A DNA stretch of 64,000 bases from Oscillospiraceae bacterium (GTDB taxonomy: Bacteria > Bacillota > Clostridia > Oscillospirales > Oscillospiraceae). The stretch spans positions 28,182 through 92,181 of the forward strand of contig JAILFJ010000129.1 of the NCBI GenBank assembly GCA_024697625.1. The letters run 5' to 3'. The number at the start of each line of letters is the position of its first letter. Position 1 is the stretch's first letter. The notes under the pieces were generated by a model that was given only the letters and a program-made list of their open reading frames with translations, had not been told where the DNA came from and made no database searches. Positions 1 through 64,000 of this stretch are shown piece after piece. The translations under genes were made by a program, and so were the position numbers.

Positions 1-3000
1 ACCGGAGCCGTCCGAGACCACCGTCGCGCCGGGCATCGAAGTGTTCGCGAGCGTGATATCCGTAGCCCAACGACCGTCAACCTTATACCGGATCGTCAGG
101 GGCTGAGTATGGCGCTTGAAATACAGGTCGGCCTGACCGGTGTTGTTGTTTTTACGGTAGAAATACAGCACCTCATCTCCATCATTGGTTACACTCAAGC
201 CATTGGTACTGTATGGCGCGGTTTCCCCGGCTTTTACCCACGTTTTATTTTTCGCTGAGTTAATGTTTGCATTTGAAGCTTGCTGATTAGAGCCCACAAT
301 CTGAACAAGATCAAAGCCGGGTATCTGGATCATCGTGCTGACATTGGCATAGATCTGCATGCTGAGGTATTGGTAGTTGTATTGGTATGTTCCACCTGCG
401 GCTGTAGTACGGGTATCCGTGTAGGCGTTATTGGAATCACCATACAAATCATCGGCAATGTTCTGCAGGTGGACCAGTCTCTCCCAACTGCGTCCGGTAC
501 TTACACCGTTATCAGTGAACTCGATGTTCTCCGCAGGCATGGTAAATATGGTCATCTTATTGGAATTCGTGTCAGTGCAAAACAGCCATTGTACCCCGTC
601 ATTTTTGTTCTTGGGCCACTGATCCGCTATATATGCGCCATAGAGCGCAGTAATACTCGCCTTGTTGGTGCCGCTGCCATGTCCATTCGATACATCGCTC
701 CAAAAGCTCAGGGTAAACTCTTTGCGATCAAAGTAGACCTTAAACGCGGTGTTTCCGTCCGGGGAAATCGTGACCTTCTCGGATTTTTCGGTATTCAAGG
801 TCAGACCGGCTGCTTCAAGACCGGCTGCGGTCGCAAACTGATTCAGCGTCAGAACGTTGAATTTGATATCCGCATCACTGGTCGGTAGGCCTATGGTCTC
901 GCCGACTGTGCCGGTGCCGACATACGTCTCGTTGGCTGCAGTTTCATGGAGCATGCGGAACTGATACTCATTCGGATTATCAGGGTTCTGCACATAATAA
1001 CCGACCGTATATGTTGACGTCTCAACTGCCGTCCAGTGGGCGTACAGGGTCGGGTCATAGTCGAGAGAATCGCCGCCGGTGTAGAGGCGCAGCTCATACT
1101 CGTACTCAAAAGTCTCAGTGCTGCTGCCGGGCTTGAGCCTTGTCTCGCTTGCGGGAACAAGCGCTCCGGCAGAGTCGTAGATCTGATAACAGTTGGTGGA
1201 GGCATCTCCAGCGGCCTTGGTCCACCAGCCGTTGAAGACATAGCCGTCGGCTGTGGGGACGTCGGCGCTCGTCGGGACCTCGCCCTCGAGGATGACCTTC
1301 GGGGAGACGAAGGCAAGGCTCTGGCCGCCCGCCTGCGCCTTGTTGACGTCAAAGTGCAGCCAGTGCGCCTGCGGGCAGTAGGGGTAAAGGCTGATGTCTC
1401 GGCTGATGTCCTCCGGCTGGAAGGGCTTCGGCTTGCCGGTGTTCTGGTCCAGATCATAAAGATCCTCCGTCCAGTAGGAGAAGGTCAGATACTGGCCGGT
1501 CTTCTTCTGGACCACGACATAGGAGGCCTTGTTTGCCGCGTTTTCCACGCCGTTGGGGTCAACACGCGTACCGGTTCTGTACGTGATCTGATTATAGATG
1601 TTCTCGTCCTGGTCGTTGAAGAGGATATGGTACTGGGCATTATTTTCGTCCGTAAAGCTCGCCGTGACCTCGATCTCCTTCATGCCGCGCTGGGTATTGG
1701 GCACGATGATCTTCCCGTTGGCATCCATAAAGGGGGTGTTTTGCGGCGCGGCCGCGTTGTAGGTATAGCTGAAATCGGAGTAGTCGGCGTCAGTGCCCTC
1801 CATGCCCTTCCAGATCCACTTTTCAAATACGCGGCCGAATTCGGAGGGGGCCACCGGCTCGACCAGCACATCGCCGTCAAAGACGGTCTGGCGAAGCTGG
1901 GTATACTCCTTTTGCTCCGGGCTCAAAAATTTAAATATGTAGCCGCGCTGGTCAGAGGAGACCACGTAAACAGAGAAGCTTGCGCTCTCAAATTCCACAG
2001 CGCCGTCAACGGCATTCGCCGCGAGGGCTTCCGCGCCGCTCTCGGCAAAGTGGACGACGTTGACCGCGTCCCCGTCCTGAACATCCTCGTTCAGCAGGCG
2101 GACAGAAACCGCCACTGGCCTGATCGGCTCGCAGTGATCGCCCGTAGCCGGGTCGATGAGCGAAATGTCAAACGCGTGGGCAAAGGCGAAAACCGCGGCC
2201 TCCTTGCCCAGCGTCTCGGCAGCCTGGTTTACATAATTCTGATATTCTTCTGTGTCAGCCGCAAGCTCCGAAACCTCGAGCTGCGCGTCCATCGGCACGC
2301 CGCTGTCGTTGTCGTAAGTCACGGCGACAAGATAGTCGTTCCCGTCGGAGGCGGTGATGATCTGGGTGACCGTCACCTCGACGACAACATAGACGCTGAA
2401 CTCATTGCTGGCGAAGCTGACGGTGTTGCCAGCGGTCTTGCTGTCGAGGGCTTCCACCTTCTGCCCGTCAGAGGCGAAGTGTACAACCCGCAGCTCGTCG
2501 GCGGTTTCCTGGTCCAGCAGTTCAATGCTGATCTCCACGTCACCGTTCAGGTTGTGGTAGACCGTACCGTCCTTCTCAAAGGAGATATCAAAGGCCTTAG
2601 CGATTTTGACCGCCTTTTCCGCTTTACCGAGTGCCTCGGCCGTTTCGGCAAGGTAGCCCTCGCTCTCCTCGGCGGTAAGCTCGGTGACCTTCAGCTCCAC
2701 GTCCTCCGGCAGGCCGGTGTCGGGGCCGTAGGTTGCGGTGATGTGCCAGGTTTCACCCTCGCTGTCCTTATAATAGGTTTCGACGGTATAGCGCAGCACA
2801 ACATAGACAGAGAATCCGTCTGTCTCAAACTCGATGGTGTCGCCAAGGACCGTTGTGCCAAGGACGACCGGCTTATCGGCATAGGGGTTCACAGCCTGTG
2901 TTCTTCTTGCGGACTTGCTGTTCGCGGAGAAGACGTTGGCCACAGGGGCGCTCTCAAAGTGGACAATGCTGACCGCGTCGTCGGTTCCCAGTTCTTCCTG

Positions 3001-4731
3001 CAGCAGGCGGATGGAAACTTTCAGGTCCTGACTCGGCTGATAGTGCTCCCCGCTCTCCGGGTTCACAAGGCGGATGTCCAGGGCATGGGCGGACGCCAAA
3101 GTTCCGGCGTCCTTGTTCAGGGCTCCGGCTGCTCTCTCGACATAGCTGTCATATTCCGCTGTTCCTTCCGCGAGCTCCGTGACAACAAGCTCGGCGTTCT
3201 CCGGGATCTCGGCCTCCGGCGGGCATACTACCGTAACCTCATAGCCTAAGTTATCCGTGGCTGTCAGGGTTCTGCTTTCAGGCTTCTCCTCTGCTCTATT
3301 CTCGGGTTCCGGTTCTTCCTTTACCGGGACCGTGACGCAGAAGGCAAGAATGTTCTTCGCCGAGAAGACCACCGAGTCACCGTAGAAGTAGGGGGCGCTC
3401 ACAGGTACCGCGGTGCCTTCAGCGGTGACGCTCCAGACCGCCGGCTCCGCGCCGTTCTGCACGGCCTCGGCGATGGCGGGGTCAGAGAGGGTCACAGTCA
3501 CTAGAGTCTCGGGCAGGAAGGATATTCCGTTTATGTCGGTCAGGCTGAGATTCACTGCGGCGATCGTCTCACCCTCAAGGCCGGCCGGTACATCGGCTGC
3601 AGCGTCGGCCTGAAGGAAGACGCTGCCGGAGAAGGGACCGGTTACCGTCACGGCAGTGCCGTTCTCTGTCTTTGCGTTCAGGTTCCGCAGGCCCTGCTGT
3701 CCGGACAGGAGGAAGCGGAAGCGGGAGGCCGCTTCGGTGAATTTTACGGTCCCCAGAACAGTAGTATCCAGCAGGCCGGCGGTCTGGAAGCGGATGGGTT
3801 CCGTGTACTCGTTCTCGGTATAGGCCAGCCATTCGGATCTGACGCTGAAGTCTCCGAGGATGCCGACGTCTCCCTCTCTGCCGGTGCCGTCATAGGCTTC
3901 GTCAGAGTAAGCGAGGAAGGCTTTTCCGTCCAGGGCGGCGCGGAGCAGGCCCTCGGATGCCACCGTGACCTGCAGCTCCTCTTCCGGCACATAGGCTGTG
4001 CCGTCCGGGTACCGGAGCTCCGCCTCCAGCAGGAAGAGTGCGACTTCAGGATGGGTCTCCGCCTCGGCGAATCCAACAAATCTGGCCTGAGCCGTCACAG
4101 TCTCCGGCATGGAGCCGGTAATCTCAACGGTCACGCTGTCGTTTTTGGCGCTGAATTCCGGAATTCTGCCATAGAGCCGATTCCACATGGTGCTGCTCCA
4201 AAGGATGGGCTCGACAGGATTCTGATTCTCATCAGCTACCGGCAGTCTTGCAGCCTGAACCGTGAGCGTACGGTACGGGAGCTCCTCTTCCTCCTCAGGC
4301 GCCACGACCTGCTCTTCCTCTTCGGGGGCCTCGGGCAGCTCTTCGGGCAGAGCCTCGGGCGCGGGCTCCTCCCCCTCGGGCGCTTCTTCAGGAAGATCCT
4401 CGGCAGGCTCTTCCGCAGGCGCAGCCGGCTCCGGCACAGGGAGTTCTTCGGGCAGTTCCGGCGCCTCAGGCAGTGCCCGTTCAGGTGCATCGGCCGGTGC
4501 CGGGCTCTCCGGATCTTTCGGAGCGACGACAGCCTCCGGCATCTCCTTTGCCGGCTTTGCAGACGCCGGTGCGTCAGACGTCTGGTCTGCCGCTTCATAA
4601 ACCTGGCTGACCGGTATTTCCCCGCTCTCCTCCGGCGCGTACTCCGCTCCGGCGGCAGGGACGACCAGCGACAGGACCATGGACATCACCAGGGCCATGC
4701 TCGTCAGTTTGTTCAGAAGTTGTTTGGTCAT
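1..4731 (-). CDS. Large secreted repeat-containing surface protein (adhesin-like), 5' part only (N-terminal 1577 codons); continues past the left edge
   Basis: Open minus-strand frame with no stop from ATG at 4731 to base 1; RBS AAGGAG just upstream; signal peptide MTKQLLNKLTSMALVMSMVLSLVVPAAGA; Pro/Glu-rich linker; three related ~120-150 aa units ending in SVYVV; InlB-type segment (PTADGYVFNGWWTKAAG). Absent from the ORF track, probably because no stop lies in the window. Confidence 0.9.
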   Translation of the reverse strand, partial: MTKQLLNKLTSMALVMSMVLSLVVPAAGAEYAPEESGEIPVSQVYEAADQTSDAPASAKPAKEMPEAVVAPKDPESPAPADAPERALPEAPELPEELPVPEPAAPAEEPAEDLPEEAPEGEEPAPEALPEELPEAPEEEEQVVAPEEEEELPYRTLTVQAARLPVADENQNPVEPILWSSTMWNRLYGRIPEFSAKNDSVTVEITGSMPETVTAQARFVGFAEAETHPEVALFLLEAELRYPDGTAYVPEEELQVTVASEGLLRAALDGKAFLAYSDEAYDGTGREGDVGILGDFSVRSEWLAYTENEYTEPIRFQTAGLLDTTVLGTVKFTEAASRFRFLLSGQQGLRNLNAKTENGTAVTVTGPFSGSVFLQADAAADVPAGLEGETIAAVNLSLTDINGISFLPETLVTVTLSDPAIAEAVQNGAEPAVWSVTAEGTAVPVSAPYFYGDSVVFSAKNILAFCVTVPVKEEPEPENRAEEKPESRTLTATDNLGYEVTVVCPPEAEIPENAELVVTELAEGTAEYDSYVERAAGALNKDAGTLASAHALDIRLVNPESGEHYQPSQDLKVSIRLLQEELGTDDAVSIVHFESAPVANVFSANSKSARRTQAVNPYADKPVVLGTTVLGDTIEFETDGFSVYVVLRYTVETYYKDSEGETWHITATYGPDTGLPEDVELKVTELTAEESEGYLAETAEALGKAEKAVKIAKAFDISFEKDGTVYHNLNGDVEISIELLDQETADELRVVHFASDGQKVEALDSKTAGNTVSFASNEFSVYVVVEVTVTQIITASDGNDYLVAVTYDNDSGVPMDAQLEVSELAADTEEYQNYVNQAAETLGKEAAVFAFAHAFDISLIDPATGDHCEPIRPVAVSVRLLNEDVQDGDAVNVVHFAESGAEALAANAVDGAVEFESASFSVYVVSSDQRGYIFKFLSPEQKEYTQLRQTVFDGDVLVEPVAPSEFGRVFEKWIWKGMEGTDADYSDFSYTYNAAAPQNTPFMDANGKIIVPNTQRGMKEIEVTASFTDENNAQYHILFNDQDENIYNQITYRTGTRVDPNGVENAANKASYVVVQKKTGQYLTFSYWTEDLYDLDQNTGKPKPFQPEDISRDISLYPYCPQAHWLHFDVNKAQAGGQSLAFVSPKVILEGEVPTSADVPTADGYVFNGWWTKAAGDASTNCYQIYDSAGALVPASETRLKPGSSTETFEYEYELRLYTGGDSLDYDPTLYAHWTAVETSTYTVGYYVQNPDNPNEYQFRMLHETAANETYVGTGTVGETIGLPTSDADIKFNVLTLNQFATAAGLEAAGLTLNTEKSEKVTISPDGNTAFKVYFDRKEFTLSFWSDVSNGHGSGTNKASITALYGAYIADQWPKNKNDGVQWLFCTDTNSNKMTIFTMPAENIEFTDNGVSTGRSWERLVHLQNIADDLYGDSNNAYTDTRTTAAGGTYQYNYQYLSMQIYANVSTMIQIPGFDLVQIVGSNQQASNANINSAKNKTWVKAGETAPYSTNGLSVTNDGDEVLYFYRKNNNTGQADLYFKRHTQPLTIRYKVDGRWATDITLANTSMPGATVVSDGSG
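1961..3250 (-). repeat. Three diverged tandem protein repeat units (approx. 3246-2797, 2749-2387, 2341-1961) inside the surface protein
   Basis: Each unit reads like ...L.VTEL/SEL..(T/E)EEY..Y...AAE.LGK....A.A.AFDISL......(K/E)VSIRLL.......VVHF.S.......F.S..FSVYVV; boundaries are approximate. Confidence 0.75.
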
Positions 4732-4976
4732 TTGACTCTTTCTCCTTATTCTCCAGACTGGGCCTTCGCGGTGGGCTCAGTATGCCGTAAAGACACCTAT
4801 CATAACGCATTATTACATTTTGTAATTTTACAACAAATCGAGTGATTAAATATGAATATTATATGAACAGGCACTTAAGATTTTCCTAAGATCTGGAAAT
4901 CCACTCTTGCAATTATAATAAATATAAAGGATAATAAGGCATCAGTTCAGAAGCAGGAAAGGAGCCGATATATACG

Positions 4977-5303
4977 ATGCTGCAGCCAGATGACGTGATG
5001 AAAACCTCTGATGAGGACTGGGAGCGCTTTAAGGAAGAGGCAAAGAAGGACCCGCTGTATTACAGCGGTCCGGGTGATCTGCTGGACACGGCAGAAGGGC
5101 GGGCAAAGTTCTGCCGTTTGAACGAGACAGGTGTGTTTCGCAAGCCGGATCCGGACTTTCCCAGTCATAAGATCTGGGTCTTCAACCTGCAGGGTCAAGG
5201 CATGACTGTAAAAAAGCGCAGCCGTGTAGACCCTGCGCTGATGGAGGATATCGACTACGACGCCGACGGAAACGAGACCGGGAGAAGTTACGAACCGGCA
5301 TAA
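4977..5303 (+). CDS. Hypothetical protein, 108 aa
   Basis: ORF with AAAGGAG RBS upstream and a perfect terminator hairpin at its stop codon; no family recognised. Confidence 0.75.
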   Translation: MLQPDDVMKTSDEDWERFKEEAKKDPLYYSGPGDLLDTAEGRAKFCRLNETGVFRKPDPDFPSHKIWVFNLQGQGMTVKKRSRVDPALMEDIDYDADGNETGRSYEPA

Positions 5304-5335
5304 GAGAAAGCCCGCTGAGTGCGGGCTTTCTCTTA
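5301..5335. terminator. Bidirectional intrinsic terminator between convergent genes
   Basis: TAAGAGAAAGCCCGC-TGAGT-GCGGGCTTTCTCTTA, perfect 15-bp stem overlapping the stop codon of the 108-aa ORF. Confidence 0.85.
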
Positions 5336-5362
5336 TGCTGTGTATGCAGGTTTTCTGTACGG

Positions 5363-7030
5363 TTATTTGATATTGCCAAAGAGGCCGCGGATAATGGAGC
5401 TGCTGCCGTTACGCATGACGGAACTCAGCGCGTTGGTGGCCGCGCGTTTGGCGATGGTCTTTGCGTCGGTCTTTTTCCCACCCAGAACGGTGTTCACAAG
5501 GTTGGTGCTGACTGAGCGCATGACCGAGGAGGTCGCTGCAGCGGTGGCTTTCTCGATGGTTTTCTTCTTTCTCTCGGCTTCCTTCTGGGCCGCTTTTTCC
5601 GCAGCTGCGGCTTCTTTTTCAGCCTGCTTCTGTGCGGCAGCGGCTTCTTTCTCCAATGCCTTCAGTGCAGCGGCCTCTTCCTTCTGACGGATCTTCTCAG
5701 CCTCGGCTTCCGCTGCTTCCCGGATTCGCTGCGCTTCCAGTTCTTCATTTGCTTTTGTGATGATTTCGAATGCAGATTCACGGTCATAGCTCTCGCGGTA
5801 TTTGACCTCAAACTCGTCACTGAGAATATAGGTGTTTACGACGTTGGCATCCGCGATGCCCATCAGGCTCTCGGGAGGCAGCACGAAGCCTCTCTCCACA
5901 ATGCTCGGGATGCCTTCTTCGTCCAGGAAGCTGATCAGCGCTTCGCCTACTCCGAGCTCCTGCAGTGCAGTTTCCGTGTTAAAGGCAGGATTCACACGGA
6001 AGCCCTTCGCGGCAGCACGGACGGCCTTCAGCTCTGCAGGAGTATAGGCGCGCAGGGCGTGCTGAACGCGGTTGGAGAGCTGCGCCAGGACTTCGTTCGG
6101 GATATCGGAGGGACTCTGGCTGACAAAGTAGATTCCTACGCCTTTGGACCGGATCAGCTTCACAACCTGGACGATCTTCTGAACCAGTGCCTTCGGGCAG
6201 TCGGTAAAGAGCAGATGTGCCTCATCGAAGAAGAAAATCATCCTCGGCTTCTCGAGGTCACCGACCTCCGGAAGCTTCTCGAAAAGATCGGTCATCATCC
6301 AGAGCAGGAAGATCGCATAGACCGTTGGGCTCTGGATCAGACGCTTCGAGGAAAGAATGTTGATATATCCCTTGCCTTCCCTGCCGGTGCGCATCCAGTC
6401 CCGGATGTCGAGCTCAGGCTCGCCAAAGAACTGCTCGCCGCCCTCCTCTTCAAAGGCCAGCAGGGCACGCTGAATGGCGCCGATGCTTGCCGCCGAGACG
6501 TTTCCGTACATGGTGGTGAACTCCGCACGGTTGTCGCCGACGAACTGCAGCATGGCCCGGAGATCCTTCAGATCAAGCAGCAGCAGACCGTGATCATCCG
6601 CCACACGGAAGACGATATTCAGCACGCCGGTCTGAATCTCTGTCAGGCCCAGAAGCCGCGCAAGCAGTGTGGGTCCCATGGAGGAGACCGTCACGCGCAC
6701 CGGATGTCCGGTTTCGCCGAAGATGTCCCAGAAGCGGGTCGGAAAGCTCTGGTATTGGAAGCTGTCCCCAATGCCAAAGCGGGCAATCCGCTCCTGCATA
6801 TTCGCCGAATCCGTCCCGGCTGCACACATGCCGGAGAGGTCGCCCTTTACGTCCGCGAGGAAAACCGGAACCCCCAATGCGGAGAATGACTCTGCCAGGA
6901 CCTTCATCGTAACCGTTTTTCCGGTGCCGGTGGCGCCGGCGATCAGACCGTGGCGGTTCGCCATGGACGGCAGAAGGCAAAGCTCCTTTTCTCCTGACTT
7001 AGCAAGAAAAATCTTTCCGTCTTTGATCAT
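5363..7030 (-). CDS. HerA-like / DUF853 family ATPase
   Basis: Walker [19 protein letters not shown] Walker [13 protein letters not shown] motif, Ala/Lys/Glu-rich coiled-coil tail typical of DUF853 NTPases. Confidence 0.85.
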
Positions 7031-7168
7031 AGATTTTTTCTCCCATCTGCTGCTTGTGCAGCACAGTTTTTTTACGAATTCTGTAAAGACATCATATCAC
7101 AGCTTTTTGTTCAAAACAACAGAAAAAGTATTTTTTGGAGAAAAAAGTGTACGGCAGGGTGAGAACTG

Positions 7169-8515
7169 TCACATCTCGCGGATCGCTGCAGAGACGAACT
7201 CATAGTGCGATCCCTTCGAGGCTTTTACGAGGATGCAGTCCCCTTCCCGAAGTTCCTTCCGCAGCGCGTCAATAAGCGCCTCCCGGGTCTCGAAGCGTTT
7301 TCCGATCCCTCCCGCACCGCGGCAGAGCGCCTCCGAATACAGTCCGCTGGTGAGGATCAGCTCCACGCCCTTCTCCAGGGCATAGAGTCCGACCTCCTCA
7401 TGCATCGGGACACTGTTCTCCCCCTGTTCCAGCATGTCCCCGAGAATACATACGTGGCGTTTCCCCGGCAGGAGCACGAGGGAGTCTATCGCGCATCTGA
7501 CGGAGTCCGGATTGGCATTATAGCTGTCGTCAAAGAGTGTGACGGAAGCCGTACGGATGACATCCCCCCGTCTGCTGACATTCCGAAAGGCTGCAATCCC
7601 TGCGCGTATTTGCTCATCACTCAGACCGAACAGCATTCCGACGGTCGCTGCAGAAAGCGCTGCATAGACCACGTGCCTGCCAAAGGCCGGGATCCGGACA
7701 GAGATGTGGCGAAGGCCGCATACGATCTCACAGCAGGTATCCGTCTCTTCCGTACGAACCTGTTCGGCACGGACGTCACAGTTCTCTCCGAAGCCGTAAG
7801 TGATTTTCCGCTGCATGCACTGCAGCTCTGCAAGCAGGGTATCGTCACCGTTCACGATCACCGGTGCGGTGTCCGGCAGATCTTCCAGCATCTCGGTTTT
7901 CGCCCGAAGGACGCCCTCCAGGTCATGCAGAAACTCAAGATGCGCATGTCCAATGACGGTAAAGACCGCCGCCGTCGGTCTTACCATCCGGGAGAGCAAC
8001 GACATCTCGCCGAAATCGGAGATCCCCATCTCGATCACCGCCGCCTCGTGCCGGTGTTCCAGACGGGACAGCATCATCGGGATTCCGATCCGGTTATTCA
8101 GGTTTCCCTCCGTGCGCAGCGTACGGAAGCGCTGCTCCAGCACGGCCGCGATCATCTCTTTGGCAGTTGTCTTGCCGACACTGCCCGTGACGCCGACTAC
8201 CGGGAGGTCGAATTCCGCCCGATAAGCCTCTGCGAGCTTTTCGATCGCTGCCTGTACATCCGGGACCAGAATCAGCGTGCCGGTTTCCCCCTCGGGAGTA
8301 TATTCCGCAAGACAGCACGCTGCGCCGTTTAGAAAAGCAGCGTGGATATAGTCATGGCCGTCTGCGTGTTCGCCGCGGTATGCAGCGAAGAGGTCCCCTT
8401 CCTCGACCGCACGGCTGTCAATCACGATATGCCGCAGTTCTCTGTCATTATTCAGAACTCCGGCGATCTCTCCTCCGACGAGCTCCGCGGCCTTTGTCAC
8501 TGTCATTCCTTCCAA
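7169..8515 (-). CDS. murF: UDP-N-acetylmuramoyl-tripeptide--D-alanyl-D-alanine ligase
   Basis: Mur ligase motifs GVTGSVGKTTAKEMI, TEGNLNNRIGIPMML, DDSYNANPDSV; start may be TTG at 8515 or ATG at 8506. Confidence 0.93.
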   Translation of the reverse strand: MEGMTVTKAAELVGGEIAGVLNNDRELRHIVIDSRAVEEGDLFAAYRGEHADGHDYIHAAFLNGAACCLAEYTPEGETGTLILVPDVQAAIEKLAEAYRAEFDLPVVGVTGSVGKTTAKEMIAAVLEQRFRTLRTEGNLNNRIGIPMMLSRLEHRHEAAVIEMGISDFGEMSLLSRMVRPTAAVFTVIGHAHLEFLHDLEGVLRAKTEMLEDLPDTAPVIVNGDDTLLAELQCMQRKITYGFGENCDVRAEQVRTEETDTCCEIVCGLRHISVRIPAFGRHVVYAALSAATVGMLFGLSDEQIRAGIAAFRNVSRRGDVIRTASVTLFDDSYNANPDSVRCAIDSLVLLPGKRHVCILGDMLEQGENSVPMHEEVGLYALEKGVELILTSGLYSEALCRGAGGIGKRFETREALIDALRKELREGDCILVKASKGSHYEFVSAAIREM

Positions 8516-8590
8516 GCTTCTGTTCCCCTCTCCATGAATTGTTTACACACAGGATTCCGGGATACGTCATTCCGATTCACTTCCGTGTAC

Positions 8591-9496
8591 TCAGAGGACA
8601 ATCCTGCCCTCCAGAACCGCTCTCAGGTGATCACCGTACGGACTGTTGCCATATCGGGCTGCACCCTCCGCAAGCTTCAGACTGTCGATCCAACCAAGGT
8701 GAAACGCGATCTCTTCCGGGGCTGAGATGGTCATCCCCTGATACTGCTCGAGCATACAGACAAAGTTTGTCGCACGCCTCAGGCTGTCTACGGTCCCTGC
8801 ATCCATCCAGGTAAAGCCTCTGCCGAGGAGCTGTGCATGCAGACGCTTCTGTCGGAGGTACAGGTCGTTGAGCGTGGTGATCTCGAGTTCACCCCTGGCG
8901 CTCGGCTTCACCAGCTCCGCCATGTCGCTTACACCCGGAGGATAAAAGTAGAGACCGACGATCGCATAGTTGCTCTTCGGCTCTTTCGGCTTCTCCTCCA
9001 CCGAGAGTACATGCACGCCGTCCTGCCCGTATTTGGAGCTTCCTTCAAACTCCATGATCCCGTAGCGCTCAGGATCTTCCACATAGTATCCGAAGATAGT
9101 CGCGTTCCCCTCTTCGGCATTTCGGGCTGCGGACTCCAGCTTGTTTCCGAGACCGTTGCCGTAAAAAATGTTGTCGCCAAGGATCATGGCGCAGCTGTCG
9201 TCCCCTATGAAGTCTCTTCCGATGGTGAAGGCCTGGGCAAGTCCTTCCGGCCGCTCCTGAACGGCATACTCCAGCCGGATTCCAAATTGAGAGCCGTCTC
9301 CCAGAAGCTGCCGGATTCGCGGCGTATCCTCCGGTGTGCTGATCACCAAGATATCCTGGATTTTCGCCAGCATCAGTGTGGACAGAGGATAATAGATCAT
9401 CGGCTTGTTATAGATCGGCAGAAGCTGCTTCGACACGACAATGGTCAGCGGATACAGCCTCGTACCGGCGCCGCCGGCAAGAATGATTCCCTTCAT
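8591..9496 (-). CDS. rfbA: Glucose-1-phosphate thymidylyltransferase
   Basis: MKGIILAGGAGTRLYPLTIVVSKQLLPIYNKPMIYYPLSTLMLA is diagnostic of RmlA/RfbA; start moved to internal ATG at 9496. Confidence 0.93.
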   Translation of the reverse strand: MKGIILAGGAGTRLYPLTIVVSKQLLPIYNKPMIYYPLSTLMLAKIQDILVISTPEDTPRIRQLLGDGSQFGIRLEYAVQERPEGLAQAFTIGRDFIGDDSCAMILGDNIFYGNGLGNKLESAARNAEEGNATIFGYYVEDPERYGIMEFEGSSKYGQDGVHVLSVEEKPKEPKSNYAIVGLYFYPPGVSDMAELVKPSARGELEITTLNDLYLRQKRLHAQLLGRGFTWMDAGTVDSLRRATNFVCMLEQYQGMTISAPEEIAFHLGWIDSLKLAEGAARYGNSPYGDHLRAVLEGRIVL

Positions 9497-9567
9497 TCTG
9501 ATTCTCCCTGTCTTTTGTAATTTATGACATTTTATCATCCTGAAGGAAAATCTGCAAGTGCGAAGTC

Positions 9568-9596
9568 TTGAAGCGGATTCGAAAACATGCTACAAT
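9568..9596 (+). promoter_or_regulatory. Sigma-A-type promoter of pcrA
   Basis: TTGAAG-17 nt-TACAAT with TGn extended -10 (TGCTACAAT). Confidence 0.65.
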
Positions 9597-9603
9597 ATCA
9601 TTT

Positions 9604-11967
9604 ATGAACATTATGAATGATACTGACTTTCAAACTGAATACGTCCGACTTCGTCGGAGCTGGATTGAATCGCGCTTTCCGAACCTGAATGAAAAGCAGC
9701 TCGAAGCGGTCATGGCGACGGAGGGTCCGCTTCTGATTCTCGCAGGCGCAGGCAGCGGGAAAACGACGGTCCTCATCAATCGGATTGCAAATCTGCTGCG
9801 CTACGGAGCTGCCTCGGACTCGGATCATCTCCCGCCGGGTGCGTCGGAAGGAGACCTTGAAGCCTTTCAAAGCAAGGCTGCGTCGGCCGATGAAAGAGCT
9901 GTCCTCTCCCCGATTCCCCCCTGGCGGATCCTTGCCATTACGTTTACGAACAAGGCGGCCGACGAACTGAAGAACCGCCTGGAGAACATGCTCGGCGAGG
10001 ACGCGCGAGAGATCTGGGCATGCACCTTCCATTCGGCCTGTGTACGCATTCTCCGTTCGGACGCAGAGCTGCTGGGTTACGGAGCAAACTACAACATCTA
10101 TGACAGTGCCGACAGCCAGAGCCTGATGAAGAAGATCCTGAAGGAGCACGATCTGGACGAAAAGCTCTGGCCGCACCGCTCCATTCTGAACGAGATCAGC
10201 CGTGCAAAGGATGCCCGGGTTCTCCCGGAGGAGTTTTTGCTCGAGGCTTCCAGGAGTCGAGACAGCCGCAGAATGCGCATTGCAGAGCTCTATACCGAAT
10301 ACAACCGCCGCCTGTTTGCTGCCAACGCCATGGACTTCGACGATCTGATCCTGAACGCCGTGCTTGTCATGGAACGTTTTCCGGATCGTCTGCAGTACTG
10401 GCAGAGACGTTTTTCCTACATTATGGTGGACGAGTATCAGGACACCAACCAGCTGCAGGATCGGCTTCTCACCCTGCTTGCGGGCGAACACAGGAACCTC
10501 TGTGTCGTTGGCGATGACGATCAGAGCATCTACCGTTTTCGCGGCGCAACGGTAGAGAATATTCTGTCTTTTGAGCGGCGCTGGCGGGGCTGCCGTACAG
10601 TCCGGCTGGAGCAGAATTACCGCAGTACGGAGCGGATTCTGGAGGCAGCCAACAGCCTGATTCGAAACAACCGCGGCCGAAAAGGCAAGGAGCTCTGGAC
10701 CTTCCACGGTCGCGGCGATCCGGTGCAGTCCGTAACCCTCCGTGATGAGGGCGAGGAGGCTTACACCGTCGCCAACAGCATTCTGTCGGATTTTTCACAC
10801 GGGATGCGGTGGCAGGACCATGCCGTTCTCTATCGCATGAACGCACAGTCCGGCCAGCTTGAAGCTGCTCTTCGCCGGGTCGGCATCCCTTACCGGGTGA
10901 TCGGAGGCGCACGCTTCTTCGACCGTACCGAGGTCAAGGACATGCTCTCATACCTGTGTGTTGTTGCTGACACCCGGGACGAACTGCGTCTCAGCCGGAT
11001 CGTAAACGTCCCTCCGCGCGGCATCGGCGAGCGCAGTCTGGCATCGGCGCAGGCGATCGCTGCAGCAGAGAATCTCAGTCTGTTCGACGTCTTTGAGCGG
11101 GCAGACCGATATCCGGAGCTGAGCCGGGCGTCCATACGGATGCGGGAATTTGCAGGCCTTATCCGCGACCTGCAGAATTCTGTACAGGATCTGCCGCAGC
11201 TGTACGACCTGCTGTTGGAGAAGACCGGTTATCTCCTCATGCTGCAGAACGCAAAAGACGAGCGCGACCGCGACCGCGCCGACAACGTGCGGGAGCTCAA
11301 GAGCAGCATGATCGGATATCAGAAAGACTCCGGCGACAGCAGCCTTGCAGGTTATCTGGCCAGCATCGCCCTCTATACGGATCTGGACGGTCTGGAGGCG
11401 GATGAGGACTGTGTCCTGATGATGACCGTCCACAGTGCCAAGGGGCTGGAATTCCCGGTTGTCTATGTCGTTGGGATGGAGGAAAACATTTTCCCCGGCT
11501 CGCGCTCCGTCGGAGATCAGGATGAAATTGAAGAAGAGCGCCGCCTCTGTTACGTTGCCTTTACCCGCGCAAAAGAGCGCCTGATCCTGACCAGCGCCCG
11601 GCAGCGTATGCTCTTCGGCCGCAGCACTGCGAACCGGCCGAGCCGTTTTCTGGAGGAAGCCGGGCTTGCAGAGCGGAGAGGACCGCAGACGGCTGAAAAC
11701 AGACCGTACGCATCCGCACAGAAGAAAGCTCCCGAAAGCGCATCCCGCGGGACTTCACTTCCCGTATCCAAAAAGGAACGGCCGCCTGCTCCGGTGCTCT
11801 CCATCGGGCAGCGTGTCAGGCACCGCGCCTTTGGCGAGGGCAGCGTAACCATGATCACACCCATGGGTAACGACCGGCTGCTGGAGATTGAATTCGATTC
11901 TGTCGGGAAGAAAAAGCTCATGCTTAACGCAATCACCGCCTTCTTACAGCCGATTGAGAATTCATGA
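9604..11967 (+). CDS. pcrA: ATP-dependent DNA helicase PcrA/UvrD
   Basis: SF1 helicase motifs LAGAGSGKT, ITFTNKAADELKNR, VVGDDDQSIYRFRGA, QNYRST, MTVHSAKGLEFPVVYV. The track's start (9568) is a TTG inside the promoter; ATG at 9604 or 9613 is more likely. Confidence 0.93.
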   Translation: MNIMNDTDFQTEYVRLRRSWIESRFPNLNEKQLEAVMATEGPLLILAGAGSGKTTVLINRIANLLRYGAASDSDHLPPGASEGDLEAFQSKAASADERAVLSPIPPWRILAITFTNKAADELKNRLENMLGEDAREIWACTFHSACVRILRSDAELLGYGANYNIYDSADSQSLMKKILKEHDLDEKLWPHRSILNEISRAKDARVLPEEFLLEASRSRDSRRMRIAELYTEYNRRLFAANAMDFDDLILNAVLVMERFPDRLQYWQRRFSYIMVDEYQDTNQLQDRLLTLLAGEHRNLCVVGDDDQSIYRFRGATVENILSFERRWRGCRTVRLEQNYRSTERILEAANSLIRNNRGRKGKELWTFHGRGDPVQSVTLRDEGEEAYTVANSILSDFSHGMRWQDHAVLYRMNAQSGQLEAALRRVGIPYRVIGGARFFDRTEVKDMLSYLCVVADTRDELRLSRIVNVPPRGIGERSLASAQAIAAAENLSLFDVFERADRYPELSRASIRMREFAGLIRDLQNSVQDLPQLYDLLLEKTGYLLMLQNAKDERDRDRADNVRELKSSMIGYQKDSGDSSLAGYLASIALYTDLDGLEADEDCVLMMTVHSAKGLEFPVVYVVGMEENIFPGSRSVGDQDEIEEERRLCYVAFTRAKERLILTSARQRMLFGRSTANRPSRFLEEAGLAERRGPQTAENRPYASAQKKAPESASRGTSLPVSKKERPPAPVLSIGQRVRHRAFGEGSVTMITPMGNDRLLEIEFDSVGKKKLMLNAITAFLQPIENS

Positions 11968-12060
11968 TTCCGATGTTTTAATTTTATATCCTGTTCATCT
12001 ATCTCTCTTCCAGGCCGTCTATAATGCAGCAGGAACCATAACTGAATGGAGGAGTTTAAC

Positions 12061-12459
12061 TTGGACGTACAGAAGATGATTGAAAAACTGAAGGAGCTTG
12101 TGCAGAAAGGAAACGTCTCGCGCATTGTCGTCCGCCGGAACGGCAATCCCATTCTGGACATCCCGGTGAGCGTTGGTGTAGTCGGCGCCGCTGTCGGGAT
12201 CGCCGCGGCAAAGTGGGTTGTCCTTGCAGCCGTTCTCGCCACAGTCGGCTTTGGCTGCACGGTAGAGATCCAGAAGGATGACGGCGCGGTTGTGAACGTC
12301 ATGGACGAAGACAGCAACCGGAAGATTCATGAATTTGCAGCCGACACGGTGGAAAAAGTGAAAGAAACCATCCCTGTCTCCATCCACGTGGAAGTAAAGC
12401 ACGAGGACGAAGTCGCTGACGTGGAAGAGCGTGAGGAACGCAATACAGATCAGAAATAA
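12061..12459 (+). CDS. DUF4342-like small membrane-associated protein
   Basis: VQKMIEKLKELVQKGNVSRIVVRRNGNPILDIPVSVGVVGA... matches DUF4342 as I recall it; GGAGG 8 nt before TTG at 12061 suggests a TTG start rather than ATG at 12046. Confidence 0.75.
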   Translation: MDVQKMIEKLKELVQKGNVSRIVVRRNGNPILDIPVSVGVVGAAVGIAAAKWVVLAAVLATVGFGCTVEIQKDDGAVVNVMDEDSNRKIHEFAADTVEKVKETIPVSIHVEVKHEDEVADVEEREERNTDQK

Positions 12460-12489
12460 ACGGGCTGAAGTGGTCGAAGATGGTGCTGC

Positions 12490-13455
12490 ATGAAAGAACT
12501 GACTGTCGGTAAAAATGATGCCGGTCAGAGACTGGATCGTTTTGTCTCAAAATCCGTGCCTCTGCTGCCGGACAGCCTTCTGCAGAAGTATATCCGCCTC
12601 AAGAGGATCAAAGTGAATGGAAAAGCCGCCGGACGCGATCTTCGTCTGGCGGCCGGTGACATTCTGCAGCTCTACATCGGTGATGAGTTTTTCGAAGCAC
12701 CGCGGGAAGAAAACTCCTGGCGTAAGATTTCAAAGCCGCGTCTCAGTATTGTGTATGAGGATGAGAATATTCTTCTGGTCGACAAGAAACCCGGTGTGCT
12801 CTGTCACAGCGCCGGAGTCTGGGATTATAACACCCTGATTGCCAACATACAGGCTTATCTGGCCGAGAAGGGCGAGTGGCGCCCGAAGGAAGAGAATTCC
12901 TTCACACCCGCACTCTGCAACCGTATTGACCGCAACACCGGCGGGATCGTGATCGCAGCGAAGAATGCGGAGAGTCTGAGGATTCTGAATGAAAAAATCC
13001 GTACCCGGGAGATTGAGAAGAGCTACCTCTGTGTTGTCTGTGGCAGACCCAAACCACCCGAAGGCCGTCTTGAGGATGAGCTGTTTAAAGACGCTCGCAA
13101 AAACCAGGTCTATGTCAAGAAGCATCCGGAACCCGGAAGCCGCACCGCCGTCACGGATTACAGGCTGCTGGAAAGCCGCAGCGGCCTGTCTCTGTTAGAA
13201 TGCCGCATTCTGACCGGTCGGACCCACCAGATCCGTGTCCAGATGGCACACGCGGGCTGGCCGCTTCTGGGCGACGGGAAATACGGGAGGGAGTCCCTGA
13301 ACCGCCGTTACGGAGAAAGCGGACAGGCTCTGTATTCCTGGCGTCTCCGCTTCGCATTTCCAACGGATGCGGGGATCCTGAACGAATTGCGCGGGAGAGA
13401 ATTCTCGGTACCGAAGGACAGTATCGACTTTGTAAAAAAATACTTTTCAGACTGA
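12490..13455 (+). CDS. RluA-family pseudouridine synthase
   Basis: S4-like N-terminus (GQRLDRFVSK), NRIDRNTGGIVIAAK catalytic motif, GRTHQIRVQMAHAGWPLLGDGKYG. Confidence 0.9.
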   Translation: MKELTVGKNDAGQRLDRFVSKSVPLLPDSLLQKYIRLKRIKVNGKAAGRDLRLAAGDILQLYIGDEFFEAPREENSWRKISKPRLSIVYEDENILLVDKKPGVLCHSAGVWDYNTLIANIQAYLAEKGEWRPKEENSFTPALCNRIDRNTGGIVIAAKNAESLRILNEKIRTREIEKSYLCVVCGRPKPPEGRLEDELFKDARKNQVYVKKHPEPGSRTAVTDYRLLESRSGLSLLECRILTGRTHQIRVQMAHAGWPLLGDGKYGRESLNRRYGESGQALYSWRLRFAFPTDAGILNELRGREFSVPKDSIDFVKKYFSD

Positions 13456-13464
13456 TTTTGGCTC

Positions 13465-13503
13465 TAAACCTGCGGAATACATCCAGCCGCAGGTTTTAGA
13501 TTT
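13465..13503 (+). terminator. Intrinsic terminator after the RluA-family gene
   Basis: TAAACCTGCGG...CCGCAGGTTTTAG hairpin followed by ATTTCTT. Confidence 0.75.
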
Positions 13504-13509
13504 CTTAAG

Positions 13510-13538
13510 TTGCCATTATATAAGATGAAGTGTATAGT
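13510..13538 (+). promoter_or_regulatory. Promoter of the 1156-aa surface protein gene
   Basis: TTGCCA-17 nt-TATAGT. Confidence 0.65.
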
Positions 13539-13615
13539 ATTATACAGAACATAGCATACAGAGATCATTGGCTGCGGAACTGCCGCAGTCCGAGATCTAC
13601 AGGAGATGATACTTT

Positions 13616-16600
13616 ATGAAAAAAACAGAAAAGACGTTATGCACACTGCTCGCTCTGCTTCTGGTTCTCTCGTTGTCCGGCGTCTCCGCTCTGGCGGCAG
13701 GGCAGCCGCTCAGCATTCCATCCGGCTCACAGCTCAGTTTCTCCGTAACGGCTGATCCGGACGAGGACGAAGCGCAGATCCAGGCCGCTCTGTTCGGGAC
13801 AGATTACGGCTATGATGAGATGGCCGACGGATTTGAGAGCATCCCTGAGGAGGTCCTGGTCATCACGCAGGATTTTGGAAGCTACACCGGTGCTTCCCTT
13901 CCGGACTACAGCCTCAGTCTCATCGACCACCGTTTTGACGACTGGACCCGCCAGGACCTGGGATCCGGCGTCCCGATGGAAGCCGTGGTGATCCCGGAGG
14001 CGGAGATCGTCATTACGCCGCCTGCAGACTACTATGTCGCCGACCTCACTTTGAACGGCGCCTCCGTCCTGCCGCTTCTGGAAAAAGCCCATCCGAGTCT
14101 CCAGAGCAGCGAGGTATCCCTCTGGTTCTATGAGTTGCTCACCAGTGACGGCTCCGGGCTTGACAGCGACTACGTAGGGGCTTATACCGACGGAAACTAC
14201 GAACTTGGCATCCACTTCTCAAAATGTCAGGCTGAGACACCTCTCATTCGGTATGACAGCGGGATTCTCGGTTACGGCGGCCAGCTCACATGGGATGAGA
14301 ATACATTCTATTCCGAGGGCTTCCTGGTTTCGACACTTCAGGATGCCGCTGCTGCCTATGCTGCAACCTTCGGTCTGGAATTTGACGGTTTCCTGCTCAG
14401 CTATGATTACGGTCCCAGCATAAGGATCTCCGCTGGAGAGTACCTCTACCCCTATGCAGATCTTACTCTGACCGCGCAGTGGAAGCAATCGGCACTTCCT
14501 CCCGAGGAGTCCGGCACCGAGCCCGTTCTGATTCCGCCGGAGGAGCCTGTGATCGATCCATTCCCGACGCCTACACCGACACCTGCTCCGACGCCTACAC
14601 CGACACCTGCTCCCACGCCTACACCGACACCTACTCCCACGCCGGAACCGACGCCTGTTCCCCTTACGCTTCCTCAGATCAGCATACGTCCCGACGATGT
14701 CACCAAGGTCTATGACGGCACACCGCTTATCGCGGAGACCTGTTCTGTGGATGGGAACCTCAACGGTTTCACTCTGCGAAACGTCAGTGTGGACGGCAGC
14801 CTGACCAATCCGGGCTCGGCCCAGAGTGACATTGCCTATCTGGAAATGTATGATCCCTACGGCCAGCAGATTCCCACCCAGACCATATTGAACGCCATCA
14901 ACGACGGGACCATTCGCATCCAGTCCGGCGTGATTACGGTGACAAAGCGCCCCTTGACCGTCACGGCCATTTCCGGGTCTTTAACCACCCAGGGTGAGGT
15001 GAAAACAGCCGCAGAGCTCAGCACTGCAGATAATGTCTATCGGAATGGCTATAAAGCCGAAGGTCTTCTCAGCGATCATGAGCTTGTCGGCAGCTTCGTC
15101 ACCGGCAGCGGGTCCGAGAGCTTCGACACCGGAATCGATCTCAATCGGCTGCGGATCAGGATTCGCAACTCTGACTGGGATGTTACAGATTTTTATCAGA
15201 TCACTGCCGTACCCGGCCGCATCGTCATTACCAACATCGCTCCTACCCCGACGCCGACGCCCACCCCGTCAAACTACAGCCTGACGATCTCTCCCAGGTC
15301 CTATACCTGGACATACGACGGTACGGAACACCGGCTGAATGAATATACAAGCACTGCGCTTCTTGACGGCGACCGGATCAGCAGGGTCACCTTTAAGACA
15401 TCCTCTGCGATCACCAATGTCGGAGAGTGTGCCAATGAAATCCTCAATGTGGAGATCGTCTCCGCCACCGGCGCGGCCGTACCTCAGGGAAAATACAACC
15501 TTCGCTTTGCACCGGGGCTGCTCTCCGTGACAAAGCGTGACCTTACCGTCACGGCCATTTCCGGCAATCTCACGGCAAACGGCGAGGAGAAGATCGCCGC
15601 CAATCTGAGCAATCCCTATGAGGGCTTCACGAACGGTTATAAAGCGGAAGGTCTTGTAAACGGTCACAGGCTGATCGGTAACTTTGTGATCGGAAGCGGA
15701 CGTACCAGCTTCCAGACCTATATCGACACCAACAATCTCCGTATCGTAGACGCCTACGGCAATGACGTTACCGGGAATTACAACATACGCACCGTCTCTG
15801 GCATGGTAAACATCTCCGCCCCGCAGCAGACCAATGTCGCACTTACGCTGACAGCCAAATCCGGGACCTGGACTTACGACGGCAATCCGCATTCACTGAA
15901 TGAATATGAAGTGTCAGGCCTGACAGACGGAGATCAGATTGATCGCGTCAGTTTCAAATCCACCTCTGTGATCACAAACGTAGGAACGCAGGCAAATGAG
16001 ATTCAGTCCGTTGTCATCAAGTCCAGCGCAGGCGCAGTTGTCGACAACAGCAAATACAACATCCGACTGGTGCCCGGTACCCTGACGGTGACCAAGTTCC
16101 CCCTGACCCTGACTGCGGTTTCCGATTCCAAGGCCTACGACGGAAAAGCACTGAACAATAAAAACGTCAAGGCAACCGCTCTGGCAAACAGCTCACACCG
16201 GCTCAGCGCGGATTACGACATCTATGACGTGCGCGGCAACAGTATCAAGAACGGCCCGGTCGACGTCGGTGTCTACACCAAATCGATCAGCAATGTCAAG
16301 ATCCTTGCCGGTACGCAGGATGTAAGCTCCAACTATGATATCACGACTGTGGACGGTACTCTGACCATCACCGGCAGCAGCAACAGCTCCGCCGGCAGCA
16401 ACGGTAACGTCAGCGATGCCGATGCCGCTTATTACGGCAGCACCTTCACCATCCGCTCTGACGCACCTTACTCGGAATTTCAGTATCTCCTGGTAGACGG
16501 GCAGAAGGTTGCTTCTGACAACTACAGTCTGAAAGGCAGCAACACCGTCATCACCATGAAGGCCTCGTACATTCAGAGCCTGAAGGCCGGCAATCACAGC

Positions 16601-17086
16601 TACAGCATCGTCTCCAGTTCCAAAACGTCAGACGGACGCTTCACAGTCGGAAAGGCACCGAAAACCGGAGATGAGTCTAGAACGACCTTGTGGATCATCG
16701 TTCTGGTTGCTGCAGCACTGGGTGCGGGAGCAGCAGTGTACTTCCTCCTCCGCCGCGGCAGGAAGGGTCCGCGTCCTCCCCGCAGCGGAGCCGGCAAAGC
16801 GACGGGCCGCACTGCTTCCGGCTCACGCAGCAGCGGAAAACGCCCTGGCAATCCGTCCGATTCAACTCCCTCTTCCTCCCGCAGCGGTGTAAACCGGGCA
16901 TCCGATCCCGGCCGCAGGCAGAAAGCCGGAAATGCTTCGAAATCTTCGACGATCGTGGAAGACAGGGATGGATACAGTGTGGACGAGATTCTGAACACAG
17001 CCTATCCTCCCGAGAATTCTGAAAAGGATCCTACGAAGGATCTGGTTGACGGCCTGGAGATCGATCTGGACGAGTTTCGAAGCTGA
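13616..17086 (+). CDS. Cell-surface repeat protein with MBG-like domains, Thr-Pro linkers, internal APKTGD+TM segment and cytoplasmic tail
   Basis: Signal peptide (TLCTLLALLLVLSLSGVSALAAG); repeated (T/W)YDG(T/N) units and VTKR.LTVTAISG..T..GE..TAA.LS units; (TP)n linkers; TM helix WIIVLVAAALGAGAAVYFLL then RRGRKG; ~100-residue tail. Confidence 0.9.
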   Translation: MKKTEKTLCTLLALLLVLSLSGVSALAAGQPLSIPSGSQLSFSVTADPDEDEAQIQAALFGTDYGYDEMADGFESIPEEVLVITQDFGSYTGASLPDYSLSLIDHRFDDWTRQDLGSGVPMEAVVIPEAEIVITPPADYYVADLTLNGASVLPLLEKAHPSLQSSEVSLWFYELLTSDGSGLDSDYVGAYTDGNYELGIHFSKCQAETPLIRYDSGILGYGGQLTWDENTFYSEGFLVSTLQDAAAAYAATFGLEFDGFLLSYDYGPSIRISAGEYLYPYADLTLTAQWKQSALPPEESGTEPVLIPPEEPVIDPFPTPTPTPAPTPTPTPAPTPTPTPTPTPEPTPVPLTLPQISIRPDDVTKVYDGTPLIAETCSVDGNLNGFTLRNVSVDGSLTNPGSAQSDIAYLEMYDPYGQQIPTQTILNAINDGTIRIQSGVITVTKRPLTVTAISGSLTTQGEVKTAAELSTADNVYRNGYKAEGLLSDHELVGSFVTGSGSESFDTGIDLNRLRIRIRNSDWDVTDFYQITAVPGRIVITNIAPTPTPTPTPSNYSLTISPRSYTWTYDGTEHRLNEYTSTALLDGDRISRVTFKTSSAITNVGECANEILNVEIVSATGAAVPQGKYNLRFAPGLLSVTKRDLTVTAISGNLTANGEEKIAANLSNPYEGFTNGYKAEGLVNGHRLIGNFVIGSGRTSFQTYIDTNNLRIVDAYGNDVTGNYNIRTVSGMVNISAPQQTNVALTLTAKSGTWTYDGNPHSLNEYEVSGLTDGDQIDRVSFKSTSVITNVGTQANEIQSVVIKSSAGAVVDNSKYNIRLVPGTLTVTKFPLTLTAVSDSKAYDGKALNNKNVKATALANSSHRLSADYDIYDVRGNSIKNGPVDVGVYTKSISNVKILAGTQDVSSNYDITTVDGTLTITGSSNSSAGSNGNVSDADAAYYGSTFTIRSDAPYSEFQYLLVDGQKVASDNYSLKGSNTVITMKASYIQSLKAGNHSYSIVSSSKTSDGRFTVGKAPKTGDESRTTLWIIVLVAAALGAGAAVYFLLRRGRKGPRPPRSGAGKATGRTASGSRSSGKRPGNPSDSTPSSSRSGVNRASDPGRRQKAGNASKSSTIVEDRDGYSVDEILNTAYPPENSEKDPTKDLVDGLEIDLDEFRS
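14567..14638 (+). repeat. 24-bp x 3 tandem repeat encoding TPTPTPAP/TP
   Basis: ACGCCTACACCGACACCTGCTCCG / ACGCCTACACCGACACCTGCTCCC / ACGCCTACACCGACACCTACTCCC, consecutive and in frame. Confidence 0.95.
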
Positions 17087-17115
17087 GCGTGACATGAACC
17101 CAATAAATACCCCAG

Positions 17116-17159
17116 GATGAAAAACATCCGCCTTTCACAGAAAGGCGGATGTTTTCATC
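17116..17159. terminator. Bidirectional terminator between surface protein gene and rpsU
   Basis: GATGAAAAACATCCGCCTTTC-ACA-GAAAGGCGGATGTTTTCATC, near-perfect ~20-bp stem. Confidence 0.85.
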
Positions 17160-17167
17160 TTAGAGAA

Positions 17168-17353
17168 TCAGTAAAAACGTTTATTCTTATTCTTGCGCGC
17201 TGCTTCTGATTTCTTGCGGCGCTTAACGCTGGGGCTCTGGTAATACTCCTTCTTGCGCAGATCGGCAAGGACGCCGGACTTCTGGCAGCTGCGCTTGAAT
17301 CTCTTCAAAGCATTGTCCAGAGACTCATTCTCTTTCACATAGATTTCAGACAC
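17168..17353 (-). CDS. rpsU: 30S ribosomal protein S21
   Basis: [61 protein letters not shown]. Confidence 0.97.
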
Positions 17354-17456
17354 TTATTTCCCTCCCTCCAACACGTCAGAAAAACTGACGTTTCAAGGGC
17401 CAAACAATTTGGCTTAACAGAAATATTATAACGGCAAACAGAGTTCTTGTCAAGGA

Positions 17457-19961
17457 TTAGTTTGATTTTTTAAGAATCAGGTTGATGATCCTGTTCTTGA
17501 CAACGATTGTCTTGACGAGCTCTGCACCAACCATCTGTTTCTGGATCTTCTCGTCTGCCAGAGCTGTCTTTACAATTGTGTCTTCATCGGCATCGTTTGC
17601 TACCGTAATCGTAGAACGAAGCTTTCCGTTGACCTGAACTGCCATCTCGTGCTCAGCATCCACCGTCTTGCTCTCATCGTACTCCGGCCAGGACATCTGC
17701 ATGGCCATCTTCCCTTCTGCGGCAGCAAAACCGGTCTGTTCCCACATCTCCTCGGCAATGTGCGGGGCGAACGGGCTGAGCAGCAGGATCAGAGGCTTCA
17801 GGTCACCTTTCGTGCAGCCGTTGGCATAGTATGCGTTGACAAGCGTCATCAGTGCAGCAATCGCGGTGTTCATTTTGAGCTCAAGAATGTCATCTCCGAC
17901 CTTCTTGATGGTCTTGTGGATCAGCGCTTCATTCTTTGCGCTGATTCCCTGATCTTCCTTTACGAACTCCAGCAGGTTCCAGCATCGATCCAGAAAACGC
18001 TTTGAGCCTTTTACGGCTTCGTCAGACCAGGTCGCCGTTTTCTCGAAATCGCCGATAAACATGATGTACACACGCATCGTATCGGAACCGTATGCACTGA
18101 TGACGTCGTCGGGATTTACGACATTGCCGAGAGATTTGGACATCTTTACGGAAGTGCGCAGCGCCTCACTGCCATAGTGGCGGATCAGTTCCTGCTTCTC
18201 TTCCTCCGTCTCGGCATAGCCGACATAGTGCGGGTTCCGTCCCAGAATCATACCGTGAGACGTGCGCTTCTGATAGGGCTCTTTCGTGTGGACGACGCCA
18301 ATGTCATAGAGGAATTTATGCCAGAATCTGCTGTATAACAGGTGGAGCGTCGTATGCTCCATTCCGCCGTTATACCAGTCTACAGGCCCCCAGTACTCCT
18401 CTGCTTCCTTAGAGAAGGGAGCAGTGTCGTTATTCGGGTCCATATAGCGCAGATAATACCAGCAGGAGCCTGCCCAGTTCGGCATGGTGTCGGTCTCACG
18501 TTTCGCAGGTCTGCCGCATTTCGGGCAGGTTGTGTTGACCCACTCCGTCATCTTGGCCAACGGGCTCTCACCGTCATCGGTAGGTTCATAGCTTTCTACG
18601 TTGGGAAGGACCAGCGGCAGCTCGCTCTCGTCCAGGGGAACCCAGCCACAGTCCGGACACTCCACCAGAGGGATCGGTTCACCCCAGTAGCGCTGACGTG
18701 AGAAGACCCAGTCACGAAGCTTGTAGTTTACCTTCTCCTTGCCGAAGCCCTGTTCCACGACGTATTTCTTCATCGCCGGAATGGCTTCCCTGACTGTCAT
18801 TCCGTCCATGAAACCGGAGTTTACCATGATGCCGTTCTCTTTGGCGGCAAAGGCCTCCTTTGCCATGTCACCGCCCTTGACCACCTCAATGATCGGAAGG
18901 CCAAACTTCATGGCAAATTCCCAGTCGCGCTGGTCATGGCCGGGAACGCCCATGACAGCGCCGGTACCGTAGCCCATCAGGACGTAGTCAGAGATAAACA
19001 CCGGTACACTCGCACGGTTAACCGGGTTGATTGCCCGGATGCCCTGCAGCAGAACGCCGGTCTTATCCTTGTTGAGCTCACCGCGTTCAAAATCGGATTT
19101 CCGCGCAGCTTCTGTCTGATAGGCGGTCACCTCATCCCAGTTTTCGATCTGATCCTTCCACTTCTCCAGGATGGGATGCTCCGGAGAGAGAACCATGTAG
19201 GTCACGCCGTACAGCGTATCGGCACGTGTCGTGTAGACCGTGATGGTATCGCCGGTGGTCATTCTGAAATCAACCTCTACGCCGGTAGAACGGCCGATCC
19301 AGTTCTTCTGCTGAACCTTGACGCGCTCGATGTAATCCAGATCGTCAAGGTCGTCAATCAGTCTGTCTGCGTACTTTGTGATGCGCAGCATCCACTGGCT
19401 TTTCTCCTTCCGGACAACCTCGCCGCCGCATCTCTCACAGACGCCGTCAACGACCTCCTCGTTCGCCAGGCCCACTTTGCAGCTTGTACACCAGTTGATG
19501 GGCATGGTGGTCTTGTAGGCCAGACCGTGTTTGAACATCTGCAGGAAGATCCACTGCGTCCACTTATAGTAAGCCGGGTCGCTGGTGTTGACGCAGCGGT
19601 CCCAGTCAAAGCCGTAGCCCAGCATCTTAAGCTGGCGGGTAAAGTTTGCAATATTGTCCTTCGTGACAATCGCAGGGTGGATATGGTTCTTGATGGCATA
19701 GTTCTCCGTCGGCAGGCCAAATGCATCGTAGCCAATCGGGAAAATCACATTGTAGCCGTCCATCCGTTTTTTGCGTGTAACGATATCTATCGCAGTAAAC
19801 GGACGCGGATGTCCGACATGCAGGCCGGCTGCGCTCGGATACGGAAACTCAATCAGGCCGTAAAACTTCGGTCTCGGATCACCGGTTATCGCCGCATAAG
19901 GCTTCTTTTCTTCCCAGATACTCTGCCATTTACTCTCTATGGCGGCAAAATCATATTTCAT
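17457..19961 (-). CDS. leuS: Leucyl-tRNA synthetase
   Basis: [69 protein letters not shown]. Confidence 0.97.
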
Positions 19962-20006
19962 GTTTTATACTCCTCATCAGTAATATCGTACCGGATGCCC
20001 CTGTAG

Positions 20007-20366
20007 TCAGGGGCTCGGAAGGGATGAGGGCGTCACCGCCTCCGCATCGCTCCAAAGGCGCTCCAGATCGTAAAACTTTCTGGCTTCGTCCGTAAAGATA
20101 TGAACAATCACGCTGCCGAAGTCCATCAGAACCCAGATGTCCGAGCGGAGGCCCTCTCTTCTGATCGGCGGCTCGCCGGCCTCTGAGAGCTGCCTGTCCA
20201 CCTCATCTACCAGCGCTTTGATGTGCGCCGGAGAGCTTCCGTTGCAGATCACAAAATAGTCTGCCAGAACCGTATGCTCTGCGGTTTTCAGGATCTTGAC
20301 GTCTTTTGCCTTCTTGTCGTCCAGTGCCCGGTAGGCAATTGCTGTGATTTCTTCGGGACTTAACAT
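20007..20366 (-). CDS. rsfS: Ribosome silencing factor
   Basis: DIWVLMDFGSVIVHIFTDEARKFYDLERLWSDAE; ATG at 20366 has AAAGGAGAG upstream. Confidence 0.95.
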   Translation of the reverse strand: MLSPEEITAIAYRALDDKKAKDVKILKTAEHTVLADYFVICNGSSPAHIKALVDEVDRQLSEAGEPPIRREGLRSDIWVLMDFGSVIVHIFTDEARKFYDLERLWSDAEAVTPSSLPSP

Positions 20367-20367
20367 A

Positions 20368-21552
20368 TCAGTTGTCTCTCCTTTCATTGATGCGTGCCTC
20401 ATACCAGGTACAGGCTTCCAGCGTATCGATATAGGGCTCCTGCCCACATTCCCGGATTTCTCTGACTGTCATCTGAAGGCCCAGCAGCACGGCGGCATCC
20501 AGGTCCTCATAGGCCAGCCTGCGGAGTTCGTCAATCCCCGGAAAATCTCTGGTCGGCTCGATGTAGTCCGCCAGATAAACGATCTTCTCCAGCAGATTCA
20601 TGTCCGGCTTGCCGGTCGTATGCCAGCGAATTGCTTCGTATACGGCATCAGTCACACCGAAGCGGTCCCTTGCCAGTGCTGCTCCGGTCCTTGCATGCAG
20701 CAGCTTCGGTCTTTCAAGCTCGGCAATGTCGCACATCATACCATATTTTTCGCAGAGTTTCAACTGTTCTTCGTAGCTGAGGCGTTTGGTGATGTCATGG
20801 AGAATCCCCGCTTCTGCACAGACTTCCGGATCTTCACCCCAGCACTGTGACAGACGCACTGCCTCGCTCTCGCAGCCGGCCACATGCGCGATTCGCTTTT
20901 CGTCCAGCATGCCGTACGCCTGCTCCCGCAGCCAGCTCAGCTCCGGCTGCGCGCCATAGAAGCGCTGTCGGATAATCTCCGCATAAACGGGCGGGTACAG
21001 CAGATCCGTTCCGCTCCGTTTCGGCAGCATTTCACGGATCTCGGCTGAGTGCATGGGAAGCGGTTCATGCGGCAGAAGCCTGACTCTCGCTCCATAAGCT
21101 TCGATAAAGCGTTCGGCAGTGTGCAGCAGAAGATCGCGGTCGTCTTCTTCCCTTGCCAGAACTGCAAGCACACAGTGGTGCAGCAGATAATCAAAATGAT
21201 ACCACTCTTCAAAGCTCAGAAACATGTCTGTGCCAAGAAGCAGTGTCAGGACCGAGCCCTCCGGCAGCGTCTCTTCAAGCTCACGTACGGTGTCATAGGT
21301 ATAGCTTTTTCCCGAGCGTCGGACTTCCATATCCGATACTTCGACGCCTTCCAGATCTGAGAAATTCAGCCGGCACAGTCTGAGCCTCTGTTCCGTAGAG
21401 GGGCTGCCGGGCGCCATCTCCTTGTGTGGAGGCTCGTGGTCCGGGATGACCATCATCCTGTCAGGCTTCAGCTCCTTCATTGCGCTGACAAGCGCTTCGC
21501 GGTGACCCAGGTGGGGCGGATTGAAGCTCCCGCCATAGATTGCAAGTTCCAT
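20368..21552 (-). CDS. nadD: Fused nicotinate-nucleotide adenylyltransferase (NadD) - HD domain phosphohydrolase (YqeK)
   Basis: N-terminal MELAIYGGSFNPPHLGHREAL (NadD); C-terminal RIAHVAGCESEAVRLSQCWGEDPEVCAEAGILHDITKRLSYEEQL (YqeK HD domain) in one frame; start moved from 21792 to ATG 21552. Confidence 0.92.
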   Translation of the reverse strand: MELAIYGGSFNPPHLGHREALVSAMKELKPDRMMVIPDHEPPHKEMAPGSPSTEQRLRLCRLNFSDLEGVEVSDMEVRRSGKSYTYDTVRELEETLPEGSVLTLLLGTDMFLSFEEWYHFDYLLHHCVLAVLAREEDDRDLLLHTAERFIEAYGARVRLLPHEPLPMHSAEIREMLPKRSGTDLLYPPVYAEIIRQRFYGAQPELSWLREQAYGMLDEKRIAHVAGCESEAVRLSQCWGEDPEVCAEAGILHDITKRLSYEEQLKLCEKYGMMCDIAELERPKLLHARTGAALARDRFGVTDAVYEAIRWHTTGKPDMNLLEKIVYLADYIEPTRDFPGIDELRRLAYEDLDAAVLLGLQMTVREIRECGQEPYIDTLEACTWYEARINERRDN

Positions 21553-21559
21553 GCTTCCG

Positions 21560-21826
21560 TCAGTCTTTCCTCTTACGGTACAGGACAAACTTCGTACCGA
21601 TGGCCTGTACCGGTTCCGCGCCGCAGGCCTCAGCCAGTTGCTGGCAGGCCTCCCCGGCCGTAAGCATGCTGGTTTCCAGGACCTTTCCCTTGATGAGCTC
21701 CCGGGCTGTGAGTGCAGTGTCCACCGAAGCAATAACCGACTCCGTGATTCCGTTCTTACCAATCTGTACGATGGTGTCCAGGGTAGAGGCAAGCCCTCTC
21801 AGCTCCGCCCTCTCTTTGCTTGTCAT
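21560..21826 (-). CDS. YhbY family RNA-binding protein
   Basis: LRGLASTLDTIVQIGKNGITESVIASVDTALTARELIKGKVLETS (CRM/YhbY). Confidence 0.93.
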   Translation of the reverse strand: MTSKERAELRGLASTLDTIVQIGKNGITESVIASVDTALTARELIKGKVLETSMLTAGEACQQLAEACGAEPVQAIGTKFVLYRKRKD

Positions 21827-21915
21827 CCGTTTGGCTCCTCTGTTTCAATCATGATTCTGTTTCTGTACGCTGCCGCACTTCTCTGTGCGGCACGCATACT
21901 GTCCGGAAGCGCTCT

Positions 21916-22818
21916 TCATTTGAACAGCGCTTCCACAAAGCTCTTCCCGTCAAAAGGAATCAGGTCGTCAATCCCCTCTCCGACTCCGACATACTTCACA
22001 GGAAGCTGGCACTCATTGGCAATGGCAAACACGATACCGCCCTTCGCCGTTCCGTCCAGCTTGGTCAGCACAATGCCGCTGAGCCCTGCTGTTTCGAGAA
22101 ACTGCTTCGCCTGCAGCAGACCGTTCTGACCGGTTGTCGCATCCAGAACCATCAGCGTTTCCACGTCTGCATCCGGCAGCTCTCTGTCGATGATCCGCCG
22201 GATCTTATTCAGCTCGTTCATCAGGTTCTGTTTGTTGTGCAGCCGACCTGCCGTATCGATCAGAATCACGTCACTGCCTCTGGCCTTCGCAGCGCAGATC
22301 CCGTCATAGACCACGGCTGCGGGGTCGCTCCCCTCTTCATGCCGTACAAAATCTGCGCCTGAGCGTTCCGCCCAGATCCCGAGCTGCTCTGCCGCCGCTG
22401 CCCGGAAAGTGTCCCCGGCGCACAGGAGAACCTTTTTCCCGTCACGGATGAACTGATTGGCCAGCTTTCCGATGGTGGTTGTTTTGCCGACGCCGTTTAC
22501 ACCCACCATAAGGATTACGGAAGGCTTCGTCTCCAGTTTCAGTCTGGGATCTCCCACGTCCAGAAGTCCGGTCAGAATTCGAATCAGACCTTCTCTGGCT
22601 TCTTCCCCTTTCCGATACCGATCCTCCCAGGTTTTGCGCCGCATGAGATAGTCTACCCGCTCGGCAGTAGGCACACCGGCATCCGCCAGCACAAGCATTT
22701 CTTCCAGATCTTCATAGAACTGTTCACTGTCGGGCGCATAGTCCTGGAAAAGTTCCTCCAGGTCCAGTTTCTGCCGGGTTTTTCCAAGTCCGCCGAACAG
22801 CTTGTCAAATAATCCCAT
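21916..22818 (-). CDS. ftsY: Signal recognition particle receptor FtsY
   Basis: LMVGVNGVGKTTTIGKLANQF, DTFRAAAAEQL, LIDTAGRLHNKQNLMNEL, LTKLDGTAKGGIVFAIANE. Confidence 0.96.
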   Translation of the reverse strand: MGLFDKLFGGLGKTRQKLDLEELFQDYAPDSEQFYEDLEEMLVLADAGVPTAERVDYLMRRKTWEDRYRKGEEAREGLIRILTGLLDVGDPRLKLETKPSVILMVGVNGVGKTTTIGKLANQFIRDGKKVLLCAGDTFRAAAAEQLGIWAERSGADFVRHEEGSDPAAVVYDGICAAKARGSDVILIDTAGRLHNKQNLMNELNKIRRIIDRELPDADVETLMVLDATTGQNGLLQAKQFLETAGLSGIVLTKLDGTAKGGIVFAIANECQLPVKYVGVGEGIDDLIPFDGKSFVEALFK

Positions 22819-22833
22819 CGTTCTCTGTCCTTC

Positions 22834-25800
22834 CTATTCTTCTATCGTCTTTCGGGCCTCTTCCAGGTCCAGACTGATGACCCGGGAGATTCCCTTTTCC
22901 TGCATCGTCACTCCGTAGAGCATATCAGCCTCTTCCATGGTTCCCCTTCGGTGGGTGATCACGAGAAACTGCGTTCTGTCCGAGAAACGTCTCATATAAT
23001 CTGCGTATCTGCTGACATTCTCCTCATCCAGGGCTGCCTCGATCTCATCCATGACACAGAACGGCGTCGGACGCACCTTCAGAATTGCAAAATAGAGCGC
23101 GATCGCAACAAAGGCCATTTCCCCGCCGGACAGCAGGCTGATTGTGGACAGAGCCTTTCCCGGAGGCTGAACCCGGATATCGATCCCGCAGTCCAGTACA
23201 TGCTCTTCATCTTCCAGGACCAGTGAAGCTTTGCCGCCGCCGAACAGCTCGCGAAACGTCTCCTGGAAGCGGAGATCGATCTCACGGAACTGCTCCGTAA
23301 AGATTGTCTCCATATTCCGTGTGATGTCCCGGATAATCCCGATCAGTTCACTCTTTGCCTTCTCGATGTCGTCCCGCTGGCTGGTCAGATATTCATATCT
23401 GGTACTGACACGCTCATATTCTTCGATCGCCCCGAGATTTGGGTTTCCAAGAGCACTCATCTGCTTTCGAAGCTCTGCGATTGCGCGGTTTTCCTTATTC
23501 AGGTTCTCCACCGGCTGACGCAGGGACTGTGCCGCAGTATAGCTGAGCTCGTAACTGTCCCACAGCTTATCCGTAATCTGCTTTTCTTCCATCTCGGCAG
23601 TGAGCTTCTTCTGGTCTGCTCTTGAAACCCTGCGCTCCAGGTCGTTAATGTCACTGTTGAGCTGCTGCGCCTGTTTATCCGCCCGGGTGCGCTTCCCTTC
23701 CAGTTCCAGCTTCTCGTCGCTGATTCTGCGGATCACATCCTTCTCTGCCTGTACCTCTGTTCCGAGGCCTTCCCGTACCAGCTGTTTCTCCCGAAGCCGG
23801 TTCCGGAAGCCTTCCGTCTGGCGTTCCGCTGCGTCAATGGCGGCCTGTCGCTGCTCGCTGTCTCCGTCGATTGCCGCTAGCAGAAGCCCGAACTGCTCCG
23901 CAGCTTTCCTGGAACTCTCGTATTCTGCATCCAAAGCCGCATCCTGCTGTTTCAGGCTGTTCTCGTCCTCCTGCGCCATCTGGAGTTCATAACGCACCCG
24001 ATCTGCAGATCGCTTTGTATTCTCAAGCTGAATTCTGGCATTCTGACAGTTTTTCTCTGCCCTCTCTTCCTCCAGACGCAGCTCTTTCAGTTCAGAAGCT
24101 CTGGAGAGAATGCCGTTTCCAACGGCACTGCTTCCGCCGGTCATGGAGCCGCCTGCGTGGATCATCTGGCCATCCAGAGTGACAATCCTCAGCCGGTTTC
24201 CGTTCTTTTTCGCAATGCGGATCGCATCCGGGAGCCGGTCTGCGATCAAAGTTCTGCCCAAAAGGTTCAATACGATCTGCTCGTACTTTTCCTCACAATC
24301 CACCAGGTCGGAAGCGATACCGACCACCCCCGGATCATCGACCGGCTGCATGGCGCTGCCTCGGATCGTGTCAAGCGGGAGAAAAGTCGCCCTGCCTGCG
24401 TCCTGTCGCTGAAGCAGCTCAATCGCCAGACGGGCATCGTTCTGACTGTCGACAACAATATTCTGCCCCGCGCTTCCAAGCGCCGTCTCAATGGCAAGAG
24501 CATATTCGCTGTCGGTTTTCAGCAGGCTGGATACGGGGCCGTGGATCGCTCTCAGCATGCCTCTCCCGGCCTCTCTCATGACTGTTTTTACAGCTCTGGA
24601 ATACCCTTCAAAGTCCCGCTGCATTCCATCCAGAATACGGATCCTGGCGCGAATGCTGTTGAGTTCAACCTCTTTCGCATTCAGCTCGTCACTCTGCTGG
24701 GCAATCATTCTGTCCCGGCTCTCAAGCTTCATGCGGCTGCCGGCCACGACATTTCCCGCTTCCGTCAGCTTCACGCTGAGCTGCTCTTTCTCCTCCGCAA
24801 TCTGCCTGCGCCTGTCTTCGCCCCTGCGCACTTCATCCCGGATCTCCTCCAGACGGCCGCGCTGCTGCTCCAGATCCTGCTGAATTCTCTCTGCATTCTG
24901 AATGCTGCTTTCGATATTTGCATTCAGAACAGCAATCTCGGCATCGCAGGCCGAAAGACGCGACTCCACTGCTGAGAGTCGATCCCGCGCCGCTTCCGTC
25001 TCAATGTCCTTCTGGTGCATCCGCTCTGAGATGCTGTCGCCGGAGACATATACGGCTTTCAGATCTTCCTTTTTCTGCAGCAGTTCTGAGGAGAGCTGTT
25101 CATACTCCAGGATGATCGATTCTGACTGCTCACGCAGGCGGTCAAGGCTCTCCATCCAGACCGAGATTTCCCGGCTTCTTAGTTCATCGCGAAGCTTCAG
25201 ATACTTTTTCGCTTTCTCAGACTGTTCTTTCAGCGGCCCGACCTGGAGTTCCAGTTCATCTGTTTTATCCCGGATGCGCAGGAGATTTTCTTCTGTCTTC
25301 TGCAGTTTTCGTTCCGCTTCTTCCTTTCTGTAACGGAAACGCGAAATCCCGGCTGCTTCTTCAAAAACCTCCCGCCTGTCCATACTTCTTGTGGATACGA
25401 TGTCGGCGATCTTCCCCTGTCCGATAATCGAATAGCCATCCCGTCCGAGGCCGGTGTCCATCAGAAGACTGTTCAGATCTTTCAGCCGCACCGGCTCTTT
25501 GTTGATGAAATACTCACTCTCACCGCTGCGATAATAGCGGCGGGTCAGCATCAGTTCGCTCCCCTCTGTAGGAAAAAGTCCTGTCGAGTTGTCCAGAATC
25601 AGTGATACCTGCGCAAAGCCCATTGCCCCGCGCAGCTCGGTTCCACCGAAAATGACATCCTCCATTTTGCTGCCGCGCAGCGCCTTGCTGCGCTGCTCCC
25701 CCATCACCCACAGCACAGCGTCGGAGATGTTTGATTTTCCGGAACCGTTTGGGCCCACTATGGCCGTAATGTTTTTTTCAAATGTCAGCCGGGTCTTGTC

Positions 25801-25845
25801 CGCGAAAGACTTGAACCCCTGAATTTCCAACGCTCTTAGGTACAT
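22834..25845 (-). CDS. smc: Chromosome segregation protein SMC (1003 aa, short coiled coil)
   Basis: MYLRALEIQGFKSFADKTRLTFEKNITAIVGPNGSGKSNISDAVLWVMGEQ; hinge with GGSMTGGS; C-terminal signature LLSGGEMAFVAIALYFAI and Walker B. Confidence 0.95.
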   Translation of the reverse strand: MYLRALEIQGFKSFADKTRLTFEKNITAIVGPNGSGKSNISDAVLWVMGEQRSKALRGSKMEDVIFGGTELRGAMGFAQVSLILDNSTGLFPTEGSELMLTRRYYRSGESEYFINKEPVRLKDLNSLLMDTGLGRDGYSIIGQGKIADIVSTRSMDRREVFEEAAGISRFRYRKEEAERKLQKTEENLLRIRDKTDELELQVGPLKEQSEKAKKYLKLRDELRSREISVWMESLDRLREQSESIILEYEQLSSELLQKKEDLKAVYVSGDSISERMHQKDIETEAARDRLSAVESRLSACDAEIAVLNANIESSIQNAERIQQDLEQQRGRLEEIRDEVRRGEDRRRQIAEEKEQLSVKLTEAGNVVAGSRMKLESRDRMIAQQSDELNAKEVELNSIRARIRILDGMQRDFEGYSRAVKTVMREAGRGMLRAIHGPVSSLLKTDSEYALAIETALGSAGQNIVVDSQNDARLAIELLQRQDAGRATFLPLDTIRGSAMQPVDDPGVVGIASDLVDCEEKYEQIVLNLLGRTLIADRLPDAIRIAKKNGNRLRIVTLDGQMIHAGGSMTGGSSAVGNGILSRASELKELRLEEERAEKNCQNARIQLENTKRSADRVRYELQMAQEDENSLKQQDAALDAEYESSRKAAEQFGLLLAAIDGDSEQRQAAIDAAERQTEGFRNRLREKQLVREGLGTEVQAEKDVIRRISDEKLELEGKRTRADKQAQQLNSDINDLERRVSRADQKKLTAEMEEKQITDKLWDSYELSYTAAQSLRQPVENLNKENRAIAELRKQMSALGNPNLGAIEEYERVSTRYEYLTSQRDDIEKAKSELIGIIRDITRNMETIFTEQFREIDLRFQETFRELFGGGKASLVLEDEEHVLDCGIDIRVQPPGKALSTISLLSGGEMAFVAIALYFAILKVRPTPFCVMDEIEAALDEENVSRYADYMRRFSDRTQFLVITHRRGTMEEADMLYGVTMQEKGISRVISLDLEEARKTIEE

Positions 25846-25963
25846 ACTTTCTTATACCCTCTTAAAAGTTCTTATTTCTTCACATTTTTGGTGGTTTTCA
25901 GAACATTTTAGAGGTAAACTTTCATGTAAATTCTTATATTTTTTTATATTTTCGCGGTCATTT

Positions 25964-26008
25964 GTCGTAAAACTGTCGTAAAATCGGGATTTTCCAGAAA
26001 TTTACGAC
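25964..26008. repeat. GTCGTAAA repeats (two direct, one inverted)
   Basis: GTCGTAAA at 25964-25971 and 25975-25982 (11-bp period), inverted copy TTTACGAC at 26001-26008. Confidence 0.8.
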
Positions 26009-26091
26009 ACGACGGGCTTGAAATGCCTGTAATTACTGACTATTTTGCGTGTCGATGCTTTTGAAACGTGTATCTTAAATGCAATCCCGGT

Positions 26092-26745
26092 TCATCCGAG
26101 ATCGATGGTACCGTCGAGTGCGCGGAAACGGTCGAGCTTCGCCTCTTCGGTAGCTTCGTTGTAGATATCCATGGTCGTACGGATGTTTTTGTGTCCCATG
26201 ACTTCCTGAATGACCTTGATGTTTGGTTCGACCTCGCAGAGTCTCGTGCAGAACGTGTGCCGCAGGATGTGTGCGCTGATTTTCGGGATCAGAACCGGCT
26301 CGCGCTCCTGTTCTCTCGCTTTTGTGGCCTCTACGTGGTTGTAATCGGTCACAATCGACTGGATTTTGTCGAAAACTGCCGCAGGTGTATAGACCTTGCC
26401 GTTTGAGTTCAGGAAGATGAATCCGGTACAGCCGTTCACTGTGAACGGCTCCCAGTCCGGGTTCTTTTTTTTACGCTTTTCATTCTGAAGCGCTTCGCGC
26501 ACGTCATTAAACATCGGGATTACTCGGTTACCAGCCGCCGTCTTCGGGCTGTGGATACGGTAGGCGTAGCCGCCAGCTTCGGTATCCTTGCAGGAGATGG
26601 CGTGGTTCACGCTGATGAGGTTCTTTTTGAAATCGACGTCCGCCCAGCGGAGTCCGAGGCACTCCCCGATACGCATTCCGGTGCCAAGCAGCGTGACAAA
26701 GAGGTTAGTGCAGCGGCTGTATCTCGGATTGCTGCTATCTGACAT
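26092..26745 (-). pseudogene. Tyrosine recombinase/integrase, C-terminal catalytic domain only (N-terminal truncated)
   Basis: LLGTGMRIGECLGLRW, HILRHTFCTRLCE, VMGHKNIRTTMDIYNEAT keep the R...HxxR...H...Y residues; core-binding/N-terminal domain missing, in-frame stop upstream. Confidence 0.8.
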
Positions 26746-26848
26746 AGGCTTCTCCTTCCTGCTTTGCCGAAAGGAGCCTGACGATGGATTTTATCACAGT
26801 GCAGACTCCTTTGCAAGCAATATCTTCTAAATACATCAGTATGCTCAT
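26735..26848 (-). CDS. Small ORF, 37 aa (MSILMYLEDIACKGVCTVIKSIVRLLSAKQEGEAYVR), overlapping the integrase remnant start
   Basis: SD-like AAAGGAAG upstream of ATG 26848; TAG at 26735 overlaps the integrase ORF by 11 nt. Too short for the ORF track. Confidence 0.35.
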   Translation of the reverse strand: MSILMYLEDIACKGVCTVIKSIVRLLSAKQEGEAYVR

Positions 26849-26858
26849 GTTTCTTCCT

Positions 26859-27071
26859 TTACGGTTTCAGGTAAATCCGGACATCCCAGTCCGGGAGGAG
26901 GCGGACGATCATCTGCTCGACGTCCTGCCAGTCGCCGTCCGCAAGGCCGCAGCCGATCTTTACGGTCTGGATTCTGCCGAGGAGCGAGTGCCGGTCCGTG
27001 AGGTTGGAGAAGGCCTTGTGGTACTTCTCCTTTACGACGGGCCATCTGTCCGAGATCGCCTTCGCTTTTTC
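26859..27071 (-). pseudogene. Macro (Appr-1''-p) domain protein C-terminal remnant
   Basis: Minus-strand frame EKAKAISDRWPVVKEKYHKAFSNLTDRHSLLGRIQTVKIGCGLADGDWQDVEQMIVRLLPDWDVRIYLKP*; IGCGLA.GDW...E.MI is the macro-domain C-terminal signature; preceded in frame by MKKK-TAG. Confidence 0.6.
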
Positions 27072-27348
27072 CTATTTCTTCTTCATGAAACAACCCTGCG
27101 TTTCAAGCATCATAAAAACCAAGGCACTTTACAGGGAAAACAGTCAGCCCCGCCGTTCGATCCGGCGGGGCTTTGCATATGTCATTGTTCTATCTCGCCG
27201 CTTCCAAAAGCTGCGATGCTTTTGTGATAATTCCCTTGCTAAGATGTGACCGAAAACAGAGGAAATGTCAAGAGAAAGAGAAACAATACTTTCAAAATAA
27301 AGGAGCGAGCTCGAATCGCCGCTGCGGAAAACGATCAGAAGCGGAAGC

Positions 27349-30300
27349 TTATGCGTAACCCCAGCTCAACAGATTCCAGTCACCGTCCACGGTGCGCGCC
27401 AGCCACCACTGGTAGTCGGTATACTCCGTATCAGGCTCCCATGCGCCGCCGCCTTCTATGGGCGAATGGAAATCACTGAGAAATTCGACCACCTGAACAT
27501 AGTTTTTTCCCTCGTCCAGGCTGTTTATCCACCGGATATTCTCCAGGCTGCCGCACACGTCCCCGGCGTAGCGCAGGGCGTGCATCTCGCAGCCTGTGAA
27601 GGACGCAAACTCGTCTTCTATCAGTTTCACCGCCGCTTTCAAATCTTCCCGGGTATAAAGCTCGGAACTTCCGTAATCCACGGTCGCTTTCCCGCCAAAA
27701 GCTTTTTCACGGACGGGAGGCATGCCGTACAGAGACTGCAGCACCGTGAAATCCTCATTCTGAAATACCTCGACCGCTTCCAGACCGGTCTCAGGGAGTG
27801 CGCAGATTGTGCCGGGCTCAATCCTGAAAAGAATCAGATCGACGAGCGCCTGCGGGTCGATAATCTTGCGCAGCATACCGTCCAGTTCGCCGATCAAGCG
27901 CTTGACGGCGTCCCGTCCTTCTTGAGAGGCGAGAACAGTAAACAGCTTTTTCTTAACATCATCGCGATTCGATGCGTTTACCTGGGCTTCATCGTCCGCC
28001 GGTGCCTGCGCTACATCACCTTGTTGCGCCGCTTCGTCTGCCGAGGCCTCTGCCGTGTCATCCGGTTCTTCACCGCCCTGCTCGGGCATAAGCGTCTCAA
28101 GGATCGGCAGGGCGATGGAAAACAGATCGTGCCATTCCTCAAACGTATAGACTGCAAGGCTCATGCTGTGCACATAGCCCTCATCGTCTGCTTCTGCTCG
28201 ATACAGCAGCGGCAGCGTCAGGCCCGGGCGAACAACCGCCTGGATCGTGCGTCCATCCTCGCCCGCGTTGCCATAGTCGACCGAGATCAAGTCTGCGAAA
28301 TACCGGGCATACAGTACCTTCAGAAGCGTGAGAAAGTCATTACTGTCCTGGGGCACCTCCTCGGCGGGCAAATCGCCTGTGCCGTCCGATGTCCCGATAC
28401 TGCCCGGGTCGAGGCTCTCCGCAAGCTTGGTGAAAAGCGCATCCAGGATCTCATCCGCCGTATAATCCCGCGCATCTTTTTCCAGAGCTTCCGGATCGAC
28501 GCCATAGATAGCTGCAAGGAGCTCATCGAGCACACCGGCGTACTCGCCGCGGCCCGCCATGATGTCGGCACAGCGCTGCGCGGCGCCCTTACTATCGACA
28601 TTGAACAAGCGCAGCTGCCAGTGCCCGTCAGTGAAGCGCTCGTCGTCGGGCAGCGTCAGCTTCACCAGCGCCCGGTCATCCTCAAATGCTTCGGGGATCT
28701 CGTTCACGCCGAGGCGGGTGGCATCCATCGCGTCTGACAGCGCTTCCTGATAGCGCGCCATGTCCAGATATTCCATAATCCATGGCAGCAGCTGCCTGAG
28801 CTGCGGATAATCCGTGCCGGGTACGATTGCGCAGTCCACCGCGAACCAAAAAGCGCGCGCCTCCTCCAATGTCATGCCGCTTTCCGCGCACAGCTGCCAG
28901 GCCACACTGTTCAGTATGGAGGAATTTATATGCACGCCGCCGCGGTCGTTTATCACGGTGAGCTCTTTAACATTCGGCCAATAATAGAGGTCCCAGGTAT
29001 ACGCCGGCTGTTGGAACATGTGTGGGTCGCTCATGCTTCGAATGATACCTAAAACAGAATTTTCGCCCAATGCCCAGGTCGTATCCTCTGTTGCCCCGGC
29101 CATCATCTCACAGAGATTGCCGTGAATGTCGCTTATGGCCTCGTTGATCGCGCCGTGATCATTTTTGTAGTCATTGTAGGTCATCGTCGCGTTCGTTACG
29201 CAGTGTGTGAACTCATGGGCCAGCACGTCCAGGCACTGAGAGTAATCGTTGGCGCTGCTGGAAATGAATGCCTCCCATCCGTAAAATGGTCCGGCGTAGC
29301 AGGCGTTATCGAGCGGCTGGTAGTCGTACTTGCAATAATCCTTCAAGATCAGGATCGGCGTACCCAGTCCGTCGCCGCCAATCCACCCAAGCTCCCGGTA
29401 GTAGTCCCAGGCACGGCAATAGTTGTAAAGCGACAAAAGGCAGGTTTCATCCCAGCCGCTGTTGTCAACTGAGGCTTCCAGCTGTACCCGGCCGCTGTTG
29501 TAGATAAACTCATAGTAATCCGCCACAACAATGCGGCGTTCAAGATTGCCGAGGTAATACATCCCTGTGCGGGTGTCCCGCATCAGCATGACGGAGATCT
29601 CCTGCGCGCTGCCGTCAGACAGCGTCACCGTGCCTGTGTAGTCCGCCGGTTCCATGAACTCGAACACATACGCGGCGTCATAGCCGGAGGCTGCCGTCTC
29701 ATCACCGGGACAAATGGCAGGCTGTTTGCACACATATTTGCCGTCCATCGTCACATAGTGTACCAGGAAGGGAAGTTCCACACCCTTCCGTACATCCCCG
29801 GACGAATTTTCGGTGTATACGGCCCAGACAAAGCGTCGCTCCACCGGCTTTTCCTCCTCGGGGAAAAAATCGGGATTCAGGTTCACCGGCAGGATCACCT
29901 TTTCGGTTTGGCCTTCGATCAGCCCGACTTCGACCTGATCCCCTGCGGACATGCGCTCCAGCACCAGCTCTTCAGCCTGCCGGGCGGTGATGCTTTCGGC
30001 CTGCTCAATGTCGGGCAGCTCATCCTCCACGCTGGCGACAAGCCCCAGCATGCTGCCGTCGGCATCAGTCACGAGCTTCACCGCACCGCCGGACACTGTG
30101 GTATCGGCGTACATCTGCCGGAACAGATAATAGACATTGCCTGCGGAGTCCGTCAGCATGCGCCACGGCACAAAGTGTATCCGTTCATCCCCGCCAAGGA
30201 GAGGGCTGACGGCAGAAAGGACTTTCGCCGCGTCTTCCATGCTTCGTATAGGCTCTTCGGTACACGCGCCGTCCACAAAGGTCAGGCGGCCATCCTGCGT

Positions 30301-30465
30301 GTATACCTTCGCCCCAAGCACCTCAATGTCGGCGAGGGTAAGCGCTTCGGCTGCGTTGACATCTTCTGTCGGGGTATCCTCTGCCATTGCAGAGCCGGTT
30401 CCCATACAGGCAAACAGCATCAGCGCTGCCAGAAAAGCACTTATGCGGGCTCTCCATCGTTTCAT
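27349..30465 (-). CDS. Secreted M4 (thermolysin-like) metallopeptidase with FTP/PepSY-like propeptide and long C-terminal extension
   Basis: Signal peptide; VLAHEFTHCVTNATM (HExxH), GAINEAISDIHGNL (third ligand Glu), GGVHINSSILNSVAW. Confidence 0.88.
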   Translation of the reverse strand: MKRWRARISAFLAALMLFACMGTGSAMAEDTPTEDVNAAEALTLADIEVLGAKVYTQDGRLTFVDGACTEEPIRSMEDAAKVLSAVSPLLGGDERIHFVPWRMLTDSAGNVYYLFRQMYADTTVSGGAVKLVTDADGSMLGLVASVEDELPDIEQAESITARQAEELVLERMSAGDQVEVGLIEGQTEKVILPVNLNPDFFPEEEKPVERRFVWAVYTENSSGDVRKGVELPFLVHYVTMDGKYVCKQPAICPGDETAASGYDAAYVFEFMEPADYTGTVTLSDGSAQEISVMLMRDTRTGMYYLGNLERRIVVADYYEFIYNSGRVQLEASVDNSGWDETCLLSLYNYCRAWDYYRELGWIGGDGLGTPILILKDYCKYDYQPLDNACYAGPFYGWEAFISSSANDYSQCLDVLAHEFTHCVTNATMTYNDYKNDHGAINEAISDIHGNLCEMMAGATEDTTWALGENSVLGIIRSMSDPHMFQQPAYTWDLYYWPNVKELTVINDRGGVHINSSILNSVAWQLCAESGMTLEEARAFWFAVDCAIVPGTDYPQLRQLLPWIMEYLDMARYQEALSDAMDATRLGVNEIPEAFEDDRALVKLTLPDDERFTDGHWQLRLFNVDSKGAAQRCADIMAGRGEYAGVLDELLAAIYGVDPEALEKDARDYTADEILDALFTKLAESLDPGSIGTSDGTGDLPAEEVPQDSNDFLTLLKVLYARYFADLISVDYGNAGEDGRTIQAVVRPGLTLPLLYRAEADDEGYVHSMSLAVYTFEEWHDLFSIALPILETLMPEQGGEEPDDTAEASADEAAQQGDVAQAPADDEAQVNASNRDDVKKKLFTVLASQEGRDAVKRLIGELDGMLRKIIDPQALVDLILFRIEPGTICALPETGLEAVEVFQNEDFTVLQSLYGMPPVREKAFGGKATVDYGSSELYTREDLKAAVKLIEDEFASFTGCEMHALRYAGDVCGSLENIRWINSLDEGKNYVQVVEFLSDFHSPIEGGGAWEPDTEYTDYQWWLARTVDGDWNLLSWGYA

Positions 30466-30612
30466 TCAGGGATCACTCCTTTTCCGGTATATACCACAAT
30501 TCCAACTACATAACGTTTCGAGACACGGTTGACCGAACAACCTGCGCCTTTCCTTCATAGTACCATGTTAAATTGCCCGACGGCCCTCTCGCGTGAGCAC
30601 AGATCGATTTAT

Positions 30613-30753
30613 TCAGCGTTTCCTGCATCTTATTGGATTTGTCAGGACGCTCAAATCCTGGACCTTGAAAGTGCATGCAGGGTAATTTGTGCAACCGGCA
30701 AATTTTGAGTACGGGCCAATCTTCTCGATCAGTTTCCCCGTTTGGCAACAGCA
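30613..30753 (-). pseudogene. Zinc-ribbon (topoisomerase/helicase-type C4 finger) remnant
   Basis: CCCQTGKLIEKIGPYSKFAGCTNYPACTFKV resembles CPxCGGxLVxRxGxxGxFxGCSNYPxC; stops flank both sides. Confidence 0.4.
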
Positions 30754-30975
30754 TCATCTGATACAGTTGTTGACGACATACTTGCGGGTTAACTCCTGAC
30801 CTGATTCTCCTCTGATTCTCCTTTGGGAGAAGAATCTTCAAAATCTGAAACGATATTTTAGCATATCCACGCCGCCTTTTCAAGAACCTGTTTCTCTGTT
30901 TTTACAGTCTGGCGGTTGCTTTTCTGCATTTTCTGTGATAATATTTCATCATCTCTGAGAAAAAAGGAATGAAGC

Positions 30976-32454
30976 ATGGACAATCTGGATTCTGTCAGAC
31001 ACCTTCTCTTTGTCGGAACTTTTTTCGGCGTTATCATTCTGGACCTTCTTTTCGTACGGTTTGCCGTTCCGATCCACCGCACAGAGGTCAATGAAGCTTC
31101 CAGACTCATGCGCTTCAGCACCGTTGCTGTGCTGATCCTCATGATTCTTTTCAGCAGCTGGGCCATGTCTCTCAACCCCATGTGGAACGGGAAGGAACCG
31201 GGACATCGGGACCAGTACGAGAAGATCACGGAATCTTTTCTGAACGGACATCTTTATTTCGACAATGTGCCGGTCGACCCGAAGCTAAACGAGATGGAAA
31301 ACCCGTATGACCCTTATGCCCGCCTTGAGCTCGGGGTTGACTATTCCTGGGATCATGCTTTTTATAACGGACACTATTACATGTATTACGGCGTTGTACC
31401 GGTTCTGCTTCTTTTTCTTCCCTTTCGGATTCTTACCGGCAATGCCCTTACGGGGTATCACGCCACACAGGTTTTTGTGGCTGCCTACTTCTGCGGAGTA
31501 TTCTGTCTGTTCCGCTTTCTGGCCCGCTGTTTTTTCCGAAAAATGAGTTATGCGGCCTGGCTTATGCTATGCATCACCGTCTCGTTTACAAGCCTGTGGT
31601 GCTGCATTGCATGTCCTGCTCTGTATAACACACCTGTCTCTTCAGCGCTCTGCATGGAGATTTGGAGTCTGTTCTTTTTCTCAAAGGCTGTCTGGGGTAC
31701 GGAAGAAGAAAACAGATCCATCGCATATGCATTTCTGGGTTCGCTGTTCGGAGCCCTTGCGTTCGGTTGCCGGCCTAACATTGCGCTCGGAAATCTGATT
31801 GCGATCCCTATGCTGCTGGTATACCTCAGAAAGCATCGTCTTTCTCTTCGCCTCCTGCTGAAGCTGCTCCTGGCGATCCTGCCGTATGTGATCATCGGCC
31901 TCGCCCTGATGTGGTACAACAAGGCCCGCTTCGGGAATCCGCTGGAGTTTGGTCAGTCCTACCAGCTCACTGTCGCAGACCAGACTGCATACGGGGATCG
32001 CAGCCTGGCTGATATTCATTGGGTCACAATCGCAAACGGACTGGTATTCAATTTCTTTCAGTCCCCCACGCTGGAGTATCACTTTCCCTTTGTCGGTGCA
32101 GCCGGCGTATTTCTCGCCTATCCGGTTTTCTGCTATGTCTTTCTGGCGGCGGCTGATGACGGAACCAGACTTCGCATACGTGAGAATCAACTGTCGCTGC
32201 TTCTTATCTTTCTGGCTTTGACCGCAGTTCTGATTACGGTCGTCAATATCATGTGGTCACCGTTTCTCGCGGATCGGTACAGGGAAGATCTGATCTGGCT
32301 GATCGGGATACTGTGCTTCCTCTGTATCGGGTTCCGGCTCGAAGGCTTAAGGAATCCACTGGAAGGCAGCCGCTGGATCTGTCGATGGTGTATCTGGTCC
32401 CTGGCGGTTGGTTTCCTGCTTGGGGCAAACGACGCGATGTTTTATGCTGCATAA
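30976..32454 (+). CDS. Polytopic membrane protein, possible GT-C-type glycosyltransferase
   Basis: Multiple hydrophobic helices; AAAAGGAATG RBS; immediately upstream of a GT2 gene. Confidence 0.7.
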   Translation: MDNLDSVRHLLFVGTFFGVIILDLLFVRFAVPIHRTEVNEASRLMRFSTVAVLILMILFSSWAMSLNPMWNGKEPGHRDQYEKITESFLNGHLYFDNVPVDPKLNEMENPYDPYARLELGVDYSWDHAFYNGHYYMYYGVVPVLLLFLPFRILTGNALTGYHATQVFVAAYFCGVFCLFRFLARCFFRKMSYAAWLMLCITVSFTSLWCCIACPALYNTPVSSALCMEIWSLFFFSKAVWGTEEENRSIAYAFLGSLFGALAFGCRPNIALGNLIAIPMLLVYLRKHRLSLRLLLKLLLAILPYVIIGLALMWYNKARFGNPLEFGQSYQLTVADQTAYGDRSLADIHWVTIANGLVFNFFQSPTLEYHFPFVGAAGVFLAYPVFCYVFLAAADDGTRLRIRENQLSLLLIFLALTAVLITVVNIMWSPFLADRYREDLIWLIGILCFLCIGFRLEGLRNPLEGSRWICRWCIWSLAVGFLLGANDAMFYAA

Positions 32455-32463
32455 GGAGTTCAA

Positions 32464-33405
32464 ATGGATCGAATTGCTGTACTGATTCCCTGCTATAACG
32501 AGGAAAAAACGGTTGCAAAGGTTGTCCGGGATTTTCGGTCGGCTCTGCCGGAAGCCGTGGTCTATGTTTATGACAACAATTCTTCCGACCGGACAGCAGA
32601 GCTTGCTCTGGAAGCCGGGGCGATCGTACGGCATGAACACAAGCAGGGCAAAGGCAATGTAATCCGCAGCATGTTCCAGGATATTGACGCCGAGTGTTAC
32701 CTGATGGCAGACGGTGACGATACCTATCCTGCGGAAGCCGCCCCTGAACTGGTCCGCCCCATACTCGATCACGGAGCGGACATGGTAGTAGGAGACCGGC
32801 TTTCTTCCACCTATTTCGCCGAAAACAAGCGCCCCTTTCATAATCTGGGAAATGTCGGCGTGCGCCGTGCAATCAACCTTCTGTTTCGAAACAACATCAA
32901 GGATATCATGACCGGGTACCGCGCCTTCAGTTATGAGTTTGTCAAGACGTTTCCTGTCCTCTCAAAGGGTTTTGAAATTGAGACGGAGATGAGCATTCAT
33001 GCGGTGGACAAGAACATGAACATCGAGAATGTCGTCATTGACTATCGCAACAGACCGGAGGGCAGCATCTCAAAGCTGAACACCTATTCGGACGGATGGA
33101 AGGTGATCCTGACCATCATCCGGCTCTACCGCGTGTATCGGCCGATGGCTTTTTTCGGGCTGATCTCCCTTGCTCTGGCGCTGCTTGCTGTGCTTCTGTT
33201 TCTCCCCATTATGGGAGAATACGTCACGACAGGCCTCGTTCCCCGCTTTCCAACGCTGATCGTCTGCGGCTTTCTGGCGATTGCCGCCATTCAGTCTCTC
33301 TTCACAGGCCTGACCCTGCAGACCATCCAGAAAAAGAACCTGCAGGATTTTGAAATGCTGCTGATGCGGGCAAAGAGAGAAAAACGTGAGATGGATTCCA
33401 AATAG
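32464..33405 (+). CDS. GT2 family glycosyltransferase (polyprenyl-phosphate glycosyltransferase-like) with C-terminal TM helices
   Basis: IAVLIPCYNEEKTVAKVVRDF, VYDNNSSDRTAELA, MADGDDTYPAEAAPELV; two C-terminal TM segments. Confidence 0.9.
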   Translation: MDRIAVLIPCYNEEKTVAKVVRDFRSALPEAVVYVYDNNSSDRTAELALEAGAIVRHEHKQGKGNVIRSMFQDIDAECYLMADGDDTYPAEAAPELVRPILDHGADMVVGDRLSSTYFAENKRPFHNLGNVGVRRAINLLFRNNIKDIMTGYRAFSYEFVKTFPVLSKGFEIETEMSIHAVDKNMNIENVVIDYRNRPEGSISKLNTYSDGWKVILTIIRLYRVYRPMAFFGLISLALALLAVLLFLPIMGEYVTTGLVPRFPTLIVCGFLAIAAIQSLFTGLTLQTIQKKNLQDFEMLLMRAKREKREMDSK

Positions 33406-33408
33406 ACC

Positions 33409-33447
33409 GATGCCTCTGAGCTTATACAGGAAAAGCTCGGAGGCATC
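33409..33447. terminator. Hairpin terminator between convergent GT2 and radical-SAM genes
   Basis: GATGCCTCTGAGCTT...AAGCTCGGAGGCATC, 15-bp stem with one mismatch. Confidence 0.75.
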
Positions 33448-34423
33448 TCTCTATCAGGATTTCGTTTCCCACCGGCACAGAGGAGGCTGAAACCTGCAGC
33501 AATGCCAGCTGGAACCTCTCTGTGAGCCAGTGAATATTGCATTTTTTCTGCCCGATCATCTGGGAGAGCAGTTCCGGCCTGACCAGCAGGCGGATCTCCG
33601 CTCCGGTACAGTCGAGCGAGCTTAAAAGTGCCTCTGAACGGTTTCGGAGCACTCTGCTCCGTACCAGCTCACCCAGGGCCGGATGATAGGCCCCGGCTGC
33701 AGCTCCGCCAGCTGAGAGCAGCTCGGTCGGGTTCAGGCCGAGTCGTATCACAGGAATCCCGCGTTCTTCCAGAACAGGCCAGATCTGTGCACAGATCCGG
33801 ACTGCGTCCTCCACCGTATGTTCTCTGTACTCTCCCCGCCGCCACAGCTGCTCCAGCTTTGTTCCGCGGACAACAACCGCGGGATAGATCCGCATGGCAT
33901 CCGGCTGCAGCGCAGCCATCTTCTTTGCCGACTCCAGTGCTCCTGCATCGTCGTCCCCCGGAAGCCCTGTCATCATCTGAAGAACCAGATGAAAGCCGCC
34001 TGATCTGACCATGTCAGCAGCATGCTCCACATCCTCGGCAGTGTGACCGCGGCCGCTGAGCCGGAGCACAGAGTTTCTCATCGACTGAGCACCGAGCTCT
34101 ACCGTCCCGACTCCATACGCATGCAGGATCTGTAAGATCTCAGGACTGACGGCATCCGGTCTTGTGGAGATCCGGATGGAAGAGAAATGGCCCTTTGCAG
34201 TTTCCAGATATCCCAGCATTTCATCCCTCGGGAGTGCAGTGAAGCTCCCGCCGTAGAGCGCCAGTTCCGCATCATGATGATCTGCTCTGCAAAGTTCTTT
34301 CAGGTCGGCTAAGGCCCTTTCCGCTTCGGCTCCCGTAATCTCCCGCTGGTTGCAGAAAACGCATGCGTGGGGACAGCCAAGATGGGGGATAAAAATGGGT
34401 AAAATCTTTTTTCGAGCACTCAT
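33422..34423 (-). CDS. Radical SAM protein (Elp3-like)
   Basis: PIFIPHLGCPHACVFCNQREITG (CxxxCxxC), LALYGGSFTALP. Confidence 0.88.
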   Translation of the reverse strand: MSARKKILPIFIPHLGCPHACVFCNQREITGAEAERALADLKELCRADHHDAELALYGGSFTALPRDEMLGYLETAKGHFSSIRISTRPDAVSPEILQILHAYGVGTVELGAQSMRNSVLRLSGRGHTAEDVEHAADMVRSGGFHLVLQMMTGLPGDDDAGALESAKKMAALQPDAMRIYPAVVVRGTKLEQLWRRGEYREHTVEDAVRICAQIWPVLEERGIPVIRLGLNPTELLSAGGAAAGAYHPALGELVRSRVLRNRSEALLSSLDCTGAEIRLLVRPELLSQMIGQKKCNIHWLTERFQLALLQVSASSVPVGNEILIERCLRAFPV

Positions 34424-35097
34424 GCCCGCTGTTTTTCAAGCGCCGCTCCGGCAGCGGCCTGCTCTGCTTCCTTCTTGCTCTTGCCCGTTCCCTCTCCTGC
34501 GTAAATGCCGTTTAAATATACGGCAAAACGGAAACACTTGTCATGGTCCGGACCGTCCTCGCTCAGAAGCCGGTATTCAATGCTGTTTCCCGGAACCCGT
34601 TGGATCAGCTCCTGAAGCTCTGTTTTAGGATCTGCACGCTCTGAGCGAATGATTGTTTCCGCATTTTTTAAAACATGGCTCTCGATAAATCGCTCTGCTT
34701 CTGAAAGCCCGCCATCCAGAAAAATCGCCGCAATGACAGCTTCCACCAGATCGGCCAGCACACTCACCCTCTGACGGCCGTCAGATCGCTCCTCCCCGCG
34801 TCCCAGTCTCAGCAACCGTCCGAGTTCAAGCGTCTGCGCCACATGGTACAGGCTTTCCTCACAGACCAGCTTGGAACGGATCCTGGTCATCCTGCCCTCA
34901 GGCAGAGCAGGCTCACAGCGGTACAGCTTCTCAGCCGTCACCATATCGAGTATGGCGTCACCGAGGAACTCCAGCCTCTCATAGCATTCCGCATGTGCGT
35001 TCGGGTGTTCATTAACCCAGGAGCTGTGGGTAAATGCGGTCCTCAGCAGCTCAGGGTTTTGAAAAACATATCCGATTTCTTTCTGCAGCTTCTGCAC
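34420..35097 (-). CDS. rnc: Ribonuclease III
   Basis: YERLEFLGDAILDMVTAEKLY signature; DLVEAVIAAIFLDGG; C-terminal dsRBD. Confidence 0.96.
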   Translation of the reverse strand: MQKLQKEIGYVFQNPELLRTAFTHSSWVNEHPNAHAECYERLEFLGDAILDMVTAEKLYRCEPALPEGRMTRIRSKLVCEESLYHVAQTLELGRLLRLGRGEERSDGRQRVSVLADLVEAVIAAIFLDGGLSEAERFIESHVLKNAETIIRSERADPKTELQELIQRVPGNSIEYRLLSEDGPDHDKCFRFAVYLNGIYAGEGTGKSKKEAEQAAAGAALEKQRA

Positions 35098-35100
35098 TTC

Positions 35101-36108
35101 TCACTCCGTTCTGAGTTTCATATAATCGATGTTGGCTTCAATATCCCCTATAATGCCTGAGTCTGCAAACTGCTTTGCCTGACGGATCGCTGCAAAAAAG
35201 CTGTCGGCATTGGAAGAACCGTGTGCTTTGATGACCGGTTTTGAGATTCCGATCAGCGCTGTTCCTCCAACCTCGTTCACGTCCATGGATTTCTTCATCA
35301 GGTAGAGATCATTCTTCAGCACTGCTGCAGCAATCTTGTTCTTTGTACTCTTGTAGAACACATCATTTTTCAGCGTCTTCATCATATAGCGTATGACGCC
35401 TTCCGTCGATTTGAGGAGTACGTTTCCCGTGAAGCCGTCAGTCACAACGACATCTGCTGCACCCGAAAATACGCCTGTCCCCTCTACGTTACCGACAAAA
35501 CGGATTCTTCCCTCCGCATCCGCCTCTCTGAGGAGCTCAAAAGCTCTGTGCTGCAGTTCTCCGCCCTTGGTATCTTCGGTTCCGACGTTCAGCAGTCCCA
35601 CGCGCGGCTCGGAAAGCCCCATCAGCTTTTTCGCATAAAAGCTTCCCATAAATGCAAACTGCAAAAGATACTCTGCCGTACATTCCACATTCGCTCCGCA
35701 GTCGATCAGCATCACGCCGTTTTTCCCTGCCGGCAGAACCGGGGCCAGGGCTGCTCTGCGAATACCGTGGATGCGCTTCACAGTCAGGGTTGCGCCGGTC
35801 AGCAGTGCCCCTGTGCTGCCTGCGGAGACGACCGCATCGCCTTCCCCGTCTTTCAGGAGTCGGAGTGCTACCGCCATGGACGAATCTTTTTTCCGACGGG
35901 TGGCAGTGCTTGGATCATCCTCCATGGTGATGATCTCTCGTGCATCCACGATCCTTGCCGTGTCACCCTTTGGAAGGCAGGCCTCCACAGCCTCCTTCTG
36001 ACCCACCAGAATCAGTTCCGTCCCCAGCTCCGCCCGGGCCCGAAGCGCTCCCTTTACGATTTCATGGGGGGCGTTGTCTCCTCCCATGGCATCAATAATG
36101 ACTGTCAT
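35101..36108 (-). CDS. plsX: Phosphate acyltransferase PlsX
   Basis: MTVIIDAMGGDNAPHEIVKGALRA; VVVTDGFTGNVLLKSTEG. Confidence 0.96.
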   Translation of the reverse strand: MTVIIDAMGGDNAPHEIVKGALRARAELGTELILVGQKEAVEACLPKGDTARIVDAREIITMEDDPSTATRRKKDSSMAVALRLLKDGEGDAVVSAGSTGALLTGATLTVKRIHGIRRAALAPVLPAGKNGVMLIDCGANVECTAEYLLQFAFMGSFYAKKLMGLSEPRVGLLNVGTEDTKGGELQHRAFELLREADAEGRIRFVGNVEGTGVFSGAADVVVTDGFTGNVLLKSTEGVIRYMMKTLKNDVFYKSTKNKIAAAVLKNDLYLMKKSMDVNEVGGTALIGISKPVIKAHGSSNADSFFAAIRQAKQFADSGIIGDIEANIDYMKLRTE

Positions 36109-37418
36109 AGCCTCAGTACCTCCTTTTTCTCCCGCAGGTCCTCCATGATCTGAAGGGATCGTGCAGAGATCTCCATGTTCTTATTTCGCTTTCCCTTTAC
36201 CCTGCGGTCAAGACTGCGGATGATGCCAAAGTTAATGTTCATCGGCTGGAAATCTCCGATGCTTTCCTGCGATACGTACAGGCTGAGCGCACCGATTGCC
36301 GTTTCCTGCGGAAAATCCACCGCTTCCATTCCCAGAAGCTCCGCTGCGGTCTCAATCCCGACGAGAAGTCCCGAAGCCGCCGATTCCACATAGCCTTCCA
36401 CCCCGGTCATCTGCCCCGCAAATCGGATACGGGGCTCGGAGATCAGGCGATAATAGCGATCCAGCAAACCGGGACTGTTCAGATAGGTATTTCGGTGCAT
36501 GACTCCGTAACGGACAAATTCCGCCGAACGCAGCGCGGGAATCATTGAAAAGACGCGCCGCTGTTCTCCCCATTTCAGATGTGTCTGGAATCCGACAAGG
36601 TTATATAGCGTTCCGTCCCTGTTGTCCTGCCGAAGCTGGACAACGGCATAGTCCTCCTGCCCGGTCCGTGGATTTCGCAGTCCTACCGGCTTCATCGGCC
36701 CGTATCGAAGCGTATCGATCCCTCTTCTCGCCATCACCTCGACCGGCATGCAGCCTTCAAACACACCTGCGTCATCAAAACCATGTACTTCCGCTTCCTC
36801 AGCGGAGACCAGCTCCCTGACAAAAGCGTTGTATTCCTCCATGGTCAGAGGACAGTTTACGTAGTCCGCCGTCCCCTTTCCGTACCGGGAGGCAAAATAC
36901 GCCTGCTCCATATCCACACTCTCCAGGGTCACAATAGGAGCCACAGCATCAAAGAAGTGCAGGTTGAAATCCGGACAGAGCGCTGTAATCCTGCCTGTGA
37001 TCGCATCACTGGAGAGAGGTCCGGATGCTATTATAACCGTCCCTTCCGGGATCTCTGTTACTTCTCCGCGCACCACGCTGATATTCGGATGGGTACAGAG
37101 GGTATCTGTGATCTCCCGCGAGAAGGCCTCACGGTCCACAGCCAGTGCACCTCCAGCCGCTACACGGTTGTGGTCCGCACTTTGAAGGATCAGGGAATCC
37201 AGTCTGCGCATCTCTTCTTTAAGGAGTCCTACTGCGTTGGAGAGCTCGTCTCCTCGCAGGGAATTAGAGCATACCAGCTCCGCAAACTGCTCAGAATGGT
37301 GAGCCGGGGAGAAGCGTGCCGGCTTCATCTCACAAAGCCGCACAGAGATTCCCCGTTTTGCAAGCTGCCAGGCGCACTCGCTCCCGGCCAGACCGGCACC
37401 GACTACAGTCACTGTCAT
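36105..37418 (-). CDS. trmFO: tRNA (uracil-5-)-methyltransferase TrmFO
   Basis: VTVVGAGLAGSECAWQLAKRGISVRLCEMKP; NINFGIIRSLDRRVKGKRNKN. Confidence 0.95.
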   Translation of the reverse strand: MTVTVVGAGLAGSECAWQLAKRGISVRLCEMKPARFSPAHHSEQFAELVCSNSLRGDELSNAVGLLKEEMRRLDSLILQSADHNRVAAGGALAVDREAFSREITDTLCTHPNISVVRGEVTEIPEGTVIIASGPLSSDAITGRITALCPDFNLHFFDAVAPIVTLESVDMEQAYFASRYGKGTADYVNCPLTMEEYNAFVRELVSAEEAEVHGFDDAGVFEGCMPVEVMARRGIDTLRYGPMKPVGLRNPRTGQEDYAVVQLRQDNRDGTLYNLVGFQTHLKWGEQRRVFSMIPALRSAEFVRYGVMHRNTYLNSPGLLDRYYRLISEPRIRFAGQMTGVEGYVESAASGLLVGIETAAELLGMEAVDFPQETAIGALSLYVSQESIGDFQPMNINFGIIRSLDRRVKGKRNKNMEISARSLQIMEDLREKKEVLRL

Positions 37419-39727
37419 TTCTTCGCCGCTTTCCTGCCTGTTTTTTTCACAGCTTCACCTGACTTTTTCTTTTCGGAAGCCTTTCCAGTGTCAGTTTTGA
37501 CTGTTTTACTCTTTCGAGCAGCAGTTTTCACTTCCGCAGAGGCAGAAGCTGTCTTCTTCGCCTTTCCGGCCGGCTTCTCTTCTTCGGAGGCTGCGGTTTC
37601 TGAAGCATCTGTCTTTTTCTTCGGATACCTGCGTTTTTCCTCCGGCACATAGGAAGGGCAGTCCTCATTGATGCAGAAGGATTTCAGCGGACCGCGTCCA
37701 CTGCGTTTGAACAGAGTCTTTCCGCATTGCGGGCAGACATCCTTGGTGGGCACATCCCAGGTGATGAAGCCGCAGTCCGTTCCACGCTCACAGGCATAGA
37801 AAACATAGCCTTTTTTCGAAGTACGCTTCAGAATCCGACTGCCGCACTGCGGGCATTTTCCGGGCATCTCTACTACGATCGGCTTCGTGAAGCTGCAGTC
37901 CGGGAAACCGCTGCAGCCGAGGAACGGTCCAAAGCGCCCCTTCTTGACCAGCATGGGCTTTCCGCAGACATCGCAGAGCTCGTCACTGACAATGTCGGGA
38001 ATCTTGATTTTCTGTCCGTCCATGGCAGCTTCTGCAGCCTTCATCTCGGATTCGAAATCCGTATAGAATTCCTGAAGAACATCCTGCCAGCCGATCTTCC
38101 CGCTCTCAATCTCGTCGAGGCGTGCTTCCATATGGTTTGTAAACGTCAGGTCCACGATGTCGCTGAAGTGGTCCTTCATGAGTCCGGTCACCACTTCGCC
38201 GAGCGGCGTCGGTTTTAAATACTTGCCTTCCTTGATTACGTAATCATGGGCCGTAATGGTGGAGATGGTCGGTGCATAGGTGGACGGGCGCCCGATCCCT
38301 TTTTCTTCCATTGCGCGGATCAGGCTCGCCTCAGTATATCTTGCCGGCGGCTGCGTAAACTGCTGCTCGGGAACAATGTGGTCCATCAGAAGCGTCTCCC
38401 CTTCTGTCACAGCGGGAAACACGCTGTTCTCTGCCTTGCTCTCCTCATCGCTCGACTCTTCATAGACGGCCGTATAGCCGGGAAACGTCATCACAGAGTT
38501 TGAAGCCCGGAAAAGATATCCGGCGCTTTCCACATCCAATGCAATACTGTCATAGACGGCATTGCTCATCTGGCAGGCCATAAAGCGTCCCCAGATAATG
38601 CGGTAGAGTCGGTACTGTTCCTGGGTCAGATCCTTTCTGACCTTATCCGGGGTAAGCGTGACATCAGTGGGGCGGATGGCCTCATGGGCATCCTGCGCTC
38701 CGGCCTTTGTCTTATAATGCCGCGGCTGCGGTGGCAGATATCGGGGGCCGTATCCGTTCTCGATGAAACTTCTGGCTGCGCGGATCGCCTCGTCGGAGAG
38801 CCGGAGCGAGTCGGTACGCATATAGCTGATCAGACCGATACTGCCGTGACCGCTGATTTCCACTCCCTCATAGAGCTGCTGAGCAACCGACATCGTGCGT
38901 CTCGGCGTCATGTTGAGCCGGCGGGAAGCCTCCTGCTGAAGTGTGGAGGTAATAAAAGGGGGAGCCGGCGAGCGCTGTTTTTCGCTTTTCTTTACACTTT
39001 GAACCGTGAAGTCGTTCTTTTCTACAGCCGCCATAACGGTCTCAACGTCTTCTCTGTTTCTCAGCTCCTGCTTTTTCTCCGTCGTTCCGTAGAAGCGCGC
39101 ACGGAAAGCGGGCTCCTGTTCCGATTTTTTTAAAAACGCATCCAGCAGCCAATACTCTTCACTCTGAAAAGCGCGGATCTCGTCCTCCCGGTCAACCACC
39201 ATTCTGGTAGCTACCGACTGTACGCGACCGGCGGAAAGACCGCGTTTCACCTTCTTCCACAGAAGCGGCGAGATTTCGTATCCAACCAGGCGGTCCAGCA
39301 CACGCCTGGCCTGCTGGGCATCCACCAGATCCTGGTCTATGTCACGCGGGTTCTGGATGCTCTCTGTGACGACCTTTTTTGTGATTTCGTTGAAGGTAAC
39401 ACGTCTTGCCTTGGCGTCACTGAGTTCCAGCAGTTCCTTCAGATGCCAGGATATGGCTTCCCCTTCGCGATCAGGGTCAGTCGCGAGATAGACAACCGGC
39501 GCCCTGCGGCTGTCCTCCTTCAGTTCCGAGATCAGCTCTTTTTTCTCCTTGACAGGGATGTATTCCGGCTGAAACCCGTTTTCCACATCCACTCCAAGTC
39601 TGCTTTTCGGCAGGTCGCGGAGATGCCCCATGGAAGCGGTCACCTTATAGGCACCGCCCAGATATTTTTCAATGGTCTTTGCCTTGGACGGCGATTCCAC
39701 AATCACCAGTTCCTTTGCTTTCGCCAT
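37415..39727 (-). CDS. topA: DNA topoisomerase I
   Basis: ELVIVESPSKAKTIEKYLGGAYKVTASMGHLRDLPKS; GLISYMRTDSLRLS; C-terminal zinc fingers and Lys/Ala-rich tail. Confidence 0.97.
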   Translation of the reverse strand: MAKAKELVIVESPSKAKTIEKYLGGAYKVTASMGHLRDLPKSRLGVDVENGFQPEYIPVKEKKELISELKEDSRRAPVVYLATDPDREGEAISWHLKELLELSDAKARRVTFNEITKKVVTESIQNPRDIDQDLVDAQQARRVLDRLVGYEISPLLWKKVKRGLSAGRVQSVATRMVVDREDEIRAFQSEEYWLLDAFLKKSEQEPAFRARFYGTTEKKQELRNREDVETVMAAVEKNDFTVQSVKKSEKQRSPAPPFITSTLQQEASRRLNMTPRRTMSVAQQLYEGVEISGHGSIGLISYMRTDSLRLSDEAIRAARSFIENGYGPRYLPPQPRHYKTKAGAQDAHEAIRPTDVTLTPDKVRKDLTQEQYRLYRIIWGRFMACQMSNAVYDSIALDVESAGYLFRASNSVMTFPGYTAVYEESSDEESKAENSVFPAVTEGETLLMDHIVPEQQFTQPPARYTEASLIRAMEEKGIGRPSTYAPTISTITAHDYVIKEGKYLKPTPLGEVVTGLMKDHFSDIVDLTFTNHMEARLDEIESGKIGWQDVLQEFYTDFESEMKAAEAAMDGQKIKIPDIVSDELCDVCGKPMLVKKGRFGPFLGCSGFPDCSFTKPIVVEMPGKCPQCGSRILKRTSKKGYVFYACERGTDCGFITWDVPTKDVCPQCGKTLFKRSGRGPLKSFCINEDCPSYVPEEKRRYPKKKTDASETAASEEEKPAGKAKKTASASAEVKTAARKSKTVKTDTGKASEKKKSGEAVKKTGRKAAKK

Positions 39728-39739
39728 CGGTTGTCTTCC

Positions 39740-41002
39740 TCACTTTTCTGTTCTGATTATGTTTAATGAAAACCTTCTGCCCGCCTCACGACGCACATAG
39801 CCCTTGATTTCCAGAAATGTCAGCTGTGCCAGTACCTTCGCCGTGCTCAGCCCGACCTCATCTGCGATATCGTCTATATGGGAAGAGCTTCCGGATATAG
39901 CGGAAAGGATCCGAAGCTGATCCTCTGTCAGTCCGGAAAGCTGCTTCTGCAGAACACGTTCGCTCTGGATCGCCGTGCTCTCCTTATTCTGAGGCACCGG
40001 CGGGGATTTCTGACCCGGGACGGAGTCAGCCTTCTCTTCTCCATCGGAGCTGGAAGCCGGAACGGTTTGTCTTCTCGCTTCGCTTTTCAGCTCTCCCTGC
40101 GCTTCCTGATGGGTGCGGACAGAAGCTGTTGCAGCAAGACCCGGATAGAGGTATTCGTATTCCTCCATCACGTCATAACCATCTGTGACAAGCTTTGCTC
40201 CCTCTTTCAGGAGTGAAAGAGTCCCGGATGAATTCTGGGCATCTGCATTCGCAGGTACGGCAAAGATATCCTTGCCCTGCTCGACCGCAGTCTGAACAAA
40301 CAGCCTGGTTCCGCTGTGCTCCGGTGCTTCAACCACCACAACGCCCACGGAGAGCCCCGCTGCGATCCTGTTGCGTTCGCGGAAGAAGTGTCTGGCGCTC
40401 TCGCGGCCGGGAGGATATTCGCTGATCAGCACGCCCTGGCGGTGAAAGTCACTTCGAAGAGGAGTCCGGAGCTTTTCATGGGAGGTGCCGAGCACAGCGA
40501 TGCCAGGTTTTCCGGACATCAAAGCCCCTCTCGCAGCTGCTTCATCCACACCGGAAGTCAGCAGGCTGAGAACCGTCCCGCCGCAGGCGGAGATCTCGGA
40601 AGCCAGTTTCATGCCCATTTTTTCACCGTAGGGGCTCGCATGCCGCGTCCCGATGACCGAAATCACAGGCAACTCATCCACAGCCGGCATGATGCCCTGT
40701 ATGAAGAGCACCGTCGGCGGACAGTCGATCTGACGGAGCCGTTCAGGATACTCCGACGTATTGATCGGAATCAGGTCTATCTGCTGCCGGCGGCACTCGG
40801 CCAACGCTCTTTTTGCGTCAGACAGATCGCGTGCTTCCAGATCCTCCGCCTCTTTCAGCGTAACCCCCGGAATGTCTCTGAACGATCCCTTTTCTGATGC
40901 GAAGGCCGTTTCAGCCGTGCCGAAACGACAAATCACCGCGTATCGGGCTTTCGGGCTTATTTTGAGACTGCTGAGCCAGACCCAGAATAAAGCGTCTTCC
41001 AC
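39740..41002 (-). CDS. dprA: DNA processing protein DprA
   Basis: VISVIGTRHASPYGEKMGMKLASE, LTSGVDEAAARGAL, VVVVEAPEHSGTRLFVQTAVEQGKDIFAVPA; C-terminal winged helix. Confidence 0.93.
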   Translation of the reverse strand: MEDALFWVWLSSLKISPKARYAVICRFGTAETAFASEKGSFRDIPGVTLKEAEDLEARDLSDAKRALAECRRQQIDLIPINTSEYPERLRQIDCPPTVLFIQGIMPAVDELPVISVIGTRHASPYGEKMGMKLASEISACGGTVLSLLTSGVDEAAARGALMSGKPGIAVLGTSHEKLRTPLRSDFHRQGVLISEYPPGRESARHFFRERNRIAAGLSVGVVVVEAPEHSGTRLFVQTAVEQGKDIFAVPANADAQNSSGTLSLLKEGAKLVTDGYDVMEEYEYLYPGLAATASVRTHQEAQGELKSEARRQTVPASSSDGEEKADSVPGQKSPPVPQNKESTAIQSERVLQKQLSGLTEDQLRILSAISGSSSHIDDIADEVGLSTAKVLAQLTFLEIKGYVRREAGRRFSLNIIRTEK

Positions 41003-41021
41003 CGAATTTCCTCCCTGTCCT

Positions 41022-41768
41022 TTATCGCCGCATCTCCCACATCAGGACCGAAGCGGCAACTGCTGCGTTCAGGGATTCAGCCTCACCGCACATCGGGATG
41101 ATGACCGTTTCCTCACACAGGTCAAGCAGCTCCCGGCTAAGGCCTCTCCCTTCGCTGCCAATCGCTACGGCCGTGTGCCGCAGTGAAATCTCTTTTACAC
41201 TCCTGGCATTTGCGCTCAGCGCTGCGCCGAGCAGTCTGAGACCGTGGCTGCTGCAGAAGCCGGGAAGCTGTTCACGCTTCATCATTACCGCATTCTGGCG
41301 AAATATCGCCCCCATCGTCGCGCGCACGGTCTTCGGCGCATACAGATCCGCACACCCCTCCAGCAGAATGACGGCATCTGTTCCAAACGCATCCGCCGAC
41401 CGGAGAACGGTACCGACATTCCCCGGATCCTGTACTCCCTCAAGCACAAGCGCACAGCTCAGCTTCTCTTGGAAAGCGGTCTCTCTGCATCTCACAGTGA
41501 AGAGCGGGCCCGGCGAATTCTTCATCGGAGAGACATAATCAAAAAGCTCATCCGTCAGCAGCGTTTCTTCCGGAAATGCGGGATAGGTATTCATCCTGTT
41601 CCCTCTCCAGAATACAGACTCTATCTCTGCGCCTGACCGCAGGGCTTCCACCAGCAGCTTTTCGCCGTCGCAGAGGAAGCAATTCTCCTGATGTCGAAGC
41701 TCCGCTGAGCTGGCAAGCTCCCGGATATGGCGAATTCTGCCGTTCTGGCGGCTGCTCAGTTTCTCCAC
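41022..41768 (-). CDS. TrmH/SpoU family RNA 2'-O-methyltransferase
   Basis: LEGVQDPGNVGTVLRSADAFGTDAVIL, AIGSEGRGLS, PMCGEAESLNAAVAASVLMWEM. Confidence 0.93.
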   Translation of the reverse strand: MEKLSSRQNGRIRHIRELASSAELRHQENCFLCDGEKLLVEALRSGAEIESVFWRGNRMNTYPAFPEETLLTDELFDYVSPMKNSPGPLFTVRCRETAFQEKLSCALVLEGVQDPGNVGTVLRSADAFGTDAVILLEGCADLYAPKTVRATMGAIFRQNAVMMKREQLPGFCSSHGLRLLGAALSANARSVKEISLRHTAVAIGSEGRGLSRELLDLCEETVIIPMCGEAESLNAAVAASVLMWEMRR

Positions 41769-41777
41769 GCCGACAGA

Positions 41778-42791
41778 CTACAGCAGTGTGACGCCGCTCT
41801 GTTCACAGATGCGCATCGTCTCCTCATCCCAGATGGATGCCTGAACCTCGCCGATATGCGCTTTCCCCAGCAGAAGCATCGAGACACGCGACTGTCCGAT
41901 TCCTCCGCCGATCGTCAGCGGGAGTTCTCCTCTCAGCAGCATCCTGTGATACGGAAGCTCACGGCGGTCATCACATCCGGAGAGCCTCAGCTGCCTGTCC
42001 AGAGATTCGGGATCCACGCGGATGCCCATAGACGAAATCTCCATTGCGCAGTCCAGCAGATCGTCATAAAACATGATATCGCCGTTCAGGTTCCAGTCAT
42101 CATAGTCCGGGGCACGTCCATCGTGGCGTTTACCGGATCTCAGAGTTCCTCCGATCCCAATGATGAAAGCGGTACGGTGATCTTTTACCCAGGCGTTTTC
42201 ACGCTCACGCGGCGTTTTTTCCGGCCACAAATCCTCGAGCTCCTGCGTCGTGACAAATGACACATCTCTGCTGAGCTTCCCAAGTATCTGCAGCTGAGGA
42301 TAAATAGACTGGATCGTCTCCTGCGTGTCACAGATGGCACAGACAATATCCATTACGGTCAGCTTCAGATAATCCAGGTTTCGGTTCTCAGCAAGAATCA
42401 CCTTCTCCCAGTCCCACTGATCCACATAGACCGAATGCAGATTGTCCAGCTCATCCTCGTCCCGTCGGATTGCGTTCATATCGGTATAGAGACCCTTCCC
42501 GGGAAAGAAGCCATAGCGCTTCAGAGCCAGTCGCTTCCACTTGGCAAGGGACTGTACCACCTGTGCTCTGTGGTTTGAACGCAGAATCTCAAAGCTCACC
42601 GGTCTTTCATAACCGTTCAGGTTGTCGTTCAGCCCGGAGTTTTCCTCCACAAACAGCGGCGCAGACACACGGTAGAGATTCAGCAGTGCACCGAGTCTGT
42701 CCTCAAACAGGCGATGAATCAGGCTGATGGCCTTCTGCGTATCGTACATGCCGAGTATGCTTCTATACCCTGCGGGAATGGTTGTATTCAT
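41778..42791 (-). CDS. asnA: Aspartate--ammonia ligase
   Basis: LNLYRVSAPLFVEENSGLNDNLNGYERPVSF; GIGGTLRSGKRHDGRAPDYDDW. Confidence 0.95.
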   Translation of the reverse strand: MNTTIPAGYRSILGMYDTQKAISLIHRLFEDRLGALLNLYRVSAPLFVEENSGLNDNLNGYERPVSFEILRSNHRAQVVQSLAKWKRLALKRYGFFPGKGLYTDMNAIRRDEDELDNLHSVYVDQWDWEKVILAENRNLDYLKLTVMDIVCAICDTQETIQSIYPQLQILGKLSRDVSFVTTQELEDLWPEKTPRERENAWVKDHRTAFIIGIGGTLRSGKRHDGRAPDYDDWNLNGDIMFYDDLLDCAMEISSMGIRVDPESLDRQLRLSGCDDRRELPYHRMLLRGELPLTIGGGIGQSRVSMLLLGKAHIGEVQASIWDEETMRICEQSGVTLL

Positions 42792-42803
42792 ATCAGTATC
42801 CCT

Positions 42804-43319
42804 TCACTCACTGAGAGCAGAAATCAGTTTTTGATATGTCTCTTCTGCATGATTTCGAAAATTCTTCTCAATTCTCTCCGCCTGCTGCTCATCCGTGCAT
42901 AACAGCCGCAGACGGATAAGCTCACTCACTCCGTCGCTCAGGCTGAGCTCTGTGCGGCAAAAACCGTCTTCATGCGTATGCGATGCTGTGATACACTGCT
43001 GTCGGCTCAGCGTTGCAGCCTCGGCAGCGGCGGCTTTCTCCGCACGCTGCCTTACGCTGTACGGCAGACTGCTCTCCAGCGTCTCGGCATTGCGGGCGCC
43101 CCGTTTTGTTACTTCGCACATGCCGTTCTTTTCCTGAATCTGGCCGTTTGAGCTCAGTTCGTCCAGGCATGCGGTAAAGTCAAAGTAGTTTACCACACCG
43201 GCTGTTCTGCACAGATTCAGCAGGCTGTCCGTGCTGACCTCCGCCGGCAGCCGCCTCAGAACAAAGAGAATCAGCAGCTTTAAATCCAGAGGGCTGAAAA
43301 CAAATCCGACTTCATCCAT
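42804..43319 (-). CDS. DUF4364 family protein
   Basis: LKLLILFVLRRLPAEVSTDSLLNLCRTAGVVNYFDFTACLDELSSNGQI, typical DUF4364 architecture. Confidence 0.8.
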   Translation of the reverse strand: MDEVGFVFSPLDLKLLILFVLRRLPAEVSTDSLLNLCRTAGVVNYFDFTACLDELSSNGQIQEKNGMCEVTKRGARNAETLESSLPYSVRQRAEKAAAAEAATLSRQQCITASHTHEDGFCRTELSLSDGVSELIRLRLLCTDEQQAERIEKNFRNHAEETYQKLISALSE

Positions 43320-43328
43320 GGTGCTGTA

Positions 43329-43988
43329 TCAGGTCCTCAGGACAATATCGACCTTGTCTTTGTAAATGCTGTCCGCCGGGATCACGCCTCTGACGCAGGA
43401 GGTCGGGTAGACGCTGCTGCGCCTGCCGATGATGGTTCCGGGATTCAGAACGCTGTTGCAGCCGATCTCAACATAGTCGCCCAGCACGGCGCCGAACTTC
43501 TTACGTCCGGTTTCGATAAACTCCCCGGGCTGCTTTACGACGACAAGTGTCTTGTCGCTCTTGACATTGCTGGTGATGGAACCTGCCCCCATGTGCGCCC
43601 TGTAGCCAAGCACCGAGTCTCCCACATAGTTATAGTGCGGAGTCTGGACATTATCAAAGAGAACAACATTTTTCAGTTCACAGGAGTTTCCGACTACTGC
43701 GTTCTTTCCCACGACAGCGCTGCCGCGGATAAAGGCACAGTGCCGGATTTCGGCGCCATGGTCAATGATGCACGGGGCGCCGATATAGGCGGAAGGAAAG
43801 ACTTTTGCGTCTTTGGCAATCCAGATTCCCTCAGCCGGATGCTCATATTCCTCCGGAGGCAGCGTTTCACCCAGATTCAGAATAAAATCCTTGATGTCAT
43901 CCAGCACTTCCCAAGGATAGGTCCTGCCCTGGAACAGCTCTGCCGCAATTGTTTTGCTGAGATCCAGCAATTCATTGATTTCAACCAT
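43329..43988 (-). CDS. Left-handed beta-helix nucleotidyltransferase/acyltransferase-like protein
   Basis: Hexapeptide repeats (IDHGAEIRHCAFIRGSAVVGKNAVVGNSCELKNVVL); GlmU C-terminal-like. Confidence 0.8.
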   Translation of the reverse strand: MVEINELLDLSKTIAAELFQGRTYPWEVLDDIKDFILNLGETLPPEEYEHPAEGIWIAKDAKVFPSAYIGAPCIIDHGAEIRHCAFIRGSAVVGKNAVVGNSCELKNVVLFDNVQTPHYNYVGDSVLGYRAHMGAGSITSNVKSDKTLVVVKQPGEFIETGRKKFGAVLGDYVEIGCNSVLNPGTIIGRRSSVYPTSCVRGVIPADSIYKDKVDIVLRT

Positions 43989-44006
43989 AATGCTCTCTTT
44001 CCCTCC

Positions 44007-44687
44007 TCATAGTTTAGCCCCGGCTTCGCGGTCTGCATACACTGTTACTTCAGCTGGAATCTGCAGGAAGGCAGCCGGAATAATGCTGTCGTTCCGGGCA
44101 TACAGCATGTCGAATACCGCCTGAGCCTTTTCCTCCCCGCAGGCGAGGAGCATGATTTTCCGTGCTTCCGTTATCGTCCGGATCCCCATACTCAGTCCCC
44201 ATGCGGGTGTCGATTCCTCACTTCCGAAATGCCAGCCGTATTGTTTCCTGGTCTTCTCGGTCAGTTTCTGTCTGTGGGTTCTGGAATCAAACTGTGTCGC
44301 CGGTTCATTGAATCCGATATGCGCATTATCTCCGATGCCAAGAACTGCGAGATCGAGTCCTCCCACGTCGGCAATGGCGTTCTCGTATTCCTGATAGTTC
44401 TCCTCCGTAAGCCAGAAGCAGTTCTCCGGTCTGAGGTTTGATCCCTCCAGCAGATTCTTTTCCGTCATGGCTCTCATTGTGAGATGTTCCTCCGTACCGA
44501 TAAATTCGGCAACCTGAAACAGCCTCACTGCCTCTAGGTCCAGTTGTCTGAGTTTTTGCCACAGGGGCAGCATCGTTCTGCCGGCGCTCATTGCAATGAC
44601 AGCATCCGGCTTCTCTGTCAGGATACCGGCGATCTGGCCGGCTGCCTGTTCATAGAGCGCCTCTCTTTCAAGAATAACCGTTTTCAT
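44007..44687 (-). CDS. nagB: Glucosamine-6-phosphate deaminase
   Basis: LAVLGIGDNAHIGFNEPATQFDSRTHRQKLTEKTRKQ; AGRTMLPLWQKL. Confidence 0.9.
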   Translation of the reverse strand: MKTVILEREALYEQAAGQIAGILTEKPDAVIAMSAGRTMLPLWQKLRQLDLEAVRLFQVAEFIGTEEHLTMRAMTEKNLLEGSNLRPENCFWLTEENYQEYENAIADVGGLDLAVLGIGDNAHIGFNEPATQFDSRTHRQKLTEKTRKQYGWHFGSEESTPAWGLSMGIRTITEARKIMLLACGEEKAQAVFDMLYARNDSIIPAAFLQIPAEVTVYADREAGAKL

Positions 44688-44699
44688 CCGGGTCTGCTC

Positions 44700-45158
44700 C
44701 TATTTCTGTTCCGTCAGGAGTTTGCTGAGTTCCTCCATGAAGGTGTTGATATCCTTGAAGCTGCGATAGACCGACGCAAACCGCACATAAGCGACCTCAT
44801 CGACCTCCTTCAGCCTCTTCATGACCATCTCGCCGATTGCAACCGTGCTGATCTCTCGTTCGAGATTTCCCTGCAGCTCCTGCTCGATTTCATCGGCAAT
44901 GGCTTCCAGTTTCTGCAGAGGGACCGGACGTTTTTCACAGGCTCGAACCATGCCGTTAATCAGCTTGACTCTGTCGAAGGACTGGCGGAAACCGTCCCGT
45001 TTCACAACGACAAGCGGCATTCTTTCGATGGTCTCATAGGTCGTAAAGCGTTTCTGACAGGAAAGGCATTCTCTTCGCCGCCGGATCGTCGTATATCCTT
45101 CAGCAGGTCGGGAATCAATCACTTTGCTCTCGGTATAGCCGCAGAACGGACATTTCAT
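44700..45158 (-). CDS. nrdR: Transcriptional repressor NrdR
   Basis: [42 protein letters not shown]; start set to ATG 45158. Confidence 0.96.
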
Positions 45159-45272
45159 GCTGAGCACCACCCCATCACAAAAATTCACATTTTGGTATTA
45201 TAACATAGCGTTTTTATGATTTCCATAGAAAATCAAATTTATTTTTTCCTTTGCATCCGTCTGGGAGTGCAG

Positions 45273-45300
45273 TTGACTTCTTCCTGCATCTGCATATAAT
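45273..45300 (+). promoter_or_regulatory. Promoter of glycerate kinase gene
   Basis: TTGACT-16 nt-TATAAT. Confidence 0.65.
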
Positions 45301-45390
45301 ACAAACTGACGGAAGAAGAAACAGCCCGTTCAGGACAGAGCCCAGGCTATTTTCCGGCGTAAGCTTTGCCGAGCGGCGGAGGAAGATGTT

Positions 45391-46629
45391 ATGGATCAGA
45401 GACTCAGACAAGACGCAGAAAAAATAGTGGCTGACAGCATTGCCGCCGTGCTGCCGGACGAGGCTGTGCGGCGGGCCTTGGCCGATTTCAGGCCAGGCAG
45501 AGGAAAAACCGTCCTCGTCTCTGTTGGAAAAGCAGCCTGGCAGATGGCAAAGGCGGCGGTGGATCTGCTGGAGCGGGTCGATGATGGAGTCGTCATCACC
45601 AAATACGGTCACGTGATGGGCGAGATCTCCGGTATCCGTTGCTATGAAGCCGGTCACCCGCTCCCCGACAGGAACGGCTTTCTCGCTTCGGAAAAGGCAC
45701 TGGACTGTGTTCGGGCCCTCTCAACCGAGGACAGCGTCATTCTGCTCATCTCCGGCGGAGGCAGCGCCCTGTTCGAGCGGCCTCTCATCCCGGAGAGTGA
45801 GCTTCAGGACATCACGCAGCAGCTTCTGGCAAGCGGGGCTGACATCGTAGAGATCAATACGGTCAGGAAAAGACTGAGCGGCGTGAAAGGCGGGCGTTTT
45901 GCTCTCGCTTGTGCTCCTGCGCGTATCTTCAGCGTTGTTTTAAGCGATATACTCGGCGACCCTCTGGATATGATTGCCAGCGGCCCTGCCTGTCCGGACA
46001 GCAGCACCTGTGCCCAGGCATTGAGCATTGCCGACCGCTGCTCCCTGAAGCTGTCACCGGAGGCCCGGGCCCTGCTTGAGGTGGAGACGCCCAAGCAGCT
46101 TTCAAACGTGGAGACACGTATCACAGGGTCAGTGCGGGAACTGTGTGCTGCCGCAGCAGAGGCCTGCAGAGCGCTCGGGTACCAGCCGGTCTTTCTCTCT
46201 GACCGTCTCTGCTGTGAGGCAAGAGAAGCAGGAAGCTTTCTTGCAAGCATCCTCATGAGTCACGCGGCAGACGGGAAGTCTGTCGCCTTCATCGCAGGCG
46301 GAGAGACCGTTGTGCATCTGCACGGAACCGGAAAGGGCGGTCGGAATCAGGAGCTTGCCCTCGCCGCAGCACCGATGCTTGCTGCTGTCCCCGGTGCTGC
46401 GCTCTTCTCGGTCGGGAGCGACGGAACGGACGGGCCTACGGACGCTGCCGGAGGCTATGTTGATTATGAAAGTTATGCGTCACTTTACGGGCAGGGGATC
46501 CGCGTATTCGACAGTCTCGAAAACAACGACGCCTACACGGCGCTCGCTGCGATCGGAGGCCTGCTCTTCACAGGCCCGACGGGCACCAACGTAAACGACG
46601 TAGCGGTCGGTCTGCTCCGCCGCGGCTGA
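45391..46629 (+). CDS. Glycerate 2-kinase (DUF4147/MOFRL type)
   Basis: VSVGKAAWQMAKAA, LISGGGSALFERP, AGGETVVHLHGTGKGGRNQELALAAA, GSDGTDGPTDAAGGYVD. Confidence 0.92.
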   Translation: MDQRLRQDAEKIVADSIAAVLPDEAVRRALADFRPGRGKTVLVSVGKAAWQMAKAAVDLLERVDDGVVITKYGHVMGEISGIRCYEAGHPLPDRNGFLASEKALDCVRALSTEDSVILLISGGGSALFERPLIPESELQDITQQLLASGADIVEINTVRKRLSGVKGGRFALACAPARIFSVVLSDILGDPLDMIASGPACPDSSTCAQALSIADRCSLKLSPEARALLEVETPKQLSNVETRITGSVRELCAAAAEACRALGYQPVFLSDRLCCEAREAGSFLASILMSHAADGKSVAFIAGGETVVHLHGTGKGGRNQELALAAAPMLAAVPGAALFSVGSDGTDGPTDAAGGYVDYESYASLYGQGIRVFDSLENNDAYTALAAIGGLLFTGPTGTNVNDVAVGLLRRG

Positions 46630-46717
46630 GCCCGGGTTGCACGGGCTCTGAGGAATGGAAGCATCTGAGTAGCTCTGGGAGGCTTTGCCGCCTGGAAGAG
46701 GGGGGGTGCCTTGCCTC

Positions 46718-47341
46718 TTATCCGAGCTTATCCCAGTCGATTCTTTCCCTCCTCCAGAAGAATTCCCGGTCCTCCGCCGAGATCGAACGCTGCACTCTGC
46801 ACGGGTTTCCGAAAGCCAGGACGTCTTCCGGAATATCCCGTGTTACGATGCTGCCCGCCCCGATGACCGAGTTCCGGCCGATCCGTACGCCGGGGCAGAT
46901 CACCGCACCTGCTCCGATCCAGACATTGTCTCCGATCTCCACATCCCGGTTATATTGCAGCCCGCGTTCCCGCAGTTCGGGAAGGATGGGGTGATTTGCC
47001 GTGGCTATCGTCACATTAGGCCCGATCATCACCCTGTCTCCGACATAGATCTGTCCGTCGTCTACCAGCGTCAGATTGCTGTTTATATAAACGCCGCTTC
47101 CAAGATGAAGGTGATGTCCGCCCCAGTTGGCTCGCAGCGGAAGCTCAATATAGCTGTCGTCGCCGCACTCTGCAAAAACATCATGCATATACTGCTGCTT
47201 CGCATCATACTCGGAAGGCCTGAGCTGATTGAATTCCCAGAGCCGGTCCTGAAACGGAACCTGTTCCTCCATAATCTCAGGATCTCCCGGATCATAGAGC
47301 AGTCCCTTCCTCATACGTTCATACTGTGTATCCTGTCTCAT
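46718..47341 (-). CDS. Maltose/galactoside O-acetyltransferase-like hexapeptide transferase
   Basis: GNPCRVQRSI, DNVWIGAGAVICPGVRIGRNSVIGAGSIVTRDIPED; ATG 47341 preceded by GAGAGGAG. Confidence 0.9.
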   Translation of the reverse strand: MRQDTQYERMRKGLLYDPGDPEIMEEQVPFQDRLWEFNQLRPSEYDAKQQYMHDVFAECGDDSYIELPLRANWGGHHLHLGSGVYINSNLTLVDDGQIYVGDRVMIGPNVTIATANHPILPELRERGLQYNRDVEIGDNVWIGAGAVICPGVRIGRNSVIGAGSIVTRDIPEDVLAFGNPCRVQRSISAEDREFFWRRERIDWDKLG

Positions 47342-47369
47342 GGTCTGTACTCCTCTCATGGATGAGCGG

Positions 47370-47411
47370 AAACCTCCTGATGTACGCGTTACAGCAGGAG
47401 GTTTTGCTTTT
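47370..47411 (+). terminator. Strong hairpin, U-tract oriented on the plus strand
   Basis: AAACCTCCTG-ATGTACGCGTTACAG-CAGGAGGTTT then TGCTTTT; inner TGTA/TACA extends the stem. Confidence 0.5.
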
Positions 47412-47439
47412 CTGCGGCGTTATTGCAGCACTCCCGGCT

Positions 47440-48846
47440 TCAGCCGCAGTAGGCAGCCAGGATGCCCTTGTAGGTCATGTAGCAGTCGAGCTTCGAGACG
47501 ATTTCGAAAGGAGCATGCATGCTCAGTACAGGTACGCCTGCATCAATGGTATCGATGTTGCGGTTCGCCATGTATTTTGCGATCGTACCGCCGCCGCCCT
47601 GGTCGACCTTGCCCATCTCGCAGAGCTGCCAGATGACCTGATGACGTTCAAAGAGTCCCCGCAGTCTGGCGACGATCTCGGCGGAAGCGTCACTGGTACC
47701 GGATTTTCCCCTCGAGCCTGTGAATTTGCATACGGCCATGCCATGGTTAAGCTTGGACTCGCTTCGCTTTTCCGAGACATCCGGATACAGTGGATCGAAA
47801 GCCGCTGTCACGTCTGCGGAGAGGCAGAAGCTCTTCTCCAGGCAGCGCCGCACCGGGACGCTCTGGGTCTCGCAGAGGTCAGCCATGAAGAAGTCGAATG
47901 CCGCGCTCTGCATGCCGCTGACGCCGTCGGATCCCACTTCCTCTTTGTCGGCCAGAATGCAGATACAGGTTCTGTCCGGAATCTCTTTCAGGTCAAACAG
48001 CGCCTTCAGCTCCGCCCAGGCACATACGCGATCGTCATGACCGTAGCCTCCGATCAGGGAGCGGTCCAGGCCAATCTCGGTCACGTCGAAAGCCGGTACG
48101 GCGGTCAGCTCTGCAGAAAGAAAATCTTCCTCGGTAATGCCGTATGCGTCGTTCAGCAGCGACAGTACTGCGAGCTTCACACGGTCTTTGCCGTCGTCTG
48201 CGTACGGGGCGCTGCCGATCAGGATATTCAGGCCTTCTCCGGTGATTCCATCGGACATGGTTTTCTTCATCTGTTCCTGCGCCAGATGCGGCAGGAGATC
48301 CGTGATCACGAACTTCGGCTCATCCGTTTCCCTGCCGATGCAGATATCCAGCGTCTCTCCGCTCTTCAGTACGACCACGCCGTGCAGTTCGAGGGGAATC
48401 GCCACCCACTGATACTTCTTGATGCCGCCATAGTAATGTGTACGCAGATAGGCCAGTTCGTCCTGTTCATAGAGAGGAATCTGCTTCAGGTCGAGACGCG
48501 GGGAGTCGATATGCGCCCCTGCTATGACCGCTCCCTCCGCAAGGCTGCGCGCTCCGATCACGGCGAGCATCAGGGACTTGCCGCGGTTGCTGACATAGAT
48601 CTTATCGCCGGGCAGCAGCGGATCTCCCGGGGTGAAGGGGCGGAATCCGTATTCCTCCGCTTTCCGGATCGCATAGCGGGACGCTTCACGCTCCGTGCGC
48701 GCCTCATTCAGAAACTCCATGTATTCCCGGCAATAGCGGTTCATCCGGATGCTCTCTTCCGTGCTGAGACGGTCATAGCCGTTTTTCTGCTCGTAGAAAA
48801 GCTGCTCTCTCAGTTCCATGTTGTCTTCCATTTCATTGTCCTCCAT
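47440..48846 (-). CDS. M18 family aminopeptidase
   Basis: GAHIDSPRLDLKQIPLYE, ILADKEEVGSDGVSGMQS, HAPFEIVSKLDCYMTYKGILAA. Confidence 0.93.
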   Translation of the reverse strand: MEDNEMEDNMELREQLFYEQKNGYDRLSTEESIRMNRYCREYMEFLNEARTEREASRYAIRKAEEYGFRPFTPGDPLLPGDKIYVSNRGKSLMLAVIGARSLAEGAVIAGAHIDSPRLDLKQIPLYEQDELAYLRTHYYGGIKKYQWVAIPLELHGVVVLKSGETLDICIGRETDEPKFVITDLLPHLAQEQMKKTMSDGITGEGLNILIGSAPYADDGKDRVKLAVLSLLNDAYGITEEDFLSAELTAVPAFDVTEIGLDRSLIGGYGHDDRVCAWAELKALFDLKEIPDRTCICILADKEEVGSDGVSGMQSAAFDFFMADLCETQSVPVRRCLEKSFCLSADVTAAFDPLYPDVSEKRSESKLNHGMAVCKFTGSRGKSGTSDASAEIVARLRGLFERHQVIWQLCEMGKVDQGGGGTIAKYMANRNIDTIDAGVPVLSMHAPFEIVSKLDCYMTYKGILAAYCG

Positions 48847-48907
48847 ATGATAACCGGCATTTCAGGCAGTGTGCCGGCCGTTTTTTTAATCTCCAGTCCT
48901 GCGGGAT

Positions 48908-50185
48908 TCAGCGGTCCGCTGCCTGTATTCTCTCTGACAGAACGCTCTCCAGCTTCTGCAGGAATTCGCTTCTGCTCCCGTTATTCTCCAGTACCGCATC
49001 GCAGTGCTGCCGATAGTATGTCTCCGGCTTCTGGGCTCGGATTCTGGCAAGGGCAGCCTCCCGGCCGATCCCGTCGCGCTCTGTAATGCGTTTCAGCCGG
49101 GTCTCCTCAGAAGCCGTCACCCCCAGAAGCAGGTCGCATTGCTCCGCAAGGCCGCTGTCTATGAGCTCGACGGCATCCAGCGCTGCGAGTCTGCCGCCCT
49201 GCATTGCGTGCTGACGCAGCCGGTTTCTGATCTCTTCCGTGATATACCGATGCGTGATTCCGTTCAGATCCCGCAGGGCTCCGGCATCCTGAAACACCAG
49301 TCTCGCGAGCGTTCTCCGGTCGATGCTTCCGATGGATCCGGCCGGATCCCCGCACAGGACAGGATCCGGGGCCTCTCTCCCTCCCTGGCAGTCTCGGCGG
49401 TATGCTTCCGGAAAGCGCTGACCGAGCTCTTCGATCATCGCAGTGTTATGCTGCAGTAACTCGTGGTAGACTTCATCACAGTCCAGCACCGCCGCTCCCC
49501 GCTCTCTGAGGGGCTCCAGTGCCGTTGTTTTCCCACAGCCGCTGCCCCCCGTGATGCCGACGATGTACAGCACGTCCGTGAGTGCATCGGAGATCTCCTC
49601 CTCGGGAATCGCGCCCTGCCGCAGAACACGGTACGGGACCGAGCTCATATCCAGCACGGTCGATTCGATGCCCAGGTCACAGACTCCCCCGTCGATCACA
49701 GCCTCGATTTTCCCGTCAAAGTAGCGCATCACCTCTTCGGCGCTTTTCGGGCTTGGTGCCCCGGAGGGATTTGCAGATGGAACAGCCAGGGGAAAATCAA
49801 GCATCCTCAGAAGCCGCAGCGTCTGCTCCTGCTTCGGGCAGCGCAACCCGACGGTTTCACCGCCCGCCCGCAGAACGGAAGGAATCCCCGCCCGGGCCCG
49901 CAGAACCAGAGTTAACGGTCCCGGCCAGAATCTGTGTGCGAGCTGGATTGCTTGCTCCGGTACGTCACAGCAGAGCTCCCGGATCGCCTCTTCTCCGGAT
50001 ACCATCAGAGAAATCGGTTTTACAGCGGGTCGTCCCTTGATCGTATAGATTTTCTCAATAATCTCCGGGCGAAGACCGTTTCCCGCCAGACCATAGACGG
50101 TCTCCGTCGGAACAGCTGCCAGGCCTCCCCTCTGCAGGAGTTCGGCCGCAGCCTCGATTCTGTCGGTGATGACTTCGGTTCTCAT
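48908..50185 (-). CDS. Fused L-threonylcarbamoyladenylate synthase (TsaC/YrdC) - dephospho-CoA kinase (CoaE)
   Basis: N-terminal AAVPTETVYGLAGNGLRPEIIEKIYTIKGRPAVKPISLMV...PLAVPSANPSG (YrdC); C-terminal VGITGGSGCGKTTALEPLRERGAAVLDCDEVYHELL...RIRAQKP (CoaE); continuous frame. Confidence 0.9.
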   Translation of the reverse strand: MRTEVITDRIEAAAELLQRGGLAAVPTETVYGLAGNGLRPEIIEKIYTIKGRPAVKPISLMVSGEEAIRELCCDVPEQAIQLAHRFWPGPLTLVLRARAGIPSVLRAGGETVGLRCPKQEQTLRLLRMLDFPLAVPSANPSGAPSPKSAEEVMRYFDGKIEAVIDGGVCDLGIESTVLDMSSVPYRVLRQGAIPEEEISDALTDVLYIVGITGGSGCGKTTALEPLRERGAAVLDCDEVYHELLQHNTAMIEELGQRFPEAYRRDCQGGREAPDPVLCGDPAGSIGSIDRRTLARLVFQDAGALRDLNGITHRYITEEIRNRLRQHAMQGGRLAALDAVELIDSGLAEQCDLLLGVTASEETRLKRITERDGIGREAALARIRAQKPETYYRQHCDAVLENNGSRSEFLQKLESVLSERIQAADR

Positions 50186-51249
50186 CCCTGTTCCGCCAGC
50201 CTTTCCGCCTGATCGGCAGCAATCAGGGCATCCAGCAGCGGATCGAGGTTCCCGTTGATCACTGCGTCAAGATTGAAGCTCCGTCCCTCGCCGGTCAGCC
50301 GGTGGTCGGTTACCCGGTTCTGCGGAAAGTTATAAGTCCGTATTCTGTCGCTGCGATCGCCGCTCCCGATCTGACTCTTTCTCTCCGCGGCCAGAGCATC
50401 CCGTTTTCGCTTTTCCTCCATCTCATAGAGTTTGGAGCGCAGAATTGAGAGCGCACGGTCCTTGTTCTTGTACTGGCTGCGCTCGTCCTGACATTCGACC
50501 ACCAGCCCGGTCGGGATGTGCGTCACCCGTATGGCGCTCTCGGTCTTGTTGACATGCTGTCCTCCCGCGCCGGACGACCGATAGGTATCGATCCGCAGGT
50601 CATTCATATCCAGCTCAAAATCCGACTCCTCCACCTGTGGAAGGACAGCGACCGTAGCCGCGGAAGTGTGGATTCTCCCGCCGGACTCCGTTACCGGAAC
50701 ACGCTGAACCCGGTGACCTCCGCCCTCGAAGCGCAGCCGCCCATAGACGCCGTCCCCCTGGATCAGAAAGACCAGCTCCTTGATTCCGCCGAGCTCCGTC
50801 TCGCTGACATTCACGATCTCAGGTTTCCAGCCTCTGGCTTCGGCATACATGGCATACATTCGATAGAGGTCAGACGCAAAAAGCGCGCTCTCCTCACCGC
50901 CGACTCCGGCCCGGATCTCCATGATGATGTTCCGGTCGTCGTCCTGGTTTTTCGGAAGCAGCAGCAGGTTCAGCTCATTCTCCTGGCGCTCTCTCCTGCT
51001 CAGCAGTGCCTGCTTCTCCTCCAGCGCGAGCTCATGCAGATCCGGGTCGGAGAGCATTTCCTCGGTTGATTTTAAAGAATCACAGGTTTCAAGCCATGCC
51101 GCATAGGCGTCTGCGACCGGTGTGATTTCCAGCAGCTCCTTCCGGTACTTTGCCGCAAGCTCCGGGTCTCTCCAGGTCTCCGGCTCCTCCATCCGCTGCC
51201 GCAGCTCCTCACGGCGTCTGCAGATCTGCCTCAGTTTTTCCTCATTCAT
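50182..51249 (-). CDS. prfA: Peptide chain release factor 1
   Basis: YRSSGAGGQHVNKTESAIRVTHIPTGLVVECQDERSQ; EIRAGVGGEESALFASDLYRMY. Confidence 0.96.
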   Translation of the reverse strand: MNEEKLRQICRRREELRQRMEEPETWRDPELAAKYRKELLEITPVADAYAAWLETCDSLKSTEEMLSDPDLHELALEEKQALLSRRERQENELNLLLLPKNQDDDRNIIMEIRAGVGGEESALFASDLYRMYAMYAEARGWKPEIVNVSETELGGIKELVFLIQGDGVYGRLRFEGGGHRVQRVPVTESGGRIHTSAATVAVLPQVEESDFELDMNDLRIDTYRSSGAGGQHVNKTESAIRVTHIPTGLVVECQDERSQYKNKDRALSILRSKLYEMEEKRKRDALAAERKSQIGSGDRSDRIRTYNFPQNRVTDHRLTGEGRSFNLDAVINGNLDPLLDALIAADQAERLAEQG

Positions 51250-51776
51250 ATGCCTCTGCCACCCATGATGCCGTCTGCTTCCGCAGGATCGCTACTCCCC
51301 TGCATCGCTCTCCCAACGCCGTCTGCAATGTCCGCGGGATGGCCCGCCGTTACTCTTCCCATGGATATCAGCGATTCGGCCATCTCCAGAAGTCCGGAGA
51401 TCTTATCCTTCGCCTCTCCGGCCCGCCTGAGCAGCTTCTGCAGGCTCTCTGCGCGCTCTTTCAGCTGCTCGGGGTTGAGCTTCTCCATCATCCGGCAGAG
51501 GTCCAGCAGCTGCTGCACCTGAGTCTCCGTCAGCCTGATGTTCTTCTCTGAGGCAAGCTTGCGGATCTCCTGACGCAGTTCGTCGTCCGTCAAGCCCGAA
51601 GTTCTGTTCAGAAATGCCTTCAGGCGGTCGGTGGCAGATTCTGTCCCCTCCTGCTCTCCTGTGAGGATGCTGAACAGGTCAGTGTCCGTGCTCTTCTGAA
51701 ACTTCCAGCTTAGGAAAGCCGCAACCACCGCAACCAGAGCCAGCAGAATCAGGAATCTTCTGAATTTCTTTCTCAT
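51246..51776 (-). CDS. Membrane-anchored hypothetical protein (possibly DUF1002-related)
   Basis: N-terminal TM helix; helical LTDDELRQEIRKLASEKNIRLTETQVQQLLDLCRMMEKLN region. Confidence 0.7.
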   Translation of the reverse strand: MRKKFRRFLILLALVAVVAAFLSWKFQKSTDTDLFSILTGEQEGTESATDRLKAFLNRTSGLTDDELRQEIRKLASEKNIRLTETQVQQLLDLCRMMEKLNPEQLKERAESLQKLLRRAGEAKDKISGLLEMAESLISMGRVTAGHPADIADGVGRAMQGSSDPAEADGIMGGRGI

Positions 51777-51970
51777 CTTGTCTGTTCCCTTATAACTATA
51801 TCTCTTATGCTGTAAAAGTACTGTGTAAATACAGGATGGCTCCGGCGCTTCTTTTCAAAGCCCTCCGGAGTTTTCTGATCTTTCAGCCCGGTATCGTAGC
51901 ACAGTTTTGCCTGCAAGAAAAGCCCAAATTATGAAAGTTTATTAAGATTTCGTGAGATTTGCTTTTTTCA

Positions 51971-51997
51971 TTGACAAAGATTACATTTTGGTATAAT
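51971..51997 (+). promoter_or_regulatory. Promoter of the SH3 lipoprotein gene
   Basis: TTGACA-15 nt-TATAAT with extended -10 TGGTATAAT. Confidence 0.65.
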
Positions 51998-52048
51998 ATA
52001 GGTTACGCAAAATTACATTTGCGATTTCTGTTTCTACAGGAGGATGCT

Positions 52049-52804
52049 ATGAACCAGAAAATACGTTTTACAGGGATCATTCTGCTGATTGCTGTCCTTG
52101 TTCTCTCGCTGGCCGCCTGCGGTGAGCGTAATACCGTACCTGCTGCGGATACCCCGTCCGTCCCGCCCAGTGAGATTGTGATCGAGACTCCGCCACCGTC
52201 CCCCAGCCCGACCCCGACGCCGACGCCCTCTGCCGTCCCCTCGGTCAGTGTGACCACTGTACCGATGCCGATGCCCTCGGTTTCACCGACGGTCAGTGTG
52301 GCCACTACGCCGGATCCTGCAGCGAGTCCCGGAGCCTCTGCTTCTCCCGCAGCGTCACCCACGGTTTCGCCCTCGCCTTCCGCCTCTCCCAGCCCGACCC
52401 CGACGCCCTATTCGCCGGATGCCAATTTTGCCTCCACGATCAACCCGGACGGTTATTTTGTACCTGACAATGCCGTTCCCGGCTATCTGAATGCAAATGG
52501 CGTCGTGCTCCACGGCGGTCCCAGCAACAGTGCCCGGACCCTTGGGACTTTTGATGTCGGCACTCCTGTCGATATCATCGGAGTGGAAAACGGCTGGACC
52601 GAGGTCATTATCGGCGGTCTGACCGGATATGTAAAGAGCAACTATGTCACAGGCGGCAGCTATGGCAGCGGCCCTGCGGTCATCTATGATGATCCTTCTG
52701 CCGGCAGTGGCGGCGTGATTATTGTCCCCGCCGGTGAGAGCAGGCCTGCTCAGGGGACCCCTGATCCGAATCCCTCCAACTTCCTCGGCATCATGCCGGA
52801 TTGA
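52049..52804 (+). CDS. Lipoprotein with Pro/Ser/Thr-rich linker and bacterial SH3-like domain
   Basis: Lipobox LSLAACGE; ACAGGAGGATGCT-ATG at 52049; C-terminal GVVLHGGPSNSARTLGTFDVGTPVDIIGVENGWTEVIIGGLTGYVKSNYV (SH3b). Confidence 0.9.
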   Translation: MNQKIRFTGIILLIAVLVLSLAACGERNTVPAADTPSVPPSEIVIETPPPSPSPTPTPTPSAVPSVSVTTVPMPMPSVSPTVSVATTPDPAASPGASASPAASPTVSPSPSASPSPTPTPYSPDANFASTINPDGYFVPDNAVPGYLNANGVVLHGGPSNSARTLGTFDVGTPVDIIGVENGWTEVIIGGLTGYVKSNYVTGGSYGSGPAVIYDDPSAGSGGVIIVPAGESRPAQGTPDPNPSNFLGIMPD

Positions 52805-52910
52805 GGCTCTGCAGACCGCTGTCTGAATGCCGGGCCCGGGACGCACAGCCCTGGCCGGAATTCTCTGTGAGTCACCGCCGAAACGGTTGCTTGATTCCCT
52901 TCGGCGGATG

Positions 52911-52963
52911 AAAACACCCACCTATGATCATTCCGTGATCATACAGAGGTGGGTGCGTTTTAT
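52911..52963. terminator. Bidirectional terminator between lipoprotein and TetR genes
   Basis: AAAACACCCACCTATGATCA-TTCCG-TGATCATACAGAGGTGGGTGCGTTTTA. Confidence 0.8.
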
Positions 52964-52985
52964 TTCTGCCGGATATCTGCCGGAT

Positions 52986-53543
52986 TTACGGATTCTCGAA
53001 TCTTGCGATCAGGTTCTCTACGCTCTGATCCATGACCTTCAGGATACGCTCCCGGGTGATTTCTCTGGGGAGCTGCATCCCCAGGTCCATCCACTGCGAG
53101 ATGAAGCCGATGGCGCAGTTTGCGTAAAACTTCACGATGAAGTCGAAATCCTGCCGGCTGATGTTCTTGCCCTCAGAGGCAATGACCGCGAAGCTCCGGA
53201 TACATTCCTCCATCCTCTCCTTCAGATAACGCAGCATATAGAGCCTGCTGTTGGAGTTGTAAACGTTCAGGGTAAAGCTGCTGTTCGACTCCAGATAGTC
53301 AAAATAGACCATCATATCCTCCAGCCAGTGGTCATAGATCACTTCGTGTGGAAAGACCCGGTCGGAATCCTGCTCAAATACCCATTCCAGGAGATCATCC
53401 ACATCGTCGAAATGGTAGTAGAAGGTCTGTCGGTTTACTCCGCAGATTTCGACGATATCCTTGACCGTGACTTTGTCAATCGGCTTCACCGTCATCATTT
53501 TGCGCAGCGCTTCTGCCAGGGCTTCTTTTGTTCCGCTCGCCAT
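52986..53543 (-). CDS. TetR/AcrR family transcriptional regulator
   Basis: KVTVKDIVEICGVNRQTFYYHFDDVDDLLEWVF HTH. Confidence 0.92.
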   Translation of the reverse strand: MASGTKEALAEALRKMMTVKPIDKVTVKDIVEICGVNRQTFYYHFDDVDDLLEWVFEQDSDRVFPHEVIYDHWLEDMMVYFDYLESNSSFTLNVYNSNSRLYMLRYLKERMEECIRSFAVIASEGKNISRQDFDFIVKFYANCAIGFISQWMDLGMQLPREITRERILKVMDQSVENLIARFENP

Positions 53544-53644
53544 CTGTCCTGTTCTCCTTTCCCAATCTGTTTAGACATTATAACATATAGTGATGGCTTG
53601 CGCAAATATTTTTCTGCCGTATTGTTTTTTGCCGTCTGTTAGCC

Positions 53645-53673
53645 GTGACAAACCATTGTTTATGTGATATAGT
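53645..53673 (+). promoter_or_regulatory. Promoter of Fe-S flavoprotein-hypA operon
   Basis: GTGACA-17 nt-TATAGT; small inverted repeat AAAC-CATT-GTTT in the spacer. Confidence 0.6.
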
Positions 53674-53762
53674 ACAGCATAGGAATGTGTAGATTGCGCA
53701 CAGAAAATGAGTCTTTGCACCTTCAAAATGACCGGGTTTTATTTATTGAAAGGAGAGTATTC

Positions 53763-56468
53763 ATGGCAAGAGAGATTTTATTTGACCTTGGCAAAATGAT
53801 TACGGACAGGATTCCCTATAAATTTGGCTTGAAGCGTCTGACCGAGAATGATCCTGAGTACATCATTCTGGATCGTGCCTGCAGCAGTGACGAGATCGCT
53901 GAGATCATGCTGAAGATGGGCCTTCGCAAGCCAAAGACCACTGCGGAGATTGCAAAGCTGACCGGGAAAAGCGAGCAGCGGGTCGAGGAGCTTCTGACCG
54001 ATGCGGCCATGCACGGGATCGTGGAATATAATTGGGAGAATCCGCAGCATGAGAAGCAGTGGTATGTCCAGCTCTTTGTTCCCGGCATTGCCGAGATGAC
54101 CAACATGGTTCTCAAGCAGGTCGAGCAGTATCCGGAGCTCGCATCCAGCTTTGACCAGATGACCTTCCTTCCTCTGGAGGGCAAGACGCACCTGTTCCCG
54201 CCGGGAGGAAACGGTGTCGGCATGCATGTTATTCCTGTGGAGAAGGCGATCAACGCAGTGAACAAGTCCATCTCCATCGAGCATATCTCCCACTGGCTGG
54301 ACAAATATGAGGGAAAGCTTTCCGTGGGCTACTGCTCCTGCCGCAACGCCAGACGTCTCTTCGGTGAGGGCTCCGGCGAGATTCAGGACGATTGCTGCAT
54401 CGGCCTCGGCGACTTTGCCCAGTACCTCATAGAGACCGGCAAAGGCCGTCCCATCACGAAGGAGGAAGCGCTGCAGATCTGCCAGCGCGCCGAAGAGAAC
54501 GGCTATGTCCATCAGGTCACAAACATCGACGGCGAAGACAAGATTTTCGGTCTCTGCAACTGCGATCTCGGCGTCTGCTTCGCCCTGCGGACAAGCCAGT
54601 ACTTCAACACGCCGAACCTCTCCGCTTCTTCTTACCGCGCCCACGTGGACAAAGACAACTGCGTCGCCTGCGGCAAGTGTGTTGAGGTCTGTCCGGCCGG
54701 AGCCGTCAAGCTTGGCCAGAAGCTTTGTACGAAACATGGTGAGGTCGAGTACCCGGTTCAGGAGCTGCCCACTGGTCTCAAGTGGGGCAAGGACAAGTGG
54801 AACCCGAACTATGTTTACGACAACCGCAAGAACTGCCACGAATCCGGCACGGCTCCCTGCAAAACCGCCTGCCCGGCGCACATCGCCATCCAGGGCTATA
54901 TCAAGCTTGCCAAGGAAGGCCGTTATCTCGACGCGCTGAAGCTCATCAAGCAGGACAATCCCTTCCCCTCCGTCTGCGGCTATGTCTGCAACCGCCGCTG
55001 TGAGGACGCCTGCACCCGCGGCGCTGTTGACAGGGCGCTCGCGATCGACGAGATCAAGAAATTCATCGCAGAGCAGGATCTGAAGAGTGAAGACCGCTAC
55101 GTTCCCGAGCTGCTTCGCCGCCGCCCCATTGACAAGGACTATGAGGAGAAGGTCGCCATCATCGGCGCCGGCCCGGCGGGTCTGAGCTGTGCATACTACC
55201 TTGCGCGCATGGGCTATGTCAACATCACCGTCTTCGACCGCAATCCGCAGCCGGGCGGCATGCTCATCATGGGGATCCCCAGCTACCGTCTGGATCGCAG
55301 CGCACTGAAGGGCGAGATCGACATTCTCGAAAGAATGGGCGTGAAGTTCCGGATGAACACGGAAGTCGGAAAGGACGTCACCATCCAGCAGCTTCGCGAC
55401 GAGGGTTACAAGGGCTTCTATGTCGCCATCGGTGCACAGAAGAGCTCCCGCCTCAACATCCCCGGAGAGGAGCTTCAGGGTGTGTACGGCGGTGTGGACT
55501 TCCTGCGCGAGGTCAATCTGGGCGGAAAGCCCGAGGTCGGGAAGAAATGTGCCGTCATCGGCGGCGGCAATGTCGCCATGGATGTCTGCCGGACCGCTGT
55601 CCGCCTTGGCGCCGAGACCTTCGTCGTCTATCGCCGCAGCGAAGCCGAGATGCCGGCAGATAAGGAAGAGATCGCCGAGGCAAAGGCGGAAGGCGTGAAG
55701 TTCTGCTTCCTGAACGCTCCTTCTGAGATCATCGGCAAGGATGGCAGGGTGACCGGCCTGAAGGTCGAACTCATGGAGCTGGGTGAGCCCGATGCAAAGG
55801 GCAGAAGACAGCCGGTCGGAACCGGAAAGTTTGAGACCATCGAGGTCGATTCCGTGCTCTCCGCAGTCGGTCAGAGCATTGACTGGGGCAGCCTGGATGT
55901 CGGCGCGCTCAAGACAGGCAAAAAAGGCAACGCGGAAGCGGATGCCGTCACCTATCAGACCGCGCAGAGCGACATCTTTGTCGGCGGTGATGTCTACACC
56001 GGACCGAAGTTCGCCATTGACGCCATCGCCGCCGGCCGCGAGGGTGCCGAGTCGCTCCATCGCTTTGTGCAGGATGGACAGAGCCTCACCAGAGGCCGTA
56101 ATCTGCGGGAGTTCTACGAGCTCAACAAGGACGATGTGGTCCTCGGTGTCGACAGCTTCGACCGCCCTGCCCGTCAGGAGATTCAGCACGATCCCGCCAA
56201 GGCCAGATCCTTCGAGCATGACCGCCTCACCTTCACGGAAGAGCAGGTCAAGGCCGAGGCCAGCCGCTGCCTGGGCTGCGGTGTCACCATCGTTGACCGG
56301 AACAGATGCATCGGCTGCGGCCTCTGCACGACGAGATGCATGTTCGACGCCATCCATCTGGAGCGCGACGTGCCGGAGGCCTCCACGATGATCCGCTGCG
56401 AGGACAAGGTCGGCCCGCTGCTGAAGAACGTCGCCAAAAAGAGCGTCCGGATCATCCGCAAGGGGTAA
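53763..56468 (+). CDS. Multi-domain Fe-S/FAD/NAD(P) oxidoreductase (GltD-like) with N-terminal winged-helix-like and Cys-rich modules
   Basis: CSCRNARRLF...DDCCIG; CVACGKCVEVCPAGA; CKTACPAHIAIQGYIKLAKEGRYLDALKLI...CGYVCNRRCEDAC; AIIGAGPAGLSCAYYLA; AVIGGGNVAMDVCRTA; CIGCGLCTTRCMFDA. RBS AAAGGAG before ATG 53763. Confidence 0.92.
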   Translation: MAREILFDLGKMITDRIPYKFGLKRLTENDPEYIILDRACSSDEIAEIMLKMGLRKPKTTAEIAKLTGKSEQRVEELLTDAAMHGIVEYNWENPQHEKQWYVQLFVPGIAEMTNMVLKQVEQYPELASSFDQMTFLPLEGKTHLFPPGGNGVGMHVIPVEKAINAVNKSISIEHISHWLDKYEGKLSVGYCSCRNARRLFGEGSGEIQDDCCIGLGDFAQYLIETGKGRPITKEEALQICQRAEENGYVHQVTNIDGEDKIFGLCNCDLGVCFALRTSQYFNTPNLSASSYRAHVDKDNCVACGKCVEVCPAGAVKLGQKLCTKHGEVEYPVQELPTGLKWGKDKWNPNYVYDNRKNCHESGTAPCKTACPAHIAIQGYIKLAKEGRYLDALKLIKQDNPFPSVCGYVCNRRCEDACTRGAVDRALAIDEIKKFIAEQDLKSEDRYVPELLRRRPIDKDYEEKVAIIGAGPAGLSCAYYLARMGYVNITVFDRNPQPGGMLIMGIPSYRLDRSALKGEIDILERMGVKFRMNTEVGKDVTIQQLRDEGYKGFYVAIGAQKSSRLNIPGEELQGVYGGVDFLREVNLGGKPEVGKKCAVIGGGNVAMDVCRTAVRLGAETFVVYRRSEAEMPADKEEIAEAKAEGVKFCFLNAPSEIIGKDGRVTGLKVELMELGEPDAKGRRQPVGTGKFETIEVDSVLSAVGQSIDWGSLDVGALKTGKKGNAEADAVTYQTAQSDIFVGGDVYTGPKFAIDAIAAGREGAESLHRFVQDGQSLTRGRNLREFYELNKDDVVLGVDSFDRPARQEIQHDPAKARSFEHDRLTFTEEQVKAEASRCLGCGVTIVDRNRCIGCGLCTTRCMFDAIHLERDVPEASTMIRCEDKVGPLLKNVAKKSVRIIRKG

Positions 56469-56471
56469 TCC

Positions 56472-56816
56472 ATGCACGAGCTGGGGACCATCTACTACGT
56501 CATCGACACAGTGGAGAAGCTGATGGAGGAGAACGACCTGAAGGCCGTCTCTTCCATCACCCTGGAGGTCGGAGAGGTCAGCGGGATCATTCCGGAATAT
56601 CTTCAGGATTTCTGGCTCTACGCCCGGGAAAAGACCGACCACTTCCAGCAGACGGAGCTCAGGATCGAAGAGCTGAAGGCTGTCACCTACTGCCAGGACT
56701 GTACAGGCACTTATCCGACCATCCCCCAGGGCAAAATCTGTCCGCACTGCGGCAGTCCGAATACCTTCCTGGTCACCGGAAACGAATATAACATCAAGGA
56801 AATAGAAGCCTGTTAG
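56472..56816 (+). CDS. HypA-like nickel metallochaperone/zinc-ribbon protein
   Basis: N-terminal MHEL; CQDC...CPHC zinc finger; LEVGEVSGIIPEYLQDFW as in HypA/HybF. Confidence 0.88.
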   Translation: MHELGTIYYVIDTVEKLMEENDLKAVSSITLEVGEVSGIIPEYLQDFWLYAREKTDHFQQTELRIEELKAVTYCQDCTGTYPTIPQGKICPHCGSPNTFLVTGNEYNIKEIEAC

Positions 56817-56836
56817 TCCAGGATTGAATAAAAATC

Positions 56837-56878
56837 GCCCCGCGGCATTGTGTAAAAAATGCTGCGGGGCTGTTTTTT
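56837..56878 (+). terminator. Intrinsic terminator after hypA-like gene
   Basis: GCCCCGCGGCAT...ATGCTGCGGGGC followed by TGTTTTTT. Confidence 0.85.
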
Positions 56879-56910
56879 GAATTATGAGGATGATGGGATG
56901 CGGACTGCTG

Positions 56911-58854
56911 TCAGCAGAGCTGGGAGCCCACGGGGACATCGTCGTCGACGAGCATCAGGTGCAGGACCTCTTTCCCGTCGATCTCCTTCACCGCGGAGAG
57001 CAGCATGCCGTTGGATTCCATGCCCATCATCTTTCTCGGTGGGAGGTTCAGGATCGCGACCGCCTTCTTGCCGACCAAGTCTTCCGGTTCATAGAACTTG
57101 TGGATCCCGGAGAGAATCTGGCGCTCGGTGCCGCTGCCGTCGTCCAGGGCGAACTTGAGAAGTTTCTCGGACTTTTTGACCGCTTCGCAGCGCAGAATCT
57201 TGCATACGCGCATGTCACATCTGGCAAACTCGTCTATCGTCACATCCGGAAGGACAGGCTTTGACTCCGGTTTTTTCGCAGTCTGGTGCAGTTTTTCGAG
57301 CTCCTCCAGCATCTTTGCCGTGTCAATGCGCGGGAAAAGGGTCTCGCCCTTGCGCACGCTGACATCGGCTGGAAGCACGCCGTATTCCGAGGCGGCAGCC
57401 CAGGTTCTGGCCTCACGCTCCGCACCGATCTGGACAAATGCCTTGTCGCAGCTCTCCGGGATGAAGGGAGTCAGCAGGATCAGTGATACGCGCAGCGCCT
57501 CCAGCAGGTTATACAGGACGGTCGCCAGGCGGGCCTTCTTTGTCTCGTCCCTGCCCAGCACCCAGGGGGCTGTCTCGTCGATGTACTTGTTGGCGCGCTG
57601 GATCAGGCGGAAGACTTCCTCCAGGCCGAGGTGGAGCTGGAAGGCATCCATCTGGGCGGCATACTTTTCTGCCGTCCCCCGGATCATCTCGACAAGCTCC
57701 TCGTCCATGGCTTCGGCCTCGCGCTCAGGGATCAGCGTACCGCCGAAATACTTCTCGATCATCGCAGTGGTGCGGGAGACCAGGTTGCCGAGAGAGTTCG
57801 CCAGGTCCGTATTGATGGTGTTGATCAGCAGCTCATTGGAGAAGTTGCCGTCAGAGCCGAACGGGAAGGTCCGCAGCAGGAAGAAGCGCAGCGCGTCCAC
57901 GCCGAATTTCTCAGCCAGCACATAGGGATCCACGACGTTGCCCTTGGATTTGGACATCTTTCCGCCGTCGATGACCAGCCAGCCGTGACCGTAGACCTGC
58001 TTGGGGACCGGCTCACCCACGCTCATGAGCATCGCGGGCCAGATGATGGAGTGGAAGCGTACGATCTCCTTGCCGACAATGTTTACGGGAGGCCAGTATC
58101 TGGCATAGTCGTCATAGCGCTCGTTCATATAGCCCATCGCCGTGGCGTAGTTGAACAGTGCGTCCACCCAGACATAGACCACGTGGCCCGGGTCAAAGTC
58201 GACCGGGATGCCCCAGGTGAAGCTGGTGCGGGAGACGCAGAGGTCCTCCAGACCGGGCTTGATGAAGTTGTTGATCATCTCGTTGACACGGGATGCCGGC
58301 TTCAGGAACTCACCGCTCTCCAGCAGCTCCTGTACGGGCTTTGCGTATTTGGACAGACGGAAGAAGTAGGCCTCCTCCTCGGCGTCGTGCACCGGGCGTC
58401 CGCAGTCAGGGCACTTCCCGTCCACGAGCTGGCTCTCGGTCCAGAAGCTCTCGCAGGGGGTGCAGTACTTTCCCTTGTAGGCGCCCTTATAGATATCGCC
58501 GTTGTCGTACATTTTCCGGAAGATTCTCTGGATCGAGGTCACGTGATAGTCGTCCGTCGTGCGAATAAAGCGGTCGTTGGAGATGTTCATCAGCTTCCAC
58601 AGGTCGAGGATTCCGCACTTCCCGGTGACGATCCGGTCGACAAACTCCTGGGGAGTGACGCCGGCCTCCTTTGCCTTCTCCTCGATCTTCTGTCCGTGCT
58701 CGTCGGTGCCCGTCAGGAACATGACATCGTATCCCGTCAGACGCTTGTAGCGGGCAATGGCATCGGTGGCTACGGTGCAGTAGGTATGGCCGATGTGCAG
58801 CTTATCGGAAGGATAGTAAATGGGGGTTGTGATGTAGAAGGTGGGTTTTGACAT
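56911..58854 (-). CDS. metG: Methionyl-tRNA synthetase with C-terminal tRNA-binding domain
   Basis: FYITTPIYYPSDKLHIGHTYCTVATDAIARYKRL; KMSKSKGNVVDP; C-terminal MRVCKILRCEAVKKSEKLLKFALDDG. Confidence 0.97.
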   Translation of the reverse strand: MSKPTFYITTPIYYPSDKLHIGHTYCTVATDAIARYKRLTGYDVMFLTGTDEHGQKIEEKAKEAGVTPQEFVDRIVTGKCGILDLWKLMNISNDRFIRTTDDYHVTSIQRIFRKMYDNGDIYKGAYKGKYCTPCESFWTESQLVDGKCPDCGRPVHDAEEEAYFFRLSKYAKPVQELLESGEFLKPASRVNEMINNFIKPGLEDLCVSRTSFTWGIPVDFDPGHVVYVWVDALFNYATAMGYMNERYDDYARYWPPVNIVGKEIVRFHSIIWPAMLMSVGEPVPKQVYGHGWLVIDGGKMSKSKGNVVDPYVLAEKFGVDALRFFLLRTFPFGSDGNFSNELLINTINTDLANSLGNLVSRTTAMIEKYFGGTLIPEREAEAMDEELVEMIRGTAEKYAAQMDAFQLHLGLEEVFRLIQRANKYIDETAPWVLGRDETKKARLATVLYNLLEALRVSLILLTPFIPESCDKAFVQIGAEREARTWAAASEYGVLPADVSVRKGETLFPRIDTAKMLEELEKLHQTAKKPESKPVLPDVTIDEFARCDMRVCKILRCEAVKKSEKLLKFALDDGSGTERQILSGIHKFYEPEDLVGKKAVAILNLPPRKMMGMESNGMLLSAVKEIDGKEVLHLMLVDDDVPVGSQLC

Positions 58855-58926
58855 GTGGGTTCTCCTTTCGCAGAAGCGATATGATAAGTGGGACGTCTCC
58901 CCGGAATACAGGTGTTTCAGCCGGTA

Positions 58927-60522
58927 TCAGCTCAGGCCGAGCGTCAGGCTCGCCGTAGCGGCCGCCGCGTCTTTCGCAAGCTTTTCGGGCGGCCAGTCGA
59001 TTAGTTCGTCATGGAGGTAATAGATGCCGGTGGGCTCTTCGATGGTTTTGATCACATTTCCGCTGGCGTCCAGGATCTGTCGGAAGGTCGTCGCTCCGTG
59101 ACCGATGACCACATTCGGGTATTCCTCATCGAAGACGTCCCAGGTTTTGGTATACGGGCTGACCCGGCTGCCGTCCAGGTCCGTGCCCCAGAACTCCACC
59201 GTGATGCTGTGGTCGTCCACATAGGTCAGGATCTTCACGGGGAAATCCCGGTCGTTGCGGAATTTGTAGTCCGGCCAGGTCCAGCTCACGGTGGCGTCGT
59301 AGCCCATCGAGAGATAGCCGACCGCAAAATAGTGGTTCTGCCGCTGCAGGGTGGTCATCTGCGCATACATCGCCGCGCAGTAGAGGGTCGAGGAGACCTG
59401 ACAGATCCCGCCGCCTACCTCTTCGGTCACTTCGCCGTCGGCATAGGCCCCTGCGATGAGGAAGCCTGCCTCCTCCGTGCGCTGGCCGATCACCGTGTTG
59501 TACGAGAAGCTCTCGCCCGGCCAGATTTCCACGTTGTCCAGCTTTCGTGCGGCAAGGTCGATGTTGTTGATGCGGTTGCCGCTGCTGCCCCGGAAGTCGG
59601 TGGTCATGTAGCACAGCCGGTCCCGGAACAGGAAGGACCGCAGAAGCTCTGCCGTGATGAAGGGTTTCTGCAGATCCACCGGGATCTCAATCTCCTCCCC
59701 GACCGCTGCCTGCTCCCAGATTGCGGCGGCCGCCCCTGTGTCGAAGCTGCAGCCGTAGGACTCCGGGACAATCTCATGGGCCTCCGAATCAAAATACGCG
59801 TCGTGCATGTCTGCCTGGACCTGTGCGTACACCGATTCGAAGTCCGGGGTCACCACTTCCCCGCTGATCTCCGTCCACTGCAGCTCCCGCGCGCCGTCGA
59901 GAAGCGCCCGCGACACGGCTGCGAGGATCCGGTTCTGGTCAAGGCGGATGCTTCCCCCTCCCTTGATCATGGTCATTCTCCCATGTTCCGTGTCCAGATG
60001 CACGTTTCTGTCCGAGGTCAGCTCGTCAAAACGCTCCGTCACCGTTCGGATATTCGCCAGCAGATAGTTCTGGTTCAGATCCGCTTCCGTCTGCGGTCCG
60101 GTGATCGGGCTCACGGGGGTTCTGGACAGGCGCGTCTTCAGCCAGGTCTCCAGATTGTCAAACCAGTGGCTTCCGTGCCCGTAGGCGTAGGCTGCCTCTG
60201 CGGCGTCTGCTGCGGTCAGGATTGCTCCCGCCTGCATGCGGTCCAGCTGCAGGCTGAGGCCCAGCGGAAAGCTCACCTCGAGAGGGACCTCGTTCAGGCT
60301 GTCCCAGCCGGCCGCGCGGAGCTTCTGCAGGGTCTCCTCGCGGGTCAGGCCCCCCACCTCCACACCCTCCAGTGTCAGGTTGGGAAGGTTCCTGTCGCTC
60401 TCCGATATCTGCCAGCCGGCATACAGTGCTCCTCCGGCAAAGAGCAGGGCGAAGATCATGATCAGGCTGAGGGCCATGGTGAGGCGCTGCCCGAAGCGGC
60501 TTGTCTTTCTCTTTTTATGCAT
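58927..60522 (-). CDS. VanW family protein with N-terminal TM
   Basis: NRINNIDLAARKLDNVEIWPGESFSYNTVIGQRTEEAGFLIAGAYADGEVTEEVGGGICQVSSTLYCAAMYA (VanW). Confidence 0.92.
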   Translation of the reverse strand: MHKKRKTSRFGQRLTMALSLIMIFALLFAGGALYAGWQISESDRNLPNLTLEGVEVGGLTREETLQKLRAAGWDSLNEVPLEVSFPLGLSLQLDRMQAGAILTAADAAEAAYAYGHGSHWFDNLETWLKTRLSRTPVSPITGPQTEADLNQNYLLANIRTVTERFDELTSDRNVHLDTEHGRMTMIKGGGSIRLDQNRILAAVSRALLDGARELQWTEISGEVVTPDFESVYAQVQADMHDAYFDSEAHEIVPESYGCSFDTGAAAAIWEQAAVGEEIEIPVDLQKPFITAELLRSFLFRDRLCYMTTDFRGSSGNRINNIDLAARKLDNVEIWPGESFSYNTVIGQRTEEAGFLIAGAYADGEVTEEVGGGICQVSSTLYCAAMYAQMTTLQRQNHYFAVGYLSMGYDATVSWTWPDYKFRNDRDFPVKILTYVDDHSITVEFWGTDLDGSRVSPYTKTWDVFDEEYPNVVIGHGATTFRQILDASGNVIKTIEEPTGIYYLHDELIDWPPEKLAKDAAAATASLTLGLS

Positions 60523-60594
60523 TCCTCTTTCTGTGCATTCCTGCCTCCTGCATTTCTGCTGCCGGCATTCCTGCCTCTGGTAACTGTCAGTTGA

Positions 60595-61863
60595 TTACGT
60601 GCTGCTTTTCTTCTGAACCATGTCCCGGAAGAGCTCCTCCTCACTGCGCGGGAGGCTGACATCCTGCTCCGGTCGGTCCGGGCGGTACATCCAGGGCGTG
60701 TTGTCCAGGCGGGCGCCGGCCTGAGCCTCCAGCAGAATCCCGATCAGCTGGTTGGAGAGCAGAAAGCCGGAGACCGTGAAGTGCCATCTTCCGTCTTCTT
60801 CCAGTACGGCCCAGCCCTTGGCGCGGAAGGCTTTCAGCACCTGCAGGACCGGCTTCCAGTCACTCTGGCAGTGCTCGCGGTACTCCTGCTCTTCGATGCC
60901 GCGGTTGGTGCGCATGCCCAGCATCAGGTATTCCACAGCCCGTTCCAGCGTGTCGATCTCTTCGTACTCATCCGTGATGCTGACGTGGCGGCTGACGCCG
61001 TAGCTGTACTGCTTCAGATCCCGGACAAAGCTGTAGCGCAGGTTCCCGACACAGGAGTGCGCCGAGGGGCCGAAGCCCATATAGTCGTCCAGGCGCCAGT
61101 ACTTCATGTTGTGTCTGGACTCGAAGCCGGGAGCGGCGAAGTTCGAGATCTCATACTGCTTATAGCCGTAGCGCTCCAGCATCTGTGCCGCATACGAATA
61201 CATGTCCGCCTGCTCGTCGTCGTCCGGCAGCAGCGGGCTGTTCCGGTAATCCCTGTACATCGCGGTTCCCTCTTCCAGCTTCAGCGCATAGCAGGAGACG
61301 TGCTCCGGGTGCAGCTCCACGATCCGCGCGAGGCTCTCCGCCCAGTCCCGCTTGGTCTGGCTGGGCAGGCCGTACATCAGGTCGACGCTGATGTTGTCAA
61401 ACCCGGCGCGCCGTGCGGCGAAGTATGCGTTCTGTGCCTGGGCCCAGTTGTGACGGCGTCCGATCATCTTCAGAAGCTCGTCGTCCGTGGCCTGGATGCC
61501 CACCGACAGGCGGTTTACCCCGTTTTCACGGAGCGACAGCAGTGACCTGTAGTCCATGCTGTCGGGGTTGCACTCGACCGTCACTTCGGTGTCGAAGCGG
61601 ACGTTGCCGTTGAGTTTCAGAACGTCGAAGAGCTCCAGCAGCCGCTCGGCGCCGTAATAACTCGGTGTTCCGCCGCCGAAGTAGATGCTGTCCACCTCAT
61701 AGTTCCGGATGCCGGGAGAGGCCTCCAGCAGATGGTCGATCAGCGCCTTGTGGTACACCGGCATCTGCTTCTCGCTGCCGGCCAGGGAATAGAAGTCACA
61801 GTAGGCGCACTTGGAGGCGCAGAACGGGATATGGATATAAATCCCGAGTCGGGGCTTTGCCAT
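60595..61863 (-). CDS. hemW: HemW-like radical SAM heme chaperone
   Basis: GIYIHIPFCASKCAYCDFYSLAGS; YFGGGTPSYYG; VGIQATDDELLKMIGRRHNW. Confidence 0.9.
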   Translation of the reverse strand: MAKPRLGIYIHIPFCASKCAYCDFYSLAGSEKQMPVYHKALIDHLLEASPGIRNYEVDSIYFGGGTPSYYGAERLLELFDVLKLNGNVRFDTEVTVECNPDSMDYRSLLSLRENGVNRLSVGIQATDDELLKMIGRRHNWAQAQNAYFAARRAGFDNISVDLMYGLPSQTKRDWAESLARIVELHPEHVSCYALKLEEGTAMYRDYRNSPLLPDDDEQADMYSYAAQMLERYGYKQYEISNFAAPGFESRHNMKYWRLDDYMGFGPSAHSCVGNLRYSFVRDLKQYSYGVSRHVSITDEYEEIDTLERAVEYLMLGMRTNRGIEEQEYREHCQSDWKPVLQVLKAFRAKGWAVLEEDGRWHFTVSGFLLSNQLIGILLEAQAGARLDNTPWMYRPDRPEQDVSLPRSEEELFRDMVQKKSST

Positions 61864-63779
61864 TAAAACAGTTCGGACACCAGGTCGGTGAACTCGGCCG
61901 TATCCTCAACATCGACTCCGGCGTTCAGCTCCGCCAGGGCGTTGAGGATCTTTGCGAGCTTCGCCGCCTTTTCCCGGTCAGATTCGAAAGCCTCCTTCAG
62001 CACCGTGAAGACGCGGTGCTCGGGGTTGAGTTCCAGGACTCTGGTGGCCCGGAGCTTTCTCATCTCCTCGCTGGGTCCGTTCCGGAAGTAGCGCTCCATC
62101 TCCAGGGTGATGCCGCCCTCGGTGGTCAGCGCGCAGGGCCTGGTGGAGAGCTTGGAGGACAGCTTCGCTTTCTCAATGCTCTCGCCGACGGATTCCTTCA
62201 CGAAATCCAGAAGCTCTCTGTTCTCGATATCCCGCTCTTCCGCGGCCTTTTTCTCCTCCTCGGTCTCAAAGCCGAGATCGTCCGTCACCACGTTGCAGAA
62301 GCGCTTGCCGTCCAGCTCCCGCAGATTCTGCAGCACCATCTCATCCAGCGGGCTTGTCAGATACAGCAGCTCGTAGCCGCGCTTGCGGACCTCCTCACAC
62401 TGGGGCAGGGCCACAGCGTGCTTCAGGGTGTCGGCAGAGGCATAGTACACCGCCTTCTGGCTCTCCGGCATACCCTCGGCATATTCCTTCAGGCTGATCT
62501 GCTTGTCCTCGGCCGTCCAGAAGAGCAGCAGGTCCTTCAGGAAGTCCTTGTACCTGCCGTACTCGTCGCAGATGCCGCACTTGAGATCCACGCCGAAGTT
62601 CTTGTAGAATTCCTCGTACTTCGGCCGGTCCTCGCGCATGAGCTTTTCCAGTTCGCCCTTGATGCGCTTTTCGAGGTTCTGGCCGATGATGCGGAGCTGG
62701 CGGTCGTGCTGCAGCAGCTCGCGGGAGATGTTCAGGCTCAGGTCCGGAGAATCCACCACGCCCTTGACAAACTCAAAATACTCGTGCACGAGCTTGTCGC
62801 ACTTCTCCATGATCATGACGCCGCTGGAATACAGGGTGATTCCGCCCTTGTTGTCGCCGGCAAAGATATTCTCGTTCTGCTCGCCGGGGATGAACAGCAT
62901 GGCCTTGTAGCTGACGGCGCCCTCCGCATTGACCCGCACCAGAGCGCAGGGATCCTTGCGGTCGCGGTTCTTCTCCTTATACCAGGCGATGCAGTCGTCG
63001 TCGGTCACCTCGTTCTTCGAGCGCTGCCAGATGGGGATCATGCTGTTGATGATCTCGTTCTCGGTCACCATGCGGTAATCGTACTTCGGCGAGCCGTCGT
63101 CGTTCTTTTCCTCGGTCTCGAAGCGCTCCTGGTGCTCGATGTCCATGTGAATCGGCCACCGGACGTAGTCCGAATACTTCTTCACCAGCGCCTTGATCTT
63201 CCAGACCTCCAGGTACGAGCCGTAGATCTCTTCTTCGCTGTCTTCCTTGATGTGCATGATCACGTCGGTGCCCGCGCTCTCCCGTTCGCAGGCCGATACG
63301 GTATAGCCGTCGGCGCCCCTGCTGTTCCAGCGTACGCCCTCCGTCTCGCCGTACTTGCGCGAGATCACCGTCACCTCGTCCGACACCATGAAGGCAGAAT
63401 AGAAACCGACGCCGAACTGGCCGATGATGGAGAGGTCCTCGTTCTCCGCCTTTTCGCTGTCCATCTCGCCCCGGAACTGGTAGGTGCCGCTCTTGGCGAT
63501 CACACCGAGGTTGGCTTCCGCCTCCGCCATGGTCATGCCGATGCCGTTGTCCCGCACCGTGATGGTCCTGGCGTTTTTGTCGACGAGGATGTCGATCCGG
63601 AAGTCGGAGCGGCTGAGACCCACGCTGTCGTCGGTCAGGGACAGATAGCAGAGCTTGTCGATGGCGTCAGAGGCGTTGGAGATGATTTCACGCAGAAAAA
63701 TCTCTTTGTTTGTGTAGATGGAGTTGATCATCAGGTCGAGCAGTCTTTTGGACTCGGCCTTGAACTGTTTTTTTGCCAT
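61863..63779 (-). CDS. htpG: Molecular chaperone HtpG (Hsp90)
   Basis: KRLLDLMINSIYTNKEIFLREIISNASDAIDKLCY; RDNGIGMTMAEAEANLGVIAKSGT; IGQFGVGFYSAFMVSDEVTV. Confidence 0.97.
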   Translation of the reverse strand: MAKKQFKAESKRLLDLMINSIYTNKEIFLREIISNASDAIDKLCYLSLTDDSVGLSRSDFRIDILVDKNARTITVRDNGIGMTMAEAEANLGVIAKSGTYQFRGEMDSEKAENEDLSIIGQFGVGFYSAFMVSDEVTVISRKYGETEGVRWNSRGADGYTVSACERESAGTDVIMHIKEDSEEEIYGSYLEVWKIKALVKKYSDYVRWPIHMDIEHQERFETEEKNDDGSPKYDYRMVTENEIINSMIPIWQRSKNEVTDDDCIAWYKEKNRDRKDPCALVRVNAEGAVSYKAMLFIPGEQNENIFAGDNKGGITLYSSGVMIMEKCDKLVHEYFEFVKGVVDSPDLSLNISRELLQHDRQLRIIGQNLEKRIKGELEKLMREDRPKYEEFYKNFGVDLKCGICDEYGRYKDFLKDLLLFWTAEDKQISLKEYAEGMPESQKAVYYASADTLKHAVALPQCEEVRKRGYELLYLTSPLDEMVLQNLRELDGKRFCNVVTDDLGFETEEEKKAAEERDIENRELLDFVKESVGESIEKAKLSSKLSTRPCALTTEGGITLEMERYFRNGPSEEMRKLRATRVLELNPEHRVFTVLKEAFESDREKAAKLAKILNALAELNAGVDVEDTAEFTDLVSELF

Positions 63780-63819
63780 AATCGCTGCCTTTCTTCTCTA
63801 AAAAATCAAAACTTTTGTT

Positions 63820-63848
63820 ATTATAAGCTTTTCACCGGGAAAGTTCAA
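63820..63848 (-). promoter_or_regulatory. htpG promoter
   Basis: Minus strand TTGAAC-17 nt-TATAAT. Confidence 0.7.
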
Positions 63849-63869
63849 GATATAATTCGTCTTGAGTTT
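63841..63869. repeat. Inverted repeat, 10-bp arms (8/10 matching) with 9-nt spacer, overlapping the htpG -35
   Basis: AAGTTCAAGA-TATAATTCG-TCTTGAGTTT. Confidence 0.7.
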
Positions 63870-64000
63870 CCGCAAAACGAAAGAGAGCAGAAAGCGGAGG
63901 TTTAAGAAAGACGAAAAAAGCAGAAAAGAAGAGCAAAAAGGAAGAATTACCTTCGTAAATGTGGTAGAATTGAGTGACCAAACAAAACCCTGCCAAACAA

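Follow-up and report, generated by a model that had tools for sequence, protein, structure and literature searches.

The locus is one of several of its kind in an Oscillospiraceae genome and lies on contig C35 (G000:C35) in a window of 64,000 nucleotides, by which the whole analysed stretch of DNA is meant. As the initial annotation had described, a TetR regulator gene on the reverse strand is followed on the forward strand by the gene of a multi-cluster Fe-S flavoprotein and by a HypA gene that begins after a gap of 3 nt (stop at 56468, start at 56472); a terminator completes the arrangement (Table 1).

Table 1. Features of the flavoprotein-HypA locus, in window coordinates
Feature	Position	Strand	Basis
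TetR regulator, TetR_N + TetR_C_8	52986–53543	-	Domain search; divergent local neighbour
Promoter-like site GTGACA-17-TATAGT, TG ahead of second hexamer	53645–53673	+	Motif scan; chance-level candidate
RBS AGGAGAG serving the 901-aa start	53751–53757	+	Sequence, start comparison
Fe-S flavoprotein, 901 aa, IsrA-like	53763–56468	+	Domains, relatives, fold, IsrA description in PMC10134865
Winged-helix domain, residues 1–115	53763–54107	+	Fold/structure matches
Cys6 module, residues about 140–290	54180–54632	+	Alignment of 113 copies
First 4Fe-4S ferredoxin motif C300-C303-C306-C310	54660–54692	+	Domain search, alignment
Fer4_20 (DPD domain II) Fe-S region, residues 353–441	54819–55085	+	Domain search
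FAD/NAD(P) domains (Pyr_redox_2), residues 463–758, NfnB/GltD-like	55149–56036	+	Domain search, fold
C-terminal Fe-S motif C836/C839/C849/C852/C855/C859	56268–56339	+	Domain search, alignment
HypA, 114 aa; M1-H2-E3 Ni-site start, Zn ribbon C74xxC77...C90PxC93	56472–56816	+	PF01155, alignment
Intrinsic terminator, 13-bp stem then T run	56837–56870	+	Folding vs shuffles

The open frame of the flavoprotein reaches back to 53685, from which a 927-aa product had been annotated; relatives, however, begin at the conserved ATG at 53763, behind AGGAGAG, and the protein is therefore taken to be 901 aa long, the upstream start being rejected as 26 aa too long. Apart from this length, the proposed multi-domain protein stands, with its parts in the order winged helix, Cys module, Fer4, Fer4_20, Pyr_redox_2 and a second ferredoxin (Fer4). 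The AlphaFold model covering the full protein is good (pLDDT 91.7, pTM 0.91). Its FAD half matches NfnABC/StnABC subunits in both sequence and fold; in the test for NfnB/GltD membership, the best NCBIfam matches fall under their equivalog cut-offs and an additional N-terminal module is present, the full-length similarity to known Nfn-type proteins ending before the N-terminal 290 aa.

HypA and HypB form a known nickel-delivery pair. The HypA of the window scores 99.7 bits against PF01155 (cut-off 28.9) and carries the MHE start and both Cys pairs, and it reaches 65 bits against TIGR00100, the equivalog of NiFe-hydrogenase hypA, which is below the cut-off of 88.1. Among flavoprotein-linked HypA copies the MHE start is invariant (98/98), MHE and the zinc cysteines each being kept in at least 97 of 98, and the Ni/Zn site CHxDA is intact in 66 of 68 neighbouring HypB proteins.

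The operon had been described as delimited by a dedicated promoter and a strong terminator, of which the latter is well founded (z = -5.7 against shuffled sequences); the TG-extended promoter-like site fits at 10 of 12 positions and is weak, because three sites of such quality were found against 1.5 expected. Rfam elements were absent from the window. The TetR protein scores 96 bits against the DhaS activator family TIGR02366, below the cut-off of 129. Its proposed membership of the module was abandoned: a TetR-like gene lies within 1.5 kb upstream of the flavoprotein in only 5 of 101 copies, and flanking genes vary even among relatives that are 80–90% identical. TetR homologues of 63–64% identity were also seen 3–4 kb upstream in three related loci (L097, L101 and L102).

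Conservation of the pair and the probable client of HypA

The neighbourhood was compared across relatives of the window family and 80 named GTDB loci (Lachnospiraceae, Oscillospiraceae, Sharpea, Treponema and others), the latter being the best 80 matches and hence an uneven sample. HypA stands immediately 3' of the flavoprotein in 94 of the 118 copies with enough sequence downstream (26/43 in the family set and 68/75 in the named set), and HypB adjoins it in 49 of 101; hypB is absent from the window locus and from its near relatives L096–L108, and two copies of it lie beside a paralogue on contig C179. HypA is missing from the position directly downstream in the remaining 24 of 118 copies, where it may not be needed or may be supplied in trans. 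The module profile matches seven loci in the source genome; of these, several are truncated where their contigs end, and the C151 match, to a short stand-alone protein, is weak. A single genome can hold up to seven module-bearing copies with differing neighbours. One full-length relative, of 56% identity, is plasmid-borne in Subdoligranulum variabile.

The absence of hydrogenase and urease from the window, on which the initial annotation had built, holds, and the genome does encode a NiFe hydrogenase elsewhere. Its locus on contig C75 contains its own HypA, HypC, HypD and HypE, and the large subunit retains both CxxC motifs (RVCGIC and DPCFSC), while the HycI protease was not found in the source genome. 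Two findings had been named as grounds against a link between HypA and the flavoprotein, namely a hydrogenase locus lacking hypA and an unconserved pairing; the C75 locus has its own HypA, so the first does not apply, and the pairing is widely conserved. The presence of this hydrogenase is what favours the notion that the HypA at the flavoprotein is simply the displaced maturation factor of the genome, but in the phylogenetic tree hydrogenase HypAs form a clade of their own (support 100/95), which includes that of C75, and flavoprotein HypAs, including that of the window, lie across a branch supported at 99/97.

Further evidence comes from the other genomes with the flavoprotein, 28 of 37 of which have no HypD match and nonetheless retain HypA; a 29th (G036), with a HypD match of only 22 bits, under the cut-off, was grouped with them. 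Among the 47 HypA genes of these 29 genomes, 41 stand behind a module gene, or 43 once contig ends are corrected for, since in two of the six exceptional cases the flavoprotein gene ahead of HypA is truncated by the end of its contig; another exception follows the thioesterase of an isomerase cassette. CODH occurs in six of the 29 (in one of them split into fragments), and one of these six, G125, is also the sole genome with a real urease; the remaining urease matches span 35–50 residues near the cut-off and were taken as amidohydrolases. Thus 23 of 29 genomes, several of the 29 being incomplete MAGs, are without HypD, CODH and real urease, in a screen that comprised these three nickel systems.

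The distances of HypA and flavoprotein correlate in a mirror-tree comparison (r = 0.80), and when HypA paralogues are swapped within genomes the correlation drops to 0.65 ± 0.05, with none of 2000 swaps reaching the observed value; for the 18 pairs from multi-copy genomes, r is 0.76 vs 0.12 ± 0.13 after swapping. HypA and flavoprotein co-diverge as cognate pairs; the pairing is genuine, conserved and co-evolving. The claim that this HypA is dedicated to the flavoprotein and not to hydrogenase, suggested as a possibility in the initial annotation, is therefore supported by a conserved and co-diverging pair that is common in HypD-less genomes, and the displaced-HypA explanation, which is now highly improbable, was rejected on account of the C75 HypA, the HypD-less genomes and the separate clade.

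The cysteine module and its metal

In the alignment of 113 flavoprotein copies, C191xC193R, C212, H250, C265NC267 and C272 are kept in at least 97%, and R194 and N266 are likewise conserved; the two CxC motifs (C191/C193 and C265/C267) lie 74 residues apart. The module (residues about 140–290) matches no Pfam or NCBIfam family, and comparison with PDB structures returned no fold relative for it, winged-helix proteins being the only matches. In two genomes HypA lies directly behind proteins of 325–327 aa that consist of the module and ferredoxins alone, and a hypA of its own likewise stands after every module-bearing gene of the published isr operon (PMC10134865). Both arrangements place HypA behind the module, and it is therefore likely that the N-terminal Cys module, rather than the flavin half, is the client of HypA. 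The Cys6/His module is a likely but still putative nickel site, and it could also hold an ordinary Fe-S cluster.

The described counterpart of this protein is IsrA, the putative isoprene reductase of Acetobacterium wieringae ISORED-2 (VUZ27132.1; Kronen 2023, PMC10134865), an isoprene-induced protein of 901 aa with a Cys6 site made up of two CxC motifs, C180/182 and C254/256; its authors proposed that nickel is inserted at this site via HypA/HypB (PMC10134865). The preferred reading, with a rough probability of 55%, is that the window pair comprises an IsrA-type reductase and its cognate metallochaperone, as in that proposed mechanism. The NfnB-like FAD domain would take its electrons from NAD(P)H, and these would pass along the 4Fe-4S chain to the N-terminal Cys6 module, the presumed active site, into which HypA, together with HypB acting in trans, would load a metal, most likely nickel. 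Isoprene and diene studies in A. wieringae, together with the lipid genes at the paralogue, suggest that the module may hydrogenate a conjugated C=C bond of a hydrophobic substrate, and such reduction is the best guess at the chemistry.

Alternatively, HypA may be a zinc-ribbon partner for structure or electron transfer, or an Fe-S or zinc chaperone, with an iron-only Cys6 site free of nickel. This is unlikely, given the invariant nickel-binding MHE, the intact CHxDA of HypB and the recruitment of both HypA and HypB, as in the nickel-delivery pair. What speaks for it is the structural zinc site in nearly every HypA copy, the score of the window HypA below the hypA equivalog cut-off, and a Cys6 site that fits an Fe-S cluster, which Kronen et al. 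also considered (PMC10134865).

The flavin half raises a different possibility, namely that the protein serves redox balance as an Nfn-like NAD(P)H:ferredoxin oxidoreductase, its N-terminal module being no more than an electron outlet. The closeness of the FAD half to NfnABC/StnABC subunits and the lack of substrate genes at the window copy speak for it. It is considered quite unlikely, as the N-terminal 290 aa fall outside this similarity, their Cys/His residues are invariant and the module is tied to HypA even where it stands alone; moreover, the copies, up to seven in one genome and with varied neighbours, resemble a substrate-specific family.

A paralogue beside fatty-acid genes

No substrate gene lies near the window copy. 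The C179 paralogue is preceded by genes for an AMP ligase, an ACP and an acyl-ACP thioesterase, and divergent to this ligase-ACP-thioesterase-flavoprotein-HypA series lies an isomerase gene (L014, 1055–2443, reverse strand), homologous to the polyenoic fatty acid isomerase of Cutibacterium acnes (2b9w, E = 2e-136). The printed alignment retains R88, F168 and F193 of the 2b9w chain, which we take to be functional residues. The position of the paralogue beside isomerase and acyl-activation genes suggests that the family may include reductases of conjugated fatty acids. This fatty-acid reading is held with caution because the conjugated-linoleate reductase once purified from Butyrivibrio was reportedly a smaller enzyme.

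The isomerase cassette recurs in G004, G036, G080 and G084, and the flavoprotein lies inside the isomerase cluster in the source genome, G036 and G014. HypA follows the thioesterase of the cassette in G080, and in G084 HypB lies 1.2 kb past a CrtISO-like gene, and some 6.4 kb separate the flavoprotein from the thioesterase; neither flavoprotein nor Hyp genes were found near the isomerase in G004 and G110. The flavoprotein occurs in 18 of 121 genomes, and every one of the seven with the isomerase belongs to these 18 (p = 5e-7, uncorrected for kinship).

The C179 cluster also holds the CrtISO-like FAD protein, which may itself be the saturating enzyme, similar to CrtISO or retinol saturase, so that the lipid link would be uninformative on the IsrA family. 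The gene is a partial frame in the source genome and has a full-length relative in L066, both of which score in carotenoid isomerase/phytoene desaturase families, and it adjoins the isomerase in six of seven loci vs three of seven with the flavoprotein in the same cluster. On the other hand, the Hyp genes kept at the cassette in G080 and G084 and the confinement of the isomerase to flavoprotein genomes speak against it, leaving this account a serious contender, albeit with the odds somewhat against it.

A broader proposal joins two statements: that the Cys6/His module would be an active site of a new Ni-Fe-S kind, with dedicated HypA/HypB and no HypC–F taking part in its maturation, and that the rumen clostridial family would include the missing conjugated fatty acid reductases of ruminal biohydrogenation, with the isomerase-ligase-ACP-thioesterase-reductase-HypA cluster on C179 as candidate locus. 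Taken together, these are speculative and rather improbable. Few classes of nickel enzyme have been recognised, and a widespread gut and rumen family with its own HypA, often in genomes devoid of NiFe maturation, urease or CODH, points strongly to another such class; it would supply a client for HypA/HypB genes now annotated to hydrogenases that are seemingly missing from their genomes. Through the isomerase-linked paralogue, the hunt for the conjugated-linoleate reductase of rumen bacteria, and with it the possibility that rumen fat hydrogenation involves a new nickel enzyme, becomes directly testable.

Comparison with known systems

A full-text search of one literature collection returned no papers tying the IsrA-type family to linoleate or the rumen, and the main text of the IsrA paper mentions neither these nor the gut (PMC10134865). 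What is new here is the support that HypA serves an IsrA-type enzyme and the link to fatty-acid isomerase genes. The module itself had been called a candidate undescribed one in the initial annotation, which no longer applies: it agrees with IsrA in its architecture, its Cys6 site and its HypA neighbour, and the 2023 paper on that family already put forward the nickel hypothesis (PMC10134865). On the evidence of architecture and context, likened through the published description, the window pair would be a member of that family.

The IsrA family is described as clade 9, with full-length proteins of about 900 aa, an N-terminal module of about 270 aa, Fer4, DPD-II, FAD/NAD(P) domains and a C-terminal Fer4, with which the window protein agrees; both are 901 aa long, have six module cysteines and CxC motifs at the same spacing, and are encoded ahead of a HypA gene. 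Co-occurrence with HypA and HypB is family-wide, as in the relatives studied here: among 988 IsrA homologues, 0.73 have HypA, 0.56 HypB and 0.21 TetR (PMC10134865), HypB being a common rather than an obligatory neighbour. The isoprene-regulated isr operon comprises five genes, for the oxidoreductase, two HypAs, HypB and a module ferredoxin (PMC10134865), whereas the window operon has the oxidoreductase and one hypA and is without HypB, the second HypA and the module ferredoxin. Strains Y and N carry the isr cluster and reduce isoprene and butadiene. Unlike IsrA, the window locus has an upstream TetR gene and a gut/rumen clostridial host with several paralogues.

Outside this family, the FAD subunits of the NfnB/StnABC/GltD type (9bov, 8oh5, 9n5u, 5jca) resemble residues 353–841, which span the Fe-S region and the FAD/NAD(P) domains, at about 37–41% identity but are without the winged helix and the Cys6 module, and the HypA linkage belongs to the flavoprotein only. 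The C. acnes polyenoic/linoleate isomerase has its homologue at the C179 paralogue and none near the window copy. Finally, HypA of Helicobacter pylori (6g81, 2kdx; PF01155) shares with the window HypA its fold family, the MHE nickel site and the CxxC...CPxC zinc ribbon; whereas HypA is a nickel metallochaperone for hydrogenase and urease, the client of the window HypA is apparently the flavoprotein.

Isomerase cassettes and stand-alone ferredoxins

On contig C179 of the window's own genome, an acyl ligase, an ACP, a thioesterase, the flavoprotein paralogue and HypA lie in one row, from which the fatty-acid isomerase homologue diverges, and two HypB genes follow behind HypA. At the isomerase cassette of L200, from another genome, HypA trails the thioesterase at once and the flavoprotein is absent from this site. 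At L176 and L177, a stand-alone Cys-module ferredoxin is followed after 3–6 nt by HypA, with 3-hydroxyacyl-CoA dehydrogenase-like genes close by.

Hydrogenase locus and intergenic repeat

The window's genome harbours a Group-4-like NiFe hydrogenase locus (L019) that also carries Mrp-type antiporter genes, HypA, HypC, HypD and HypE; no HycI-type protease gene was found in this genome. In the window, an imperfect 14-nt direct repeat, possibly a promoter or operator, lies in the stretch between the TetR and flavoprotein genes.

Neighbours of flavoprotein genes

A flavoprotein paralogue on contig C74 of the window's genome (L015) is accompanied by TetR and lacks HypA, with an MMPL/RND transporter on its 5′ side and an EFR1-type ferredoxin on its 3′ side. 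GntR-type regulators of similar sequence repeatedly occur close to flavoprotein genes, and a predicted membrane protein (~340–370 aa), alike across three loci, adjoins them; this membrane protein may correspond to the DUF5692 neighbour that has been reported next to homologues of IsrA.

Coordinates of the features described
Feature	Locus	Positions	Strand
Isomerase homologue and acyl ligase to HypA row	L014 (G000:C179)	3-8039	
Two HypB genes	L014 (G000:C179)	8781-10117	-
HypA behind thioesterase	L200 (G080:C34)	11929-12285	
Cys-module ferredoxin, HypA	L176	3449-4777	
Cys-module ferredoxin, HypA	L177	4050-5387	
NiFe hydrogenase locus	L019 (G000:C75)	3232-14737	
Direct repeat, two copies	window	53578-53591, 53660-53673	
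Paralogue and flanking genes	L015 (G000:C74)	1104-8209	
GntR-type regulator	L127	12146-12853	
GntR-type regulator	L169	13239-13961	
GntR-type regulator	L015	8306-9007	
GntR-type regulator	L057	8482-9225	
Predicted membrane protein	L113	7714-8832	
Predicted membrane protein	L127	7885-8928	
Predicted membrane protein	L169	12096-13175
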